Positions 1-64,000 of a DNA stretch of 64,000 nucleotides are shown in pieces (position 1 is the first letter of the stretch; each line of letters starts with the position of its first letter). The stretch comes from Trichocoleus sp. FACHB-46. Lineage in GTDB: Bacteria; Cyanobacteriota; Cyanobacteriia; FACHB-46. The translations under genes were made by a program, and so were the position numbers. The stretch lies in the NCBI RefSeq assembly GCF_014695385.1, contig NZ_JACJOD010000025.1, positions 1-64,000 of the forward strand, written 5' to 3'. Under the pieces are notes generated by a model. That model was not told where the DNA came from. It was given only the letters and a program-made list of their open reading frames with translations, and did not search any database.

Positions 1-665
1 GAGGAGGTCACCAAGGAACCGTGCATCGCGGAGAACAAGCTACCCCCGAATACACCTGCCACACCGAGTTGGTGGAAGGGGTGCATCAAGATGTTGTGCT
101 CAGCTTGGAACACCAACATGAAGTTGAAGGTACCGGAGATTCCGAGGGGCATGCCGTCGGAGAAGGAACCTTGGCCGATGGGGTAGATGAGGAACACTGC
201 GGTTGCGGCTGCGACAGGCGCAGAGTAAGCGACGCAGATCCAAGGACGCATGCCGAGGCGGTAGGAAAGTTCCCACTCACGACCCATGTAGCAGAAGACG
301 CCAATGAGGAAGTGGAAAATCACCAACTGGTAAGGGCCACCGTTGTAGAGCCACTCATCGAGGGAAGCCGCTTCCCAGATGGGGTAGAAGTGGAGGCCGA
401 TCGCGTTGGAGGAGGGGACGACAGCACCAGAGATGATGTTGTTGCCGTAGATGAGGGAGCCAGCGACGGGCTCACGGATGCCATCGATATCAACGGGAGG
501 AGCCGCGATGAAGGCGATGATGAAGCAGATGGTGGCGGAGAGCAGGGTGGGGATCATCAGGACGCCGAACCAGCCTACATAAAGGCGGTTGTCGGTGCTG
601 GTGACCCAGTTACAGAACTGCTCCCACAGGTTGGCGCTTTCGCGTCTCTGTAGAGTGGTAGTCAT
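1..665 (-). CDS. psbA: Photosystem II D1 protein, 3' part missing at window edge
   Basis: This gene encodes the D1 reaction-centre subunit of photosystem II in the thylakoid membrane. The first 221 codons are present and the rest lies beyond the left edge. Reading leftward from the ATG at 665, the protein begins [17 protein letters not shown] and contains the expected Tyr126, the Tyr161 donor (YPIGQGSF), Asp170 and the His190 region ([11 protein letters not shown]). Residue 130 is Glu (codon at 276-278); this position is Gln in low-light D1:1 forms and Glu in high-light D1:2 forms, so this copy looks like a D1:2-type isoform. It lies downstream of an unassigned gene on the same strand but has its own promoter. 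Identification is certain; the isoform class is inferred from one residue. Confidence 0.98.
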
Positions 666-727
666 GTCTGGATGAGTGCTTAATGAACTACAAAATGATG
701 CGTGGATGTTTACTCCACTTAAGTCTT

Positions 728-756
728 AGGTTAGACGATCTATTTAATTTTGTAAA
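728..756 (-). promoter_or_regulatory. Probable psbA promoter (-35/-10)
   Basis: On the minus strand TTTACA (751-756) is followed after exactly 17 bases by TAACCT (728-733). A TTTACA -35 is common in cyanobacterial psbA promoters. The predicted transcript would have a leader of about 60 bases before the ATG at 665. No start-site data are available. Confidence 0.6.
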
Positions 757-831
757 GCAGTTTATGAGTATTAATTGCTGGATATTTAACTTTTATTTAC
801 AAATACCTCCGTTTGATTGGCACCTCTTGTT

Positions 832-1953
832 TTAGCGATCGCTGGGGAAAAGATCCAGCTTTAAGTTGGCAACTGCTTGCTTCAGGTCTAAAGCTAAGTA
901 CCGATCAACTGGTTGATAAGTCCAGTACAGAAGGCTTTGAGGTGCTTGACAAGTCTTATGAAATCCGATCGCTGGCTGTAACTCTTCGTAAATAGGATGA
1001 ATCGCAAGTGCGTAAATGTCGCATAAGTTGGGGAAGTCTTCCTGCATGGCCACTAAGGTCTGTCGGCCATCTTCCAAGAATTGATACATCTGTTGCCGCT
1101 GCATGTAAGGCGGATCAATCATCCAAGAGCGGACAAAAATAGAGGTGCAGTCTGGATCTCCTGGAGTAGCAATCTTAAATGGGTCAACTTCAGTGCTGGT
1201 CGTGAGGTAAAGGCTCTTAGTGGGTGGCAAGAAAAAATTAACTTCAGATTCACTCGCGACGGGAAATAGGATGTTAATCCCAACGGCAGTCAAGTTGTCA
1301 CATCGGCGCAGCACCCGCATCCCCTTAGGATATTGTTGAGCCCAACACCGCAAAATTTTGGCAATTTTCTGAGGTGCGATCGCGGAAGGGTCTTTGTCCA
1401 TCCACGAGTAGTTACGCGCCAATAAGTTGGCAATAGGAATCGTATCGGTTCTGGGGTTAAAGGCGTCTGGTAAAACCTCGGGCAAGCTTGGGTCTTTTGG
1501 TGGTGGAGGTGATGGTAAGGGCCGAATGCCAATGCAGATGGTGTGACCATCAAACTTTTTTTCTATCAGACCTAAAGCTGCTAGGCGATCGATCATCATG
1601 CCAGCCGCGCGATCGCTCCCTCGTTCTGTTTTGCTGTAAAACAGTTCAGCTGCCTCACGGTGAGTGCAAGGTACTAGCCCTTCTAAACTCCCTAAGGCAG
1701 TTAAGGAAGCTTTAGGCATCTGCCCCAACTGAAATTGTTGTTTGAGAAATAGATAAGCCCATAACTGCACCAAGCACTCAGCCCGTCGCTTTGTTAACCC
1801 AACTCGACCGATTCCCATCCATTGGGAAACATAATGTTGCTGCTGTTGTACCGGAAACCATTGGTCTAATAATTCAGGTTTTAGGGAGGAAACAGTTTTG
1901 TCTACACTGCGTCCCTCAGCAATCAGTTTAGAGCGGCTATCAAAGTTAATCAT
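832..1953 (-). CDS. Unassigned cyanobacterial protein, 373 aa
   Basis: I do not recognise the family. The protein starts MINFDSRSKLIAEGRS and has no signal peptide or membrane segment, so it is probably cytoplasmic. Residues about 40-150 look helical, with a winged-helix flavour (CTHREAAELFYSK, then a helix ending RLAALGLIEKKFDGH). A Pro-rich linker (about 167-180) leads to a second domain ending in an alternating strand/helix pattern (IYALAIHPIYEELQPAIGFH) that recalls the end of a GNAT acetyltransferase fold. It is transcribed toward psbA, 166 bases upstream of it, and divergently from the LuxR-type gene at 2398. The winged-helix and GNAT suggestions are pattern impressions, not assignments. 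Confidence 0.75.
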   Translation of the reverse strand: MINFDSRSKLIAEGRSVDKTVSSLKPELLDQWFPVQQQQHYVSQWMGIGRVGLTKRRAECLVQLWAYLFLKQQFQLGQMPKASLTALGSLEGLVPCTHREAAELFYSKTERGSDRAAGMMIDRLAALGLIEKKFDGHTICIGIRPLPSPPPPKDPSLPEVLPDAFNPRTDTIPIANLLARNYSWMDKDPSAIAPQKIAKILRCWAQQYPKGMRVLRRCDNLTAVGINILFPVASESEVNFFLPPTKSLYLTTSTEVDPFKIATPGDPDCTSIFVRSWMIDPPYMQRQQMYQFLEDGRQTLVAMQEDFPNLCDIYALAIHPIYEELQPAIGFHKTCQAPQSLLYWTYQPVDRYLALDLKQAVANLKLDLFPSDR

Positions 1954-2397
1954 TCAGCAATACCTGAGTCGGCAGAGTTTTAAAGGATTCAGCGCTTGCA
2001 GGATAGGGCTTAAACAAAAGAGCACCCTAACGAGTGAGTCTTGAAAAGGCAATTCAGTTGAAAATCTAGACTACAGGAAAGCCAAAAAAGGTTTAGTAGT
2101 TACTTCCTGCGCTTAGGGGATAACAGCTCAAGGTTGCCCTAGGCGCTGTTATAGCTGAGGTAAGCCGCTGACAAATCTAGTGCGGCTCCAATTTTTTTGC
2201 TTAATTGACACTATTATTCCGCAATTTCTCTATCGAGAAAGGAATTGTAACGGAAAACTTCACCTCACTTCACCCTGGTTCACCTCACTTCAGCGTGGTT
2301 AGTTGCACTTCAGGATTCTGGTGCTGCCTACTAGCTGCTCATTGCATGTTCATTCTTAGAGCACGCAGAATAGCGGCATGATTTGAGGCACACTTCC
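1954..2397. other. 444-base divergent intergenic region
   Basis: This gap separates the unassigned minus-strand gene from the LuxR-type regulator. I found no convincing reading frame. It holds the 20-base tandem repeat at 2259-2298 and presumably promoters for both flanking genes, none of which stands out clearly. Confidence 0.6.
2259..2298. repeat. Two 20-base tandem direct repeats upstream of the LuxR-type gene
   Basis: The units at 2259-2278 and 2279-2298 begin with the same TTCACCTCACTTCA and differ at two positions near their ends (CCCTGG versus GCGTGG). A partial third echo (TTGCACTTCAGG) follows. They lie 100-140 bases before the regulator start, a plausible operator position. Confidence 0.7.
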
Positions 2398-3114
2398 ATG
2401 ACAGCCCGTCTACTTTCTAATCCCGTAGAGGCTCAATTCCTCAAGACTGCATCGCTCAATCATTACTTCCTCAACAGCCAAATCTTCACCAGACGCACCT
2501 TCAAATCCCCTATGGAGCGAAGAGATGAAGTGCCTACAGCTAGCACATCGGTTTTGGAGATGCTCTGGAGTACTCTGTTGGAGGCTTTGCCTCAAGGAGT
2601 AGTGGTGCTCTCTCGTAATATGCAGCCACTTTATCTAAACGAGAGAGCTAATCATCTGTGCCAACTTCTAGCTTCAGGCGATCGCCAACCTGCTAGCCCA
2701 CCGTTAGTGATCTCAGAAATTGGCCACCGCTTGTTAAAAAATGCTAGTTCTACCAAGCAACCTCTCGTTGTCGAACGCCAAACTCCTCAGGGGCATCTGA
2801 TTCGCATCCGAGCTAGCTGGCTACAAGTGAACCCGACTGATGGCGTTGCCAGTTCAGCTAACGATTCTCAGTACATTTTGGTGATTTTAGAGAACTGCAC
2901 TGAGGTACTGCGAGAAGAATTACAGATTGAGCAAAAAAGATACGACCTGACTGAACGCGAAACCGAAATTTGGATGCTGCTGCGGCAGGAATACAGCTAT
3001 CAAGAAATTGCTAAAACATTACGCATCAGCTTGAACACGGTCAAAACTCACGTCAAAAACGTTTATGCCAAAAAACGGAGCTGCCAAGGGCGAGAACAGG
3101 TTGTAGTGTTTTAA
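2398..3114 (+). CDS. LuxR-type (GerE HTH) transcriptional regulator with PAS-like N-terminus
   Basis: This is a DNA-binding regulator of about 238 residues. The C-terminal 55 residues form a GerE/LuxR helix-turn-helix: the entry motif LTERETEIW, then YQEIAKTLRISLNTVKTH as the recognition unit. Residues about 45-165 have the strand pattern of a PAS-like sensor (LPQGVVVLSRNMQPLYLNE, later YILVILENCTEV). There is no receiver domain with a phosphorylatable Asp, so it is not a classic response regulator. I prefer the ATG at 2398 (MTARLLSNP); a TTG at 2383 also lies in frame. It points away from its upstream neighbour and is followed after 81 bases by cofG. Its targets and ligand are unknown. Confidence 0.85.
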   Translation: MTARLLSNPVEAQFLKTASLNHYFLNSQIFTRRTFKSPMERRDEVPTASTSVLEMLWSTLLEALPQGVVVLSRNMQPLYLNERANHLCQLLASGDRQPASPPLVISEIGHRLLKNASSTKQPLVVERQTPQGHLIRIRASWLQVNPTDGVASSANDSQYILVILENCTEVLREELQIEQKRYDLTERETEIWMLLRQEYSYQEIAKTLRISLNTVKTHVKNVYAKKRSCQGREQVVVF

Positions 3115-3195
3115 GCAATGATTTATAAGACTAAGCGAGTAAGACTCAGCAAGGGCAGCTAGACTTCTAAGTTGCTTGTCCTTGCTGCTGAATCT

Positions 3196-4188
3196 ATGCC
3201 TCTACCCACAACAGCCACCGTTACTTATAGTCCTGCTTACACTTTAGTACCCACTTATGAGTGCTTTAATCGTTGCGCCTACTGCAATTTTCGAGTTGAT
3301 CCAGGAGAGGATGTTTGGTTGTCTTTGAGCGAAGCTGAAACTCAATTGCGGCGAGTTCGCTCTCAAGGTGCCATTGAAATTTTGCTGCTCAGTGGTGAAG
3401 TGCATCCGCGCAGTTTGCAGCGAGTTGACTGGCTGCAACGAATTTCTGATTTAGCGGAATTGGCTTTATCTCTGGGACTACTGCCTCATACTAATGTTGG
3501 GCCTCTAACTTTTGAGGAGATGTCGCAGCTAAAGGCTGTAAATGTTTCTATGGGGTTGATGCTAGAGCAAGTTACCCCAAAGTTATTAGAAACCGTACAT
3601 CGCCATGCTCCTAGTAAAGTTCCTCAACTGCGACTGCAACAGTTGGCTTGGGCAGGGGAACTGCAAATCCCTTTCACAACAGGATTATTATTAGGCATTG
3701 GTGAAACTCCAGGCGATCGCTGGGCAACCCTAGAAGCGATCGCACAGCTACAGGAGCGCTGGGGACATATTCAAGAAGTAATTTTGCAACCTCATAGCCC
3801 AGGCCAAAGCCAAGTTTGGCAGGGAGCTACCTTCGCCGCAGAAGAACTGGTCGAGGTAATTGCGACAGCTCGGCAGATTTTACCTGACGGCATTACTTTA
3901 CAAATCCCTCCTAATCTAGTGCAGCAACCAGACTTACTATTGGCTTGCTTAGCAGCAGGAGCGAGAGATTTAGGTGGAATTGGGCCGCGAGATGAAGTGA
4001 ACCCCGACTATTCCCATCCAGAATTGGAAACTTTAACTGCGATCTTGGCCCGAGAGGGCTGGCAGCTAGTACCTCGCTTGCCGGTTTATCCTAAGTATGA
4101 TCATTGGCTACCAAAGCGATTGCAAACACTAGTGCAGCAGTGGCGTTCTACCTTACAAACCCAAGTTGGCGATGTCCACTCAAATTAA
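3196..4188 (+). CDS. cofG: 7,8-didemethyl-8-hydroxy-5-deazariboflavin (FO) synthase subunit CofG
   Basis: CofG is a radical-SAM enzyme that, with CofH, joins a tyrosine-derived fragment to the flavin precursor to give FO, the deazaflavin antenna of some cyanobacterial DNA photolyases and the core of F420. The radical-SAM cysteines C23, C27 and C30 sit in ECFNRCAYCNF. The following stretch (LLLSGEVHPRS, LPHTNVGPL, GLLLGIGET) matches the family throughout. The ATG at 3196 gives 330 residues, the usual size; a TTG at 3172 would add eight residues without family support. No cofH is visible in this window, so the partner must be encoded elsewhere. Confidence 0.93.
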   Translation: MPLPTTATVTYSPAYTLVPTYECFNRCAYCNFRVDPGEDVWLSLSEAETQLRRVRSQGAIEILLLSGEVHPRSLQRVDWLQRISDLAELALSLGLLPHTNVGPLTFEEMSQLKAVNVSMGLMLEQVTPKLLETVHRHAPSKVPQLRLQQLAWAGELQIPFTTGLLLGIGETPGDRWATLEAIAQLQERWGHIQEVILQPHSPGQSQVWQGATFAAEELVEVIATARQILPDGITLQIPPNLVQQPDLLLACLAAGARDLGGIGPRDEVNPDYSHPELETLTAILAREGWQLVPRLPVYPKYDHWLPKRLQTLVQQWRSTLQTQVGDVHSN

Positions 4189-4191
4189 AGC

Positions 4192-4220
4192 GGCTGCTCA
4201 GATCTAATCTCTGAACAGCC
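4192..4220 (+). terminator. Hairpin after cofG
   Basis: GGCTGCTCAGA (4192-4202) and TCTGAACAGCC (4210-4220) form an 11-base stem with one mismatch and a 7-base loop, four bases after the cofG stop. No clear T-run follows, so it may act as a transcript end-stabiliser rather than an intrinsic terminator. Confidence 0.5.
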
Positions 4221-4278
4221 TACTTGCATTGGTATTTATCTAGTAGGTTTGGCGATCGCCGTCCCTAACTTGCTGCAA

Positions 4279-4932
4279 TTATTTAGGAGTATCCTTCAAG
4301 ACATCCTTCAATGCAGTGCGAGCCGCTAGATGATTTCGCGTAGAAGTGAGGATTTCTGCTTCCCGTTCTAACCTAGCTACCGTATCTTGCATTTCTAAAA
4401 GAGCTTGCTGCTCACTCGCAACTCCGTATAGATTACTGGCTACCCAGTGGGAAAGCTCTAGCGGTAGATCAGGAATACTTTCCGGTAGTTCGATAACCTG
4501 ACCTGTCAGCTTGGCTGAAAGATGAACCACGTCGCGAAGCAATTGCTCAACTTCAGTCGCTAAAGGTTGTAAGTTTTGTTCGGTAGGCTGGTCTTCTATC
4601 CACTCTACAAGCCCTACCCGATAAGGCTTTTCTCGGACATATTCCAACACTCGAAACCGTTGTTGTCCCAATGTCCATATCTTCATACGGTCATCAGGCA
4701 AGCGTTGAAATTGAAGAATTTCAGCACAGCATCCTACCAGAGCAGGTTTTCCTTCAACCGGGTCCCACATCAACACTCCGAAGCGGCGATCGCCCTCCAG
4801 AATCGTGTTCATCATGATGCGGTAACGGAATTCAAAAATGTGCAGAGGGAGAGGCCGACCGGGAAACAGAACTACTTCTGGCAGGGGAAATAGAGGAAGT
4901 TCTCGAACCGCAATTGATGAGGAGGATGCCAT
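4279..4932 (-). CDS. LON substrate-binding-domain protein (no protease domain)
   Basis: The 217-residue protein consists of the N-terminal substrate-binding (PUA-like) domain of Lon proteases and lacks the AAA+ and Ser-Lys protease domains. The diagnostic start is visible: ELPLFPLPEVVLFPGRPLPL followed by HIFEFRYRIMM. The C-terminal third is helical and charged. Such stand-alone LON-domain proteins are widespread in cyanobacteria, and their role is not settled; substrate recognition or regulation of proteolysis is an inference. It converges with cofG, and its ATG at 4932 is unambiguous. Confidence 0.88.
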   Translation of the reverse strand: MASSSSIAVRELPLFPLPEVVLFPGRPLPLHIFEFRYRIMMNTILEGDRRFGVLMWDPVEGKPALVGCCAEILQFQRLPDDRMKIWTLGQQRFRVLEYVREKPYRVGLVEWIEDQPTEQNLQPLATEVEQLLRDVVHLSAKLTGQVIELPESIPDLPLELSHWVASNLYGVASEQQALLEMQDTVARLEREAEILTSTRNHLAARTALKDVLKDTPK

Positions 4933-5083
4933 TGTCTAAAGATTAAGAGACAGTGCTTCTGTCTCTACTCTATCCCATATAAGGGAGTCATCAGGGCACC
5001 ACCAAAAGTTTTCCGTAGAAACCTATTATTTGAACTTACTTAAATTGCTCAGAACGCAAAGGCAAATTAATAAGAATAAGAAG

Positions 5084-5116
5084 CCCCTCAAAGCTCATGC
5101 CTCACGCTTTAAGGGG
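5084..5116 (-). terminator. Intrinsic terminator at the end of the str operon
   Basis: On the minus strand CCCCTTAAAGC and GCTTTGAGGGG (arms 5106-5116 and 5084-5094) form an 11-base stem with one mismatch, followed by CTTCTTATTCTT. It lies 101 bases beyond the rpsJ stop, as expected for the operon end. Confidence 0.7.
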
Positions 5117-5217
5117 ATAAAACCAACACTAATTTGATCTGGCCCAATGTTTTGAGGCGTAGGCTAGCAAGGTCAAGACCAAGTTTTTCCAACCTCTATA
5201 GAACTTCCCTAGCGTTA

Positions 5218-5535
5218 CTAGAGCTTGACTTCAATATCAACACCAGCTGGTAGATCTAGCTTCATCAAAGCATCGATAGTTTTTGAAGAAGGCTGGTGAA
5301 TGTCAATGATGCGGTGATGTGTCCGAGTCTCAAAGTGCTCTCGGGAGTCTTTGTCTACGTGAGGCGATCGCAGGAGGCAATAAATTCTCCGCTTAGTTGG
5401 TAAAGGAATCGGTCCAACTGCTGTAGCGTTTGTGCGATTTGCAGTATCAACAATCTTTTCGCAAGAAGTGTCCAAGAGGCGACGGTCAAAAGCTTTGAGG
5501 CGGATACGGATTTTTTGCTGCTGAATAGTTGCCAT
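5218..5535 (-). CDS. rpsJ: 30S ribosomal protein S10
   Basis: S10 is a head protein of the small ribosomal subunit and, as NusE, can join antitermination complexes. The 105 residues match the family from end to end: [28 protein letters not shown] and the conserved [19 protein letters not shown] near the C-terminus. It follows tuf with a 143-base gap. In cyanobacteria rpsJ commonly closes the str operon instead of opening the S10 operon, and this arrangement is seen here. The gap contains a terminator-like hairpin, so rpsJ output may be set partly independently of tuf. Confidence 0.98.
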
Positions 5536-5603
5536 TTTAGATTTATTCGAATTGTCGAGGTTCTACGGTCTGAAAAATAGTCTGTATAGCAGAGTGCTAT
5601 GCC

Positions 5604-5657
5604 AAAAAAGCGGGAGCAGAAAAGCACAATACCGAAATGGCACTTCTTTTCTGCTCC
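5604..5657 (-). terminator. Strong intrinsic-terminator-like hairpin between tuf and rpsJ
   Basis: Reading the minus strand, GGAGCAGAAAAG (5646-5657) pairs perfectly over 12 bases with CTTTTCTGCTCC (5613-5624), with a 21-base loop. The stem is followed by CGC and then six T residues (5604-5609). It lies inside the operon, 21 bases after the tuf stop. Confidence 0.75.
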
Positions 5658-5678
5658 TAGATCATCAATAACAGAGAG

Positions 5679-6908
5679 TTACTTGAGGATCTTAGAAACG
5701 ACACCCGCACCGATAGTACGACCACCTTCACGAATAGCAAAGCGCATACCTTGCTCAATCGCGATCGGGTTGATCAGTTCTACAGTCATCTTGATGCGAT
5801 CGCCAGGCATGATCATTTCAGCTTCACTACCGTCATCGGAAGTAAAGGTGGTGATGGTGCCAGTTACATCAGTGGTACGAACATAGAACTGAGGACGGTA
5901 GCCAGGGAAGAAAGGAGTGTGACGACCACCTTCTTCTTTCTTCAAAACATACACTTCAGACTCAAACTGAGTGTGAGGAGTGATGGACTTGGGCTGAGCA
6001 ATTACCATGCCCCGCTCAATATCAGCTTTCTGAATACCACGCAGTAGTAGACCCGCGTTGTCTCCTGCCATCCCTTCTTCAAGGCTCTTCTTGAACATCT
6101 CGATACCCGTTACAGTGGTGCTGCGAGTGTCCTTGATGCCCACCAATTCAACGGTGTCACCAACCTTGATTTTTCCGCGTTCAATCCGGCCAGTTGCGAC
6201 TGTACCACGACCTGTAATGGAGAATACGTCCTCTACCGCCATCAGGAAGGGCTTATCAACTTCACGCTCAGGAGTTGGGATGTAAGCATCAACTTCATCC
6301 ATGAGTTGGTGAATTTTATCAACCCACTGGTTTTCACCTCGTTGCGTTTTAGGATTAGCAGTCATGGTTTCTACTGCTTGCAGCGCTGAACCAGCAACGA
6401 TAGGAATATCATCGCCAGGGAAGTCGTAGGAGCTGAGGAGTTCACGAACTTCGAGTTCTACCAACTCAAGCAGTTCTGCATCATCCACCATGTCTTCTTT
6501 GTTTAAGAAGACAACCATTGCTGGAACACCTACCTGCTTCGCGAGCAGAATATGCTCACGAGTTTGAGGCATAGGGCCATCAGCCGCAGACACCACTAGG
6601 ATGGCACCGTCCATCTGAGCAGCGCCAGTGATCATGTTTTTGACATAGTCAGCGTGGCCAGGACAGTCTACGTGAGCATAGTGACGGTTGGCAGTCTCAT
6701 ACTCAACGTGAGCTGTGTTAATCGTAATACCCCGAGCCTTCTCTTCAGGTGCGGCATCGATTTGATCATAATTTCTAGCTGCTGCCTGACCCAAAGCAGC
6801 CAGAGTCATAGTGATTGCAGCAGTTAGAGTGGTTTTACCGTGGTCAACGTGACCAATGGTACCAATGTTAACGTGGGGTTTAGTCCGTTCAAACTTTGCG
6901 CGTGCCAT
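5679..6908 (-). CDS. tuf: Elongation factor Tu
   Basis: EF-Tu is the GTPase that delivers aminoacyl-tRNA to the ribosome. The GTP-binding motifs are intact: P-loop GHVDHGKT (residues 19-26), DCPGH and NKED. Domains 2 and 3 follow ([13 protein letters not shown], the [16 protein letters not shown] segment, C-terminus [14 protein letters not shown]). The length of 409 residues is normal for cyanobacterial EF-Tu, which has a short insertion relative to the E. coli protein. The gene starts 23 bases after fusA and is surely cotranscribed with it. Codons are strongly biased, and HIP1 is nearly absent, as in other highly expressed genes here. Confidence 0.99.
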
Positions 6909-6931
6909 GGATTATGTGTTCCTCTTCCTGA

Positions 6932-9055
6932 TTATGCGTTCCCTTTACTCTTTGCGATGATTGTTTCAGCCACGTTGCGAGGTACCTCGTCGTACTGGCT
7001 AAATTCCATCGTAAATGTACCGCGGCCCTGAGTCATAGACCGGATATCCGTGGCATATCCAAACATCTCAGCTAATGGAACCTTAGTGGTTACCTTAGCA
7101 ATTCCCTGTTCAACTGTTTGACCTTCAATTTGGCCTCGACGGGAAATAAGGTTACCCATGACGGAGCCGAGGAATTCCTCAGGAGCCTCAGCCTCAACCT
7201 TCATTACAGGCTCCAACAGAACAGGGGATGCCTTCATCACAGCTTCCTTAATTGCCATTGAACCAGCAATCTTAAAAGCCATTTCAGAAGAATCTACATC
7301 GTGATAAGAGCCGTCTACCATCGTGACTTTAACGTCAATCAGTGGGTATCCAGCTAGAATTCCAGACTCACAGGCTTCTTTCATGCCCTGTTCTGCTGGG
7401 GCGATGTACTCTTTAGGTACAGTACCACCAACAATCTTAGAGACAAACTCAAAGCCGCTGCCTGTTTCACCCGGTTGCAGTTCAATCACAACGTGACCGT
7501 ACTGACCCTTACCACCACTTTGGCGGATAAATTTGCCTTCAGCTTTAACTGCCTTGCGTATAGTTTCACGGTAAGCGACTTGGGGAGCACCTACATTGGC
7601 TTCCACTTTAAATTCCCGTAGCATGCGATCTACAAGAATTTCTAAGTGCAGCTCACCCATGCCTGCAATCACGGTTTGATTGGTTTCAGGGTCAATACTA
7701 ACCCGGAAAGTTGGATCTTCTTCCGAAAGCGCTTTAAGGGCCTTGGAAAGCTTCTCCATGTCTTGCTTGGTTTTTGGCTCTACCGCAACCGAGATCACCG
7801 GCTCTGGGATGTAAAGAGATTCCAGGATTACAGGAGCATTTTCATCGCAAAGCGTGTCCCCAGTCAAGGTATCCGACAAGCCAGGAATAGCCCCTAAGTC
7901 ACCAGCACGCAGTTCATCCACATCAATCCGGTCATCGGCTTTCAAGATGATGAGGCGGGAGACGCGCTCTTTCTTGTTTTTGGAGGCGTTTAGGATGTAG
8001 CTGCCCTTCTTCAAGACACCTGAGTAGACTCTAACGAAGGTTAGCCGCCCGACGAACTTATCGGACATCACCTTAAAGGCTAGAGCTGAGAACGGCTCAC
8101 TATCGCTTGGACCCCGCTCGACCGTTGAGCCATTGGGCAGTGTTCCCTGAACAGGAGGGATATCCACTGGAGCAGGCAGGTAATCAATTACTGCGTCCAG
8201 CATTTGCTGCACACCTTTGTTTTTAAAGGCAGAGCCACAGAGCATCGGAACAATCATTCCAGCAATCGTTCCTTTACGGAGCGCAGCTCGAATTTCCTCT
8301 TCCGTTAGCTCTTCACCATTTAGATACTTCTCGGTGAGGGTATCATCGGTTTCCGCAACAGACTCGATCAGCTTCAGACGGAACTCCTCAGCCTGCTCCC
8401 GAACTTCCGCAGGAATTTCAGTTTCCTCAATGTCAGTTCCTAAGTCATTTCTGTAAATATGAGCACGCATGCGTACCAAATCTACGAGACCCTTGAAGTT
8501 TTCTTCAGTACCAATGGGGATTTGTACTGGAACCGCATTGGCACGCAAACGATCGCGGATCTGACCGTAAACCTTGAAGAAATTAGCTCCAGTCCGGTCC
8601 ATTTTGTTAACAAAGACCATTCGAGGGACTTTGTAACGATCGGCTTGACGCCACACAGTTTCAGATTGAGGCTGAACTCCGCCTACTGAACAAAAGACAG
8701 CAATAACACCGTCTAACACCCGCATGGAACGTTCCACTTCAATCGTGAAATCTACGTGTCCCGGAGTGTCAATGATGTTGATCTTATATTCAGGCTCGCC
8801 CGCCAGGGCTTTAGTCGGGTTTTTAGGGTCGCGACGGGCCCAAGCAGTACTGATTGCGGCAGCAGTGATGGTAATGCCCCGCTCCCGCTCTTGCTCCATC
8901 CAGTCAGTGATGGCAGTTCCGTCATGGACTTCGCCAATCTTGTGAACTACACCGGAGTAGAACAAAATTCGCTCTGTTGTTGTAGTTTTGCCCGCATCAA
9001 TGTGGGCAGCAATACCAATGTTGCGTACTCGTTCAAGCGGGGTGGTGCGTGACAC
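6932..9055 (-). CDS. fusA: Elongation factor G
   Basis: EF-G is the GTPase that drives ribosomal translocation and, with the recycling factor, subunit splitting. The 707 residues contain [22 protein letters not shown] and NKMDRTGA in the G domain. Domain II and the domain IV-V region ([35 protein letters not shown]) are complete. The start [20 protein letters not shown] is standard. It sits 84 bases after rpsG and 23 bases before tuf in the str operon. It is the canonical copy and shows none of the degenerate features of secondary EF-G paralogues. Confidence 0.99.
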
Positions 9056-9139
9056 GGCTACCTCCTTTATCTTTGCCGCAAAAAATTTGCGCTTCTTTTA
9101 GAATTCTATACTTTTGTTACGGAAACCAGGGTTCGGAGA

Positions 9140-9610
9140 TCAGTACCGATAGTGGGCGAAAGCCTTATTCGCTTCAGCCATGCGGTGAGTTTCTTCACGC
9201 TTACGAATCGCGCTACCAGTCTCGTTAGCTGCGTCCATTAATTCATTCGCTAGCTTGCCAGCCATAGTTCGGCCAGCGCGTTGACGAGCAAACTGACTTA
9301 ACCAACGTAAAGCTAAAGCAGTTCCTCTATCAGAGCGAACTTCCATAGGGACTTGGTATGTTGCTCCACCTACTCGGCGAGCTTTTACTTCAACTAAAGG
9401 AGTTGCGTTTCGTACTGCTCTTTCAAATAGCTCTAAGGGATCTGAGCCTGTCCGTTCCTCAATGGTTTTGAAAGCATCATAAACAATGTGGGAAGCAACG
9501 GACTTCTTGCCACTCTTCATAATCCGCCGCATCATCATGCTGACTAGGCGACTGTTGTATACAGAATCAGGAGGAACAGGACGTTTTTGAATAACAGTAC
9601 GACGAGACAT
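9140..9610 (-). CDS. rpsG: 30S ribosomal protein S7
   Basis: S7 nucleates assembly of the 3' major domain of 16S rRNA in the small-subunit head. The 156 residues match S7 throughout, from [16 protein letters not shown] through [14 protein letters not shown] to the end [12 protein letters not shown]. It is second in the str operon. The 250-base spacer between rpsL and rpsG is unusually long for this pair and has no obvious gene, so it could hold a processing or autoregulatory site; I could not identify one. Confidence 0.98.
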
Positions 9611-9860
9611 ATTGAGCCTTTAGAGAAAAGATTGCGGAACTACTATTTTGAATGCAATTCGAGATTTATTCAGTCAAAAACAAGCTCGGTAAAGCAAGAA
9701 GCAATACGACCATTGTATAGAATTGGCCAAGCCAAAAGACCGAGATACTTTTCAAGCTTCTCTAAGGCCGTATGCAATAGCCCAGTCTTCCAAGCAAGGC
9801 TTGCAACTTACTAATACTTGCTTCTTCAGCGTTAACCGATACGAATGACAAGCTTGGGCT

Positions 9861-10241
9861 TTACTTTTTAGCAGTAGCGCGCTTGGTACCGTACTTGGAG
9901 CGACCTTGACGGCGGTCTTTAACTCCAGCAGTATCCAAGGTGCCCCGGATGATGTGGTATCTCACACCGGGCAGATCTTTGACCCGACCGCCTCGAATCA
10001 TTACTACAGAGTGCTCTTGCAGGTTGTGACCGATACCTGGGATGTAGGCTGTGACCTCAAAACCAGAAGTGAGACGAACCCTGGCAACTTTACGCAGAGC
10101 GGAGTTGGGCTTCTTAGGAGTGGTCGTGTAAACTCTTGTGCAAACGCCACGACGCTGAGGGCAACTCTTCAGAGCCGGGGATTTGGTTTTCTTCTGAACT
10201 TTCTGACGTTCGCTACGAATGAGTTGCTGGATAGTGGGCAT
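9861..10241 (-). CDS. rpsL: 30S ribosomal protein S12
   Basis: S12 lies at the decoding centre and controls translational accuracy; it is the classic streptomycin-resistance locus. The sequence begins [18 protein letters not shown] and contains the decoding loop [17 protein letters not shown] and the second loop [10 protein letters not shown], with the wild-type lysines present. At 126 residues it is the usual cyanobacterial length. As first gene of the str operon it is preceded by a clear promoter at 10292-10321. Confidence 0.98.
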
Positions 10242-10291
10242 GAGTTATGGCGTGCGCGGCCTTTCGCTGCTTCAACAAACAACAAATTCTA

Positions 10292-10321
10292 ATCTTACCG
10301 AGTTAATGGAGTCAATGTCAA
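10292..10321 (-). promoter_or_regulatory. Probable str operon promoter
   Basis: On the minus strand TTGACA (10316-10321) is followed after 18 bases by TAAGAT (10292-10297). An overlapping TTGACT/TAGAAT pair lies five to six bases further along. Transcription would start about 45 bases before the rpsL ATG. Confidence 0.6.
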
Positions 10322-10447
10322 TTTTTTGGTGAACAATCTCAAATCCTTGAGGCTCAAGCGACGGTCGTGTGTTGCTGAGCTGCCTGCTATATCAGTGCTT
10401 GAGTGGTTTTGAGGGAACAGTTCGATTATCAAGTCAAATTGTAACGT

Positions 10448-10777
10448 TTAGCTGACAGAGAAGGAGTTACCACAACCACAGCTTTGAGTGGCATTGGGAT
10501 TGTGGAAGCGGAAGCCGCCGCCCATCAGGTCTTCGGAGTAATCTAAGTTTAAGCCGCTTAAAACGGTTAGGCTTGAGCGAGCGATCGCAACTTGAATGCC
10601 GTTGCAGTCATACAACGCGTCATTAGGCCCGACTTCTTCGTCAAATTCTAGAGTGTAGGACATACCCGAACAACCACTTGGCTGTACTCCCAAACGGAAT
10701 ACGGCATTTGGCTTGCGGCACTTCTGCTTGAGACGCAAGATTTCTTTAATTGCGGCTTGACTGAGCTGGAGCATCAT
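10448..10777 (-). CDS. A-type iron-sulfur cluster carrier (IscA/SufA family)
   Basis: Members of this family carry nascent Fe-S clusters or iron to apoproteins. The 109-residue protein has the three conserved cysteines: C36 in PSGCSGMSY and C100/C102 in SCGCGNSF. The intervening stretch (FDEEVGPNDALYDCNGIQVAI and GLNLDYSEDLMGGGFRFHNPNA) is typical. There are no neighbouring isc or suf genes. Cyanobacteria usually have two A-type proteins, and I cannot tell which this is from sequence alone. Two adjacent ATG codons make the first residue uncertain by one position. Confidence 0.92.
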   Translation of the reverse strand: MMLQLSQAAIKEILRLKQKCRKPNAVFRLGVQPSGCSGMSYTLEFDEEVGPNDALYDCNGIQVAIARSSLTVLSGLNLDYSEDLMGGGFRFHNPNATQSCGCGNSFSVS

Positions 10778-10905
10778 TCACCGAGTTTTTCACTAACTTT
10801 TTGAGTGAGTTTTGAGTAAGTGCTTTAAAGAGAATTTACAGCGCTAATAGTATCCTACTAACGCTGCCAGCTTGCTTAAGTTAATTCAATTTAGAACTTA
10901 AAACG

Positions 10906-11334
10906 CTACTTGATTTGCGAAGCTGTACGGGCGTAATCGTCTTGAAAACGCACGATGTCATCTTCGCCTAGGTACTCACCGTTTTGCACTTCAATCAAAA
11001 CCAAAGGAATTACCCCAGGGTTCTCCAACCGATGACTAGTACATTGCGGTACATAGGTGGATTGATTGCTGCATAAAACTAGCTCTTGATCACCACAATT
11101 GACCCTAGCGGTGCCAGAAACTACAATCCAATGCTCACTGCGATGATGATGCATTTGCAGACTGAGACGATGTCCTGGCTTTACCTCGATTCGCTTAATT
11201 TTGTAGCCTCGGCCCTCTTCTAAGATCGTGAAAGAACCCCAGGGACGCAATTCTGTTGCAGCGACTCCCTTGGAAGTAACAGGGGTAGCTGTAGGGAAGG
11301 TAGACGCTTGAGGAACTTCTTGAAGCTGGGCCAC
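10906..11334 (-). CDS. Cupin resembling type II mannose-6-phosphate isomerase C-terminal domain
   Basis: The 142-residue protein is a single cupin equivalent to the isomerase half of bifunctional mannose-1-phosphate guanylyltransferase/phosphomannose isomerases. Recognisable elements are RPWGSFTILEEGRGYKIKRI, the metal-site strand LSLQMHHHRSEHWIVVSGTA and FVPQ-like TYVPQCTSHRLENPG. The nucleotidyltransferase half is absent, so it may act alone on mannose/fructose 6-phosphate in glycan precursor supply; activity is inferred. The start is a GTG preceded at a proper distance by AAGGAGAG. It is a single gene with no obvious operon partner. Confidence 0.88.
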   Translation of the reverse strand: MAQLQEVPQASTFPTATPVTSKGVAATELRPWGSFTILEEGRGYKIKRIEVKPGHRLSLQMHHHRSEHWIVVSGTARVNCGDQELVLCSNQSTYVPQCTSHRLENPGVIPLVLIEVQNGEYLGEDDIVRFQDDYARTASQIK

Positions 11335-11566
11335 GATTTCTCTCCTTAAGAACTGCTGGAAAGGGATGTTTTAGTCAAGATTAAGAGGGTAAATCTCCAA
11401 ATCCTAGAAGCCACAAGGTTGGCCTGAAGGCAAACATAGCAAATGTGGCCTAGTTGATGTCACCCATGAGTTAGGTAAATCGGCAAATTTACATCAAGTC
11501 TTTACTCACTGCCAGGGAACTTCAAAGCAGCTTTAACTTTTTGTGAAAAAGTGTAGTTAGAAGTAC

Positions 11567-13534
11567 TTATGGTCTGGGTTGGATAAATACTCCAATGCCG
11601 TTGTGAACCCGAGCGGCGGTTTGAGGAGGACGATTGAGAATTTGACCACCCAGATACAGAGTTGTAGAACTGCCACCATCTAGGTTCAGGGCGTCGATCG
11701 CTCCCATTTGTTGGGTCAGTTGAGCCACTTCAGCCAAAGTTGGACCCACCCCTCCGACTCGATTGTGAACCGCCGCTATCATTAGGGTGCCCTCCCCATT
11801 CGTGCCGATTACACTGCGAACCGCTCTTTCCTTAACAAAGGCATCGCTGAACTTTTCTGCTTTAGCATCGAGCACAATTTGCCGATTTTGTACTAACAAT
11901 GGACCCGCACCCATAATTTGGGTATAGCGGTCAAAGTCAGCGGGTGTAGTTTCACCCTCCAGTCGTACCGCTGTATTAACGGGTAGAACACCGGCAGCAG
12001 CGCGATTGGCCCGTAAGGTCAGCAAATAGCCATCACTAGGGATTGGGAAGACACCTTTATTTGCCCCTTCACCAGGCTGTTGAGCGGTTACTTGGTTGTT
12101 GCGAACCGTGACAATGATTTCGTTGTCAGTCAGTGGTGTGTAAGCAGCTCCCCAAAGCGAGGTATAGCGAGCAATGCCTGCCTGAACGTAGCCACTGTTG
12201 ACTGACAAAACGGGTAGGCGTTGCTGAGTGGAAGTGCTAAGCGTTTCTTGGAGCGTCAGGCGATCGATTTTTACGTCTCCTGCCTCATTCCAAGCGATCG
12301 CCCCTCGGTTCAAAATTGGGCTGGATACCCAACGGCCATCTTGCCGAATGGCGCCGAGTGGTAACTGGGTTTTGCGATTAAAAAAGCCCCCGTTAATAGC
12401 CGCGGCGACTTGCCAACGCTGAGCGGTTTGCACGAGGGGAGCAATGCCGACGAGAGAACTGGTGTTGCTCCAAATTGGCCCTAGTTTCAATCCGGGCTGA
12501 CGCAAGTTCACCGAGAGCCAAACCACAGGAAAACGAGAGCTACCCAGCGCAAGAAATTGTTGTTGCCAGCGTAGCCCTGGAGCCCACAATATATTGCGCT
12601 CTACCATAGCGTCGGGTCTAAGGTCGATAATGAGCCGATTGGGCTGGGATAAAGTTGAGAACTGTGGTTGCAAACCCGCCGGAATATCCAGGCGCAATGC
12701 TAGTTGGTTCTGAACAACTTCCAGTTTTAGAGGAATACCTGCCCGCGGTGGAGTTCCTGGGGGAGTAGCAATAGGGCGAGATGGTGTGGTGCTAGGTGTG
12801 GGGCGTATAGGTCTGGGCTGGAAACGCTGAATTAAAGCTGGTTCAGCAGCTGCGTTGAGCGTTACAGTTAAGGCTTGGCCTTGCTGATCGACTTGCCAAG
12901 GGGTAGGACGGTCTAGATCTACAACAATGCGAGTGCCCCAAGGCTGACGGCCTTGCCGAATAGAGGTCAGTTGCGATGTGGGGGCATTGATGAGAAGCGT
13001 ACTGCCCGATGTTCTTACTTGCCAACCAGTGCGAGTTGCTAGCTCCGTAATATCTAAATAGCGATATTGCTGACTGTGACGGACGGCTAAGTTGAGTGAG
13101 CTCGAAGTGGGGCTAGAGTACCACTGCACGGGCTGTTGTAGAGGGTCATTGGTGTTTAACAAATCCACCCCAGTTGTACGCAGTAAGCCTGTGTCACTAA
13201 TTCCTGTACGAATTTGATTACTATTAGATTGCCACTGCCCCCAAGCAACGGGCCAAATGCGACCATTGAGAGAAATTTGGGTTCCCTGCTGTAACAATTG
13301 GGCAGATGAAGAGGTTGGTGAGGTACTGGGCGATCGCGGAGTCACCGGAGTTGCTTGACTGAGTTGAGCGATCGCAGAGGGTACAGCTCCACTCTCTACT
13401 CTGTCCACAAAGGCACCCATTAGGAGGTAGCACAACGCTAGTAGGGGTGAAAGTAAAAATCTTGAAGGAAGATGGAGGGACCGAGGAGCAGGTTTGGCGA
13501 GCAACCGCTGAGCGAAGGTTTTAGCGTTAAGCAC
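11567..13534 (-). CDS. Secreted phosphodiester glycosidase (NAGPA-domain) protein
   Basis: This 655-residue envelope protein has an N-terminal hydrophobic export segment (about residues 22-42, LPSRFLLSPLLALCYLLMG). A central part resembles an AMIN-like beta region (RIVVDLDRPTPWQVDQQG). The C-terminal half is a NAGPA-type domain, a fold that cleaves sugar phosphodiesters: AAAINGGFFNRKTQLPLGAIR, VIGTNGEGTLMIAAVHNR and ALNLDGGSSTTLYLGG. In cyanobacteria such proteins are presumed to act on cell-wall or exopolysaccharide phosphodiesters, but the substrate is unknown. A Ser/Pro/Thr-rich linker and a Pro/Arg-rich linker separate the regions. It is divergent from the glutamate synthase gene. Confidence 0.87.
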   Translation of the reverse strand: MLNAKTFAQRLLAKPAPRSLHLPSRFLLSPLLALCYLLMGAFVDRVESGAVPSAIAQLSQATPVTPRSPSTSPTSSSAQLLQQGTQISLNGRIWPVAWGQWQSNSNQIRTGISDTGLLRTTGVDLLNTNDPLQQPVQWYSSPTSSSLNLAVRHSQQYRYLDITELATRTGWQVRTSGSTLLINAPTSQLTSIRQGRQPWGTRIVVDLDRPTPWQVDQQGQALTVTLNAAAEPALIQRFQPRPIRPTPSTTPSRPIATPPGTPPRAGIPLKLEVVQNQLALRLDIPAGLQPQFSTLSQPNRLIIDLRPDAMVERNILWAPGLRWQQQFLALGSSRFPVVWLSVNLRQPGLKLGPIWSNTSSLVGIAPLVQTAQRWQVAAAINGGFFNRKTQLPLGAIRQDGRWVSSPILNRGAIAWNEAGDVKIDRLTLQETLSTSTQQRLPVLSVNSGYVQAGIARYTSLWGAAYTPLTDNEIIVTVRNNQVTAQQPGEGANKGVFPIPSDGYLLTLRANRAAAGVLPVNTAVRLEGETTPADFDRYTQIMGAGPLLVQNRQIVLDAKAEKFSDAFVKERAVRSVIGTNGEGTLMIAAVHNRVGGVGPTLAEVAQLTQQMGAIDALNLDGGSSTTLYLGGQILNRPPQTAARVHNGIGVFIQPRP

Positions 13535-14332
13535 GATGATTTGAGAAATCCTGAGTTAAACGAGCACTGCCGAGACAAATTCTGACTTCAACGACTGAAT
13601 TTTAGAGGGCGATCCCGAAGTTCACAGTTTTTTGATCCTTAAATTTTTACTTCTTGATTTTCCGTAAGGATGACTGAGTTCTTACTCAAATCAGCAGACA
13701 CCTGAGTCCCTCTATCAGGAAATAGTGACTTCGTTTTTGGTACCAAGTTTCATAATGAAGATATGGGACTATCAGTCGGCATGAGATTGTTGTGTTTAAT
13801 ACAAGCTCTGCTGTAGTCTTTAAAGTTGCTTGAAAAATAGGGAACCAGCCTGGGCAAGAAAAGGCATGTAGTCTGACAACCCGTAAACCCGTAACGGATA
13901 CGGTAGAGGTTAGGGATTGTCAGATTCAGATACCTTCTATAATATTTTTACTCCAGCTCCCTAGGAAAACCCTTAGCGACGGGGGTGTTAGGTACTGTTT
14001 CATGGCACCAGTAACTTGGACTTGCAAGAAGAGTTTTACCTGTCACCAACACAAATTAAGTGGGGCCAAGGGGTTGAATTAAATAGCTTTTGAAGTTTGC
14101 CAGCCATGCTGATGGGAAGCGCAGGTTTGGAGCCAAACCCGTAAAGGTAGTGTCTTGACTTACCTCAAGCTCATGAACCGCCGGAGGGTTAAGTACGTTC
14201 TTAAATTTAATAGGGTACGGACTTTGCCTTTGATCGTGGCTTCGTAATTAATGTGCAGCTTCTTGCTGTAGCGACGACTGCGCCCAATCAAACTAATTTT
14301 TAACTCCAGAGGACTTTACCCAGCCTTAGCCA
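13535..14332. other. 798-base intergenic region before glutamate synthase
   Basis: No convincing gene is seen on either strand. The region holds the nested inverted repeat at 13871-13925. A possible promoter with TTGTCA at 13917 and TATAAT at 13938 has only 15 bases of spacing. I looked for a GTA-N8-TAC NtcA site and for the glnA-type glutamine riboswitch consensus and did not find either. Confidence 0.6.
13871..13925 (+). other. Nested inverted repeat in the gltB upstream region
   Basis: TCTGACAA (13872-13879) pairs perfectly with TTGTCAGA (13917-13924). Inside it CCC/GGG (13880-13882 and 13913-13915) and CCGTA/TACGG (13889-13893 and 13899-13903) can form two further helices. The element sits 408 bases before the gltB start; it could be a structured leader RNA or a protein-binding dyad. 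Confidence 0.45.
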
Positions 14333-17300
14333 ATGAACGAAGCGAGCCATCCCATGGATAACGTGAGTGTGAATTTGAACCAGCAATTAAATCAGGGATT
14401 AGAAGCAGGCTACTCCGGCCAACGTTGGTTGGTTGAGGAGCGAGATGCTTGTGGCGTTGGTTTCATTGCGGATCTCCAAGGTCGAGCTACCCACTCTTTA
14501 GTGGCTAAGGCGTTGTCAGCTCTAGAGTGTTTAGAACATCGGGGCGGCTGTAGTGCCGACCAAGATTCTGGGGATGGCGCGGGGTTGATGACTGCCATCC
14601 CTTGGGAATTGTTGCAGCAGTCTCTTACGGAGATGGGAGCGCCCGCCGCTGCACCTGAGCGCACAGGGGTAGGCATGCTCTTTTTGCCTCAAGATGCCTC
14701 AGTCGCTGCTAAAGCTCGTCAGATTGTAGAAAAAATTGTTCAGGAAGAATCTCTAACGCTGTTAGGGTGGCGTTTGGTTCCGGTTCAGCCTGAAGTGTTG
14801 GGCGTTCAAGCGAAGGAAAACCAACCTCAAATTGAGCAAGTATTGATACAGGCTGAGAGCCTAAGTGGGGATGAGTTAGAGCGCAAACTGTACTTAGTTC
14901 GTAAGCGGATTGAGCAGGCAGTTGCGATCGCCCTTCAGGAATCTTCCGGTCCTAGCGAGTACGACTCGTTGAGAGACTTTTATGTTTGCTCCTTCTCCAA
15001 CCGCACCATTATTTACAAAGGCATGGTGCGATCGGCGGTACTAGGAGATTTCTACACCGACCTGAAGCAGCCTGCTTACCAAAGTGTGTTTGCGGTGTAT
15101 CACCGTCGCTTTAGCACCAACACCTTACCTAAGTGGCCACTGGCGCAACCGATGCGGCTTTTGGGGCATAACGGTGAAATCAATACTTTGCTTGGCAACA
15201 TCAACTGGATGATGGCGCGGGAAGCGGATCTTGCTCATGCAAGTTGGGGCGATCGCCTGCAAGACCTGAAGCCCGTGGTTAACCCAGACAACAGTGACTC
15301 CGCGACGCTGGACAACGTCATGGAACTGCTGGTGCAGTCAGGACGTAGCCCAGTGGAAGCCCTGATGATCATGGTGCCAGAGGCTTACAAGAATCAGCCA
15401 GACTTAGCGAACTATCCAGAAATTGTTGACTTCTACGAATACTACAGCGGCATTCAAGAACCTTGGGATGGCCCCGCGCTGTTGGTGTTTAGTGATGGCA
15501 AAAAAGTGGGCGCGACTCTAGACCGCAATGGTTTGCGTCCCGCTCGCTATAGCATCACTAAAGATGGTTTCGTGGTGGTGGCTTCGGAAGCAGGTGTGGT
15601 TGACCTACCCGAAGCAGAAATTGTAGAAAAAGGACGCCTTGGCCCTGGACAAATGATCTCGGTGGATTTGGGCACCCATGAAGTCCTGAAAAACTGGGAG
15701 ATCAAGCAACGGGTGGCTCAGGCTCATCCTTATAGCGAGTGGCTCCAGCAAAATCGTCAAAATTTGCAGGCTCAACCCTTTGCCGATACCACCCAAATGG
15801 ACGGTCAGATGCTGCTGCGTCACCAAGTGGCCTTCGGCTACAGCTCTGAAGATGTGGAAATGATCATCGAATCAATGGCAGCCCAAGGAAAAGAACCCAC
15901 TTTCTCGATGGGTGATGACATTCCATTGGCTGTTTTATCTGAGAAGCCCCGTCTGCTCTACGACTACTTCAAGCAGCGCTTTGCCCAAGTCACTAACCCA
16001 CCCATTGATCCCCTGCGGGAAAGTTTGGTCATGTCTTTGACCATGCAGTTGGGTGAGCGCGGTAACTTGCTAGAAGCCAAGCCAGAGTCGGCTCGTCAGC
16101 TAAAGCTAGAATCTCCAGTGCTGAATGAGGTGGAGCTAGAGCAAATCAAGCAGTCTGGGTTTGAAACAGCATCACTGTCTACATTATTTGCCATTTCCGC
16201 AGGGCCAGAAGGGTTGCAACGAGCAGTGAATGCCCTCTGTCAGCAAGCGGTAGAAGCAGTTCGTGCCGGTAAAAAGGTTCTGGTTTTGAGCGATCGCAAC
16301 CAGGAAAATGATCTTCAATTAACTGAAGATTACAGTTACATTCCACCTTTGCTAGCAGTGGGTGCAGTCCACCACCACCTGATTCGGCAAGGCTTGCGGA
16401 TGAAAGCCTCCTTGGTCGTGGATACAGCCCAGTGCTGGAGCACCCATCACTTTGCTTGCTTAATTGGCTATGGAGCCAGCGCAATTTGCCCTTACCTAGC
16501 TCTGGAAACTGTACGTCATTGGTGGTCTGACTCTAAGACTCAAGCCATGATGCAGCGTGGCAAGATCGAGGTTTCGACCCTAAATGGCGCTCAAGATAAC
16601 TTCCGTAAGGCAGTTGAAGCGGGCTTGCTGAAGATTCTTTCCAAGATGGGAATTTCGCTGCTGGCCAGCTATCACGGTGCCCAAATCTTTGAAGCGATTG
16701 GGATTGGCTCCGATCTGTTGCATCTAGGTTTCTCTGGTACAACTTCTCGGTTGGGTGGTCTCAGTGTTGCGGAGCTAGCCAATGAAGTAATTTCCTTCCA
16801 TTGCCGTGCCTTTCCTGAACTGACCGCCAAGAAACCGGAAAACTACGGCTTTGTGCAATACCGTCCGGGTGGTGAGTACCACATGAACAACCCGGAAATG
16901 GTCAAGACGCTGCATAAAGCGGTGGCTGACAAGAGCCACGACCATTACGACCTGTACCAGCAACATCTCAGCAACCGTCCGATTACGGCTCTGCGGGATT
17001 TGCTCGACTTCAAGAGCGATCGCCCCTCAATTCCTGTAGAGGAAGTGGAGTCGGTCGCTGACATTATGCAACGCTTTTGCACCGGGGGCATGTCCTTGGG
17101 CGCACTCTCGCGGGAAGCTCATGAAACATTGGCGATCGCGATGAACCGCATCGGTGGCCGTTCCAATTCTGGTGAAGGCGGCGAAGATTCGGTGCGCTAC
17201 AACACTCTCAATGACGTAGATGAAAACGGCAACTCACCCACACTGCCTCACCTAAAAGGGCTGAGAAACGGCGACACTGCCAGCTCTGCCATTAAACAAG

Positions 17301-19027
17301 TTGCCTCTGGTCGCTTTGGCGTGACCCCGGAGTACCTCGCCAGTGCCAAACAAATTGAGATCAAGATGGCTCAAGGGGCCAAGCCTGGGGAAGGGGGGCA
17401 GCTACCTGGCAAGAAAGTCAGCCCCTACATTGCCATGTTGCGGCGCTCCAAGCCTGGAGTGACTCTGATTTCCCCCCCGCCTCACCATGACATCTACTCA
17501 ATCGAAGATTTGGCCCAGCTAATCTTTGATCTGCACCAGATTAGCCCCACGGCCCAGGTTTCGGTGAAGCTGGTAGCTGAAATTGGCATCGGGACAGTTG
17601 CGGCGGGTGTGGCCAAGGCCAACGCTGACATCATCCAAATTTCCGGTCATGACGGTGGTACTGGAGCTTCTCCCCTCAGCTCGATTAAGCATGCGGGTGG
17701 ACCTTGGGAACTGGGGCTGACCGAAGTGCATCGTGTGCTGATGGAAAATCAACTGCGCGATCGCGTGATTCTGCGCGTGGATGGTGGTCTTAAGGCAGGC
17801 TGGGATGTCCTAATCGCAGCGTTGATGGGGGCCGAGGAGTTTGGCTTTGGTTCGATCGCGATGATTGCTGAAGGGTGCATCATGGCGCGGATCTGCCACA
17901 CTAATAACTGCCCTGTGGGTGTTGCGACGCAGCGGGAAGAACTCCGCAAGCGTTTTACGGGCACGCCTGAGCATGTGGTCAATTTCTTCTGCTTCATCGC
18001 GGAAGAAGTGCGATCGCTGTTGGCAAGACTCGGCTATCGCTCCTTGGATGAAGTGATTGGTCGGGCAGATCTACTAACAGTCCGGGAAGGCGCGAAGCTG
18101 ACCAAGACACAATCGCTGAACCTCAATTGCTTGACTCAACTGCCTGACACTCGTGAAAACCGAGCTTGGTTGCAGCACGAGGCAGTACACAGCAACGGTC
18201 CAGTACTTGACGATCAATTACTGGCTGATGCGGAGATTCAAGCAGCGATCGCGAATCAGAGTAGCGTGACAAAAGAGGTCATGGTTATCAACACTGACCG
18301 GACTGTCGGCACTCGCTTGTCTGGGGCGATCGCGAAGAAGTATGGCGACTCTGGGTTTGAAGGTCAAATTACTCTAAACTTCAAAGGCAGTGCAGGCCAA
18401 AGCCTTGGTGCCTTTAACCTGCCGGGAATGACGCTAAACCTAGAAGGTGAAGCGAATGACTACGTGGGTAAGGGCATGCATGGTGGCGAAATTGTGATCA
18501 AACCACCTGCTGCTGCGACCTACGATCCTTCTCAGAATGTGATTGTAGGCAACACTTGCCTCTACGGAGCTACAGGTGGCACTCTCTTTGCCAACGGTCA
18601 GGCGGGTGAGCGCTTTGCAGTTCGCAACTCCAAAGGTCAAGCGGTGATCGAAGGGGCGGGTGACCACTGCTGCGAATACATGACGGGTGGCACTATTGTT
18701 GTCCTCGGTCGTGTGGGCCGCAACGTGGGTGCTGGCATGACGGGTGGCCTTGCTTACTTCTTGGATGAAGATGGCAGTTTCCCCACCAAGGTCAACCCCG
18801 AAATCGTGAAAGTGCAACGGGTAATTGCTCCTGTTGGCGAACAACAACTACGCGACCTGATTGAGGCTCATGCAGAGCGGACGGGTAGCCCGAAAGCAAA
18901 AGCGATTTTGGCCCATTGGTCAGAGTCTTTAGCTAAGTTCTGGCAAGTAGTACCACCTTCCGAAGCAGACAGCCCAGAAGCAAATCCGGATGCTGCAACT
19001 GAAAAGGTGTTGAGTTCAGTGCAGTAA
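14333..19027 (+). CDS. gltB: Ferredoxin-dependent glutamate synthase (Fd-GOGAT; also called glsF)
   Basis: The enzyme transfers the amide nitrogen of glutamine to 2-oxoglutarate, giving two glutamates, and closes the GS-GOGAT cycle of ammonium assimilation. At 1564 residues it has the full class II amidotransferase domain with nucleophile Cys40 in ERDACGVGF, which implies removal of a propeptide. A central domain and the FMN/synthase domain follow ([17 protein letters not shown], with the 3Fe-4S cysteines C1182, C1188 and C1193 in [12 protein letters not shown]), then the C-terminal GXGXG beta-helix ([33 protein letters not shown]). No gltD small subunit is adjacent, which supports ferredoxin rather than NAD(P)H as donor. 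An ATG at 14354 is an alternative start. Confidence 0.96.
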
Positions 19028-19073
19028 AAAAGCGGGCGATTGTTTAGGCGATCGCTCACTACAATCATTGATT

Positions 19074-19105
19074 AGGGGTTAGTACTAAAGCTAGCCCCTA
19101 TTTTT
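19074..19105 (+). terminator. Intrinsic terminator after gltB
   Basis: AGGGGTTAG (19074-19082) pairs with CTAGCCCCT (19091-19099), including one G-U pair, with an 8-base loop. The stem is followed by A and five T residues. Confidence 0.75.
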
Positions 19106-19217
19106 GTAATATTTTCAGCCTGTATTGCAGCCAAATTGAACCGCTTAAAACCTGTAGTCGTTGAGTTTTCTAACCAGAGGTTATATTCAAGACATCAGTT
19201 TTTGTAGGAAACCATTG

Positions 19218-19445
19218 ATGCATCAGGTTCACTTGAAAGAAGCTGAGACTCTACTGGCAGAGTTAATTGAAGAAGCGGCAGGTGGGGAAGAAGTTGTCAT
19301 TACCCGTAGTGATGGAACATCGTTCAAGATTGTGCCGATGAGCGAAGTCAAAGCTACTCCTAAGTTTGGGAGTGCTTAGGGGTTAGTGAAAATGTCGGAT
19401 GATTTTGACGAGCCGTTGGAGGGCTTTGAGGAATACAATCCATGA
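19218..19445 (+). pseudogene. Phd/YefM-like antitoxin interrupted by an in-frame TAG
   Basis: From the ATG at 19218 the reading frame gives a typical small cyanobacterial antitoxin (MHQVHLKEAETLLAELIEE, then VITRSDGTSFKIVP). It stops at TAG 19377-19379 after 53 residues. The same frame continues past the stop for 21 codons as GLVK then MSDDFDEPLEGFEEYNP, ending at TGA 19443-19445. That acidic tail is the usual C-terminus of this family and is the part expected to bind the toxin. A single change of a sense codon (for example AAG) to TAG explains it. The intact gene would have 75 residues and would overlap the toxin start by ATGA. A readthrough product cannot be excluded. Confidence 0.8.
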
Positions 19446-19564
19446 AGCCCTTGCTCGTTACTCATACATTCCTATGGTTTATTGAGGGCAATCCCACTCT
19501 CAGTGATGCAGTAAGAAATTTGATCGAAGAGCAGGAAATATTCTATGCAATTTTCATAGCCTAA
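19442..19564 (+). pseudogene. Truncated PIN-domain toxin remnant
   Basis: The ATG at 19442 overlaps the ancestral antitoxin stop, the classic layout of a Phd-PIN/VapC pair. The 40 codons begin MKPLLVTHTFLWFIEGNP, which corresponds to the first strand and helix of PIN ribonucleases; the usual first acidic residue (LLDTH in relatives) is Val here. The frame then degenerates to IFYAIFIA and stops at TAA 19562-19564, about 90 residues short of a normal PIN domain. The missing acidic residue and the truncation both point to a dead toxin. Confidence 0.75.
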
Positions 19565-19689
19565 TGTTTTAGTTTATTTCTCTAATAAAGGTGATAAGTG
19601 CAAAGATTCAGCCTATTTACAGAGAGTCTAACAACTGATAAAGAGTTGTAAGTTAATAATAGCCAAGAAGAATTTCCTTTACTTAACTT

Positions 19690-20577
19690 ATGTCGAAAGA
19701 GTTGTCTAACGTTGTCAAATCGCTTGAACCTCATGTAAAAGATTTTTGCAAGGGTTGTTATCCAACTGATGGATTTTTTAACTCAATTCTTAAAGCTGCT
19801 ATTGCTAAGAGTTATGAGTTTTGCCTTTTCACAACCTTGGAAGAAGGTAAGTTAGATGCATTTTTCTATACCGCGACTTTGCGTGGTATTTGTGAAGATC
19901 TTATCAGTTTGAAATATTATTACAGCTTTGACGTTGAAGACAGAGAAACTGTGATCAAGTATATGGCTGTAATTGATATGGCAGAGAATGTTAGAACTCA
20001 AGCAGAATTTTTTAACTCTAACAAGCCAACTCAGCCTGTAGTTAAAAAAATTTTAGATGACAGCCAGATTAGTTTAGCTAGAGGAGAAATTGGAAATCTT
20101 AAGGGTAAATACAAATGGAAGAGTAGTGGCTATCGTCCGTCAACGAGAGAGATGGCTAAAAGCTGTAATTTGCTAAAACTATATGACTATTTTTATGCAG
20201 CAACTTCAAGATGGGTCCATTTCAGCCCTCACATTTTGACCCGAATGGGGTGGGGCGATATGAATGAAAATGGAGAAATAGACGCTTCGTATTCTACCTC
20301 CCATTTTTCAGGTTATTATGCATCCTTCAACTGCTTTTATGCAACTTATCTTTTTGTACTCGAATGTAAACTCATCAAGAAAGAAATCAGTTTCAATTCT
20401 GATGCTTGGTTACTTGTTGAAAAGTTGGAGAAGGAATTACTTGATACAGCTCGATGGCCAGAATTAGTTACTTTTGAGGAAATGAATATTAAGCCTCCAT
20501 CTCAAATTACATACATTCTCGCCCACATTGCTGGCTTGGAGAATTCTGAACAGAAAATGAGTATGGTAGAAGAATAG
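19690..20577 (+). CDS. Unassigned AT-rich accessory protein, 295 aa
   Basis: I do not recognise the family with certainty. The protein begins MSKELSNVVKSLEPHVKDF, lacks a signal peptide and appears mostly helical and cytoplasmic. A conserved-looking centre reads FFYTATLRGICEDLISLKYYY, and a later segment reads YDYFYAATSRWVHFSPHIL; the histidines after the Arg-Trp recall DUF5677-like helical proteins, but this is only a resemblance. Base composition is clearly more AT-rich than the neighbours, and no GCGATCGC octamer occurs within it. It lies between a broken toxin-antitoxin pair and a frameshifted Uma2 gene, so horizontal acquisition is likely. ATG 19690 follows an AT-rich stretch without a strong ribosome-binding site. 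Confidence 0.7.
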   Translation: MSKELSNVVKSLEPHVKDFCKGCYPTDGFFNSILKAAIAKSYEFCLFTTLEEGKLDAFFYTATLRGICEDLISLKYYYSFDVEDRETVIKYMAVIDMAENVRTQAEFFNSNKPTQPVVKKILDDSQISLARGEIGNLKGKYKWKSSGYRPSTREMAKSCNLLKLYDYFYAATSRWVHFSPHILTRMGWGDMNENGEIDASYSTSHFSGYYASFNCFYATYLFVLECKLIKKEISFNSDAWLLVEKLEKELLDTARWPELVTFEEMNIKPPSQITYILAHIAGLENSEQKMSMVEE

Positions 20578-20690
20578 CCCTTACTGCTTGGTTTTGAGCT
20601 GTCTACGGCTTGTCGGTTCAATAGCTGTGTATGTGTCTTCCTTTGTATTAATTACAAAACCCATCAAACTCCTTTTTATGAAGAGGTCCA

Positions 20691-21255
20691 ATGGTACAAA
20701 CTTCATTTCAGCCTGTAGCTTTAGAGGATTTCCTGAAGCTACCAGAAGCCAAACCTGCTGGTGAATACATTAGATTGGAAAGTTGTTCAGAAGCCAATGC
20801 CGCAGGGGAAGCACAGCACCATTCAAACCGAGTTTTCTACTACCGCCAATAGTGTTCTTAAACCTTGGCGGATTGCACGGGCATTCTCAGAGTTACGCTG
20901 TACTTTTGGGGGACGCTCAACTGTTCCAAATGTGTTTGTGTTTACTTGGGAAAGAATTCCACGCGATGAGAATGGCGAGATTGCCAATACCTTTTCGATC
21001 GCGCTTAACTGGACGATCGAAATCCTTTCACCTGATCAAAGCCAAACCAAAGTCACTAAAAATATCCTGCATTGTCTCAATCATGGAACTCAAATGGGTT
21101 GGCTGATTGATCCAGATGAGCAAACCGTGTTTGTTTATCTTCCAAAGCAGCAACCCGAAGCCTTTGATGAATCAGGCCAGAAATTGCCAGTTCCCTCTTT
21201 CGCTAGCGAACTAAATTTGAGCGTGGGAACTGTGTTTGGTTGGCTATTGGAATAG
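20691..21255 (+). pseudogene. Frameshifted Uma2-family endonuclease gene
   Basis: Uma2 (DUF820) proteins are PD-(D/E)xK-fold proteins expanded in cyanobacteria. The ATG at 20691 starts a typical N-terminus (MVQTSFQPVALEDFLKLPEA, then KPAGEYI), but the frame leaves the family at about 20770. The next frame then resumes the family as KVVQKPMPQGKHSTIQ and runs to the stop at 21253-21255 with the standard C-terminus (TVFVYLPKQQP). One extra base near 20772 accounts for the shift. The usual acidic position after RSTVP (VPDVAVF in relatives) is Asn here (VPNVFVF), and the following PDW-like position is LNW. These changes suggest the gene was already inactive or decaying. A GTG at 20761 could start a shortened product. 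Confidence 0.8.
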
Positions 21256-21370
21256 AAGTGCTAGCTGTAAAGACTGCCAAGTGAAAAAAGAGAAGGAGCA
21301 AGCGTAAAGCTACTCCTCCTAATCGCTATCAAATAGCTTGCTTCGCTAAGCCAACTCTTTGTGGCTAACT

Positions 21371-22981
21371 TTAAGCCTTAGCAGCAGTGGAAACCCGCTC
21401 ATGATACAGCGCTACAATCCGATCGCGCACTTCAGCAATCGTGAGACCATCGGTATTAATTTCGATCGCGTCTACGGCTTTTTGGAGTGGGGCCAAAGTG
21501 CGAGTACTGTCCTTACGATCGCGCTCATAAATCAGCCGCTCTAATTCATCTAGGCTAATGTCGCCCTTGCCCTGATTTTTCAGGTCTTGTTGGCGACGAC
21601 GGGCGCGTTCTTGCACCGAGGCAGTCAAAAAGATTTTAAGTTCTGCATCGGGAAAAACATGGGTGCCAATATCACGGCCTTCGATCGCGATCCCACCTTT
21701 GCGACCATAGCGCTGTTGCTGCTTCACCAGTTCTTTGCGGACGGCAGGTTGAGCTGCGATCGCTGAGACATTAGAAGTCACTTCTAGGTCCCGAATGGCC
21801 TCGGTCACTTCCTGCTGATCAATCCAAACTCTAACGGGTTCTTGTGGGTTTTCTCCCGGCACGAGTTGAATTTCGCACTTGCTCACCAGTTCTGCGATCG
21901 CAGGTTCATCTTGAATGTCGATCCCCGATTGCAGCACCAGCCAAGTCAAAGCGCGGTACATGGCTCCCGTATCCAAATAAAGCAGCCCTAAAGCCTGAGC
22001 TATCTGACGAGTTACCGTCGATTTACCAGCTCCAGCGGGACCATCGATCGCCACAATCGGCTGACGGTCTTGCAAAACTACGTTGTCAATCAAGCGAGTT
22101 GAGCCTAAGCGGGCCGCGATCGCCAGCAATCCTGCTTCGTCAACTTTATCTAAGGGAGCCATCGTCATGGGATGCACTAATTCAATGTATTCAGGTTTGA
22201 TCGGCACAGTTGCCAATTCTACCTTGACCGCATCAATTAGTGCATTCGTGTCTTTCTCACCCGTTTGAAATTGTTGTTTCGCTCGCTGCAAACCTCGATA
22301 TATTGCCGCCGCTTGCTCGCGTTCTTGGGCGGAAAGGTACTGGTTACGAGAGCTGAGAGCCAATCCACTTGCCTCCCGCACCGTCTCACAACCCACAACT
22401 TCAACGGGAATATTTAAGTCGCGCACGAGTCGCTGAATGATTGCCAATTGTTGACCATCTTTGCGGCCAAAATAGGCGCGATCGGGCTGGACGAGTTGTA
22501 GTAGCTTTGTGACTACCGTGGCCACTCCTTGAAAGTGTCCCAAGCGAGAGCGACCACATAAAGTAGCCGTCATAAACTGAGGGGGTACGACTTGAGTCAC
22601 TTGTTCTTGCTGACGGCAATAGGCTGAGCCGTATAACTCTTCAGCAGTAGGGGCAAAGATGGCATCGACTCCAGCTTGCTCACATAAATGCCGATCCGTT
22701 TCTAGGGTGCGGGGGTATTGTTGGAAGTCTTCCGTAGGCCCAAACTGCAACGGATTGACGAAGATACTCACAATGACGAGAGCATTCTCCTGGCGCGCCC
22801 GCTGAATTAGGCTCAAGTGGCCTTGGTGCAAAGCTCCCATTGTCGGCACTAGACCCACGGTTGCCGCAGGTGCCAAAGACGATGCATCGCTAATTGGCTG
22901 ATTTAGCTTCAACCCATCTTGTTGAGATCGATGTAGCTCCAGATAGCACCGCAATCCCGCTACCGTCGTAAACAGGCGCAC
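21371..22981 (-). CDS. panC/cmk: Bifunctional pantoate-beta-alanine ligase / (d)CMP kinase
   Basis: The N-terminal half (about residues 1-280) is pantothenate synthetase, which joins pantoate and beta-alanine with ATP: VPTMGALHQGHLSLI, then IFVNPLQFGP and GRSRLGHFQGVATVV. The C-terminal half is cytidylate kinase with P-loop IDGPAGAGKST, YLDTGAMYRA and EGRDIGTHVFPDA. This fusion is characteristic of cyanobacteria. I choose the GTG at 22981 (VRLFTTVAGLRCYL) because AGGGGGA lies just before it and homologues begin there; an upstream in-frame TTG at 23005 would add eight residues. It is 69 bases downstream of rlpA on the same strand and may be cotranscribed. Confidence 0.95.
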   Translation of the reverse strand: MRLFTTVAGLRCYLELHRSQQDGLKLNQPISDASSLAPAATVGLVPTMGALHQGHLSLIQRARQENALVIVSIFVNPLQFGPTEDFQQYPRTLETDRHLCEQAGVDAIFAPTAEELYGSAYCRQQEQVTQVVPPQFMTATLCGRSRLGHFQGVATVVTKLLQLVQPDRAYFGRKDGQQLAIIQRLVRDLNIPVEVVGCETVREASGLALSSRNQYLSAQEREQAAAIYRGLQRAKQQFQTGEKDTNALIDAVKVELATVPIKPEYIELVHPMTMAPLDKVDEAGLLAIAARLGSTRLIDNVVLQDRQPIVAIDGPAGAGKSTVTRQIAQALGLLYLDTGAMYRALTWLVLQSGIDIQDEPAIAELVSKCEIQLVPGENPQEPVRVWIDQQEVTEAIRDLEVTSNVSAIAAQPAVRKELVKQQQRYGRKGGIAIEGRDIGTHVFPDAELKIFLTASVQERARRRQQDLKNQGKGDISLDELERLIYERDRKDSTRTLAPLQKAVDAIEINTDGLTIAEVRDRIVALYHERVSTAAKA

Positions 22982-23050
22982 CGATCCCCCTAGGTTGATT
23001 ACCAAAGCTCCGCCTACTAGTTTAGGGATTCATCTCCAGTCTGTGTCGGT

Positions 23051-24244
23051 TTAATTGCTAGCTGTGACAGTTTTTTGCTGATCTAAAACATCAACACGCA
23101 CCGGAGCCACACCGCTATGAATTAGACCTAACACCTGAGCCGCAGCAGCAGACAGGTCAATGACGCGATCGAAGGCATAGGGACCGCGATCGTTAATGCG
23201 TACGACTACTGTTCGCCCATTGTCTAGATTGGTGACTCGCACTTTAGTGCCAAAAGGTAGGTCACGATGGGCTGCGGTTAAAGCATTTTGGTTAAAAATT
23301 TCACCGCTAGCACTACGATTACCGTCAAAACCAGGGCCATACCAGGAGGCCCAACCTTTAATTTGAAATTGGACAGAACCGAAGGCAACGGTTTGTTGAC
23401 GACGTACCACGGGGCGACCAGAAACTTCTCGCAAGGGAGCTGCGTTACCGAGCAAACGTCTCAGCCGATTGGTGGCTTGAAGCGCATCTTTAGCCAAATC
23501 GCGAGTGGTGTCAGGTAGTTTAGTGGTTGCGGTTGCATCTAGGGTGACTAGGACGTTACCGTCTGCTTTGATCAAGTAGCGATCGCGGGGTTCGCCTGTC
23601 ACGCTAGGTTCACCATCCCAACTGACGGTAATCTTGTCAGCATCCAAGCCATTCCAGCTCATTTGATTAATCTGGGCCGCAACCGCAGTCGCTCGCCACA
23701 GGGGGTCGTCAGCACTGGGTGAGGTAGCACTATCTAGGGGTGAGTTCGTAGCGATCGCGCCTGTCTTGGTCAATGCAACTGGCTTGAAGGCTTCAGATTC
23801 TAAAGACACAGCTTGACGGGCTGCTACTTTGACAGGTTGAGTGATGGTTAAACTTTGGCTGTCTGCAACTTCACTTCCTGGTTCCGATTCTGGGTCTGTA
23901 AGGAAAGTCAAAACCGGAATATCTCGGACATACAGAGTTGCAGCTTTACGGCCTGCCACTTCATGGGCTTGGATTTTGGCAACGAGGGTGTTTTCCTCGG
24001 TGGTAGAAGACTGACGTTCTCCAACTTTGACGACCTGGGCCGTTTGAGTTGGCTGTAACTGTGCCAGCTTTACTGGAAATTGCGGCGCTACCTGAGGGGG
24101 GCCTGAAGTGGGCTTGCTATTCGCTAGGTTGGTCTCAGTGCTGGGTTCGATGGCTTCTGCTAGCTCATTAGAACCTAACAGGGGTGTAGATAAAGCAGCC
24201 AACAACAGGGCAACAGTGGCACTACTCCGAAATCGTTGATTCAT
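23051..24244 (-). CDS. RlpA-family septal/cell-wall lytic protein
   Basis: RlpA proteins have a double-psi beta-barrel fold; in some bacteria they cleave peptidoglycan lacking stem peptides. The ATG at 24244 gives 397 residues with a signal peptide (MNQRFRSSATVALLLAALS). An upstream in-frame start would place 20 extra residues before that signal. The long middle is low-complexity and probably periplasmic linker. The catalytic-type domain is at the C-terminus: KGWASWYGPGFDGNRSASGE, LPFGTKVRVTNLDNGR, VRINDRGPYAFDRVIDLS. No SPOR domain follows, as is common in cyanobacterial versions. Activity is inferred from the family. Confidence 0.9.
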   Translation of the reverse strand: MNQRFRSSATVALLLAALSTPLLGSNELAEAIEPSTETNLANSKPTSGPPQVAPQFPVKLAQLQPTQTAQVVKVGERQSSTTEENTLVAKIQAHEVAGRKAATLYVRDIPVLTFLTDPESEPGSEVADSQSLTITQPVKVAARQAVSLESEAFKPVALTKTGAIATNSPLDSATSPSADDPLWRATAVAAQINQMSWNGLDADKITVSWDGEPSVTGEPRDRYLIKADGNVLVTLDATATTKLPDTTRDLAKDALQATNRLRRLLGNAAPLREVSGRPVVRRQQTVAFGSVQFQIKGWASWYGPGFDGNRSASGEIFNQNALTAAHRDLPFGTKVRVTNLDNGRTVVVRINDRGPYAFDRVIDLSAAAAQVLGLIHSGVAPVRVDVLDQQKTVTASN

Positions 24245-24680
24245 AAATCCATGTAAAGGGCGCTGGAAAATCGAGATTGATAGGTTGCAAATGAGCTGTA
24301 ACAACAGGGTCTAATGGGTTAGTGCAACTCGTACTCGTTCCGTATTTACTTTCTGTCATAGAACTGCAACAGAGTAACACGAAGTTTTGGCCCTGGGGAT
24401 CAGGGTGCTACGGAAGCCGTTTGGATTTTTATTAAAACTTTACATTGAAAAAAACGACGAAATGCTTCTGTGAAGGGGGTTTTGAGGTTTATGCTGTTTC
24501 AGTGTGCTTCATCAAAACTTTATATAAACTTCATACTAGATATGAATCATTTTTTACCTGATTTAGTCGCTAACTAGCGATTGCAGAGCTTTAAATCGGC
24601 GCAATTTTGAAAGACTAAATTCTCAAGACCAATGGCGAGTAGAATACATCCTGCAACTAGCACGGGAAGTACGTCGTTTC
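24245..24680. other. 436-base divergent region between rlpA and purM
   Basis: No gene is seen. The stretch is AT-rich and contains the perfect dyad TTCATA-5-TATGAA (24530-24535 and 24541-24546), about 135 bases before purM, a size and symmetry suited to a repressor site. Two AAAACTTTA-like motifs (around 24434 and 24514) also occur. Confidence 0.5.
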
Positions 24681-25709
24681 ATGGATTACAGAGAAGCTGG
24701 GGTTGATGTCGAAGCAGGCCGAGCCTTTGTGCAACAAATTCGCGGCATGGTCGAGAGCACTTATCGACCGGGCGTACTGGGAAAATTTGGTGGTTTCAGC
24801 GGGTTATTTCAAATTCCGGCAGGCTACCATGAGCCGATTTTGGTTTCCGGTACCGATGGCGTAGGTACTAAATTAAAGATTGCTCAGGTGGCAAATCGTC
24901 ATGACACGGTCGGGATTGACTTGGTGGCGATGTGTGTCAATGATGTACTGACTTCTGGAGCTGAACCCTTATTTTTTCTGGATTATTTGGCAACAGGGCA
25001 TTTGGAACCAGAACAGTTAGCCCAGGTGGTATCTGGAATTAGTGAAGGTTGCCGTCAGGCGGGCTGTGCGCTGCTGGGGGGAGAAACCGCAGAAATGCCA
25101 GGTTTTTACCAGCCAGGAGAATACGATTTGGCGGGCTTTTGTGTGGGTGTGGTGGAGAAAAGCCAACTGCTAGACGGTTCTCAAGTGCAAATTGGGGATG
25201 TGGCGATCGGTTTGGCGAGTCAAGGGGTGCACAGCAATGGGTTCAGTTTGGTTCGCAAAATCATCAGCGATCGCGGCTTTAGCTGGGAAGAGAAACCGGA
25301 ACTGTTTGGGGGGCAAACTTTAGCGGAGGCATTTCTTACCCCGACTCAGATCTATGTCAAACCTGTATTGGCCGCGCGTCAAGCAGGCCTGACAATTCAT
25401 GGTTTGGCGCATATCACGGGCGGTGGCTTGCCAGAAAATCTTCCCCGCTGTCTGGGTGAAGGCCAAGCAGTCCGCTTCAACCCCAACTCTTGGCCTGTTT
25501 TACCCGTGTTTCAGTGGTTGGCAACGACCGGAGAAGTCAGCGAAGTTGCCATGTTTAATACGTTCAACATGGGCATTGGCTTGGTCGTGATTGTGCCACC
25601 TAACCAAGCTGAGCAAACGATGCAGTGGTTTACCTCGCAAAGTCTTGCGGCTTATGCGATCGGTGAAGTGGTTTCGGGTGCTGGGGAATTGATTGGGTTG
25701 CCAGAGTAA
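24681..25709 (+). CDS. purM: Phosphoribosylformylglycinamidine cyclo-ligase (AIR synthetase)
   Basis: PurM closes the imidazole ring in the fifth step of purine synthesis, using ATP to turn FGAM into AIR. The 342 residues carry the family hallmarks: [17 protein letters not shown] at the start, [50 protein letters not shown] and [13 protein letters not shown]. The length is normal and the ATG at 24681 is the standard start. The gene stands alone; a HIP1-based hairpin terminates it. Confidence 0.98.
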
Positions 25710-25756
25710 CACAGCTCGTAGATTGCAGCACAATTGCAGCATATTATAAAGACAAG

Positions 25757-25796
25757 GCGATCGCTCTCTGGTTTAATCACAGGCGATCGCATTTTT
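25757..25796 (+). terminator. HIP1-built terminator after purM
   Basis: Two copies of the self-complementary octamer GCGATCGC (25757-25764 and 25783-25790) can pair as an 8-base stem around an 18-base loop. The second copy is directly followed by ATTTTTG, giving an intrinsic terminator. Confidence 0.6.
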
Positions 25797-26041
25797 GTTG
25801 GTTTAGATATTTATGACATCTAGTAATCTTGAAGTCTTTATTCAGCAAGCTATGATTCCTAGTAAAGCTACGGTTGAAAGCTTGGTTGACCCTCGTAGAT
25901 CTGAATATTGCAAGACCAAAATCGTCTGAAGGAACCCCGCTCAGCTTGGTTGGATTAAGAGACCGTGAATCTTGCAAAAGTCTACTTGTAGAGCCAGAGG
26001 CATTTGCTTAAACTGCCTTTAACTCTGCATCTCACACTTCC
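25797..26041. other. Intergenic stretch with a 38-codon open frame
   Basis: Together with the purM terminator this makes a gap of 332 bases. The only notable frame is 25813-25929 on the plus strand (38 residues, starting MTSSNLEVFIQQAMIP), with no clear ribosome-binding site and no family I know; it could be a remnant. Confidence 0.3.
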
Positions 26042-26347
26042 ATGTCTCCATTGACGATTTCTGAAACTCTGATTCATTACTTCACCTTCGTTAGCCCTGA
26101 TGGTTGTCTGAGACAGGGAATGCGAAGTGGAGGCCAGTTGTATAGCTATGTCGCGTCATTTCCAGCAGCTTGTCAAAACCAAGCTTATGCCTTGGCCTAT
26201 GGGTTATCGGAGTACGGCCAGCAGGTTGTCATCACTGATTCTGACAACGGCTACAACGTTTGGAAAGAGCTGCGATCGCTACCTCAGCCAGCTTTAAACC
26301 AACCTGAAACGTCATCAATTTTTCCGACCGAGCACCGACGTTGCTAG
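26042..26347 (+). CDS. Small unassigned protein, 101 aa
   Basis: I do not recognise a named family. The protein starts MSPLTISETLIHYFTFVSPDG and has a compact central segment, ALAYGLSEYGQQVVITDSDNGYNVWKEL cut here into parts: YALAYGLSEYGQQ and VITDSDNGYNVW. It has no signal peptide or membrane helix. The tail after residue 82 is Pro-rich and probably disordered. It meets the alkyltransferase-like gene tail to tail, with a 4-base overlap of the two stop regions. Codon use and a GCGATCGCT near 26275 match the host, so it is probably a genuine resident gene. Confidence 0.65.
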   Translation: MSPLTISETLIHYFTFVSPDGCLRQGMRSGGQLYSYVASFPAACQNQAYALAYGLSEYGQQVVITDSDNGYNVWKELRSLPQPALNQPETSSIFPTEHRRC

Positions 26348-26661
26348 AGGATGGTGGGTTGCCACTGATATTTCCGTAGATCGATCTTTGCTTCGGCATT
26401 AAATTCGATGCCTTCTGCTTCTAAAAGCGATCGCTGCACATAATCAGAACCAAGCCGCAGGGGTGATTCTGACACTTCGCCTTTGGCATTGATCACGCGA
26501 TGCCAAGGAATATCTGAATTTTTATCAACTCGGTAAAGTGCGTATCCCACCAAACGAGCTTTGCCATATAACTCCGCTAACTCTGCTACCTGGCCGTAAG
26601 TAGCAACTTTTCCTATGGGAATTTGACGCACGATCGCATAAATACGGTTGTAGGTAGACAC
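26344..26661 (-). CDS. Alkyltransferase-like (ATL) protein of the MGMT family
   Basis: The 105-residue protein is the DNA-binding domain of O6-methylguanine methyltransferases: VRQIPIGKVATYGQVAELA, then the helix-turn-helix KARLVGYALYR. In true MGMT the acceptor is the Cys of PCHRV; here residue 53 is Trp (DIPWHRVI). That makes it an ATL protein, which binds O6-alkylguanine without repairing it and, in studied bacteria, hands lesions to nucleotide excision repair. The gene reads away from agrE, with a divergent region of about 230 bases between them. Confidence 0.93.
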   Translation of the reverse strand: MSTYNRIYAIVRQIPIGKVATYGQVAELAELYGKARLVGYALYRVDKNSDIPWHRVINAKGEVSESPLRLGSDYVQRSLLEAEGIEFNAEAKIDLRKYQWQPTIL

Positions 26662-26892
26662 TTTTGATGATCTAGGCTGGAGAGAGAGACAGTCGGAAAG
26701 TCAGGAACCTATTACAAGGTTGGCTTTTTTGTCAATACCTGAGGTCGTAGGAATAATAAGATAGACTCCAGTCTCGTTGCTACGGGAATTTAGAGACTGA
26801 GAAGCGTTATTTAGCTGCAAGTTTGACCACAGTTTTCATCTTGTTTGCTCGTTAAAGTTTTTGCATCAACTCCTCATTCGAGCTTTGGCTTT

Positions 26893-29010
26893 ATGGTTTC
26901 CTCAATTCGTTTTTTAATGTGTTCGCCGGATCACTATGAGGTGGACTATGTAATTAATCCTTGGATGGAAGGAAATGTTCACAAGTCTTCTCGCGATCGC
27001 GCTGTAGAGCAATGGGATCAGTTGTTTCATTTGATCAAAGAATACGCGATCGTTGATTTGATCCAACCTCAAGTCGGTGTCCCCGATATTGTGTTTACGG
27101 CGAATGGGGGTTTGGTCTTAGGCGACACCGTGGTGTTAAGTCGATTCTTCCATAAAGAGCGGCAAGGTGAAGAACCCTTCTTCAAGCAATGGTTTGTTGA
27201 GAAGGGCTACACTGTGCATGAATTGCCGAAAGAACTGCCATTTGAGGGGGCGGGAGATGCCCTATTCGATCGCGAGGGTCGCTGGCTGTGGGCAGGGTAT
27301 GGTTTCCGCTCCGAACTCGATTCCCATCCTTATTTAGCCAAGTGGTTGGATATTGAAGTGCTGTCGCTGCGCCTCATGGACGAGCGCTTCTATCACCTCG
27401 ATACCTGCTTCTGCCCACTTAGCCAAGGTTATCTGCTCTACTATCCTCCTGCTTTCGATGCTTATTCCAACCGCTTGATTGAAATGCGGGTGCCTGAGGA
27501 GAAGCGGATTGCGATCGCGGAAGCCGATGCAGTGAACTTCGCTTGCAACGCAGTGAATGTGGATCACAGAGTGATCTTGAACAAAGCCAGTGATGAGCTG
27601 AAGCAACGTCTGGCTGATAAAGGCTTTGAAGTGCTGGAAACGCCTCTAACCGAATTTCTCAAAGCGGGAGGTGCGGCTAAGTGCTTAACGCTGCGTGTCA
27701 CCGAACCTGTCCAAGCTGAAGTTCATGCTAGGGCTACCGTGGAGAGCCGTGTGATCCGCCTAGACGGTCACTTACTCGACTCTGGCTTGATCAACCGTGC
27801 CTTAGATTTAGTGGTGGAAGCAGGCGGCAGCTTTCAAGTACTCAACTTCAACTTGGGAGAACAGCGGCAAAGCACTTCTTCGGCGGAAGTGAAAGTGTCG
27901 GCTCCTTCCCACGAGGTCATGGAAACGATCATGACGCAGTTGATCGATCTGGGCGCTGTGCCACCCCCCCAAGAAGCTTGTGATATCAGCTATGAAGTGG
28001 TGACTCAAGCGGGAGTAGCTCCAGATGATTTCTATGTCACCACGATTTACCCCACAGAAGTGCGCGTGGAGTGTCAGTGGGTGAAAGTGCAGAAACAACG
28101 GATGGATGCGGCGCTCGTCTTGGATTCAACCCCTACAGGTCCGATCGCCGAATGTAAGCTGCTACGAGATTTGGCAGTAGGCGATCGCGTCATTATTGGC
28201 GTAGAAGGAATTCGCACAGTCCGGAAAACGGAATCCCGCGAGCAGCGGAATGTGCAAGAGTTTAGCTTCATGGGAGCAGGCGTTTCTAGCGAACGCCGCG
28301 TCGAGCTTGTGGTGGAGCAGATTGCTTGGGAATTACGCAAGATTCGCGATCAAGGTGGCAAGGTAGTAGTCACGGCGGGGCCAGTGGTAATTCATACAGG
28401 CGGAGGCGAGCATCTAGCCCACCTGATCCGTCAAGGCTATGTGCAAGCGCTACTGGGTGGAAATGCGATCGCCGTTCATGACATTGAGCAATCGATGATG
28501 GGCACTTCCCTCGGTGTGGATATGAAGCGTGGGGTTTCGGTGCGCGGTGGTCATCGCCATCACCTCAAGGTGATCAATGCCGTCCGTCGCTGTGGCAGCA
28601 TTCCCCAGGCTGTAGAGCAAGGTGTAGTGACGAGTGGCGTGCTGTATGAGTGCGTCCGCAACGGCGTGCCTTTCTCCCTGGCTGGCTCAATTCGCGATGA
28701 TGGCCCTTTACCCGACACGCAGATGGATTTGCTCCAAGCCCAAGCAGACTATGCTCGCCTAATCGAAGGAGCCGATTTGATTTTGATGCTGTCGTCGATG
28801 CTGCACTCAATCGGCGTGGGCAACATGACTCCAGCAGGTGTGAAGATGGTCTGCGTGGACATCAACCCAGCCGTAGTTACCAAACTTAGCGATCGCGGTT
28901 CTGTCGAATCCGTTGGAGTGGTCACAGATGTAGGTTTGTTCCTCAGCTTGTTAGTGCAGCAGCTCGATAAGCTCACAAGTCCCTATCATTTCGCTTCTGC
29001 TACTGCCTAG
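26893..29010 (+). CDS. agrE: Arginine dihydrolase / ornithine cyclodeaminase AgrE (ArgZ-type)
   Basis: The N-terminal domain hydrolyses arginine to ornithine, CO2 and two ammonia; the C-terminal domain converts ornithine to proline in the Nostoc enzyme. With the ATG at 26893 the catalytic residues fall at the published positions of the Synechocystis homologue: N22 (INPWM), N71 (FTANGG), E118 (FEGAGDA), H168 (FYHLD) and C264 (AAKCLTL). This agreement settles the start against an in-frame TTG at 26845. The C-terminal half (about 290-705) carries a Rossmann-like cyclodeaminase-type domain (VVVTAGPVVIHTGGGEHLAH, GGNAIAVHDIEQSMMGTSLG). The enzyme feeds on arginine released from cyanophycin and links to the GOGAT gene in this window metabolically. 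Confidence 0.95.
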   Translation: MVSSIRFLMCSPDHYEVDYVINPWMEGNVHKSSRDRAVEQWDQLFHLIKEYAIVDLIQPQVGVPDIVFTANGGLVLGDTVVLSRFFHKERQGEEPFFKQWFVEKGYTVHELPKELPFEGAGDALFDREGRWLWAGYGFRSELDSHPYLAKWLDIEVLSLRLMDERFYHLDTCFCPLSQGYLLYYPPAFDAYSNRLIEMRVPEEKRIAIAEADAVNFACNAVNVDHRVILNKASDELKQRLADKGFEVLETPLTEFLKAGGAAKCLTLRVTEPVQAEVHARATVESRVIRLDGHLLDSGLINRALDLVVEAGGSFQVLNFNLGEQRQSTSSAEVKVSAPSHEVMETIMTQLIDLGAVPPPQEACDISYEVVTQAGVAPDDFYVTTIYPTEVRVECQWVKVQKQRMDAALVLDSTPTGPIAECKLLRDLAVGDRVIIGVEGIRTVRKTESREQRNVQEFSFMGAGVSSERRVELVVEQIAWELRKIRDQGGKVVVTAGPVVIHTGGGEHLAHLIRQGYVQALLGGNAIAVHDIEQSMMGTSLGVDMKRGVSVRGGHRHHLKVINAVRRCGSIPQAVEQGVVTSGVLYECVRNGVPFSLAGSIRDDGPLPDTQMDLLQAQADYARLIEGADLILMLSSMLHSIGVGNMTPAGVKMVCVDINPAVVTKLSDRGSVESVGVVTDVGLFLSLLVQQLDKLTSPYHFASATA

Positions 29011-29013
29011 ACT

Positions 29014-29043
29014 CTTAACGCATTGTTAATACCTTCTTTCCCT
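29014..29043 (+). promoter_or_regulatory. PHO-box-like repeat before the metallophosphatase gene
   Basis: Three 8-mers recur with an exact 11-base period: CTTAACGC (29014), GTTAATAC (29025) and CTTTCCCT (29036). Cyanobacterial PHO boxes are 8-mers of the type PyTTAAPyPy(T/A) separated by 3 bases. The third unit is weak. The site starts three bases after the agrE stop and lies 94 bases before the next ATG. Confidence 0.5.
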
Positions 29044-29136
29044 CTCGTTGAAGAAAACACTCTAAGGTAGTACCTCAGGCTGGCTTTTGTGGAGCTATCT
29101 ACTTTTAGGGTCATCTCTTGGTGGGAGGGAAGGAAC

Positions 29137-30135
29137 ATGCGTCGAAGCCGTCAGTTCATTTGGGTTGCCTTGTTGTCAATGCTGCTTGTAGGACTGGTCT
29201 CTTGGTTAGAAGCCCAGCCTTTTGGCAACGAAAGTGTAGCGGCTACGAAGTTTGACTTTGGCTTGATCGGCGACTTACCCTACAACCCTGAGCAGGAAGG
29301 CAAGTTTCAAAACCTGATTCAGGACATGAACAAGACACGGCTCGCCTTCATTGTTCACGATGGTGACTTTAAGAGTGGCTCGACTCTATGCACTGATGAA
29401 ACGTTCTATCAGCGCTACAACTTGTTCAATACCTTTGTGCATCCGTTCATTTTTGTGCCGGGAGACAATGAGTGGACAGACTGCCACCGCGCGAACAATG
29501 GCGGCTACGACCCCTTAGAACGGTTGGCTAAACTGCGGGAAATCTTCTTTCAAGGCAATCAGAGCCAAGGTAAACGCACGATCGCCCTGACTCGCCAAAG
29601 TAACGATCCGCAGTACAGCAAATTTCGCGAGAATGTCCGCTGGATATCCAACAACATCGTGTTTGTGGGGCTGAATATTCCGGGGAGCAACAATAACTTC
29701 GGTCGCACTCCAGAAGCTGACGCTGAATACCAAGAGCGCAATGCGGCAAATTTAGCTTGGTTAAGAGAAGGATTCGCGATCGCCCAGCGCAATGGCAGCA
29801 AAGGCATCATGCTGGTTATTCAAGCCAATCCTGGGTTCGAGTTAGCTCCTACCGATCCCAACCGTACCGGGTACAACGATTTTCTCGCGGCTTTAGAAGC
29901 TGAAACTGTCGCCTTCAAAAAGCCTGTGGTTTTGGTACATGGAGATAGTCACTATTTCCGCATTGACAAGCCTTTAGTTGGTTCGCGCAGCCAAAGCCGC
30001 ATTGAGAACTTTACTCGGGTTGAAACCTTTGGCTCACCAGATGTCCACTGGCTGAGGGCAACTGTTGACTTCAAAGACCCCAATCTCTTCAGCTTTCAGC
30101 AAGAAATTGTTGAGCAGAACTTAGTCGCTCACTAA
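29137..30135 (+). CDS. Secreted calcineurin-like metallophosphatase
   Basis: The ATG at 29137, preceded by GGAGGGAAGG, gives 332 residues with an N-terminal export segment (FIWVALLSMLLVGLVSW). An in-frame start at 29089 would bury that signal. The metallophosphatase motifs are in order: FGLIGDLPYN, IVHDGDFKSG, VPGDNEW and later VLVHGDSHYFRID. They supply the Asp, His and Asn ligands of a dinuclear metal site. It probably acts in the periplasm or outside the cell; the substrate is unknown. The upstream periodic 8-mers and the PhoX-like genes downstream suggest a role in phosphate scavenging. Confidence 0.88.
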   Translation: MRRSRQFIWVALLSMLLVGLVSWLEAQPFGNESVAATKFDFGLIGDLPYNPEQEGKFQNLIQDMNKTRLAFIVHDGDFKSGSTLCTDETFYQRYNLFNTFVHPFIFVPGDNEWTDCHRANNGGYDPLERLAKLREIFFQGNQSQGKRTIALTRQSNDPQYSKFRENVRWISNNIVFVGLNIPGSNNNFGRTPEADAEYQERNAANLAWLREGFAIAQRNGSKGIMLVIQANPGFELAPTDPNRTGYNDFLAALEAETVAFKKPVVLVHGDSHYFRIDKPLVGSRSQSRIENFTRVETFGSPDVHWLRATVDFKDPNLFSFQQEIVEQNLVAH

Positions 30136-30218
30136 GTAGCTCCGTAAAGCAACTTGACAGCAGCAATCTTGCCAAAAGGTGTTAAGCAATACAGCAAAAA
30201 AATTGAAATCTGCAATTG

Positions 30219-30248
30219 CTTAACCCAAGATTAATCTATCCTTTGCCA
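30219..30248 (+). promoter_or_regulatory. PHO-box-like repeat before the first PhoX-like gene
   Basis: CTTAACCC (30219), ATTAATCT (30230) and CTTTGCCA (30241) recur with an 11-base period; the first two fit the PyTTAAPyPy(T/A) pattern well. The first unit also forms part of a perfect 10-base inverted repeat, GTTAAGCAAT (30181-30190) with ATTGCTTAAC (30215-30224). The gene starts 56 bases downstream. Confidence 0.6.
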
Positions 30249-30304
30249 GTTGATGAGATTCGTTGCTTAAGCTAATGACGCATCCTGAGAACTGAGAGAA
30301 GGAC

Positions 30305-31642
30305 ATGGCTTTATCGCGACGTAAATTCTTTGCGCTGGCAGGTGCTAGTGCTGCTGGTACGGTAATGATGTCTCCTTTGCAGGCGCTCTATGCTCGCAAA
30401 GCGAACGGTCAATCTGTATTTGGCGATGGCTATGGCCCACTGATTCCCGACCCCAATGGTTTACTAGACTTACCTCGTGGCTTCCAGTACCGAGCTTTCT
30501 CCCGCACTGGCGACGTTATGAGCAATAACTCTTTAGTGCCCGGAGGACACGATGGCATGGGGTCTTTTGCAGGTCCCAGAGGTACTACCATCTTGGTACG
30601 GAACCACGAACTCAGCCCCACTTCTGCTACCAAAGTTTCTGACCTGAATGCACCTGTGTATGACCCCTTGTGCAAAGGTGGCACAACCACATTGATTATT
30701 GGCGAAGATCGCAAACTTATCCGTCACTATCCTTCCATTCAAGGCACCTTCCGCAACTGTGCTGGTGGTGTAACTCCTTGGGGTTCTTGGCTGACGTCGG
30801 AAGAAAACACTTCTACACCCGAAGAAAATCCTGGTTTAGTTTCTAAGCGGCATGGTTATAACTTTGAAGTACCCGCTAAAGCGACAGGCGCTGTTCCCCC
30901 AATTCCTTTAACTGCAATGGGCCGCTTCAACCATGAAGCTGTGGCGATCGATCCTGCAACAGGGATTGCTTATGAAACTGAAGATCGGGGTGATGGCCTG
31001 TTCTACCGATTTATCCCCAATCAACCTGGCGAATTACAGATGGGTGGTACTCTGCAAGCCCTAGCAATCAAGGGGAGACCTGGTGTCAATACTAGTAACA
31101 ACAGCGGTGTCACCATTCCAGTTGGTCAGACCCTGGAAGTAGAGTGGGTGACTATCGACAATCCTGACCCAGCCCGTGATAGTGCTCCTACAGGGACACG
31201 ATTCCAGGGGAGAGCGAAGGGAGCCGCTACCTTTACCCGTGGAGAAGGTATCTGGTTTGGCAATAATGAGTTGTACTTTACTTGTACCGATGGTGGCCCC
31301 TTCCGTTTAGGACAAGTTTGGCGCTATGTGCCTGGGCAGTCTGCTCAGGATGGCGGTACACTCACCCTGTTTGTTGAATCCACAGATAAAGCAGAACTAG
31401 AAAATCCTGACAACATTGTTGTCTCTCCGTTCGGCGATCTCTTTCTTTGTGAAGATGGGGATGACGAGCAATTCGTTGTGGGTGTCACTCCTCAAGGGGA
31501 ACTGTATCACTTTGCTCGTAATGCCATTAATGACAGAGAGCTTGCAGGTGCGTGCTTCTCTCCTGATGGTCAAACCATGTTCGTGAACATTCAAACTCCT
31601 GGCATCACTTTTGCCATTTGGGGACCTTGGAGCCGAGCTTAA
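30305..31642 (+). CDS. PhoX-like (DUF839) protein with Tat signal, first copy
   Basis: The 445-residue protein starts with a twin-arginine export signal (MALSRRKFFALAGASAAG), so it should be exported folded. The rest belongs to the DUF839/PhoX beta-propeller family, whose characterised members are calcium/iron-dependent alkaline phosphatases. Family landmarks include VPGGHDGMGSF, ILVRNHELSPT, GRFNHEAVAIDP, YETEDRGDGLFYRFIP, DNIVVSPFGDLFLCEDGD and the C-terminus QTPGITFAIWGPW. It is shorter than characterised PhoX enzymes, so activity is inferred. A paralogue lies 960 bases downstream. Between them sits one small gene on the opposite strand. Confidence 0.9.
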   Translation: MALSRRKFFALAGASAAGTVMMSPLQALYARKANGQSVFGDGYGPLIPDPNGLLDLPRGFQYRAFSRTGDVMSNNSLVPGGHDGMGSFAGPRGTTILVRNHELSPTSATKVSDLNAPVYDPLCKGGTTTLIIGEDRKLIRHYPSIQGTFRNCAGGVTPWGSWLTSEENTSTPEENPGLVSKRHGYNFEVPAKATGAVPPIPLTAMGRFNHEAVAIDPATGIAYETEDRGDGLFYRFIPNQPGELQMGGTLQALAIKGRPGVNTSNNSGVTIPVGQTLEVEWVTIDNPDPARDSAPTGTRFQGRAKGAATFTRGEGIWFGNNELYFTCTDGGPFRLGQVWRYVPGQSAQDGGTLTLFVESTDKAELENPDNIVVSPFGDLFLCEDGDDEQFVVGVTPQGELYHFARNAINDRELAGACFSPDGQTMFVNIQTPGITFAIWGPWSRA

Positions 31643-31859
31643 TTTAAGTTTGTTAGTTGCTCTCTCTTAATGTTTTAGAATTGGCATTTTTAGAGAGCGA
31701 TCGCGTTTATCCTTCTCACCTGCGTTAATGTTTGGGCGAATCGTTGCCACTTGGAAACAGTAAAGGTTTTCAGGTGGCAATTTTTTAGCTAATTTTTAGA
31801 TAAATTGGTTGAACAAAAGAGCTTTTTAGGGCCGCCAAATGACTCCTCAAGTATTGCTG

Positions 31860-32321
31860 CTAATCGGCAAGGTCACGACAGTAATACTCAGTCGATAAAT
31901 TCACTAGAATATCTCTGTCAACTGAAGTTTTATTTTTCCAAAAAGTGCTTTCGGTACCTGTCCTTAACGCATTGCATACGTCTGATGCGGCTTGAAGAAT
32001 TTGGCGAGGATTGTTTTGAGCTACTTGCCTTAACTGTGGGTTAAGTGTGGGAGAACTTGCTAAAAGACCTAAATACTCTTCAAGAAATTGCTGATCTCTA
32101 GTTTGAACTATTTCAACCGCTTTTTCTCCACAGAGGCGATCGAGATTGAGGGTTGAACCACTAGTCGTTCTCATATAACACACTGACGCATCAGTGCTTG
32201 GGACAGTAGAGTAGTCAAACTGCTGAGAGGCAAGAACGGAGTGATTATGGCTTCCTACTAAATTTATTAATAGAGTATTTACTAATAGGCTAGAGGTTGT
32301 CAGAAGTCTCAGGTTTTTCAT
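31860..32321 (-). CDS. Small exported protein between the PhoX-like genes
   Basis: I do not recognise the family. The 153-residue product has a signal peptide (MKNLRLLTTSSLLVNTLLINLVG) with likely cleavage near residue 32 (VLASQQ). The mature part has four cysteines (positions near 48, 64, 117 and 149 by reading), which may form disulfides, and helical stretches such as EIVQTRDQQFLEEYLGLL. It is antisense in orientation to both PhoX-like genes. An exported product in this place could work with the phosphatases, but only the location suggests it. Confidence 0.65.
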   Translation of the reverse strand: MKNLRLLTTSSLLVNTLLINLVGSHNHSVLASQQFDYSTVPSTDASVCYMRTTSGSTLNLDRLCGEKAVEIVQTRDQQFLEEYLGLLASSPTLNPQLRQVAQNNPRQILQAASDVCNALRTGTESTFWKNKTSVDRDILVNLSTEYYCRDLAD

Positions 32322-32513
32322 TGGAGTATTTCATATTGAACCTTCATAAGTACAGCAAATACAAGTATAAACGCAAGATACCTGTTGCAAATAAGTTTCA
32401 TTTTTAATTTAACCTTTGAGATTTTAACTTAATCTTTGTAATTGTTAATAATAAGTTGGTGATTAGAAATTCATATATTTTCTAACTTAAGTTTTTGCTT
32501 TTTATAAGCTTCT

Positions 32514-32532
32514 CTTAGCCTCTACTTAAACT
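32514..32532 (+). promoter_or_regulatory. PHO-box-like pair before the second PhoX-like gene
   Basis: CTTAGCCT (32514-32521) and CTTAAACT (32525-32532) are two 8-mers with the 3-base spacer and 11-base period expected of a PHO box, each with one departure from PyTTAAPyPy(T/A). They lie 75-93 bases before the GTG start. Confidence 0.4.
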
Positions 32533-32606
32533 AAGAATTCTTATCTTTCCTAGATAATCAAACTGCCTATTGGTAACAACCTTTTCAGAATTTCAAAGAG
32601 GCTGTA

Positions 32607-33866
32607 GTGAATCTATCAAGACGTAAATTTTTTGCCCTGGCAGGGACATCGGCTGCGGGTGCTGTATTGTTATCCCCTTTGGAAGCTTTTTATGCTAAAC
32701 CCTCGATCGCTGCTGGGCCTTACGGTAATTTAGTCGCTGATCCAAATGGAGTCTTAGATTTACCAGCTGGGTTTACCTATCGCAGGCTGTCTGAAACGGG
32801 GCAAACCATGACCGATGGTTACAGAGTGCCTGGTGGTCATGATGGTATGGGTGCCTTTGCAGATGCCAGCGGCAATACGGTTCTCATCCGGAACCATGAA
32901 CTCGCTCCTACCTCTAGTAATGGCTTGAGCGCTCCCAGCACCAGGAAGTACAACACCAACGCTAGGGGCGGCTGCACTAAGTTGGTGGTTAGTCCCACTC
33001 GGACTCTGGTATCGCATCGAGGTGTGTTGGCAGGAACGATTCGTAACTGTGCTGGTGGTCCGACCCCTTCAGGCTCTTGGCTAACCTGCGAGGAAACCTT
33101 TGAAACCAACAATACCAAGAGGCACGGCTACGTATTTGAGGTTCCCAGCAGCGCAACGGGGTTTGTGACACCTGTGCCGCTAACCGCGATGGGACGTTTT
33201 AATCATGAGGCTGCTGCTGTAGACCCCAACACAGGGTATGTCTACATGACGGAAGACCGAGGAGATGGGCTTTTCTATCGCTTCATTCCCAACCAAAGAA
33301 CCAACTTGAGTGCTGGCGGCACTTTATCTGCTTTAAGGATCACGGGTTCCTCCGGAATCAATACCGCCACGGGTTTCCCCAAAAATACTGCTAGAACAGT
33401 GGACTGGGTGACGATCGCGAATCCCGACCCTTCAACGGATACCGTTAGAACAGAGGGATTTAACAAGGGAGCAGCGAGATTCTCTGGTGGAGAGGGGATC
33501 TTTTACGGCGGTGGTTATGTTTACTTCACCTGCAAGAGCGGCGGTAGTTCTGGAGATGGGCAGATCTGGCGCTATTCACCTGCTAACAATACTGTCGAGC
33601 TTTATATTGAACCTAACAACTCCGGTGTCTTAGACAATCCTGACAATATTGTTGTTGTGCCAAACCGAGATATCTTCCTCTGCGAAGACGGCGATGGAAC
33701 AGACTTTATCCTAGGTGTCACCCCCAGTGGCAGTCTTTATAAGTTTGCTCGGAATGCCCTCAATACATCAGAGCTGGCTGGAGTTTGCTTCTCTCCCGAT
33801 GGTCAAACGATGTTCGTGAACATGCAAACTCCTGGCATTACCTTTGCAATTTGGGGTCCCTGGTAA
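32607..33866 (+). CDS. PhoX-like (DUF839) protein with Tat signal, second copy
   Basis: This 419-residue paralogue shares the Tat signal (SRRKFFALAGTSAAG) and the family landmarks of the first copy (VPGGHDGMGAF, MGRFNHEAAAVDP, MTEDRGDGLFYRFIP, DNIVVVPNRDIFLCEDGDG, QTPGITFAIWGPW). It starts at a GTG preceded by AAAGAGG. The two copies diverge most in the region around residues 240-300. An exported phosphatase role is inferred from the family. It ends 83 bases before the convergent amidase gene, with a HIP1-based inverted repeat between them. Confidence 0.9.
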   Translation: MNLSRRKFFALAGTSAAGAVLLSPLEAFYAKPSIAAGPYGNLVADPNGVLDLPAGFTYRRLSETGQTMTDGYRVPGGHDGMGAFADASGNTVLIRNHELAPTSSNGLSAPSTRKYNTNARGGCTKLVVSPTRTLVSHRGVLAGTIRNCAGGPTPSGSWLTCEETFETNNTKRHGYVFEVPSSATGFVTPVPLTAMGRFNHEAAAVDPNTGYVYMTEDRGDGLFYRFIPNQRTNLSAGGTLSALRITGSSGINTATGFPKNTARTVDWVTIANPDPSTDTVRTEGFNKGAARFSGGEGIFYGGGYVYFTCKSGGSSGDGQIWRYSPANNTVELYIEPNNSGVLDNPDNIVVVPNRDIFLCEDGDGTDFILGVTPSGSLYKFARNALNTSELAGVCFSPDGQTMFVNMQTPGITFAIWGPW

Positions 33867-33898
33867 GCAACTAATGCTGCGATGATTGAGTGACCTCG

Positions 33899-33941
33899 TT
33901 CAGCGATCGCCACCCTTTATAGTCAAAGAGCGATCGCTGAA
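33899..33941. terminator. Bidirectional HIP1-containing hairpin
   Basis: TTCAGCGATCGC (33899-33910) and GCGATCGCTGAA (33930-33941) form a perfect 12-base stem with a 19-base loop between convergent genes. No T-run follows on the plus strand, so terminator function is a position-based inference. Confidence 0.55.
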
Positions 33942-33948
33942 TTCCAAA

Positions 33949-35724
33949 TTATTTGCTCGACTGCACCCACTCGGTAATCCCAGCCGCAATCGCCTCAGCT
34001 AATTTCTGCTGCGCCTTGGGATCGACAATCCACTCGAATTCTTCTGGGTTAATCATGAAGCCCAATTCGAGCAAGACCGCAGGAGCGACGGTCGGACGAG
34101 TTAAAGCTAAGTTATTCCAATAGACTCCATAGGAAGGGCGATCGAGCTTTTCTACGAGATAGTCATGCAGAAACACAGCGAGACTGTTGGCTTGGGGATT
34201 GTACCAAAACGTGGAAACACCTTTGGTTTTGATCGCGTCACCGTTGTCTGGGAGGGCGTTGTAGTGCAGGCTAAGGGCGATCGCGGGTTCTAGTTTGTTA
34301 ATTTGGTTTACCCGATCTTGGGGATATAGGTCTTCATCGCCTTCGCGGGTCATATAGACGGTGGCACCTCGCTTGAGCAACTGCTCTCGTACCAGTTTAG
34401 AAATAACCAGCGTCACATCTTTTTCGGGATATCCGGTGGGGCCTTTCGATCCTAAATCGTTGGGGCTGCCATGGCCTGGGTCGAGCAGGATGGTGATGCC
34501 CTGTAGAGATCGGTTTTTAGATTTCTGAGATGTTTGGGGAGGATGGCGCAAGGACAAGACCAAGCTGGTGCCTTCGTACCGCAGTTTATAACCCCACTGT
34601 TGATCTGACTTCAGTTGCAAGGTGTACTGTACCTGAGTTGGAGCAACTTGTTGCCAATCTAGTCGAGAAATTAGGCGATCGGGGTTGACATAGATAGTGT
34701 CCGTCTGGGCGGTGGTGTTGAAAAGATTGAGGGTAAAAGTGCGATCGCCCTGTTGCACGCTCACAGGCACAGGGGCTTGCAAGGGAAACACCACTTCTGT
34801 CCATCCAGGAACCTGACGAGAACTAATGCTGCGGATCAGCGATCGTAGTGGCACTGTGCTGGACGCCAGTCGCGTTTCCTTTTGGTTGATCCAAGCGCCA
34901 TAATCTAGGCGCAACCAATCTCCTTCTCTGCCTGTCACAGCGGCTCGCGTTCCTTTCGGCAAGGGAGTGAGACGAGAGTAGTCAGTAGTGGGGCCTGTGC
35001 GAGTGGTGCCTGCCTCGGCTGTCACCTCTGCCACTTCCAGTTGATTCGGGGCCAAAATAGTGACTTTGCCAGGAGCCGCTTGCGTCGTGCTCGCCCCTTT
35101 GGAACTGAGTTGAAATTGTGGTTGACCTAAATTTCCAGGGGTAGTTGCGGTGGTGCAGCCTTGATATTGCCCGATCGCGGAGCCAATGGTGGGTTGGTTT
35201 TGCTGAGTCAGCACCGCCGAGTTTTCTGGCAGATTCACCGCTTGGGTTTGACCCTGTAACGGAATCGTTTGGTTACCGAGCTTGACGCTGACCTGAGCTT
35301 GCGGTGGCGCGATCGCGCCAAAACAAATAGATTCTCCAGGCAAACGAGCGATATCAACAGCAGGAGTCAAAGAATCTTTGGCGAAATTTAACCCAGTGGG
35401 CACTTCTGGCTGAGCGGCTTGACGAGTCACCTTGAGCTGAATGGTTTGGTTTTGGTAGCGCAGGGTGAATAAATTCTCGCCAACTTGCAGCGGAAACGTA
35501 GGCGCAAAATGCCCTGCCGCACTGCGTTGAATTGGGCGATCGTTGACCAGCACTTCTCCAGAGGGGGGAGCGGTGCCAATTAAGAAAATGCGATCGCTAG
35601 TGGTCTCATGGTTATTCGGTGGGTAGGCCAGGTACAGCGGTTGTGCTGCTATTGTCACGGTTTGCCACAAGACGGCACTACAAGTTCCGACACCAATCGC
35701 TGTCCATCCCAAAATTCTGTTCAT
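33949..35724 (-). CDS. N-acetylmuramoyl-L-alanine amidase (Amidase_3)
   Basis: This envelope enzyme cleaves the bond between N-acetylmuramic acid and the peptide stem. The 591-residue protein begins with a signal peptide (MNRILGWTAIGVGTCSAVLW). Beta-rich regions follow: an Ig-like section near residues 30-110, an SH3-like stretch near 235-290, and a beta section about 290-395. The catalytic domain is C-terminal: ILLDPGHGSPNDLGSKGP, EKDVTL, SLHYNALP and LLELGFMINPEEF. They provide the zinc-binding His/Glu set and the final catalytic Glu of AmiC-type enzymes. Such amidases act in cell separation and septal-junction pore formation in filamentous cyanobacteria; the exact role here is unknown. Confidence 0.93.
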   Translation of the reverse strand: MNRILGWTAIGVGTCSAVLWQTVTIAAQPLYLAYPPNNHETTSDRIFLIGTAPPSGEVLVNDRPIQRSAAGHFAPTFPLQVGENLFTLRYQNQTIQLKVTRQAAQPEVPTGLNFAKDSLTPAVDIARLPGESICFGAIAPPQAQVSVKLGNQTIPLQGQTQAVNLPENSAVLTQQNQPTIGSAIGQYQGCTTATTPGNLGQPQFQLSSKGASTTQAAPGKVTILAPNQLEVAEVTAEAGTTRTGPTTDYSRLTPLPKGTRAAVTGREGDWLRLDYGAWINQKETRLASSTVPLRSLIRSISSRQVPGWTEVVFPLQAPVPVSVQQGDRTFTLNLFNTTAQTDTIYVNPDRLISRLDWQQVAPTQVQYTLQLKSDQQWGYKLRYEGTSLVLSLRHPPQTSQKSKNRSLQGITILLDPGHGSPNDLGSKGPTGYPEKDVTLVISKLVREQLLKRGATVYMTREGDEDLYPQDRVNQINKLEPAIALSLHYNALPDNGDAIKTKGVSTFWYNPQANSLAVFLHDYLVEKLDRPSYGVYWNNLALTRPTVAPAVLLELGFMINPEEFEWIVDPKAQQKLAEAIAAGITEWVQSSK

Positions 35725-35982
35725 ATCTTTTCTGTCCCTTGGCCTTGTTCATTGTGTCTCCCTAGGGTTTTGTGTTGCAAGTAAGAAGACTTCATCAAAA
35801 AAACAAAAAGATTGTTAAATCTAGCTGGTATGGTACTTTAACCAGCATTAATACTCTTGCAGAGTGATAAGGAATACTGTAAAGCAGTCTGCTTTGGTAA
35901 TAAATTTAACTTTAATTTCCGTAGTTTGAATACCGTAGATTTCCGCCCAAAACCGTCCATGTCCTTTGAGTAGAGGAATTCT

Positions 35983-38900
35983 ATGAGCCTAAACTTCGCT
36001 GAGCTGTTTGACGAAAGCTATTATCTGGCAACGAATCCTGATGTAGCTCTTGCGCTTGCTTCAGACGCATTCACCAGTGGTCTCGATCACTTCACTCGGT
36101 TCGGTCGTTTAGAGGGGCGAGACCCCAGTGCTTTTTTTGACACCAAGTACTACCTCAGTACCAACCCGGATATTGGTGTAGCGATCGCTGCTGGAACTAT
36201 CCCTAGTGCCATTGATCATTTCGTGCAGTTTGGGCAGACAGAGGGACGTGAGCCAATTTTTCTGTTTGATAGCAACTACTATTTGGCAAAAAACCCTGAT
36301 GTGGCTCAGGCTGTGGCAGCGGGCATCTTTAGCAGCGCCTATGACCACTTTTTGGAGTTCGGGCAACGAGAAAGTCGGAGCTTCGGCCCGTTTTTCGATA
36401 CCAACTATTACCTCAGCACCAATCCTGACGTAGCTCAGGCTGTGGCAGCAGGAACGATTAGAAGTGCAGTGAGCCACTTTCTGCAATTTGGCCAAGTGGA
36501 GAGGCGTGACCCCACTCCCTTATTTGATAGCGACTACTATTTAGCCCAGAACCTCGATGTAGCTCAGGCAGTAGCAGCAGGCGCTTTCAACAGTGGTTAT
36601 GAGCACTTTGCTTTGTTTGGACAAGGGGAAAATCGCAGTCCGAGCCCGGCTTTTGACGGGAGGGCTTACTTGGCGCGTTATACCGATGTTGCCCAAGCGG
36701 TGGCAGCAGGAATCTTCAAAAGCGCTTTCGAGCATTTTGCCTTGTTTGGCCAAGCGGAAAACCGTCTGGGAGTCAATGCTGCTCCTGTGGTCGGCAATCA
36801 AGCAATCACGACCAACGAAGATGTGGCGATTACCGTCAATGGCTTGCTGAATACTAGTGATAGCAATGGTGATGCGATCGCGATCGCCAGTGTCGGTCCA
36901 GCCGCAAATGGCACTGTGACCATCAATCAGGACGGCACCCTCAGCTACACACCCAACCTCAACTTCAACGGTAGTGATACCTTCACTTATACAGTGGCTG
37001 ATGCCTTTGGTGGGACCGCGATCGCCACGGTAAGTGTCTTAGTGAATCCATTGCCGGATGTTCCGATCGCGACTAACGACACGGTCTCCACCAGCGAAGA
37101 TACCCGACTGACGATTAGCAGCAATCTTCTCTTTACTAATGACATTGAGCCTGACGGCCAAACCTTACTCATTACTGGCTTTACCCAACCTGCGAATGGC
37201 TCGGTAGTAGGGAATGGTGACGGTACTTACGTCTACACGCCCAACGCCAACTTCAATGGCACAGAGAGCTTTACCTACACTGTGACTGATGGCCTCGACG
37301 GTTCTGCTACGGCAACGGTGACGATCTCGGTTGGAGCTGTTAATGACACCCCAACCCCTGGATCTGACAGCTTGACCACAAATGAAGATACATCCCTCAG
37401 CTTTACCCAAGCGAACTTACTCACGAACGATTCGGACGTTGAAGATGGACTGCTGACAGTTACAAGCTTTACTCAACCTACAAGTGGCAGTTTAGCCAGA
37501 GATAACAACGGCAACTACCTCTACACCCCTGCCCCCAACTTCAACGGCAGCGCCAGCTTTACTTACACCGTTACAGATAGCAATGGTAGTTCGGCGATCG
37601 CTACAGCCAACCTAGTGATGAACTCGGTCAATGACTTGCCCCTTGTCGGCAGCAATACCGCGACCACAGTTGAAGACACGGCTTTAACTTTAAACGCAAC
37701 AGACTTACTCGCCAATGACTCCGATACAGAGATTGGAGAGTTGCTCATTACTAGCTTTACCCAACCTGGGAACGGCAGTTTAGTGGGTAACAATAACGGC
37801 ACTTATCTGTATACACCCAACTCCAACTTCAACGGCAGCGATAGCTTTACTTACACCGTTACCGACAGCAATGGTGGCACCGCTAGTAGTACGGTGACTC
37901 TCAGTGTGACTTCAGTTAACGATTTGCCGATCGCGACTGGAGACAGCTTTAGTTTGGATGAAGATGGCACGCTGACCATTACTGCCAACAATCTGCTGCT
38001 CAACGATCGAGATGCAGATGGCACCCCGCTGCTGATCACCAATTTCACCGCTGCTTCCAAGGGGCAATTAGTCGATCGAGGCGGCAATACCTACCTTTAC
38101 ACCCCAGAGCCTGGGTTTAGTGGCAGCGATAGCTTTACTTACACCATTACAGATGGCACCAGCAATAATGCAACGGCAGTAGCTGTGGTCACGCTCACCG
38201 TTAATGCGGTCAACGACATCCCCATTGTTGGCAATGATGCGTTTACCACCAATGAAGATACAGTGCTCACGCTCAATGCCACCAACTTATTGACGAACGA
38301 TTCTGATGTGGAAGGAGAACCACTAGCGATCGTTAGCTTCTCGCAACCGACGAATGGCAGTGTTATGGGTTTTGGCAATGGCACATATCTCTACATGCCC
38401 AAGGCAGACTTTAGTGGCAGCGATAGCTTTACGTACACTGTCCGAGATGGTGTAGGTGCGACAGCAGTAGCCAACGTTAATCTCACGGTGGTTAAGGACA
38501 CGAATGTTCCGCCCATCGCCCTAGATGACTTTGTGACAACCAATGAAGACACGGCGATCGCCAGCTTCAACGCCTTTGCGAACGATACTGATGTCGAAAA
38601 TACTCCGCTTACCCTCGTCTCGTTTACCACGCCTGATCAAGGCACTGTCACCTTTAGCGAGGAAGGGGTCTTTACCTACCAGCCTAATTTTGGCTTCAAC
38701 GGTAGCGATAGCTTCAGCTACACCGTCAAGGATGGCAACAACGCTACGGCCTCTGCCACCGTTCGCATCGGGGTTAATGCAGTCAATGATGCGCCTGTGC
38801 TCAATCCTGAGGCTGCACCTCTATTAACGGCGATCGCCCCTACTGCCACCGACAGTCCCGGTAATATGGTGTTTGAGTTATTGGGTACCCAAGTCACGGA

Positions 38901-39270
38901 CTCGGACGTAGGTGCCCTCTCAGGCATTGCCATCACAGAAGCGAATGATGCTAGCGGCACTTGGCAGTACTCCCTCGATAGTGGCAGTAATTGGACGGAT
39001 ATCTCTGGAGTTTCAGAAAAGTCAGCTCAGTTATTAGCTGGCGAAGAACTGATTCGCTTCCAGCCAGAACCTAATTTCCTTGGCCTCGCCACCTTTACAT
39101 TCCACGCTTGGGATCTCACAGATGGCCAAAACGGCGAGACCATCGACTTAACCACGAGTGGTGTAGGCGGTAGTAGTGCCTTTAGTAGTGGTACCGAAAC
39201 CGCCATGCTTCCAGTTGTCATCGGCGGTATAGTTCTCGATCCGTTACCCGGAACCGGATCTGGAATTTAA
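35983..39270 (+). CDS. Large repeat protein: six FDxxYYLxxNPDV repeats plus seven cadherin/VCBS-like repeats
   Basis: The 1095 residues have a clear repeat layout. Residues about 9-264 are six units of 42-43 residues built on FDxxYYLxxNPDVAxAVAAG followed by HFxxFGxxExR. From about residue 267 there are seven units of about 96 residues with the pattern NEDT...LLTNDSD...TQPxNGSxxxxxxGTYxYTPxxNFNGSDSFTYTVTD, typical of Ca-binding cadherin-like/VCBS repeats of secreted adhesins. A different C-terminal domain follows (SDSDVGALSGIAIT-type motifs). There is no N-terminal signal, so type I secretion through the C-terminus or surface display by another route is likely. A role in adhesion or sheath formation is inference. 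The ATG at 35983 follows a 258-base noncoding region. Confidence 0.88.
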   Translation: MSLNFAELFDESYYLATNPDVALALASDAFTSGLDHFTRFGRLEGRDPSAFFDTKYYLSTNPDIGVAIAAGTIPSAIDHFVQFGQTEGREPIFLFDSNYYLAKNPDVAQAVAAGIFSSAYDHFLEFGQRESRSFGPFFDTNYYLSTNPDVAQAVAAGTIRSAVSHFLQFGQVERRDPTPLFDSDYYLAQNLDVAQAVAAGAFNSGYEHFALFGQGENRSPSPAFDGRAYLARYTDVAQAVAAGIFKSAFEHFALFGQAENRLGVNAAPVVGNQAITTNEDVAITVNGLLNTSDSNGDAIAIASVGPAANGTVTINQDGTLSYTPNLNFNGSDTFTYTVADAFGGTAIATVSVLVNPLPDVPIATNDTVSTSEDTRLTISSNLLFTNDIEPDGQTLLITGFTQPANGSVVGNGDGTYVYTPNANFNGTESFTYTVTDGLDGSATATVTISVGAVNDTPTPGSDSLTTNEDTSLSFTQANLLTNDSDVEDGLLTVTSFTQPTSGSLARDNNGNYLYTPAPNFNGSASFTYTVTDSNGSSAIATANLVMNSVNDLPLVGSNTATTVEDTALTLNATDLLANDSDTEIGELLITSFTQPGNGSLVGNNNGTYLYTPNSNFNGSDSFTYTVTDSNGGTASSTVTLSVTSVNDLPIATGDSFSLDEDGTLTITANNLLLNDRDADGTPLLITNFTAASKGQLVDRGGNTYLYTPEPGFSGSDSFTYTITDGTSNNATAVAVVTLTVNAVNDIPIVGNDAFTTNEDTVLTLNATNLLTNDSDVEGEPLAIVSFSQPTNGSVMGFGNGTYLYMPKADFSGSDSFTYTVRDGVGATAVANVNLTVVKDTNVPPIALDDFVTTNEDTAIASFNAFANDTDVENTPLTLVSFTTPDQGTVTFSEEGVFTYQPNFGFNGSDSFSYTVKDGNNATASATVRIGVNAVNDAPVLNPEAAPLLTAIAPTATDSPGNMVFELLGTQVTDSDVGALSGIAITEANDASGTWQYSLDSGSNWTDISGVSEKSAQLLAGEELIRFQPEPNFLGLATFTFHAWDLTDGQNGETIDLTTSGVGGSSAFSSGTETAMLPVVIGGIVLDPLPGTGSGI
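36007..36774 (+). repeat. Six tandem 126-129-base coding repeats
   Basis: These encode the FDxxYYL repeats of the large repeat protein. The segment encoding DVAQAVAAG recurs with near-identical DNA (GTAGCTCAGGC and GGCAGCAGG in several copies), which suggests recent expansion or conversion among units. Confidence 0.85.
36781..38790 (+). repeat. Seven tandem cadherin/VCBS-like coding repeats of about 288 bases
   Basis: Each unit ends near an AATGAC-type codon pair (Val-Asn-Asp) and restarts with a Pro-rich strand. Units share stretches such as GGCAGCGATAGCTTTAC, showing nucleotide-level as well as protein-level similarity. Confidence 0.8.
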
Positions 39271-39435
39271 TTCCGACCACTTGAAGCATTGATTAATTAG
39301 CAGCGGGGGTGTGCGAAGGTATGCCCTCGCTTTCGCTTATAAACACGAATGCGATCGCGTCCCTCCTAAAATTTGGCTACTATTTTGGATACAAGTAGCC
39401 ATGCCCAGAGTCTTTGAGGCTTCATACTGAACAGC

Positions 39436-40776
39436 ATGACCAGCAATCCCAACTCATCTCAGTCTCACTCGCCTATGTCTGCGCCGGAACCCGGCTCACC
39501 TGACTCTAACTCTGGCGCTAACAGCCTTAATGGTGCGGCGAGTAATCAGCTTTACCAAGAAAACTTAGCGGCTAACCAATCATTAGGGGCACTAACGAGT
39601 AATTCGTTACAAAAGTCGCGGCAGCCTGTCGTGCGGCATACCCAGTCTCAGAAAGGGGTTCCGGGTAGCTCGCCAGCGACTACTGCTGCTACTTCCGTCA
39701 TGATCTTGGCCGCGATCGCCATCATGCTGATTGGGTTTGGATTGGATAATGCTTGGTTTGGTTGGGCAGGGGCTTTGGTGGCTTTGCTGCTGTCTTTGCA
39801 GGTGGTGTGGCCTGTTTGGCAACCTGCGATCGCCGAGTTATTCCCCCGACAAGAGCAATCGGTTTGGATCGGCACCGTAGGACTGATTGCAGCTCTGGTG
39901 GGTCTTTATCAACTTACTGGCTTCAATCAGCGCCTGAATAATTGGATCAATCAGTTAAATTGGGATGCGGTTGGAGCGTTAGGCGAAGTCTTTGGCGCGT
40001 TAGGGCAGATTTTAATTGCGGTTTTAGCGGTTTATATTGCTTGGCGACAGTATGTAATTTCTAAAGACCTGACAATCCAGCAGAACCTTATTACTCAACA
40101 GCAAACTATCGACACTTATTTCCAAGGTATTTCAGATCTGGTGTTGGATGACCAAGGGTTGCTAGAAGATTGGCCCCAAGAACGGGCGATCGCGGAGGGC
40201 CGTACGGCTGCCATCTTTAGCAGTGTGGATGCGGGTGGAAAAGCCAAAATTATTCGGTTCCTCTCGCGGGCCAAGCTGCTAAGTCCATTAAGGCGCGATC
40301 GCCGGTTGGGCCGAGCAATTTTGGATGGGGTTGGCGGCTACGAAGAAGACCGAATTCATGGGGTCCGAGTCATTGACTTGGGAGTGATGCTGGCTGGGGC
40401 AGATTTGTCTGGGACTGATCTCCGCTGGACTGACTTAAGCGAAGCCAATTTAGTCCGGGCGAATCTCAACAACTGCGACCTAGTAAAAGCCAACTTAGCC
40501 AGAGCAATTTTGTATGAAGCCAAGCTGCAAAAGGCTGACCTAGAAGGCACCCGTCTGTTCTATGGCAACCTTGATACTGCCACTCCTCGCAGCCGCACCG
40601 AGGCTCCTGACTACCGGGCTGGCCTGCATACAGGGGCAGTTGTAGAAAACGCCGATCTCACGGGGGTAAAGCTGTCGGAAGATCAACGCTGCTACTGCTG
40701 TGCTTGGGGCGGTTCCAAAACTAGAAATACGATCATGGGCGGCTGCGAAGGCATTCCCAATCTGCTAGGTCGCTAA
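39436..40776 (+). CDS. Membrane-anchored pentapeptide repeat protein, 446 aa
   Basis: Residues 1-80 are Ser/Asn/Pro-rich and probably disordered. Four hydrophobic segments follow (about 85-102, 108-130, 142-162 and 192-210), so the protein sits in a membrane. The C-terminal part (about 312-375) has pentapeptide repeats of the A(D/N)LxX type (LAGADLSGTDLRWTDLSEAN), which form a right-handed quadrilateral beta-helix. Such proteins are abundant in cyanobacteria and mostly uncharacterised. The region about 225-300 (DDQGLLEDWPQERAIAEGRT) resembles a conserved linker seen in membrane pentapeptide proteins. No catalytic role can be assigned. Confidence 0.85.
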   Translation: MTSNPNSSQSHSPMSAPEPGSPDSNSGANSLNGAASNQLYQENLAANQSLGALTSNSLQKSRQPVVRHTQSQKGVPGSSPATTAATSVMILAAIAIMLIGFGLDNAWFGWAGALVALLLSLQVVWPVWQPAIAELFPRQEQSVWIGTVGLIAALVGLYQLTGFNQRLNNWINQLNWDAVGALGEVFGALGQILIAVLAVYIAWRQYVISKDLTIQQNLITQQQTIDTYFQGISDLVLDDQGLLEDWPQERAIAEGRTAAIFSSVDAGGKAKIIRFLSRAKLLSPLRRDRRLGRAILDGVGGYEEDRIHGVRVIDLGVMLAGADLSGTDLRWTDLSEANLVRANLNNCDLVKANLARAILYEAKLQKADLEGTRLFYGNLDTATPRSRTEAPDYRAGLHTGAVVENADLTGVKLSEDQRCYCCAWGGSKTRNTIMGGCEGIPNLLGR

Positions 40777-40786
40777 CTCCTGATCT

Positions 40787-41443
40787 TTAATCAACATATC
40801 CAGTAAATAAAAGTACCAACGCTATCAATGACTCCGTTGGTACCACTAGAAATGGAATGCTGAGGCTCACGAGTACAATTCGCCAAGCTCGTTTGAGCTT
40901 TACATTTAACCAAATACTTATCCCAAGCAAGATCGATATAACTAAAGCAAACTTTCTATTTAAGGTGAGCCAGTCGCTCTCAGACACATTAATCAGTGGG
41001 TTTTCTAACCACAGCATCCGACGCTCAAAGCTAGTTAATCCTAGGTTGTCTTGAACGTAAACAAAGGGTTTACTAAAGCTAGCTCGGTAATCATATCCAC
41101 CAGAGCACTTTAGTATCTGCTGACCGTACTTGACGTTGCACTGAGTTAAAACCGTGCTGGTTTGGTGGCCATAAGTGAACTCAAGTTCAAGTAGCTGCCC
41201 TTTCAAATGAGTTGTACATCTAGCAGAAGTTTTTACCGGATCTCGTCCGATGCACTGAAAACGGTGCCCTGATAGAACAATACGCTGAGCATCTACACCA
41301 ACTGTAAAAGCAGCGATCGGTACTGAGATAAATAGTGGCCCGGATAAAACAAGCAAGGCGATGGCTAAGCCAATGAAGCTGGAAAGAATGTAGTTATATC
41401 GCTGCTCTAGAAATCCAGTCTGCACACTCATAAGCTGTTGCAA
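40787..41443 (-). CDS. Unassigned membrane protein, 218 aa
   Basis: I do not recognise the family. The topology is one hydrophobic segment near the N-terminus (about 21-45, IGLAIALLVLSGPLFISVP), a central soluble region of about 110 residues with several cysteines (such as FQCIGRDP and TQCNVKYGQQILKCSGGYDY), and two hydrophobic segments at the C-terminus. The soluble part probably faces the periplasm, where its cysteines could pair. It converges with the pentapeptide gene, 10 bases apart. The lipoprotein gene on the same strand lies 101 bases upstream. Confidence 0.65.
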   Translation of the reverse strand: MQQLMSVQTGFLEQRYNYILSSFIGLAIALLVLSGPLFISVPIAAFTVGVDAQRIVLSGHRFQCIGRDPVKTSARCTTHLKGQLLELEFTYGHQTSTVLTQCNVKYGQQILKCSGGYDYRASFSKPFVYVQDNLGLTSFERRMLWLENPLINVSESDWLTLNRKFALVISILLGISIWLNVKLKRAWRIVLVSLSIPFLVVPTESLIALVLLFTGYVD

Positions 41444-41544
41444 CTCGTTCTAACCTCTATGGACAGACTAAAATCTTTGCTGTTCCCCAGAAGCATGGCT
41501 ATTGGTGCTCATTGTTTAGCTTTAGCGATCGCTCTACCTCGCTA

Positions 41545-42237
41545 CTAATCTGAAGTTTGGAGAGAGTTGTATTCTTTACCATCCCAGTAGATCGTGCGGC
41601 TAGCTGATGCTGCTTTTGCCATCAAAATTCCTTCTCCTAGAGCCGAGATTGACGGATATTTAGCTATCTCTTCTTCAGGGACGACTGCCCAAATATCATC
41701 GGCACCCAACTTGTCGGGATCATCAATGATAGTTGCCTGCTCTGTACCACCCTGAAAAATTGCCATCACTAAAGGAGAACTCAAGCCATTTTGAACTGGT
41801 TTTTCTTGCAGCATTAAGGCAATATCAATTTTGCTGTCGCCGTTAAAGTCTCCTCGCAGATATAGAGGTCTGATGTCCCTAAAGACCATGACATAACGTT
41901 CATTCAACTTTTGCTTAAAAAAAGATTCTCTAACCCATAGAGGCACGTTGCTATATCTAATTTGGGCAATAAATGAGGATTGGTCTGACCCATCGCCATA
42001 GCCTTGCACTGTTTGCGGATCATACGTAGTGTCATAACTAGCAGTTTGCGGAGAGCGCTCAGACGGCCTAGTAGGACTACTCTCTGCTCCAGGAGTTGAG
42101 GTTGGAGTTGGAACCTGATTTTGGGAGTTCTGTGCAGTCTCCACCGAACTATTCGAAGCACGATTTGTGGAACAAGCGATCGCAAACCATAACAGAAGAC
42201 AAATTGTTGTCCAACGAGCGATTGAAGTTTTCTTCAT
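41545..42237 (-). CDS. Unassigned lipoprotein, 230 aa
   Basis: The N-terminus MKKTSIARWTTICLLLWFAI followed by ACSTN is a lipoprotein signal with the lipobox Cys at residue 22, so the mature protein should be lipid-anchored. Residues about 25-70 are a Ser/Thr/Pro-rich tether. The folded part (about 85-228) contains YLRGDFNGDSKIDIALMLQE, an Asp-rich loop of the kind found in Ca-binding FG-GAP/VCBS-like proteins. I do not know its function. It lies just upstream of the membrane protein gene on the same strand, and the two may form a pair. Confidence 0.7.
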   Translation of the reverse strand: MKKTSIARWTTICLLLWFAIACSTNRASNSSVETAQNSQNQVPTPTSTPGAESSPTRPSERSPQTASYDTTYDPQTVQGYGDGSDQSSFIAQIRYSNVPLWVRESFFKQKLNERYVMVFRDIRPLYLRGDFNGDSKIDIALMLQEKPVQNGLSSPLVMAIFQGGTEQATIIDDPDKLGADDIWAVVPEEEIAKYPSISALGEGILMAKAASASRTIYWDGKEYNSLQTSD

Positions 42238-42492
42238 AGAGTTTTCTCCTCCTTTTGTCGAGGTGAAGATTTCTTTTTGGTTTTAATTTTTTTTGAAGAG
42301 AATGCGGAGCGATCGCCTCCATAGAGTCACATGCGATCGCTATTTCTAAAGCATGATTAACCCTGAAGATATAAATACAGGCTGAATTAAAGGCTTTTCG
42401 CAAAACCCCATCTTCCTGTCTGTAGCACGCAGAATGCCTGCACTACAAATAAATTCAAGGAGTAGGAAAATTAAGGTGCAAATAATAATTTT

Positions 42493-42963
42493 CTAGAGAA
42501 TTTTTCTCCGGTATTGAGTAGTTACTTGCTCAATAAAAGCTTGCCATTGCGGTGCTGGAGTCCAAATTTGCTGTAAGTCTTGGAGTGCTGCTTCAGGAGC
42601 AACATTTTGGCAAAGGGTGCGGTATAAAAACATAAATGCTGAAACCCGCATATTGGCAGCACAATGGACAAACACTTTTTTGTCGTGGTTAGCTGCCATC
42701 ACCTCAAAGAAATTCAAAGCATCCTCAACCTGCGGTTTTTCCCAATCAACTGGAATGTGAATATATTCCATCCCGTAACTCGTAATGATTTCTGCTTCGT
42801 TTTGCAGCGCATTCGTTGAGGTGGATAGCGCTAAATTCACCACAGTTTCGTAACCTGCGGCTTTAATGGCTACGAACTGCTCGACACTCGGTTGCCCGGC
42901 TGTGCCGATTTTGTCAGAGAGGCTGAGGAAAGCTCGAATTTCTGCAAGTTTAGGAGTATTCAT
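42493..42963 (-). CDS. Protein tyrosine phosphatase-like protein
   Basis: The 156-residue protein has the Cys-based phosphatase signature HCxxxxxR in a shortened form: HCAANMR, with C101 and R106. The upstream region (LSDKIGTAGQPSVEQFVAIKAAGYETVVNL) is typical of the DSP-like family often annotated as protein tyrosine phosphatase family or beta-lactamase-hydrolase-like. Asp73 (IPVDWEKP) is a candidate general acid. It has no signal peptide and is probably cytoplasmic. The physiological substrate is unknown. The gene stands alone with an AT-rich flank downstream. Confidence 0.85.
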   Translation of the reverse strand: MNTPKLAEIRAFLSLSDKIGTAGQPSVEQFVAIKAAGYETVVNLALSTSTNALQNEAEIITSYGMEYIHIPVDWEKPQVEDALNFFEVMAANHDKKVFVHCAANMRVSAFMFLYRTLCQNVAPEAALQDLQQIWTPAPQWQAFIEQVTTQYRRKIL

Positions 42964-43090
42964 TTCAATCTCCTGATCTATTGCTGAGTCTATGGTTAAT
43001 CAGCGCGGGGCGATCGCTCAGAGTAATAGCAACTAAGGGTATATTCATCACAAGGTCAGCGTGCAAGTACTGGCAGGCTAGAGACGGATC

Positions 43091-44080
43091 ATGCGCCCTC
43101 ACTATTCTTTTGTAGTTCCTATTTATAACGAAGAAGCTACCATCCCAGAGCTGTATCGCCGCATTAGCAGCATCATGGACCGCATGGATGGGCCAGTGGA
43201 GTTGATATTGATTAATGATGGCAGTCGCGATCGCTCTTGGGAACTATTGCGGGAGCTGCACCAACGTGATGCGCGGGTTTGCTACTTGAGCTTGGCTCGC
43301 AACTTTGGCCATCAAATTGCAGTGACGGCGGGGCTAAACTTTGCCCGTGGGCAAATTGTGGTGATTCTGGATGCGGATTTGCAAGACCCACCAGAACTGA
43401 TCCCCGACATGGTGGAAAAGTGGCGGCAAGGCTATCAAGTGGTTTATGCCCAACGCACGCAGCGCCAACGCGAAGGTTGGTTTAAGCGTTTCACGGCCTA
43501 TGCTTTCTATCGCATCCTGAAGCAGTTAGCCGATGTCGAAATCCCCACCGATACGGGAGACTTTTGTTTGCTCGATCGCCAAGTGGTGGATGTGCTGAAT
43601 GCGATGCCAGAGCGAAATCGTTATATTCGAGGGCTGCGATCGTGGGTCGGGTTTCGGCAAACCGCAATTTTGTTTGAGCGGAACCCTCGCTTTGCTGGAG
43701 ATGTGAAATATACGTTCCGCAAGTCCTTGGGGCTAGCTGTGAATGGGTTAGTTTCGTTTTCCAAAGTACCGCTGCGCATTTCGACTTATATTGGGCTATT
43801 TTCTGCGGCGATCGCGCTTTGTATGGCAATTTTGGTGCTTTACTGGCGATTTTTTGCCCCTGGTTCACCTTTGACTGGCTACGCGGCTATTATTGTGGCG
43901 GTCTTTTTTCTGGGTGCGGTGCAATTGGTCAGCATCGGTATCCTGGGCGAATACATTGGCCGCATCTACGAGGAAATCAAAGGTAGGCCCCTCTACACCC
44001 TTGCAGAAGTGCAGGGATTCCACGAAGCAGAGACCCCCAGCCCTCAAGTAATCTCTAACGGTCACGCAGAGCGTCGATAA
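43091..44080 (+). CDS. GT2 glycosyltransferase (DPM1/GtrB type)
   Basis: The 329-residue enzyme has an N-terminal GT2 domain ([46 protein letters not shown] with the metal-binding Asp motif, and a QRxxR-like region [11 protein letters not shown]). Two C-terminal membrane helices follow (about 230-252 and 263-288). This layout is that of polyprenyl-phosphate hexose synthases, which charge undecaprenyl phosphate with glucose, mannose or aminoarabinose-like sugars at the inner membrane. The sugar cannot be told from sequence. It converges with bvdR. Confidence 0.92.
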
Positions 44081-44130
44081 CGGCCAACATGAGGCAGGAA
44101 ACCAGCCAACCGTTAACCGCTAAGTACTAC

Positions 44131-45129
44131 CTACTCACTACCCACTGCCACTACCTGTCCCGTCTCTGCCGATCGCCGCGCGGCGTCTGCCACTTTCAAA
44201 GCATACAAACTGGCCTCTGGTGACACATATAAAGGAGTGCCTTTATAGAGATGATCTAAAACATTGGCTGTGTCTTTCGCGAACAAACCCCGTCGTCCGC
44301 CCACCTCAACCACCTGCTCGCCAGCAGCTTGAATTAAAGTGCCGCGATCGCCATCAAAGACTAAAGCTCCTTGGATTCCTTGCACTTCAAAGGTACGAGC
44401 CGATTGCCATAGGGTTTCCCCTTTGCCATAGGTGACTTCAGCTAGCACCCCATTGGCGAAATTCAAGTGGGCGGTGCACAAGCAAGCCTGATATAAACCA
44501 GAGTCTTGATCGGCTTCAGGTTGCCTCCAGTAACGCGCCTGACAACTTACAGTTGTAACTGTGCCAAACAAATCGGTTAAGCGATGAATCCGGGAAGTAG
44601 CACCCAAAAAGGGAAAGCCAAACAGTTCTGGCTGGTAAGTCCATTTTTGCGGCGCGGGATTTTGGGGATTGATTGTGGCGTAGCGGGCGTAAAAGACGGA
44701 GCCAATCTGCGGCAAAGATTTCCGTAGGGCCTGATGCAAGCCGCCCAAGAGTTCAATATGCTCGACATGCAGTAATTTGTTTTGGGTTCTAGCTAGGGCA
44801 ATCAGCATCTCTGCCTCGGCTACATCCAAAGCCAAGGGATACTCAACCACGACATGCTTGCCTGCTTCTAGGGCGGCTCGGGCGATCGCTCCGTGATCCC
44901 GATTTACCGTACAGATCACCACCAAATCAATTTCCGGGCGATCGAGTAAGGCTGACCAATTGTCCAACGCCTCAGCTTGGTAAGTTTGGCTAAAGGCAAC
45001 GGCTCTTTCTAGCTCGTGGCCCACTACTGCTACTAGTTGCGATCGCGAATCCGCTTGAAATGTCTCTGCTCGTAACTTTGCGGCATAGCCAGTCCCAACC
45101 AACCCTACATTGAGGGGAAATGGAACCAT
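44131..45129 (-). CDS. bvdR: Biliverdin reductase (Gfo/Idh/MocA family)
   Basis: BvdR reduces biliverdin IX-alpha to bilirubin with NADPH. The sequence follows cyanobacterial BvdR closely: NVGLVGTGYAAKLRAETF at the nucleotide fold, VVEYPLALDVAEAE, LLHVEHIELLGGLHQALR, FYARYATINPQNPAPQKW and the tail SPEASLYALKVADAARRSA. These segments separate it from generic oxidoreductases. The ATG at 45129 (MVPFPLNVGLVG) gives 332 residues; an upstream GTG at 45153 adds eight. In Synechocystis the enzyme is needed for normal phycobiliprotein content. It is divergent from the ferredoxin gene, with a 512-base region between. Confidence 0.9.
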   Translation of the reverse strand: MVPFPLNVGLVGTGYAAKLRAETFQADSRSQLVAVVGHELERAVAFSQTYQAEALDNWSALLDRPEIDLVVICTVNRDHGAIARAALEAGKHVVVEYPLALDVAEAEMLIALARTQNKLLHVEHIELLGGLHQALRKSLPQIGSVFYARYATINPQNPAPQKWTYQPELFGFPFLGATSRIHRLTDLFGTVTTVSCQARYWRQPEADQDSGLYQACLCTAHLNFANGVLAEVTYGKGETLWQSARTFEVQGIQGALVFDGDRGTLIQAAGEQVVEVGGRRGLFAKDTANVLDHLYKGTPLYVSPEASLYALKVADAARRSAETGQVVAVGSE

Positions 45130-45641
45130 ATCTTTGAAGAAATGCGTGGTCACAGCTACAAATCCAAGTCAGTACTAATGAACAAGATGGCGAATCTATA
45201 GATTACCGAATTGTTCTAATCCAGGTAGATAGTTTTAGCTCCAACCCGACTAACTAGCGTAGTTAATGAATTCTAATAAAACAGATAATTCTTACTAATT
45301 TATCGCTTGATTTTGGGACTAATAGAATTCCATTTGTCAACCGCTAAACCCTCATAGCATCTTACTTCTAAGCCATAAATCTAATGAATAGGCTGAGAAA
45401 GGAACCGGTAAAAGCCATTTAGTCAAGCCTTTACCCGTCCCATAAGTATAAGTAGATCAAATGACCAAATTTCATTACGAATCCCATTCAACCCAACACC
45501 TGATTTGGTGTTACAAGTTTTAATTTTTCCCGTAGTATCTAGAAGTGAAGCTGATGAAGGAAGCCATTACTCAGGAAGATGCCTGAAGTCGCCTTTCTAC
45601 AGGCTTTACGTGCCGATTCATTGAACAGAGAGGACTACTGC
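45130..45641. other. 512-base divergent region between bvdR and petF
   Basis: No gene is seen. A small perfect hairpin AACACC-TGATTT-GGTGTT (45495-45512) followed by a T-rich stretch lies about 130 bases before the ferredoxin start and could be a leader element or attenuator. The rest is AT-rich with several GAATTC-containing segments and no obvious repeats. Confidence 0.5.
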
Positions 45642-45941
45642 ATGCCAACTTTTAAGGTCACCTTGATCAACGAAGCTGAAGGGCTCAACACCACTATTGA
45701 AGTTCCTGATGACGAGTACATTCTTGACGCCGCAGAAGAGCAGGGAATTGACCTTCCTTACTCCTGTCGCGCTGGTGCTTGCTCTACCTGTGCTGGTAAG
45801 ATTACCAGCGGCAGCATTGATCAAAGCGATCAGTCCTTCTTGGATGACGATCAAATCGAAGCTGGTTTCGTGCTAACTTGCGTGGCTTACCCCACCTCTG
45901 ATTGCACCATCCTGACCCACCAAGAAGAAGAACTGTACTAA
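45642..45941 (+). CDS. petF: Plant-type [2Fe-2S] ferredoxin
   Basis: This 99-residue ferredoxin accepts electrons from photosystem I and supplies FNR, nitrite reductase, Fd-GOGAT and bilin reductases. The cluster ligands are C42, C47, C50 ([13 protein letters not shown]) and C80 ([11 protein letters not shown]). The conserved acidic surface ([27 protein letters not shown]) and the C-terminal EEELY are present. The ATG at 45642 gives the usual length; the frame is open upstream to 45579 but that part has no family resemblance. A strong hairpin follows the gene. Confidence 0.97.
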
Positions 45942-45958
45942 AAAATTCGTTTTGTCGG

Positions 45959-45996
45959 GCCAGAGAGAAATGCTAATTGGTTGATTTCTCTCTGGC
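45959..45996 (+). terminator. Perfect 13-base hairpin after petF
   Basis: GCCAGAGAGAAAT (45959-45971) pairs without mismatch with ATTTCTCTCTGGC (45984-45996), with a 12-base loop, 18 bases after the petF stop. No T-run follows, so it may protect the 3' end of an abundant transcript as much as terminate it. Confidence 0.6.
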
Positions 45997-46095
45997 TCTC
46001 ACCAAGGTTCTAAACCTTTTTGCTAAAAGAGGAACTTAGATGATATTGGTCGAGGGAGTGGGCAGGAGTGCGAGTTGCACTGCCTGCCTTATTTT

Positions 46096-47904
46096 TTAGC
46101 TTCTAGGAGCCGTTTGGGGAGACGGAGTGCGCCAAAAGGTCAGCGCTTGACTAATCGGTTGAATCTGAGTGCCTGGATAGTAGAAACTCAAAATTTTCTG
46201 ATTGGTCCAGCCCAACTTACCTAGACGGTAGGAGCCAGTTTGGCTTAACCCTACGCCGTGTCCCAGCCCTCCTCCCACAAAGGCGTAACCTTTGAGAACT
46301 TTGTTGGCTCCGTAAATGGGGTCTAAGTAAAAGAGGGTGCTGTTGGGTGGGTAGAAAGCGTTGAGAATGTCATCTTTTTCTAACTCGATCGCGCCTCGAT
46401 CCGTTTGTGCCACCATCTTCAACACTCGTCCCGCAGGCGATCGCTCGGTGACCTGGAGTTGTTGAATAGCTGTGAAATCAGCTAAGGGATGTTTATTGCT
46501 CTGCAAATATTGCTTCAGATCTGTGGTCAGTCGAGGTAAACTGCCCTCTTCGCGCCAGCGGAACATATCCCACCCCTCTTCATTGAAGCCTTTACGCTGA
46601 GTAATAAAGGCCCGGAAGTTTTGCTCATTGGCTAAGCTGCGCTGCGATAAATCCCAAATGTTAGCGGCTGAATCGATCACGGCTTGCAAGTAAGGCCGAG
46701 GGGCTCCATTCCAGACATCACTAAAGGGCGCGGTTACTCCACCTGTGGTCGAGGAGTATAAAGCGTCCACGAGTTCGTTTTGGTAAGTCAAGACCAAGCC
46801 CCGAGTCGCTGCGATCGCGCGATCGGCTTCAGGCACGGTTCCAGTTAATCCCCAATACACTTGGCATTGGGTATCGGCACAAAGCTCGTAACCATCGATC
46901 GCGAAGCGGCGTAAGTTGCGTAGGGCGTAAGTACGAGCCAAAATTGCTTGGGCTTCGACCGCAGGCTGGGGGGCTCCAGCCCCAATTTCGTGCGGCACAA
47001 CGCCTCGCAAGTACGTTTCGATAGGTACTTGATTAACGAGAGTATAGGTGCCGTAAGAGTTGGGTTGCAGGCGTATTGTTCCAGCATAAAGCCGACTGGT
47101 TTGCTGCTCTTTGGCTATTTGTTCGGGACTTTTGTTTTTCTCTTTACTGCCCGGCGTGACCTGAACCAAACTGCTACTACTACTGACTTGGAACTGATCC
47201 CGGGTGTAGCGGTAGCCATCTACGATAAACGAGGCTTTCGGGACTTGGGAAAGAACTTGTGAATCAATATACGCAGTCGCATTACCTTGGTCTTGCAAGC
47301 TTTGCAGTAGTAAACGCCGCAGGAGCGGGGAACTGTACACATCCCGCTTAGCCCAAACTTGCCAGCGTTCCGGCTGGGCGACTTCAACTTCAATCCCTTG
47401 AGCCTGCCACTTGGCAGCGCTGTCTTCAGCACTCTCGAAGCTGCGGTGAGTACTCAGGACCACTCGTTCATTGACTTGTGGTTCTGGTAGTGGCTGCATC
47501 ACCACATCCATCTTTACCTTGGTAGTGCTTAAGGTTTGGCGGATGGGGCCTGTCGTAAAAGTTAGGGTCAGGCGATCGCCCGCTGGGGCTTGCAAAGTTA
47601 GTTCATCGGTGGGTTTGGTGCCAAATCGTTGCACAACGCCAAGTTGTAGCTCTGGTTCTGGGGGCGCAGCAGAGACTCCTGCCTGGACTCCTAAGCCTGC
47701 TAAGCAGGAAGCAGCGATCGCCATACCAGATAACTCAAACCAAGGGAGACGCAGTGGGTTTCTCTGAACCTTGGGGTTTTTAGCTTTAGAGGAAGCAATG
47801 GGTTGAAGCGGTTGGCTCACAGGTCGCGGCATCGCAAGAAGACTTCTTTGACAGAATACGGCAGTTCGACGAAAAAAACAGGGAAAAAGATCCGTAATTT
47901 TCAT
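46096..47904 (-). CDS. SpoIID/LytB-domain cell-wall protein
   Basis: SpoIID-type proteins are lytic transglycosylases acting on denuded glycan strands; cyanobacterial relatives are thought to act in cell division or septum remodelling. I place the start at ATG 47904 (MKITDLFPCFF), giving 602 residues; the frame opens at a TTG 16 codons earlier. A hydrophobic export segment lies near residue 60-85 (SGMAIAASCLAGLGVQAG). The SpoIID domain spans about 260-560: VPIETYLRGVVPHEIGAGAP, AVEAQAILARTYALRN, YQVYWG-like CQVYWGLTG, and the C-terminal FVGGGLGHGVGLSQTGSYRLG. It is divergent from the sulfiredoxin gene, 130 bases away. Confidence 0.9.
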   Translation of the reverse strand: MKITDLFPCFFRRTAVFCQRSLLAMPRPVSQPLQPIASSKAKNPKVQRNPLRLPWFELSGMAIAASCLAGLGVQAGVSAAPPEPELQLGVVQRFGTKPTDELTLQAPAGDRLTLTFTTGPIRQTLSTTKVKMDVVMQPLPEPQVNERVVLSTHRSFESAEDSAAKWQAQGIEVEVAQPERWQVWAKRDVYSSPLLRRLLLQSLQDQGNATAYIDSQVLSQVPKASFIVDGYRYTRDQFQVSSSSSLVQVTPGSKEKNKSPEQIAKEQQTSRLYAGTIRLQPNSYGTYTLVNQVPIETYLRGVVPHEIGAGAPQPAVEAQAILARTYALRNLRRFAIDGYELCADTQCQVYWGLTGTVPEADRAIAATRGLVLTYQNELVDALYSSTTGGVTAPFSDVWNGAPRPYLQAVIDSAANIWDLSQRSLANEQNFRAFITQRKGFNEEGWDMFRWREEGSLPRLTTDLKQYLQSNKHPLADFTAIQQLQVTERSPAGRVLKMVAQTDRGAIELEKDDILNAFYPPNSTLFYLDPIYGANKVLKGYAFVGGGLGHGVGLSQTGSYRLGKLGWTNQKILSFYYPGTQIQPISQALTFWRTPSPQTAPRS

Positions 47905-48034
47905 CAGGCTTAACAATCTCTTTCCTGGCTGCTCAGCAAGTCGCAGCGACAAGAGAAATTATAAAAAATGTTGCAAATCGTAGTCGGAATGAGTATGATT
48001 TAGGACATAAGCAATCATCTCTCCGCCGCAGCCG

Positions 48035-48298
48035 ATGGCCAGAATTGAAAATATTCCCATCCAAAAAATTCGTCGTCCTTTGTTTCGACAAAACGACCCT
48101 GCTAAAGTTGCCGCTTTGATGACTTCTATTGAGGCAGAAGGCTTAAGAGAACCCATTGATGTTTTAGAAGTTGAGGGCGAGTACTATGGGTTCTCGGGTT
48201 GCCACCGTTTCGAGGCTTGTAGTCGCTTGGGTCATGAAATGATCCGCTGCAACGTTCGTCGTGCGCCTCGCTCAGTTTTGCAGATGCACCTGGCCTAA
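48035..48298 (+). CDS. srx: Sulfiredoxin
   Basis: Sulfiredoxin uses ATP to reduce over-oxidised (sulfinic) 2-Cys peroxiredoxins. The 87-residue protein has the signature FSGCHR with catalytic Cys56 and the ParB-like ATP-binding fold (IPIQKIRRPLF, then DPAKVAALMTSIEAEGLREPIDVLEVEGEYY). The Cys and the GCHR motif separate it from true ParB proteins. It lies 149 bases before a dps gene on the same strand. The run srx-dps-HTH/GrpE-dps suggests a shared peroxide or iron stress theme, although the gaps leave cotranscription open. Confidence 0.92.
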   Translation: MARIENIPIQKIRRPLFRQNDPAKVAALMTSIEAEGLREPIDVLEVEGEYYGFSGCHRFEACSRLGHEMIRCNVRRAPRSVLQMHLA

Positions 48299-48339
48299 AG
48301 CTGAAAGTAGCAACCGAGTAAACTGCCTTTTGTATTAAC

Positions 48340-48390
48340 CCTGACATTTATCATCCTGACATTTAGCGATGACTATCTAACTGGCATAAT
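48340..48390 (+). promoter_or_regulatory. Direct repeats overlapping a probable dps promoter
   Basis: CCTGACATTTA occurs at 48340-48350 and again at 48355-48365, a 15-base period. The second copy overlaps TTTAGC (48362-48367), a candidate -35, followed after 17 bases by CATAAT (48385-48390) preceded by TGG, an extended -10. The dps ATG is 57 bases further on. Confidence 0.55.
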
Positions 48391-48447
48391 CTAGTTGCAA
48401 GCTGGATGGTTAGCTAACAAAATCCTTGAGTTACCTACGGAGATATT

Positions 48448-48939
48448 ATGCAAGCCCAATCTAAAGGTATCGCCATCAATATCGGTATTAGTGAAGCCGA
48501 TCGCAAGGAGATTGTGGACGGACTTTCCCGTCTGCTGGCAGATACTTACACGCTTTACCTCAAGACTCATAACTTCCACTGGAACGTGACGGGTCCTATG
48601 TTCCAGACGCTTCACCTCATGTTTGAGACTCAGTACACCGAATTAGCTTTGGCTGTGGATCTAATTGCTGAGCGAATTCGTGCCCTCGGATTTCCTGCTC
48701 CTGGCACCTACAGCGATTTTGCCCGAATTAGCTCGATCGACGAAACTCCGGGTGTCCCCACCGCCGACGAAATGATTCGTCTCTTGGTAGAGGGTCAGGA
48801 AGCTGTGGTTCGCACTGCTCGCTCTGTTTTTCCAGCTACGGAGCGGGTTAATGATGAACCAACGGCTGACCTGCTAACGCAGCGGATGCAAATTCATGAA
48901 AAAACAGCTTGGATGTTGAGAAGCCTACTCGATCAGTAA
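48448..48939 (+). CDS. Dps-family ferritin-like protein, first copy
   Basis: Dps proteins form 12-subunit shells that oxidise ferrous iron with peroxide, store it and often bind DNA. The 163-residue protein has the inter-subunit ferroxidase residues in the usual order: His in [11 protein letters not shown], His in [11 protein letters not shown], and Asp/Glu in [10 protein letters not shown]. The C-terminus ends in [18 protein letters not shown], with no Lys/Arg-rich tail for DNA binding. The N-terminal 20 residues ([21 protein letters not shown]) are a short extension. It is 101 bases upstream of the HTH-GrpE gene. Confidence 0.93.
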
Positions 48940-49040
48940 GATCTCGAATCATTACTTGGGACGTCATCAACTTCAGACTCACGAATGGGTAGAAAATGAG
49001 ATGGTATTACTTCAGAGCTACCCGTTGAAGTGTAAGTAGG

Positions 49041-49730
49041 ATGATCCCAGCGAACTCTCCAGACTACACCCATCAGTTGCGATCGCTTATGCAACCGATG
49101 GGTGTTTCCAGCTTTAAAGCCCTAGCTCAAAAAGCCGACGTGTCAGAGTGGCAGGTGCGGCAACTGCGGCAAGGACGAGCTACTCAGATGCGGGCCGAAG
49201 CCTTGATTAAGCTCAGCCAAGCTCTAAAAATCTCCTTGCCTGAGCTGATTAGCACTTTTTCGCAGGTTGCCCTAGAGCCAGAGGTACGCCCTGTTTTGCC
49301 GACAGTCAGTGAAACGGGTTTGGAGGCTGAACTGGTAGCCGTAAAGTTGGAATATGAGCGATCGCAAGCGCAATTGGCTCAACAACGAGAGGCGCTTTGG
49401 CAAGAGTTTCAACAATCTGTTTTGCAGGCGATCGAATCTTGGCTTCTGCAATGGCCGACAGCGGCTTATGCAGCTCAACAAAACCCTCAAGCACCAGCGG
49501 TCAGACTGCTACCATTACTGCGACCGATTGAAACTTTATTACAGCAGTGGGGAATCGAGGCGATCGCTGAAGTGGGAATGGAACTGCCCTACGACCCAAC
49601 TCAGCATCAATTGATGGAAGGAATTGCTCAACCTGGCGATCGCGTCCGAGTCCGCTACACAGGTTATCGTCAAGAGGGGAAGCTGCTTTATCGCGCTAAG
49701 GTGAGTCCTGTGGTTGCAGATAAGCCCTAA
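49041..49730 (+). CDS. HTH domain fused to a GrpE-like domain
   Basis: The 229-residue protein combines two modules. Residues about 15-72 form an XRE-like helix-turn-helix (SFKALAQKADVSEWQVRQLR, then AEALIKLSQALKISLPEL). Residues about 90-130 are a helical, probably coiled-coil region (LEAELVAVKLEYERSQAQLA). The end, about 165-226, resembles the GrpE beta domain: QQWGIEAIAEVGMELPYDP, HQLMEGI and VRVRYTGYRQEGKLLYRA. GrpE is the DnaK nucleotide-exchange factor. The product could sense chaperone status and act on DNA, but this is inference. It sits between two dps genes on the same strand; ATG 49041 follows AAGTAGG closely. Confidence 0.82.
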   Translation: MIPANSPDYTHQLRSLMQPMGVSSFKALAQKADVSEWQVRQLRQGRATQMRAEALIKLSQALKISLPELISTFSQVALEPEVRPVLPTVSETGLEAELVAVKLEYERSQAQLAQQREALWQEFQQSVLQAIESWLLQWPTAAYAAQQNPQAPAVRLLPLLRPIETLLQQWGIEAIAEVGMELPYDPTQHQLMEGIAQPGDRVRVRYTGYRQEGKLLYRAKVSPVVADKP

Positions 49731-49859
49731 ACACCTTCGTTTTAGCATCCTCCAAGATTCAGAACCTACGCCAGTTCAACAATCTCTCATTTGACTGATG
49801 CTGCAATTGTGTGGATTTGTTGCAGTAGAAAGAGAGCTGAAGCGTGGAGAAAAATAAAA

Positions 49860-50399
49860 ATGCGTAAGTTAAATATTGGTTTGACCGAAGAACAGCGTCA
49901 AGGCGTGATTGGATTGTTGAATCGTGATCTGTCTAACGCTTATTTGCTTCTGATCAAAACTAAGAAATACCACTGGGATGTAGTTGGTCCTCAATTCCGC
50001 TCTCTACACCAAATGTGGGAAGAGCACTACCAAGCTCTGACCGAAAACATTGATTCACTGGCTGAGCGCGTCCGGATGTTGGGCGGCTACCCGGTTGGAA
50101 CTGCTCAAGGCTTCTTGGAAAACGCATCTATTGAAGAGCATGGGGGTGACGTTCCTACAGCTGAGCAAATGGTTTCTAACTTGGTCGGTGACCACGAGCA
50201 GGTAATTCGTAATCTGCGTGACCATGTAGACCAGTGCTCCGAAAGCTTCCATGATGAAGGAACTGCCGACTTCCTCACAGGTTTGATGGAACAACACGAA
50301 GAAATGGCTTGGATGTTGCGCTCCTTTATTGAAGGGCAGTCAATCCAGCCCGATGGTCAGACTAGTGCAGAACCCAAGCTGACTGTAGCTGCGAACTAA
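49860..50399 (+). CDS. Dps-family ferritin-like protein, second copy
   Basis: The 179-residue paralogue keeps the ferroxidase set: His in KYHWDVVGPQF, His in RSLHQMWEEHY, and Asp/Glu in ENIDSLAERV. The end is longer than in the first copy (FIEGQSIQPDGQTSAEPKL and so on), forming a flexible tail without a basic patch. It also carries extra histidines (SIEEHGG, VGDHEQ, LRDHVDQC) near possible metal sites. The ATG at 49860 (MRKLNIGLTEEQRQG) is chosen over an in-frame start at 49791 because the family begins there. It ends with a good terminator. It is clearly a different isoform from the first copy, not a recent duplicate. Confidence 0.93.
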   Translation: MRKLNIGLTEEQRQGVIGLLNRDLSNAYLLLIKTKKYHWDVVGPQFRSLHQMWEEHYQALTENIDSLAERVRMLGGYPVGTAQGFLENASIEEHGGDVPTAEQMVSNLVGDHEQVIRNLRDHVDQCSESFHDEGTADFLTGLMEQHEEMAWMLRSFIEGQSIQPDGQTSAEPKLTVAAN

Positions 50400-50432
50400 A
50401 TTAGTTTTGTAGCTTATAAGTCTTAAGGTAAG

Positions 50433-50461
50433 AGAGGTGAAGCTTAGGCTTTGCCTCTTTT
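50433..50461 (+). terminator. Intrinsic terminator after the second dps gene
   Basis: AGAGGTGAAGC (50433-50443) pairs with GCTTTGCCTCT (50448-50458), including two G-U pairs, with a 4-base loop. The stem is followed by TTT, 34 bases after the stop. Confidence 0.7.
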
Positions 50462-50690
50462 GCTTATGAAGATTAATTGACTGTGATTAGGCGATCGCTA
50501 CTAAAAAGCCAAAAGTTTTTAGTAAGAATTTCCGTAGAGTCTTTTGTCAGAGTAATTAGCTAATTTCCTGTGGTTAGGCGCAATCGCTGATACAGGTTGA
50601 GTCATTTGGCTAGGGGAGTTTTGGGGTCTGCAAAGAGAGAATTGAGTTGTTAAGCGCAAACTTTTTCTTACTTGAAGAGATCTGACCCAT

Positions 50691-50888
50691 ATGACACCGG
50701 AAGAATTCAGAGAGGCTTATCTAGCAGCTCAAAATGGCCTTGGAAATGATCTGCAAACGCTAGTAAGTCTGTCTAAAAAATTCAGCGAATTGGCAACTAA
50801 ATTCAGCGAGCTAGCAGATAAAATCCCAGTAAACTACTCAAAAATCAATGAGATTGTAGAAGATTTTATTGATCAACAAGAGCCGTAA
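50691..50888 (+). CDS. Small helical protein, 65 aa
   Basis: I do not recognise the family. The product is acidic and fully helical in appearance, with a duplicated heptad-like segment (KKFSELATKFSELADK) typical of a coiled coil. No signal peptide or cysteine is present. The ATG at 50691 is preceded by GAAGAGA at a reasonable distance (TTGAAGAGATC). It is tail to tail with a response regulator, 7 bases apart. A coiled-coil partner role is possible but unproven. Confidence 0.55.
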   Translation: MTPEEFREAYLAAQNGLGNDLQTLVSLSKKFSELATKFSELADKIPVNYSKINEIVEDFIDQQEP

Positions 50889-50895
50889 CCGCTAG

Positions 50896-51324
50896 TTAAA
50901 TGATTGAGTAAGCGGTCTTCAGTTCAACTTCAATTGTTTTCACCAAATTCTCTAGAGCGATCGGTTTTGTGAGATACGCACATGCTCCCAAATCGATCGC
51001 TTTTTGCTTCTCGCTCTGGAAGGCGTAGGCAGAGGCAACGATGACGGGAACAGCAGACCAGGCAGACGATTTTAATTGCTGAAGCAAAGTCAATCCATCA
51101 ATGCAAGGTAGCTTCAGGTCGAGGAGCAGTAGCCCAGGTTGGAACTCAGCCAAGGCTGAAAAGAAGTTGAGGCCATCCGGTAGGCTCAGAACCGTGTAAC
51201 CTTCAGCTTCTAAACAGTCGTGAGTAATTAAGCGATGCAGCTCATTGTCTTCAACAATCAAGATTCGCTCTTTAACAGTGGTTGAATTGTGAAGTTCAGT
51301 GATTGTCATCGCTATCTCTATCAA
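50896..51324 (-). CDS. Single-domain response regulator (CheY-like)
   Basis: The 142-residue protein is a receiver domain with no output domain. The phosphoacceptor is Asp69 (LLLLDLKLP), the acidic pair is E25-D26 (IVEDNE), the switch Ser is Ser98 (VIVASAYAF) and the Lys is K120 (YLTKPI). Single-domain receivers act in phosphorelays or bind partner proteins; cyanobacteria have many. No histidine kinase is adjacent, so its partner is encoded elsewhere. ATG 51324 is the likely start, although an in-frame ATG (MTITEL) five codons later is possible. Confidence 0.93.
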   Translation of the reverse strand: MIEIAMTITELHNSTTVKERILIVEDNELHRLITHDCLEAEGYTVLSLPDGLNFFSALAEFQPGLLLLDLKLPCIDGLTLLQQLKSSAWSAVPVIVASAYAFQSEKQKAIDLGACAYLTKPIALENLVKTIEVELKTAYSII

Positions 51325-51702
51325 GTTCCTGTAAAGCTTCGAACTTCCTATATTGTGCGTTCAATTTTTTCCGTTGTACTCACTGAACTGGCCGAACTAT
51401 AGTTAGCAAAATCGCGTAAAAACTGCGCTCTTTGAGCAAATTTTATACCTTCACGGTTTAATCAGTTAGGCAGTATGGTTTTTTCCTAAAGTAGGTATCG
51501 CTCCTCTATTACATTTACTGGCGCGATCGCTGCCTCGCTTCATCCCTGCGCTTTCCTTACCGTCTGTCACGCTCTAGTCGCTGAATAGGGGCTTTCCAAT
51601 ACCAGGCTTCAGGATGTCTGCTTGCTAAAACGCTCTTTTCGTAGAGCACCATTGAAAATATAGCCAAACGGCTTGATGCAATCTTGAGGGTATATTTCAT
51701 TC
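51325..51702. other. 378-base intergenic region
   Basis: No gene is seen. Its distinctive content is one copy of a repeat at 51498-51542 that also occurs at 52017-52068. Confidence 0.5.
51498..51542 (+). repeat. Dispersed repeat, copy 1
   Basis: This copy shares 20 identical bases (GCGATCGCTGCCTCGCTTCA at 51523-51542) and a looser upstream part (TCGCTCCTCTATTAC) with the copy at 52017-52068. The core includes a HIP1 octamer. Confidence 0.6.
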
Positions 51703-51984
51703 ATGTGGTTAATGCTGATCTCTTTAGCTGCCCTCACTGGAGGCATTTGTGGCTGGATCTTCCAGGGGAACCGTTCCGTTATTCTGGGAGGTGCAATTCC
51801 TTGGTTTGGGCTGCTGGCGTGGCTACTCTACAACGAGTATTTCGTCCCCTACCAAGGAGGTGGAGCATCCATGTGGCCGATCGCCCAACTTTTTGCTGGC
51901 TCTATAGTGGCTATGGTAGGTGTACTTGCAGCGGTTGCTGTTCGTGAAGTCAAAGCGAGATTGCGTGGAAACAATCGACCATAA
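51703..51984 (+). CDS. Small membrane protein, 93 aa
   Basis: I do not recognise the family. Three hydrophobic segments are visible: MWLMLISLAALTGGICGWIF, VILGGAIPWFGLLAWLLY and IAQLFAGSIVAMVGVLAAVA. A basic tail follows (REVKARLRGNNRP), placing the C-terminus in the cytoplasm by the positive-inside rule. It is flanked by two copies of a dispersed repeat (51498-51542 and 52017-52068). It could be a small channel or assembly factor, but no evidence decides. Confidence 0.6.
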   Translation: MWLMLISLAALTGGICGWIFQGNRSVILGGAIPWFGLLAWLLYNEYFVPYQGGGASMWPIAQLFAGSIVAMVGVLAAVAVREVKARLRGNNRP

Positions 51985-52016
51985 AACCGGGCGTTCACAA
52001 ATTGAACCCGTACAAA

Positions 52017-52068
52017 TCGCTCTCCTATTACGTTTTACGTTTACGGACGCGATCGCTGCCTCGCTTCA
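52017..52068 (+). repeat. Dispersed repeat, copy 2
   Basis: GCGATCGCTGCCTCGCTTCA at 52049-52068 is identical to 51523-51542. The upstream part (TCGCTCTCCTATTACG) is similar with small insertions. The repeat overlaps the 3' end of the minus-strand gene at 52041-52322 and supplies its last codons. Confidence 0.6.
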
Positions 52069-52322
52069 GCTCTGTGATCGCCCCACCACATCAGTGCTAA
52101 AACAGGAATCCCGATCACTATAGGCACCAGAAATCGGAGATCGGCTGCGGCTACCCCTACTCCGGAAATGGTGAGAGTAAGGAGTGCTGTAATGAAGTAT
52201 CGGGTGTTAATGCCTTTTCCCAGATGCTTGAGCAGTAGTAATACTGGCCAAAAAATGACAAAGAAGGCTAAGGCAAATAGGAATATACCCAACACCGAAT
52301 AAAAGACGAAAGTCAAAGACAT
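52041..52322 (-). CDS. Small membrane protein, 93 aa, with repeat-derived end
   Basis: The protein has three likely membrane helices: LTFVFYSVLGIFLFALAF and its continuation, YFITALLTLTISGVGVAAAD, and FLVPIVIGIPVLALMWWG. The C-terminus HRAEARQRSRP is encoded by the HIP1-containing repeat and may have been added when the repeat inserted. I do not recognise the family. Genes at 51703 and here are convergent. The start ATG at 52322 is the only good option. Confidence 0.6.
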   Translation of the reverse strand: MSLTFVFYSVLGIFLFALAFFVIFWPVLLLLKHLGKGINTRYFITALLTLTISGVGVAAADLRFLVPIVIGIPVLALMWWGDHRAEARQRSRP

Positions 52323-52391
52323 ACAAAAAGCTTAAGACGAGAAGTTCTGCCAAATACCCATTCAGGATGCCCCACAAGCGATCGCGTTGTC

Positions 52392-53966
52392 ATGCTGATG
52401 CGATCGCTGTTCCGCCTTACGCCTGTGGTACTTCTAATTTTAGGATCAGCCGAAAACAACATCGATACATTTGTATCTAGAGAAAATGCATGGACTCAAG
52501 GCAGCTTTAATTGGATGTCCAAATCTCTACCCTCCCAAAAGTTCATTTTGTTGACGATAGGAAGTGTGGTTATTATTCTTATGCCTTGGGCACTCTGGAA
52601 AGTTCCACAGTGGCAGGTAGAACCTCTACAACAACAGATTGATGCGCTGCGATCACCAACGTCAAAAGCTTCGATGCCTCGATCCAAACCTGTCGACCCT
52701 GAAAAAATTGCTGCTCTAGAAAAATCACGAATTGATGCTGAGAACGCTACCCGAAGTTGGTTGATCCAAGGAGTTGTTGGTATTTTCGCTGCTGCAACTG
52801 CTTTTATTGCCTGGCTCAACTATCAGGCTACGCAAGAAAAACAAGTAGCGGAGCGCTTCAGCAAATCCATTGAGCAACTGGGAAGTGATAATATCCACGT
52901 TCGGCTTGGCGGCATTTATGCGTTGGAGCAAATTGCCAAGGATGCGGAGGAAAAGTACTACTGGCAAGTAATGGAAACTCTTACTGCTTACGTACGAGAA
53001 AAGTCACCCTACCCACCTAAAACTGAAAAGAAGCCGACCTCGTTTATTCAAGTAGCGCTTCAAAAAGTTGAGGGTGATAACTTTGCAAGCCAACCAAATA
53101 TTCCACCGCTGCCCCTTGACATTCAGGCTGTGATGACCTTACTTGCTCGACGGAAGCATACCTATGGGCACAAGCTTGAACCCCATCGCCTCAATTTGCG
53201 AGCAGTAGACTTGCGACGTTTACACCTTCCTCCTACCGCTCAACTGAGCTCAGCAGACCTTTCAGGCTCTAGTCTCCAACAGGCAGAACTTGCGGGAATC
53301 AACTTCCAGCAAGCAGAGCTTTCAGACGCTAATCTACAACAAGTGGAACTTACCGGAGCGAATCTGCAAGAAGCGAAGTTTTGCAGTGCTAACTTGCAAT
53401 GGGCAAAGCTTTGTGAAGCCAATCTGAGACAGGCAAAGCTACAAGGGGCAGACCTACAAGGGGTAACTCTTTTGAGGTCAAACCTATACCAAGCATGCCT
53501 GGTGCAAGCGTGCCTTATCAGCGCGCATCTAACGGGGGCAAATCTGAAGCAGGCAGAGCTTGAAGGAGCTAACTTGCAAGACGCACGACTTTGGTTTGCG
53601 AACCTGGCGGAGATAAACCTAATACAGGCGAACTTACAAAACGCGGATCTCATAGGGACGAACTTACAAGAAGCTGACCTTAGAGAAGCGAATCTACAAA
53701 GTGCGTTCCTTATGGGAGCAAACTTACGAGGAGTATCCTTTGTAGAAGCGAACCTGGAACAGGTGCGATTTGCATGGCCAGGCTTGCAAAGGGGAATAGG
53801 GGTTAAAGGCTTGATACCTGATAGATACAGGTTTGATAGACCAGCTAAAAGATTAGCTTGGTCTCAACTTCAACAAGCTAAGTCTTATAAAGGAGCCGTT
53901 CTTCCGTACTATCTCCTCAAGCAACCTCAATCTACGCAGGCAGGAAAGGATAAATCCCCTAGATGA
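52392..53966 (+). CDS. Membrane pentapeptide repeat protein, 524 aa
   Basis: The N-terminal third has two hydrophobic segments (about 51-72, SQKFILLTIGSVVIILMPWA, and about 127-148, LIQGVVGIFAAATAFIAWL). Next comes a conserved cyanobacterial linker (ATQEKQVAERFSKSIEQLG, DNIHVRLGGIYALEQIA) and then about 35 pentapeptides of the A(D/N)LQx pattern (LSSADLSGSSLQQAELAG) in residues about 275-460. That stretch would make a long beta-helix. It belongs to the same broad class as the protein at 39436, but its linker differs. The start is uncertain: ATG 52392 is in a HIP1-rich stretch, and the Met at residue 42 (WMSKSLPSQKF) would keep both membrane helices. Confidence 0.85.
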   Translation: MLMRSLFRLTPVVLLILGSAENNIDTFVSRENAWTQGSFNWMSKSLPSQKFILLTIGSVVIILMPWALWKVPQWQVEPLQQQIDALRSPTSKASMPRSKPVDPEKIAALEKSRIDAENATRSWLIQGVVGIFAAATAFIAWLNYQATQEKQVAERFSKSIEQLGSDNIHVRLGGIYALEQIAKDAEEKYYWQVMETLTAYVREKSPYPPKTEKKPTSFIQVALQKVEGDNFASQPNIPPLPLDIQAVMTLLARRKHTYGHKLEPHRLNLRAVDLRRLHLPPTAQLSSADLSGSSLQQAELAGINFQQAELSDANLQQVELTGANLQEAKFCSANLQWAKLCEANLRQAKLQGADLQGVTLLRSNLYQACLVQACLISAHLTGANLKQAELEGANLQDARLWFANLAEINLIQANLQNADLIGTNLQEADLREANLQSAFLMGANLRGVSFVEANLEQVRFAWPGLQRGIGVKGLIPDRYRFDRPAKRLAWSQLQQAKSYKGAVLPYYLLKQPQSTQAGKDKSPR

Positions 53967-54199
53967 AGATCCCTAGTCATTATAGGAAGAGAAAAAACTG
54001 ACTCAAGCAGAGATAGCCTACAACCGCGATCAGAAGAACATTAGAGACAATATTCCTTGTCAAATTAACAATGCGATCGCCCTCTGCTTTTTCTGCTAAC
54101 TCGACCCTAAGTCTTTAAATCTAGAAGCTCGTTCTGCTTAGAAGTTTGACCAGCTGTGTGAAGAATCAGATTTTACCAAAAAATTTTTAAAACAACAAA

Positions 54200-54223
54200 G
54201 CCCGCTCAATTTAATGAGCAGGC
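54200..54223 (-). terminator. Terminator after tRNA-Pro
   Basis: On the minus strand GCCTGCTCA (54215-54223) pairs with TGAGCGGGC (54200-54208) apart from one position, with a 6-base loop. It is followed by TTTGTTGTTTT. It lies 10 bases after the tRNA. Confidence 0.7.
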
Positions 54224-54232
54224 CTTATGCAA

Positions 54233-54308
<76 letters not shown>

Positions 54309-54356
54309 GTGCTTTACGACTATACCATAACTTCCCAATTAATTCAGTACAAAAAA

Positions 54357-54722
54357 TCAGAAAACTTTCAGGACTCGAATAGCTTGTAGCAGAGCGGGCA
54401 CTGCCGAATCAGGCCAACTGCCTTCTCCCCGGCGTCCAGTTTGTAAAATGAAACGCAAGCTGTAGGTATGGGGATAACCTTCGGCTTCTAGCCACAAGAG
54501 ATCGCTTTCCGCTTCACAGCTAATCTTTTCTTCATCCATTAATTCTGTAGCCATGTGCTGCATGGTGCCAGCAAGCTGCTCCGTCAGGCGGCAGAGATCG
54601 TTTAATTCCGCTTCGGTTAACTCAATGGCCCAGTCTGTCCCACCGACTAGCCCTTGAAATTCTTTGGCATTAGGGTCCCAGCCCAGTCGCCAACCGGGTC
54701 CACTTTTGACTAATCGTTCCAT
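54357..54722 (-). CDS. DUF1818 family protein
   Basis: The 121-residue protein matches a cyanobacteria- and plastid-lineage family of unknown function. Recognisable parts are the start ERLVKSGPGWRLGWDP, the core EFQGLVGGTDWAIELTEAEL, and the end FILQTGRRGEGSWPDSAVP. No signal or membrane segment is present. It lies 50 bases upstream of the tRNA-Pro on the same strand. Function unknown. Confidence 0.88.
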   Translation of the reverse strand: MERLVKSGPGWRLGWDPNAKEFQGLVGGTDWAIELTEAELNDLCRLTEQLAGTMQHMATELMDEEKISCEAESDLLWLEAEGYPHTYSLRFILQTGRRGEGSWPDSAVPALLQAIRVLKVF

Positions 54723-54826
54723 TTAAATGCTGTGGTATTTGCCCAGAAACTAAGCCTAAAAAGTAAAGGTAGTTCAGCAGACGTACATCCACTCAACTAC
54801 CCGCTTAAATTAAATTGCATTAACTG

Positions 54827-55468
54827 CTAAGGCAAGAGCAACCGCGCATCTCCTGGCTTTGGTTGAGGGAGCCTTGGTGAAGTCGGAGTCCCTTGAGGCC
54901 GAGTTGAGCCTGATGGAACATTACTCGCTGGGTTCGGGTTGGGTTGAGCCGCTTGACTAGCCCGAGGACTAAACACATTAGTCAAAGCTTGAGCTAACGC
55001 ATTCCGTTGGACTCGATTTAAACGACCAATAGCTATGCGATCGCCTTCTAGGGGGTTAGTCTTTAAGGTGTCGTACCCTGGATACTGAGATTCCTGCATC
55101 AGGCTGTTGGCACCCAAGTAATCAGCCAAGGTTAGTTTCCAGTCCAAGCGGTATCCTGGGGGTCTCCCCTTCACATAAATGTGATAGCGAATTAAGCGTC
55201 GAACCAACGTGTTGTTGGGGTCTACCTTACCTGTTTCTGTGCTGGTGTACTGGTTTTCACGGGGCAAGTTAGGAATCTGCTTATAGACTTGCTGCCAAGC
55301 ATCATCAACTCTGACAACGCTTTGGGAGAAACCAGGGCTTTGAGAGAAAGCAGGGGCTGGATTGAGCAAGCTATGGTTGCCCAAACTCATTACCGCTGCG
55401 ATCGCAGTTAAGCCCGCGACACTTAGAACAGTGGCAATAAACTTTAGAACTCGATTTCGTCTTTTCAC
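54827..55468 (-). CDS. Unassigned membrane-anchored protein next to rpoZ
   Basis: The 213-residue protein starts at GTG 55468, overlapping the rpoZ stop as GTGA, so the two are translationally linked. An N-terminal hydrophobic anchor (about 8-30, [20 protein letters not shown]) is followed by a soluble region with [20 protein letters not shown] and [21 protein letters not shown], and a Pro-rich tail ([20 protein letters not shown]). I do not recognise a named domain. The linkage to the RNA polymerase omega gene is conserved in several cyanobacteria as far as I recall, but function is unknown. Confidence 0.78.
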
Positions 55469-55692
55469 TCGCCAATAATTTCTGGTTGAGTTAGCTCATC
55501 CGACATTTCCATGATCGCCCGTAACACGGGTTTCATCTTGGGGTCATCAATGCTGTCAAAATCTTCAAACCGACGACGCTTCGCCCGATTGGCAACTTGC
55601 ACAGTGATCCGATAACGATTAGAAGCGGCCCCAATCAAATCTTCAGCCCGTCGCATGATTTGGGTGGTATCGAATACAGAACGCTTGTGCAT
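55465..55692 (-). CDS. rpoZ: RNA polymerase omega subunit
   Basis: Omega assists assembly of the beta' subunit into RNA polymerase and influences sigma factor use in cyanobacteria. The 75-residue protein (ATG 55692, [19 protein letters not shown]) has the family core [22 protein letters not shown] and an acidic tail. A longer frame reaches 55716, but the family begins at 55692. The stop overlaps the start of the following membrane-protein gene. The gene is first in this small operon. Confidence 0.94.
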
Positions 55693-55852
55693 AGAATTCT
55701 TAAGTTGGGAGAGCAATCTCTAGTCTATCAGGAGTCTCCCAGACGCTGTTTGATCCTTAAAAGTTGCGTTTATGTCTGCTTCTATAGATGCATCAAGATT
55801 TGCAAAGTTTTTGTTTGAATGATAAAGTCCGATTCAGCGTTCAGGCGATCGC

Positions 55853-56569
55853 ATGCGAACCCTTGAATCTCCTATTTCTCAGCAACAACGTGGGCTTGTC
55901 TTTAAGCATCACCCTCAGAAGATTGTCGCCCTGGGTGACAGCATTGTGTACGGATTTGGCGATCCAGCTGGGGGTGGTTGGGTAGAACGCCTACGCCGCA
56001 GTTGGATGCTCCCGGATAGCCCAGGTCATGTACTTTATAACCTTGGTGTGCGGGGCGATGGAGTCCAGCAAATAACCCAACGGTTAGACGGTGAGTTTCG
56101 CCATCGCGGGGAGCTACGAAACCGCGTTCCAGATTTAATTATTCTCTCTGTCGGAGTAAACGATTCTGCCCGCTTGGGGCGACCTACGGGACGTAACTTT
56201 ACCGATTTTGAGCTATTCCAAACTGAGATTAGCAATTTGCTAGACCAAGCAAAGCAGTTGTGCCCAGTTTTATTTGTTGGCATGGTGCCAATCGATGAAG
56301 CCAAGATGCCATTCCTAGACTGCTTCTATTACAGCCAGAGCGAGCAAGTGCGCTACAAAGAAGTGACTCGATTGGCCTGTGCAGAGCGCCAAATCCACTA
56401 TCTGGACGTTTTTCAGCATTGGCTAGATCGGGGTGAAGACTGGTGGCGATCGCGCCTGTGCGAGGATGGCCTTCACCCCAATGTAGCGGGATATCAATCG
56501 CTGCTAGAGGATGTGTTGAATTGGCCCGCAATGGCTCAGTGGGCAGGGCAACCGCTAGCGACAGCCTAG
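55853..56569 (+). CDS. SGNH/GDSL-type esterase-lipase
   Basis: The 238-residue protein has the SGNH hydrolase blocks: block [13 protein letters not shown] (nucleophile Ser), block II Gly in NLGVRGDG, block III Asn in [11 protein letters not shown], and block [14 protein letters not shown], which supplies the Asp and His. It has no signal peptide, so it is probably cytoplasmic. The usual substrates are esters of lipids or sugars; the true one here is unknown. The 3' end overlaps the convergent pentapeptide gene by 15 bases. ATG 55853 overlaps a HIP1 octamer and has no strong ribosome-binding site. Confidence 0.9.
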
Positions 56570-57085
56570 GCTATCGCGCGTCGCTACTCCCGTGACTGGG
56601 TTGACTCCTTCAGCTCGTTTGCAGAGCTGGGCAATCTCGTAGCGATCGAGAATGGCATCGGTGAAATCTGCCCCAGTGATAGTCGCACCTTCAAAACTGG
56701 TACGGGTCATAGTTGCTTCTTGGAAAATCGCATTGGAAAGATCCGCTCCTTGCAAAAAGACGCGATCGACCAAGGCTCCAGTGAAGTTAACGCCACTTAA
56801 GTTGGCATTGAGCAGCACGCCTTTTGTCATGATGGCGTTAGTTAAATCGGCTCCCTGAAAATTAATCTCTCGCATTTCCGCAGCGACAAAAGTTCTGCCA
56901 ACTAAGTTGGCATGGGAAAAGTCTTGGTTGTTTAAGTTGGCGTTGTTGTAGTTGACGGTATCAACCTGAGCCCAAGCGGGAGTCGCCCACAGGATGATCC
57001 ATAGCCATGCCAAGCACAGCAGCAGAATGATGCCTAGACAACGCTGCAAAATAGGTTGAATCGCTTTCACAAGGAAGAATTGCAT
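56555..57085 (-). CDS. Exported pentapeptide repeat protein, 176 aa
   Basis: An N-terminal signal peptide ([18 protein letters not shown], cleavage near ATPAWAQ) is followed by about 15 pentapeptides ([40 protein letters not shown] and so on), then a short C-terminus with [21 protein letters not shown], two cysteines that could pair. The signal suggests a thylakoid-lumen or periplasmic location, as in other small exported pentapeptide proteins of cyanobacteria. Its role is unknown. The gene is convergent with the SGNH gene. Confidence 0.87.
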
Positions 57086-57272
57086 CGGTACTTCATCAGG
57101 TTTCTCAATAGCATCTTAAACCCCTGCCTTGACTGTCTACCCCTTCGAGAGAATGACCTAGATCGCTAGACAGGAAGTTTGACTAGTTTTAGGGTGCTGG
57201 CTGTAGGGCACTGGTTTTAGAGCAACAGCTATAAAGCTGGCAAACATGAAGCGGGCAAACTGATTTTATGTT

Positions 57273-57953
57273 TCACGCCTGAGGAGGCATCTGGCCTGAG
57301 GCTTGTAGGAGTTGCCAAGCTTGGTCTACTGCTTGAACTGAAAAGCCAGCTTCGACTAACAAGTGCCGAGCTTCATCCACGGTGGCTGACTGAAGGCTCG
57401 GAAGCTGGGTTACATCATAGGTATCCGGTTGCGATCTCGCTATGTCTTCCGCCCAAGTTTTCAGCTCTACTAGGTTGGGTGATGCGATCGCAGTATTCGA
57501 CTCTGCCTCAACGGTTTCAGAACTGATTTGCTTGGTGGTGAGAAGCGCCAAGAGACAGTACAAAACTTCTGCTTGTAATGAGGTGAGAGCAACAGGTGTT
57601 GCTAATGTAGCGGGTTCAGAAGTAATAGCGGGCACAACTGATGCTCCCTCTGTGGCACTCTGGACGGGCTGATTGGAGGGATGAATGATTAGCGTTGGAC
57701 TTGCTGGTACTTTGCGGGTTGCTAGCCCAGCCACAAAAGCTCCCAAAACTGCCCCAGTCCAGAGGCCTGTGAGACTACCCCGCCACACAGCTCCAGGAGC
57801 ACCTGCTGCTTGACAAACAAGTTTAGGTCCCCAAAATTGAGTTTCACAGGTTCGGTTCTGTGTAGCCAGACTAAGCTGCCCTCCCATACACGCACCAAAA
57901 ATGCCGGACGTTAGAGCAGAAAACGTGCAAATTAGGGTACGTCTAGGAGACAT
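57273..57953 (-). CDS. Unassigned membrane protein, 226 aa
   Basis: Two N-terminal hydrophobic segments (about 8-24, ICTFSALTSGIFGACMG, and about 58-82, GSLTGLWTGAVLGAFVAGLA) flank a short loop with cysteines. A Pro/Ser/Thr-rich linker follows, and then a C-terminal helical segment (SLQAEVLYCLLALLTT, DEARHLLVEAGFSVQAVDQAWQLL). I do not recognise the family. The cytoplasmic helical domain may be an interaction module. Confidence 0.65.
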   Translation of the reverse strand: MSPRRTLICTFSALTSGIFGACMGGQLSLATQNRTCETQFWGPKLVCQAAGAPGAVWRGSLTGLWTGAVLGAFVAGLATRKVPASPTLIIHPSNQPVQSATEGASVVPAITSEPATLATPVALTSLQAEVLYCLLALLTTKQISSETVEAESNTAIASPNLVELKTWAEDIARSQPDTYDVTQLPSLQSATVDEARHLLVEAGFSVQAVDQAWQLLQASGQMPPQA

Positions 57954-58036
57954 CAGCGCCTCTTACAAGACTACTGGATGGGCTAATTAAGCTGACTTAG
58001 GTTTTATTCTAAGCCAGCTTGCTAGTTCAACCTAGA

Positions 58037-61000
58037 TCAGCCTGTGTTCCGCATGCCCGCAGCAATACCGTTGATAGTTAGTAGAGCACCGCGTAGCAGT
58101 TCTCCTTTGCTATAGCGAGAGCGGATGATGGCCGTGGTGGAGCTAGTACGATGCTGACGCAGACGCTTGAGCAGGGACACTTGCAAGAAGCCAAGGGGAA
58201 CAATCGTGCCGTTGCGGAGCTGCACCGATCGCTGTAGCTCTGGATCGCCATCGAGTAAGCGCTTATGACCTGTGATAGTCAGGACCAAATCTCGCGTTAG
58301 GTGGTATTCCTTGGCGATCTGTTCGTACAAAGTTTCGAATCGGGCTCGGTCCTCTGGTTCTGACAGCTCTCCTACATAGTGATGAGCAATTTGTAGGTCC
58401 ACTTTGGCCAAGGTCATTTCCACCTTAGAAATCACCATCTTGAAGAAGGGCCACTTGTAGTAGAAGTAGCGCAACAGCTTGAGATGTTCTTCTGGCTCTT
58501 CTTGTAAAAACTGCTCTAAAGCAGTACCCACGCCATACCAAGATGGAACTAGGAAACGGCTTTGGGTCCAGCTAAATACCCAAGGAATGGCCCGCAAACT
58601 GCCCAAATCTTTTTTGCCGCCCCGTCGCGCCGGACGAGAGCTGATTTGGAGTTGACTAATTTCTTCAATGGGAGTGACTTGGTGGAAGAAGTCAACAAAG
58701 TCAGCCTGCTCGTAAATCAAGGCGCGATAGTGAATCCGCGATCGCCGAGACAGTTCCTCCATAATCTCGTTCCAGGGTTCAATGTCATCAAACCCATTAC
58801 GGAGCAGGCTAGTTTGAATCACCGCAGTAGTGACGGTTTCCAAGTTGAAGAGCGCCAGTTCTGGCAAAGAATACTTAGAAGCTAAGACTTCTCCTTGTTC
58901 GGTAATCTTGATTCGACCATTCACGCTGCGACCAGGCTGCGCCAGAATTGCCTCGTAAGCAGGGCCACCACCCCGACCGACCGAACCACCCCGACCGTGG
59001 AAAATCCGCAAATGAATTCCGTAAGTTTCAGCGATCTGCTGCAACGCTTGCTGAGCTTTATGAATTTCCCAGTTGCTGCTGAGGAAGCCAGAGTCTTTGT
59101 TGCTGTCGGAGTAGCCCAGCATGACTTCTTGCAGCATCGGGTGCATCCCGTCTGGGTTAGCCGCTGCTACGTGGCCCCCTGCTAGAAAAGCCCGATACAG
59201 AGGCAGTTCAAACAAATCCAACATCACCGAGGGAGCTTGCTTCAAGTCTTCCACGGTTTCAAACAAGGGAACTACTTGAAGGGTGCCAACACCAGTCGCT
59301 GGATCATAAAGTCCTGCTTCTTTAGCCAAGAGCAATACTGCCAGCAGGTCACTAACGTTGTGACTCATGCTAATGACGTAGGTTTGACAAATTTCCGGGC
59401 CAAACTCCTGCTGCAATTTCCGCACCACGCGGAAGGTTTCAATAATCTCGCAGGTTTTTTCGGAGAAGGGCAACTCGGCGGGAATCAGCGGTCGTCTAGT
59501 CTGCAACTCAGTCGCGAGCCAAAGCGATCGCTGAGCTTCCGACATCTCGTTGTAAGACTTGGGCAGAATTTGCAAATATTCTGCGACTTCATTAAACACA
59601 TCCGAGTGGCGTGAGCTTTCTTGGCGGATATCCAGGTGGGCTAAGTTAAAGCCGTAAATTTCCACCTGACAAATCAAATTCTCTAGCTCGCGGCAGCTCA
59701 GACCAGTCGCAGTCAAGTTGCGGTGAATTAATTGCAGTTCTGCTAAAAACTCGGCTCCAGAGCGATAGGTATTTGCAGGCTGGCTCTCTAAGATTTCGTT
59801 TTGCAGGTAATCCCCTGTCTGCAAGCGGGAGTTCCGGGCCTGAGTATTTTCCAAGCGCTGAAGTACATAAGCCAGCTTGAGCCGATAGGGTTCTTGCCGA
59901 TAGCGGATCGCCAATCGGTCATAGACATCGGGCAGTTGCATCTGGTCCTGCTCTAGGGATTCCAGCAGGTCGGGTAAAACATCGCACCAATGCAGCGAGA
60001 GGCTGAGTAAGTTGGTCAGCCGCCGCACCGACTGGAGGTACTTCTCCAAAACTAGGTTGCGCTGATAACAAGCAGTTTGCCAAGTAATCTGAGGTGTAAC
60101 GGATGGGTTGCCATCGCGGTCTGATCCGACCCAAGAGCCAAACTTGCAAAAACTGTGTTGGGGTGGACGCAGGTGGGGGAATGAAGTATCAAGGGCGCGT
60201 TTGAAGCGTTGATAGAGCTGAGGGATGACATCAAACAACACTTCTTGGAAGTAGTGCAACGTATAGTCCACTTCATCCAAAACTGTGGGCTTAAACTGGT
60301 GCAACTCGTCGGTACGCCACCAGAGGCGAATTTCCTCAGTGAGTTGTTCTCGTAGCGCCTCTAGTTCCCAAGAAGACACTAAGTTGGCTGCATTACCCGC
60401 TTCTTCAATCCGATCGAGCTGGCGCAGAATTTTGGCAATCCGTCGCTGTTTATCCCGAATGGTATGGCGAACAATCTCTGTGGGGTGTGCGGTGAAGACA
60501 AGGCGCACATCTAGCTGATCAATTAATCTTTGAATATGCTGTGGTGGCACATTCAGTTCTCGCAGCTTGGGAAATAGCCCGTGAAATGTCCCCATCTCCC
60601 GGCGAGGTGGATTTGCTTCTTGCAAGCTCTTTTCTAAAAGATTGGCTTGTAAATCTAGTTGTGGCTCGGCAGCAGGCTGATCGAGGGGTTCGCCCATCAG
60701 GGAGGCGATTAAATCTTGGGAGCGATCGCCATTCTGCGCTCCACCGCCTTCGTAAGCGGCTCGATACTGTTGCTGCTGTCCTCGCTGCTCGTAGTGCTGC
60801 TCAACAATGTTGATTAATTGAAAGTACAGCGCGAAAGCCCGAGCGGCTCGAATCGCTTCGTTAAGGTCGAGCTTTTCGATTACTTTTAAGACTTCTGGCT
60901 CTAAGGCATTGGCGGCTTGTCCTTCTGGTGAGCACATGGCTCGCAGTTGATTTAACAAGTCCACCAACTCTTGGCCGCATTCCTGCTGCAACACTGATTC

Positions 61001-61165
61001 CCACAAGTCTTCCACGACCTTTAAGCGTTCGCGGAGGGGAAATGCCGTTTTTTGATGCGGAAACAGCTCTGAGGTAGCGCTCACAGCCATTGTTTGTGAT
61101 GCCTCTGGTGCTGACATGGCTACAGAGCTGTAGGCATCATCTGACGAATGGAAGGTTGAACTCAT
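58037..61165 (-). CDS. ppc: Phosphoenolpyruvate carboxylase
   Basis: PEPC adds bicarbonate to phosphoenolpyruvate to make oxaloacetate, an anaplerotic step that supplies carbon for nitrogen assimilation. The 1042-residue protein has the catalytic His in [16 protein letters not shown] (about residue 226), the Arg/Gly loops [16 protein letters not shown] and [14 protein letters not shown], and the C-terminus [12 protein letters not shown]. The first 45 residues are a Ser/Ala-rich extension, longer than in plant enzymes and common in cyanobacteria. No phosphorylation-type N-terminal motif is apparent. The gene is flanked by small genes on the same strand. Confidence 0.97.
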
Positions 61166-61471
61166 AGAGTCTGTTCCAGCCCAGTGAAAATACTCAACAA
61201 TTTTATGGGTTAAGCTCTAATTTTGGGGGGTTTTAGCGTCAATAAAGCCTGACTCTGTCCCAATTCGTCGCTTAGTTAGGTCAATTCTGGAATCTACACC
61301 TCGTAACTTCTGAGGCAGTTCGCAAAAACAACGTCAGAAATTAACTAAGACCCGGTTCAGAAGTATTTGAGATTTAGTCTCAAGTGATGATTGAGACCAG
61401 CCTCAGGCAGTACAACTGGGGCAAATTAGATTCAGAGCTAGAAAATAGTAGCAAATTCGAGTGACTTAAAG
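61166..61471. other. 306-base gap upstream of ppc
   Basis: This stretch lies between ppc and the small gene upstream of it. No gene is seen; it should contain the ppc promoter, but no convincing pair of boxes was recognised. Moderately AT-rich. Confidence 0.4.
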
Positions 61472-61693
61472 TTACTCGGAAATTTCGGAGTTAGAAGTAT
61501 GAGTGACCGGAAAGTCTATATTAGGTAGGCGATCGCCCCTAAATAGTTCTTCACTCATCTGCCCCAACTCTTGCACACACTCTGCTAAGGCTTTACCGCT
61601 TAACAAGAATGCAAGCAAAGGAACGGTAGCTAGACTAAGCCAAGGGCTGGATTTGGATTGATCCGGGTTAGGTCGCTTTGAAGTGGATGGCAT
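61472..61693 (-). CDS. Small membrane-anchored protein, 73 aa
   Basis: I do not recognise the family. One hydrophobic helix (about 19-37, WLSLATVPLLAFLLSGKAL) is followed by a short acidic tail that includes ECVQELGQMSEELFRGD. It may be a single-pass protein or a signal-peptide-bearing product. It precedes ppc on the same strand, with a 306-base gap. Confidence 0.55.
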   Translation of the reverse strand: MPSTSKRPNPDQSKSSPWLSLATVPLLAFLLSGKALAECVQELGQMSEELFRGDRLPNIDFPVTHTSNSEISE

Positions 61694-62060
61694 AGCAAGG
61701 CCTACAGACTGCTAATCAAGCGTTTAGTTGGAAAATTGTCAGGTTGAGGCGGCTTAATAGTCTTCTTACTCGTCTTAGCTAGCATGTGCTACGCTGCGTC
61801 AAAGCTCACCCTGTTGTAGTCAGGCTAGACAACCAGTTGTAAAGCTTTCTACCGATCCTCAGTCATTTGGGGAGCTTAATATTGCTTGGTAATCGTAGAC
61901 TAAGCTGTATTTGCACAGCGTCTCAGGATGAGATAGTCTTCGTCAGTATAGCGTTTCTGGGAGCGATCGCATCTGTCTGAGGGGTGTAACGAAGCCAGGG
62001 TGTGCTATTCGTAAAGGGCGAGCTTGCTCAGGTGAATCAATCCAACGGGTTGGGGCTTTG
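61694..62060. other. 367-base divergent intergenic region
   Basis: No gene was identified. It contains one HIP1 octamer (61963-61970) and no obvious repeat or hairpin. Confidence 0.4.
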
Positions 62061-64000
62061 ATGTTGAATGTAAATGAACGGGCTTCAGGTCGTCAGGCCG
62101 TCATAACACAGTGGGTTGTCCGAGCGATTAATCTGCAAGGAGTGCAGGTTCAAGTTAGGTTTCGGGGCAATCTCGTACATGTTTTATGTGAAGGGCACCA
62201 GGCTCCCGACTCAGTAGTGGTAATGAGTCGCGTGGTGGAGGCACTTTCACAAGCAGATTTAGCGGCCTTGCTACCCCCCGACCCCCATCCGATTTACCAG
62301 ATTTTTCTCTATGGTCGTGGCTTTAGCAGCGATCGCCCCAGTTGGTCAGAGCCAATTTACCTCAATCAGCTTGATCGGCATTTAGAACAGCTTAAGCATC
62401 TACAACCCCCGCCTCCTGACCTCTCTAGCTTTACCTTACGACAACCCCCTATCCGCTCCCGCTTCAATTCAACTACGTCTGACTCAACTACGACGGCAGT
62501 TAAGGCGGGTCTAACTACTCAAAAATCTAATAGACCTCCAGGCTCGCCAGCCACAGCAACTCAACCCAAAGCTCCAGCCCCCTCCGCGCCTCCTCAGTCC
62601 ACCTCGGCAGCGGGCACAGCCCTCCTAGTTCCCAATCGTACTTTAGCTAAGCAAGGTCGCCCTGATGCGATCGCTCGCTATTTGAGTGAAACCTTGGGGG
62701 CAATGGGAGTTGCCGTTGAAGTGACAGCTAAGGCCATTCCCTGTACGCCTGATGCGGCTACAGACAGCCAGCACCGCAACCAGCGACTTTGGATTATTTG
62801 TGAAGCACCATATAGCCCTGATCCAGCGTCTCTGGCAGAGCCGATCGCGCAGAAGCTTCGAGGCTTGGAGCTGGATAGTTTTCGCGATGCTTTAGTTTTT
62901 AGCCAAGTCAGTGGCGAGCCGCGGCCAGATTGGCGATTGCAGGTTGACCTAACTCCGCCTGACGAAATGCTGAAGGAGTGGGCGCGTTGGGGGGATGTGC
63001 AAGCGATCGCCCGCCTGCTGAATTGTCCCCTGGTTGCCGATCAAGTTGAAGTGGTGGCCGAGTTAAAAGAATCTACGCTGCATTTACTCTGTAGTCTCAA
63101 AAGTGCCAAACCTTCCTCTTCACCTAATTCATCGGCAGCGCCAGCGAGTGGAGCACCGAGCCAAGCAACGGTTATCCCCACCATTTCAACGTTACTAGAA
63201 GCCCTAGCCCCACAAGGGATTCACGCTGCTACTCTCTACGGTCAGGTGGCGGGTCAGGAAGCGCCTGCTTGGGTAGACTGGCTCAACTTGCCTGCGGCTC
63301 AACATGGCGCTTTGGCGGAGTCAGCACTGGGATTGGCGCAACAAGGCGATCGCCCCGCCTTACAGTTCTTGCTGAGTCGCCTGCTGAACCCTAACCTCGA
63401 TTGGCGCTTAGCAACTGGAGGGGTACGCATTCAAGTCCTAGATCGAGAGGATTTGTTGCACATCATGAGCGATGCGCCCGTTTGCCCCAAACAAAAGCAG
63501 GTGGGGCCAGCCGTCGCTAAATTTGTGCGGCAACTCCAGATTCCGAATGTGTCGGGAATTCGAGTTTATGGTCGTCGGGCGGGTCAAAAGCGCCCCTTGT
63601 GGAGTTATGGTGCTGACTTTGCGACTCGCGATCGCCTCGTGCCAGAGGCAACCCCAGAGTTTGCCGCTTCTGATGCCTATGTCAATGAGTTATTGACCCA
63701 ACCGAATGAAATTGGTCTCCGCCCAGAACTAACGTCCGAAGCTTTACAAGCAGCCCTGAGCCAAACGACCCAGCGAGTGACTCACAGGCTGCAACAACTT
63801 TTGCTGCGATCGCAGTTGTTCTTGCCTAGCGACCAACCTTTGGGGCAACAAGCAGGCTACAAAGGCGCAGCAGTCGCTGTCGTTTGGGGCACCTTAGGAC
63901 TGCTGTTAACCCTGCAAGCAGACTGGGTTTTGGGTCAAATTCTCCAAGTCAGAACTAATGTAGCTTCGGTAGATGCTCGGCCCAAAACTGCGTCAACGAA
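62061..64000 (+). CDS. Large cyanobacterial protein (possible DUF1574 family), 3' end beyond window
   Basis: The frame is open from the ATG at 62061 to the right edge (646 codons and part of another). The protein begins MLNVNERASGRQAVITQWVV. At least three similar strand-helix modules are visible, each with a segment of the VxVQVRF / GVAVEV / GVRIQV type. They are separated by Ala/Pro/Ser-rich linkers such as the one near residues 165-190. A hydrophobic segment lies near residue 595-625 (AAVAVVWGTLGLLLTLQ). The architecture and the YQIFLYGRGFSSDRPSW motif remind me of a cyanobacterial family annotated DUF1574, but I am not sure. Function unknown; the end of the gene is not visible. Confidence 0.75.
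   Translation, partial: MLNVNERASGRQAVITQWVVRAINLQGVQVQVRFRGNLVHVLCEGHQAPDSVVVMSRVVEALSQADLAALLPPDPHPIYQIFLYGRGFSSDRPSWSEPIYLNQLDRHLEQLKHLQPPPPDLSSFTLRQPPIRSRFNSTTSDSTTTAVKAGLTTQKSNRPPGSPATATQPKAPAPSAPPQSTSAAGTALLVPNRTLAKQGRPDAIARYLSETLGAMGVAVEVTAKAIPCTPDAATDSQHRNQRLWIICEAPYSPDPASLAEPIAQKLRGLELDSFRDALVFSQVSGEPRPDWRLQVDLTPPDEMLKEWARWGDVQAIARLLNCPLVADQVEVVAELKESTLHLLCSLKSAKPSSSPNSSAAPASGAPSQATVIPTISTLLEALAPQGIHAATLYGQVAGQEAPAWVDWLNLPAAQHGALAESALGLAQQGDRPALQFLLSRLLNPNLDWRLATGGVRIQVLDREDLLHIMSDAPVCPKQKQVGPAVAKFVRQLQIPNVSGIRVYGRRAGQKRPLWSYGADFATRDRLVPEATPEFAASDAYVNELLTQPNEIGLRPELTSEALQAALSQTTQRVTHRLQQLLLRSQLFLPSDQPLGQQAGYKGAAVAVVWGTLGLLLTLQADWVLGQILQVRTNVASVDARPKTAST

Follow-up and report, generated by a model that had tools for sequence, protein, structure and literature searches.

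Do three exported phosphatase-type genes and a gene for a small exported protein, clustered in Trichocoleus sp. FACHB-46, form part of one response to phosphate scarcity, and are all of their products ordinary phosphatases? PhoX is a widespread phosphatase that serves as a marker of phosphate stress, and the cluster contains two PhoX-like genes within a 64,000-nt window of NZ_JACJOD010000025.1, the whole stretch of DNA analysed here. At the level of sequence there is good support for a phosphate-scavenging cluster under SphR control, and the overall reading as a cluster of the SphS-SphR regulon, including the roles suggested below for PhoX1, PhoX2 and the small protein, is highly probable.

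Exported phosphatase-type genes of the cluster

The initial annotation had described an exported metallophosphatase and two Tat-exported PhoX-like proteins, and these gene identities are borne out. The metallophosphatase-type exported protein (29137..30135, forward strand, 332 aa counted from the ATG) is followed on the same strand by PhoX1 (30305..31642, 445 aa) and PhoX2 (32607..33866, 419 aa, GTG start). Both are short PhoX-like proteins with Tat-type signals, matching PF05787 with 308 and 264 bits, respectively, at a family cut-off of 24 bits, and PhoX1 also matched the solved PhoX structure. Between the two, on the reverse strand, lies the gene for a small four-cysteine exported protein (31860..32321, 153 aa) with a weakly DUF732-like C-terminal part. 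For the metallophosphatase, 4 of 19 aligned relatives match PF00149 (best E 2e-6).

PHO-box arrays and genome background

Each of the three phosphatase-type genes is preceded by 8-mers at an 11-base period on the forward strand. The arrays of three 8-mers upstream of the metallophosphatase (29014..29043) and of PhoX1 (30219..30248) lie where they were first noticed, while the site upstream of PhoX2 had been recognised only in its last two boxes and comprises three (32503..32532). All three arrays are kept in both genus relatives. They were scored with a three-box PHO-box matrix built from 27 published sites at phosphate genes of other cyanobacteria and independent of this genome. With scores of 21.3 (PhoX2) and 20.7 (PhoX1) the two PhoX upstream regions are second and third best among 287 genes of the own genome, and their sites rank fourth and fifth among 843,310 positions (422 kb of own genome), level with the same-genome positive controls pstS (C21, 20.6), phoA (19.9) and the long phoX (18.0). 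The metallophosphatase site scores 12.5 and ranks 42nd among the same positions. Based on per-gene upstream scores in 12 background regions (L065-L076), none of 151 background genes reaches 16 and two reach at least 12.5, one of them in L065, a region picked for its PhoB-like gene. Of the 42 genes scored within the window, exactly three, the metallophosphatase, PhoX1 and PhoX2, reach at least 12.5. The comparison of a PHO-box matrix with background that the initial annotation had envisaged thus places both PhoX sites above all background genes; its claim that the sites are no coincidence holds strongly for PhoX1 and PhoX2, while the metallophosphatase site is weak when taken alone.

A plain two-box consensus, allowing at most 2 mismatches, gives no such support and counts as evidence against the claim. 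It yields 9 matches in the window with 5.2 expected, and 7 of 100 shuffles give as many; the metallophosphatase site is absent among the nine.

Probable membership of the metallophosphatase

The open reading frame of the metallophosphatase spans 29089-30135, and the genus alignment favours the ATG at 29137 as the likelier start. The family resembles calcineurin-like phosphoesterases in the PF00149 matches of four relatives and in the GD, GDN(E/D) and GDxH motifs kept in its alignment, but the window protein itself matched neither PF00149 nor any other Pfam family, and its motifs presumably deviate from the usual calcineurin-like histidine pattern. A profile search of the PDB with the family returned one chance-like match (E 0.2). 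The single-sequence fold of the protein was set aside at a pLDDT of 48.5.

There is some, albeit limited, room for the metallophosphatase being a neighbour under other control, with a box-like site that is accidental or decayed, so that only the two PhoX genes would belong to the phosphate regulon. Its score is equalled by two background genes, the two-box consensus misses its site, and among 37 family rows, which include repeated loci, 20 have no significant box and 17 have one at p<0.05; a PhoX gene is present in the surrounding stretch in only 4 of 32 rows outside the genus. This is countered by the conservation of the array, in which 26 of 30 columns are identical across three genus members compared to 46 of 96 in the remaining intergenic stretch, and only 2 of the 97 windows of that stretch, the array itself included, are equally conserved. 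Moreover, substitutions among the genus members are confined to linkers or degenerate positions, and in a distant relative (L163/L209) a strong box with a score of 21.6 precedes a metallophosphatase gene that is followed by a short PhoX. We favour membership of the metallophosphatase in the phosphate regulon.

PHO boxes at short-PhoX genes of other genomes

Upstream of cyanobacterial short-PhoX genes a PHO box at p<0.05 is present in 32 of 50 regions and no significant box in 18, in a locus set that includes several near-duplicates; in other phyla 1 of 29 short-PhoX loci has a significant box, with a low score of 3.3. These counts cover 79 of 80 loci, scored as a first set of 69 (chiefly with the match beginning at 8001) and 10 of 11 others, L118 with too little upstream DNA being excluded; the 10 later loci changed the counts from 31/49 to 32/50 in cyanobacteria and from 0/20 to 1/29 in other phyla. 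Taken over the 49 cyanobacterial loci of the first set, forward-strand scores lie above reverse-strand scores (Wilcoxon p 7e-6). The presence of boxes across genera is relevant to Nodularia spumigena. There, phosphate limitation raises two genes annotated as PhoX-like by 5.4 to 7.0 log2 units, and the authors report no conserved P-box (PMC9846622); the single row placed in Nodulariaceae here (L102) has no significant box (p 0.085).

Loss of the active-site arginine in PhoX2

PhoX1 keeps the arginine of the RGEG motif, whereas PhoX2 has GGEG, i.e. a glycine at the position of Pseudomonas PhoX R385 in the residue table. Glycine occupies this position in 13 of 103 short-PhoX rows, a set in which two or more pairs are identical and one row is a fragment. 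It maps to two changes on a tree built by a quick method from 101 of these rows, and each of the 10 PhoX2-clade members placed there has it. Further near-invariant positions are changed in the clade (T to C and K, W to S, T to K). The metal-site positions, i.e. the equivalents of C179, E273, D292 and E387, are invariant in all of the 103 rows that have letters there. C179, E273 and E387 are metal ligands of PhoX. D292 as a metal-site residue is taken from PMC11098088.

The predicted model of PhoX2 has a pLDDT of 90.1 and a pTM of 0.87. A Foldseek search with this model gave other propellers, PhoX being absent among the best 50 matches listed, and a second comparison ranked PhoX first. The model superimposes on P. 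fluorescens PhoX with Z 30.8 and rmsd 3.0 for 358 aligned residues, the next unrelated fold scoring 26.1. PhoX2 is a PF05787 member by sequence and predicted fold, and we do not claim that it is a canonical PhoX enzyme. With P. fluorescens PhoX (PDB 3zwu/4a9v) the window proteins share the sequence family, the beta-propeller fold (PhoX2 model), the Tat-type signal and the metal-site positions, but they are well over 100 residues shorter, and PhoX2 differs in the glycine. PhoX4 of Ramlibacter tataouinensis (458 aa) is likewise short, of similar length and equipped with a Tat signal, but is reported to keep all 10 active-site residues, one of which PhoX2 lacks (PMC5768637). It could not be assayed there, and it is the only described short PhoX that we found. 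In Psip1 of picocyanobacteria, a propeller phosphatase with Fe and Ca, the counterpart of R385 is also changed, there to lysine; however, Psip1 has no overall sequence identity to PhoX (PMC11098088), while the change to glycine seen here falls within PF05787.

For PhoX1 the likeliest function is that of an ordinary Fe/Ca alkaline phosphatase of the PhoX type. Since PhoX2 has lost the active-site arginine while its metal-site positions are kept, the most likely consequence is a preference for other substrates and not a loss of activity. We consider it unlikely that PhoX2 is catalytically dead and persists as a duplicate remnant or as a binding protein. The glycine in the entire clade and the other near-invariant changes would fit such a loss; however, the metal site is invariant, the PHO box is strong and conserved and the signal peptide is kept, and the identity of 85-88% between PhoX2 and clade members in other genera suggests purifying selection. 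This branch offers a natural test of the role of the active-site arginine. An arginine-less branch under a starvation switch also calls for caution in reading all PF05787 genes as ordinary alkaline phosphatases.

The PhoX2 clade carries two lysines of its own, 125 and 310, one of which might take the place of the lost arginine; both are absent from the second glycine lineage.

The small four-cysteine protein

The small protein is a member of a four-cysteine family that occurs beside short PhoX genes. In 388 genomes all 9 strong matches to it lie beside a short PhoX gene, compared to none of 21 weaker matches examined. Cylindrospermum (L100) and Leptolyngbya (L110) are two genera in which a homologue of the small gene adjoins short PhoX. 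The suggestion that it takes part in the same response is therefore supported by gene neighbourhood but not by a PHO box of its own: on its own strand the best upstream scores in the three genus members are 4.3, 10.1 and 7.3 (p 0.71, 0.17 and 0.25). Outside the genus the small gene follows PhoX, and four of the five loci open to this test have a box upstream of that PhoX. The 12 aligned small proteins (alignment A4, including two pairs of identical genes) all match DUF732 (PF05305) weakly, with a best E of 5e-4. The window protein matches in its C-terminal residues 100-150 with 18.9 bits, below the cut-off of 22.4, and differs from DUF732 in its own four-cysteine pattern. A PDB profile search with the family gave no match.

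Most likely the small protein is an accessory of the short PhoX, which may act in maturation, stability or anchoring; as a partner of PhoX it is a concrete candidate. The open-access matches listed held no description of a small PhoX partner or of arginine loss in PhoX, none of DUF732 together with PhoX or cyanobacteria, no mention of PhoX Arg385 and none of PhoX with Glu273 or Cys179; the matches listed for PhoX paralogues in Nostoc, PF05787/PhoX-like and DUF839 likewise held nothing on a small partner or arginine loss. A bolder proposal, in which the four-cysteine protein and the arginine-to-glycine PhoX branch form a dedicated cyanobacterial PhoX accessory system, together making up a phosphatase of novel substrate range, strikes us as doubtful.

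Proposed regulation by SphR and candidate promoters

The regulon is of an already known kind. Tandem 8-mers separated by 3-base linkers precede phosphatase genes, as they do in the cyanobacterial Pho regulon with its SphR PHO box (Su et al. 2007, PMC1906773), and the matrix of published sites also picks out pstS (C21), phoA and the long phoX of this genome; the clustered gene set differs from the described regulon in its two short PhoX genes, the uncharacterised metallophosphatase and the small exported protein. A PHO-box consensus (Suzuki et al. 2004) is quoted in PMC9846622. Upon phosphate scarcity, phosphorylated SphR of the SphS-SphR system (PhoR-PhoB type) would bind the tandem 8-mers upstream of both PhoX genes and, with less strength, the metallophosphatase array, and would induce the genes by bringing RNA polymerase to a -10 element that lies at a set helical distance from the boxes. 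Outside the cytoplasm, the exported enzymes would then split organic esters and so release phosphate. SphR was not distinguished among the many PhoB-like regulators of the genome, none of which is above the PhoB cut-off. That another OmpR/PhoB-family regulator with a similar 11-base tandem site recognises the boxes in response to some other stress is very improbable: the abundance of PhoB-like regulators would be consistent with it, as would the best-scoring own-genome site, which precedes a membrane protein (L064) whose role has no clear link to phosphate, but the highest-scoring of the other sites outside the window belong to pstS and phoA, which they precede, and to the long phoX, and the matrix itself derives from phosphate genes.

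Putative -10 hexamers on the forward strand can be proposed for all three genes: TAAGGT (29063..29068) and TAAGCT (30268..30273), each 19 bases (8 + 11) past the last box, and GATAAT (32553..32558), 20 bases past it. Of 39 selected sites, 19 have TAnnnT exactly 8 bases past the last box, compared to 5 of 39 for the next best offset. The selection was limited to strong sites, namely those of loci with a score of at least 15 at p<0.05, together with nine own sites and one at a metallophosphatase gene. GATAAT at a distance of 19-20 is also found in several further members of the PhoX2 clade and in its sister clade.

Genes of the cluster

PhoX1 (30305-31642) and PhoX2 (32607-33866), both on the forward strand of the window, which comes from a 6.56-Mb draft genome, are PF05787 members with a twin-arginine SRRKFF signal, and their closest named PhoX relatives are cyanobacterial. 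The genome holds one further PhoX, of the long type, on a different contig. The exported metallophosphatase is encoded by a forward-strand open reading frame at 29089-30135 with a likely ATG start at 29137; the reading frame itself has no match in Pfam, NCBIfam or PDB, and PF00149 is reached by 4 of 19 aligned relatives. Past an amidase gene, the window also encodes a 1095-aa protein with repeated segments (35983-39270).

PHO boxes upstream of the phosphatase-type genes

Using a matrix built from 27 of the 30 three-box sites published in Table 1 of PMC1906773, we scanned 422 kb of the own genome, which gave 843,310 scored positions. Among these, the site before PhoX2 (score 21.3) and the one before PhoX1 (20.7) rank 4th and 5th; that of the metallophosphatase (12.5) comes 42nd. 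Per-gene scoring of 287 genes, from 250 bases upstream to 60 inside, placed a 266-aa membrane protein first (23.3), followed by PhoX2, PhoX1, pstS on contig C21 (20.6), phoA (19.9), an uncharacterised 273-aa gene divergent from long phoX (18.9) and long phoX itself (18.0). The remaining three of the top ten are an uncharacterised gene of 387 aa transcribed divergently from pstS (16.8), one of 194 aa whose YflT match is below threshold (14.1) and one of 585 aa (13.4). The second pstS (contig C13) is absent from the 30 best-scoring genes listed. Among 151 background genes from 12 regions, none reaches 16 and two score at least 12.5, while 3 of the 42 scored genes of the window do so, namely the metallophosphatase, PhoX1 and PhoX2. 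The boxes proposed before both PhoX genes in the initial annotation are thus borne out by their ranks and by the background; the one proposed before the metallophosphatase is among the window's three best, but its score is matched by the two background genes. The array before PhoX2, annotated as 32514-32532, is longer in its best register (32503-32532). The plain consensus by itself gives 9 matches in the window against 5.2 expected, which is not significant.

No PHO-box scores exceed those (23-26) of a repetitive, A+T-rich stretch of contig C10 (locus L064, 18086-18128), about 200 bases upstream of the 266-aa membrane-type protein, which has no evident link to phosphate. The 273-aa gene (L061, contig C28, 12120-13031) and the 387-aa gene (L060, contig C21, 12974-14251) match no Pfam family, and each has its own PHO-box array; they are candidate new regulon members.

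All three sites precede the same genes in both genus relatives, at equal distances from the start for PhoX1 and PhoX2; for the metallophosphatase the distances agree to about 20 bases. Across the three genomes, identical columns amount to 26/30 in the metallophosphatase site versus 46/96 in the remaining intergenic stretch, 28/30 versus 100/139 for PhoX1 and 27/30 versus 168/255 for PhoX2. Counting the site itself, 2 of 97, 16 of 140 and 13 of 256 windows of 30 bases, respectively, are as conserved or more.

A scan of named genomes yielded 80 short-PhoX loci. Compared with shuffles of the same upstream DNA, 32 of the 50 cyanobacterial loci scored carry a box array (p<0.05), as does one of 29 loci from other phyla (score 3.3), which are often higher in G+C. 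Forward-strand scores exceed reverse-strand scores (Wilcoxon p 7e-6, 49 cyanobacterial loci). In 39 selected strong arrays from the own and other genomes, a TAnnnT hexamer starts exactly 8 bases past the array in 19 (runner-up offset, 5/39), a spacing that fits activator sites separated from the -10 element by a set number of helical turns. None of the window's three arrays has TAnnnT at offset 8; the metallophosphatase and PhoX1 arrays have TAAGnT at offset 19, a second spacing (8 + 11) read after the fact, and the PhoX2 array has GATAAT at offset 20.

Cyanobacterial PHO boxes have been described (PMC1906773), and Trichodesmium phoX has both boxes and phosphate control (PMC6411698). Phosphate limitation strongly induces two genes annotated as PhoX in Nodularia, although that study reports having detected no conserved box (PMC9846622). 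In one Synechococcus the most abundant secreted proteins include PhoX (PMC11424642), and a short PhoX exists in Ramlibacter which was reportedly not assayed (PMC5768637). In the light of this regulon work the cluster, judged by its sequence, adds a new gene group to an established regulon.

Association of the metallophosphatase with PhoX

The metallophosphatase family is present in 32 of 388 genomes. Four of 32 non-genus rows, counting repeated loci, include a PhoX gene in the stretch examined, two of the four (L098 and L121) because they had been chosen from the PhoX side. At L163/L209 a strong box (21.6) lies upstream of the metallophosphatase and a short PhoX comes next; at L162/L208 the metallophosphatase adjoins a long PhoX (420 bits), then a short one; at L098 and L121 it lies 2-3 kb from a short PhoX. 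Given this count and these layouts, the link is recurrent, not general.

Upstream of the metallophosphatase in L098, L121, L174-L177, L180 and L181 we observed arrays of NNTAACCY at an 11-base period with moderate matrix scores only, perhaps a variant PHO box. L098 (Nostoc flagelliforme) also brings together, at 4739-13341, a PhoX2-type gene, the member of the metallophosphatase family and a gene for a large protein that combines calcium-binding repeats with an endonuclease/exonuclease/phosphatase domain; together they may form a larger phosphate island.

An altered pocket in PhoX2

R312 of PhoX1 aligns with R385 of Pseudomonas PhoX, an active-site residue (PMC11098088); positions were hand-counted, and the letters at 385 and 292 match the published R and D. 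Among 103 short-PhoX rows this position is arginine in 90 and glycine in 13, including PhoX2. The metal-site positions N151, C152, E211, D227, E314, D369 and E383 (PhoX1 numbering) are invariant in every row with letters. By a quick tree method the arginine/glycine distribution needs two changes, which the starred branches force. One glycine lineage is the PhoX2 clade, whose 10 rows come from the window's genus and from Nostocaceae, Calotrichaceae and Fortieaceae; its sister group has arginine, and within the clade several more near-fixed positions are changed, two to lysine. The other comprises tandem copies in family f14, where the second copy of the short-PhoX pairs L022, L023 and L024 independently swapped the RGEG arginine for glycine. 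The predicted PhoX2 structure (pLDDT 90.1) matches PhoX with Z 30.8 over 358 residues (next fold, Z 26.1). Taken together, residues, clade changes and model indicate that the PhoX2 pocket differs, while the scaffold and metal-site positions are retained. Among the open-access papers listed in literature searches, neither the glycine branch nor the PhoX-linked small family appeared.

The small exported protein

The small exported protein (31860-32321, reverse strand, 153 aa) belongs to a family with four invariant cysteines; all 12 rows match DUF732 weakly. Across 388 genomes of the class, an initial search was positive in 25 and a profile search (E<=1e-5) in 72, with scores split in two groups. 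All nine matches of at least 170 bits adjoin a short PhoX gene, three in the genus, where the small gene is inverted between PhoX1 and PhoX2, and six outside it, where it lies downstream of PhoX on the same strand. This latter order is also seen at the named loci L100 (Cylindrospermum), L110 (Leptolyngbya) and L118 (Leptolyngbyaceae), the last two counting among the six. The converse fails, as 3 of 80 named short-PhoX loci have the small gene within the stretch examined. Of 5 loci with upstream DNA, 4 carry a box (p<0.05) before the PhoX gene of the pair. The simplest reading is that the small protein is a PhoX accessory. Its suggested membership in the same response is favoured by the nine strong matches, but no PHO box of its own was found in the genus.

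Weaker paralogues are scattered over the class, away from PhoX: none of 21 loci examined (L216-L236, at most 78 bits) has PhoX in flanks of up to 1.5 kb, and three of these genes, repeated as L196-L198, were also checked over 8-9 kb. Many share chiefly the N-terminal half, with a CYM...G....L..LC motif.
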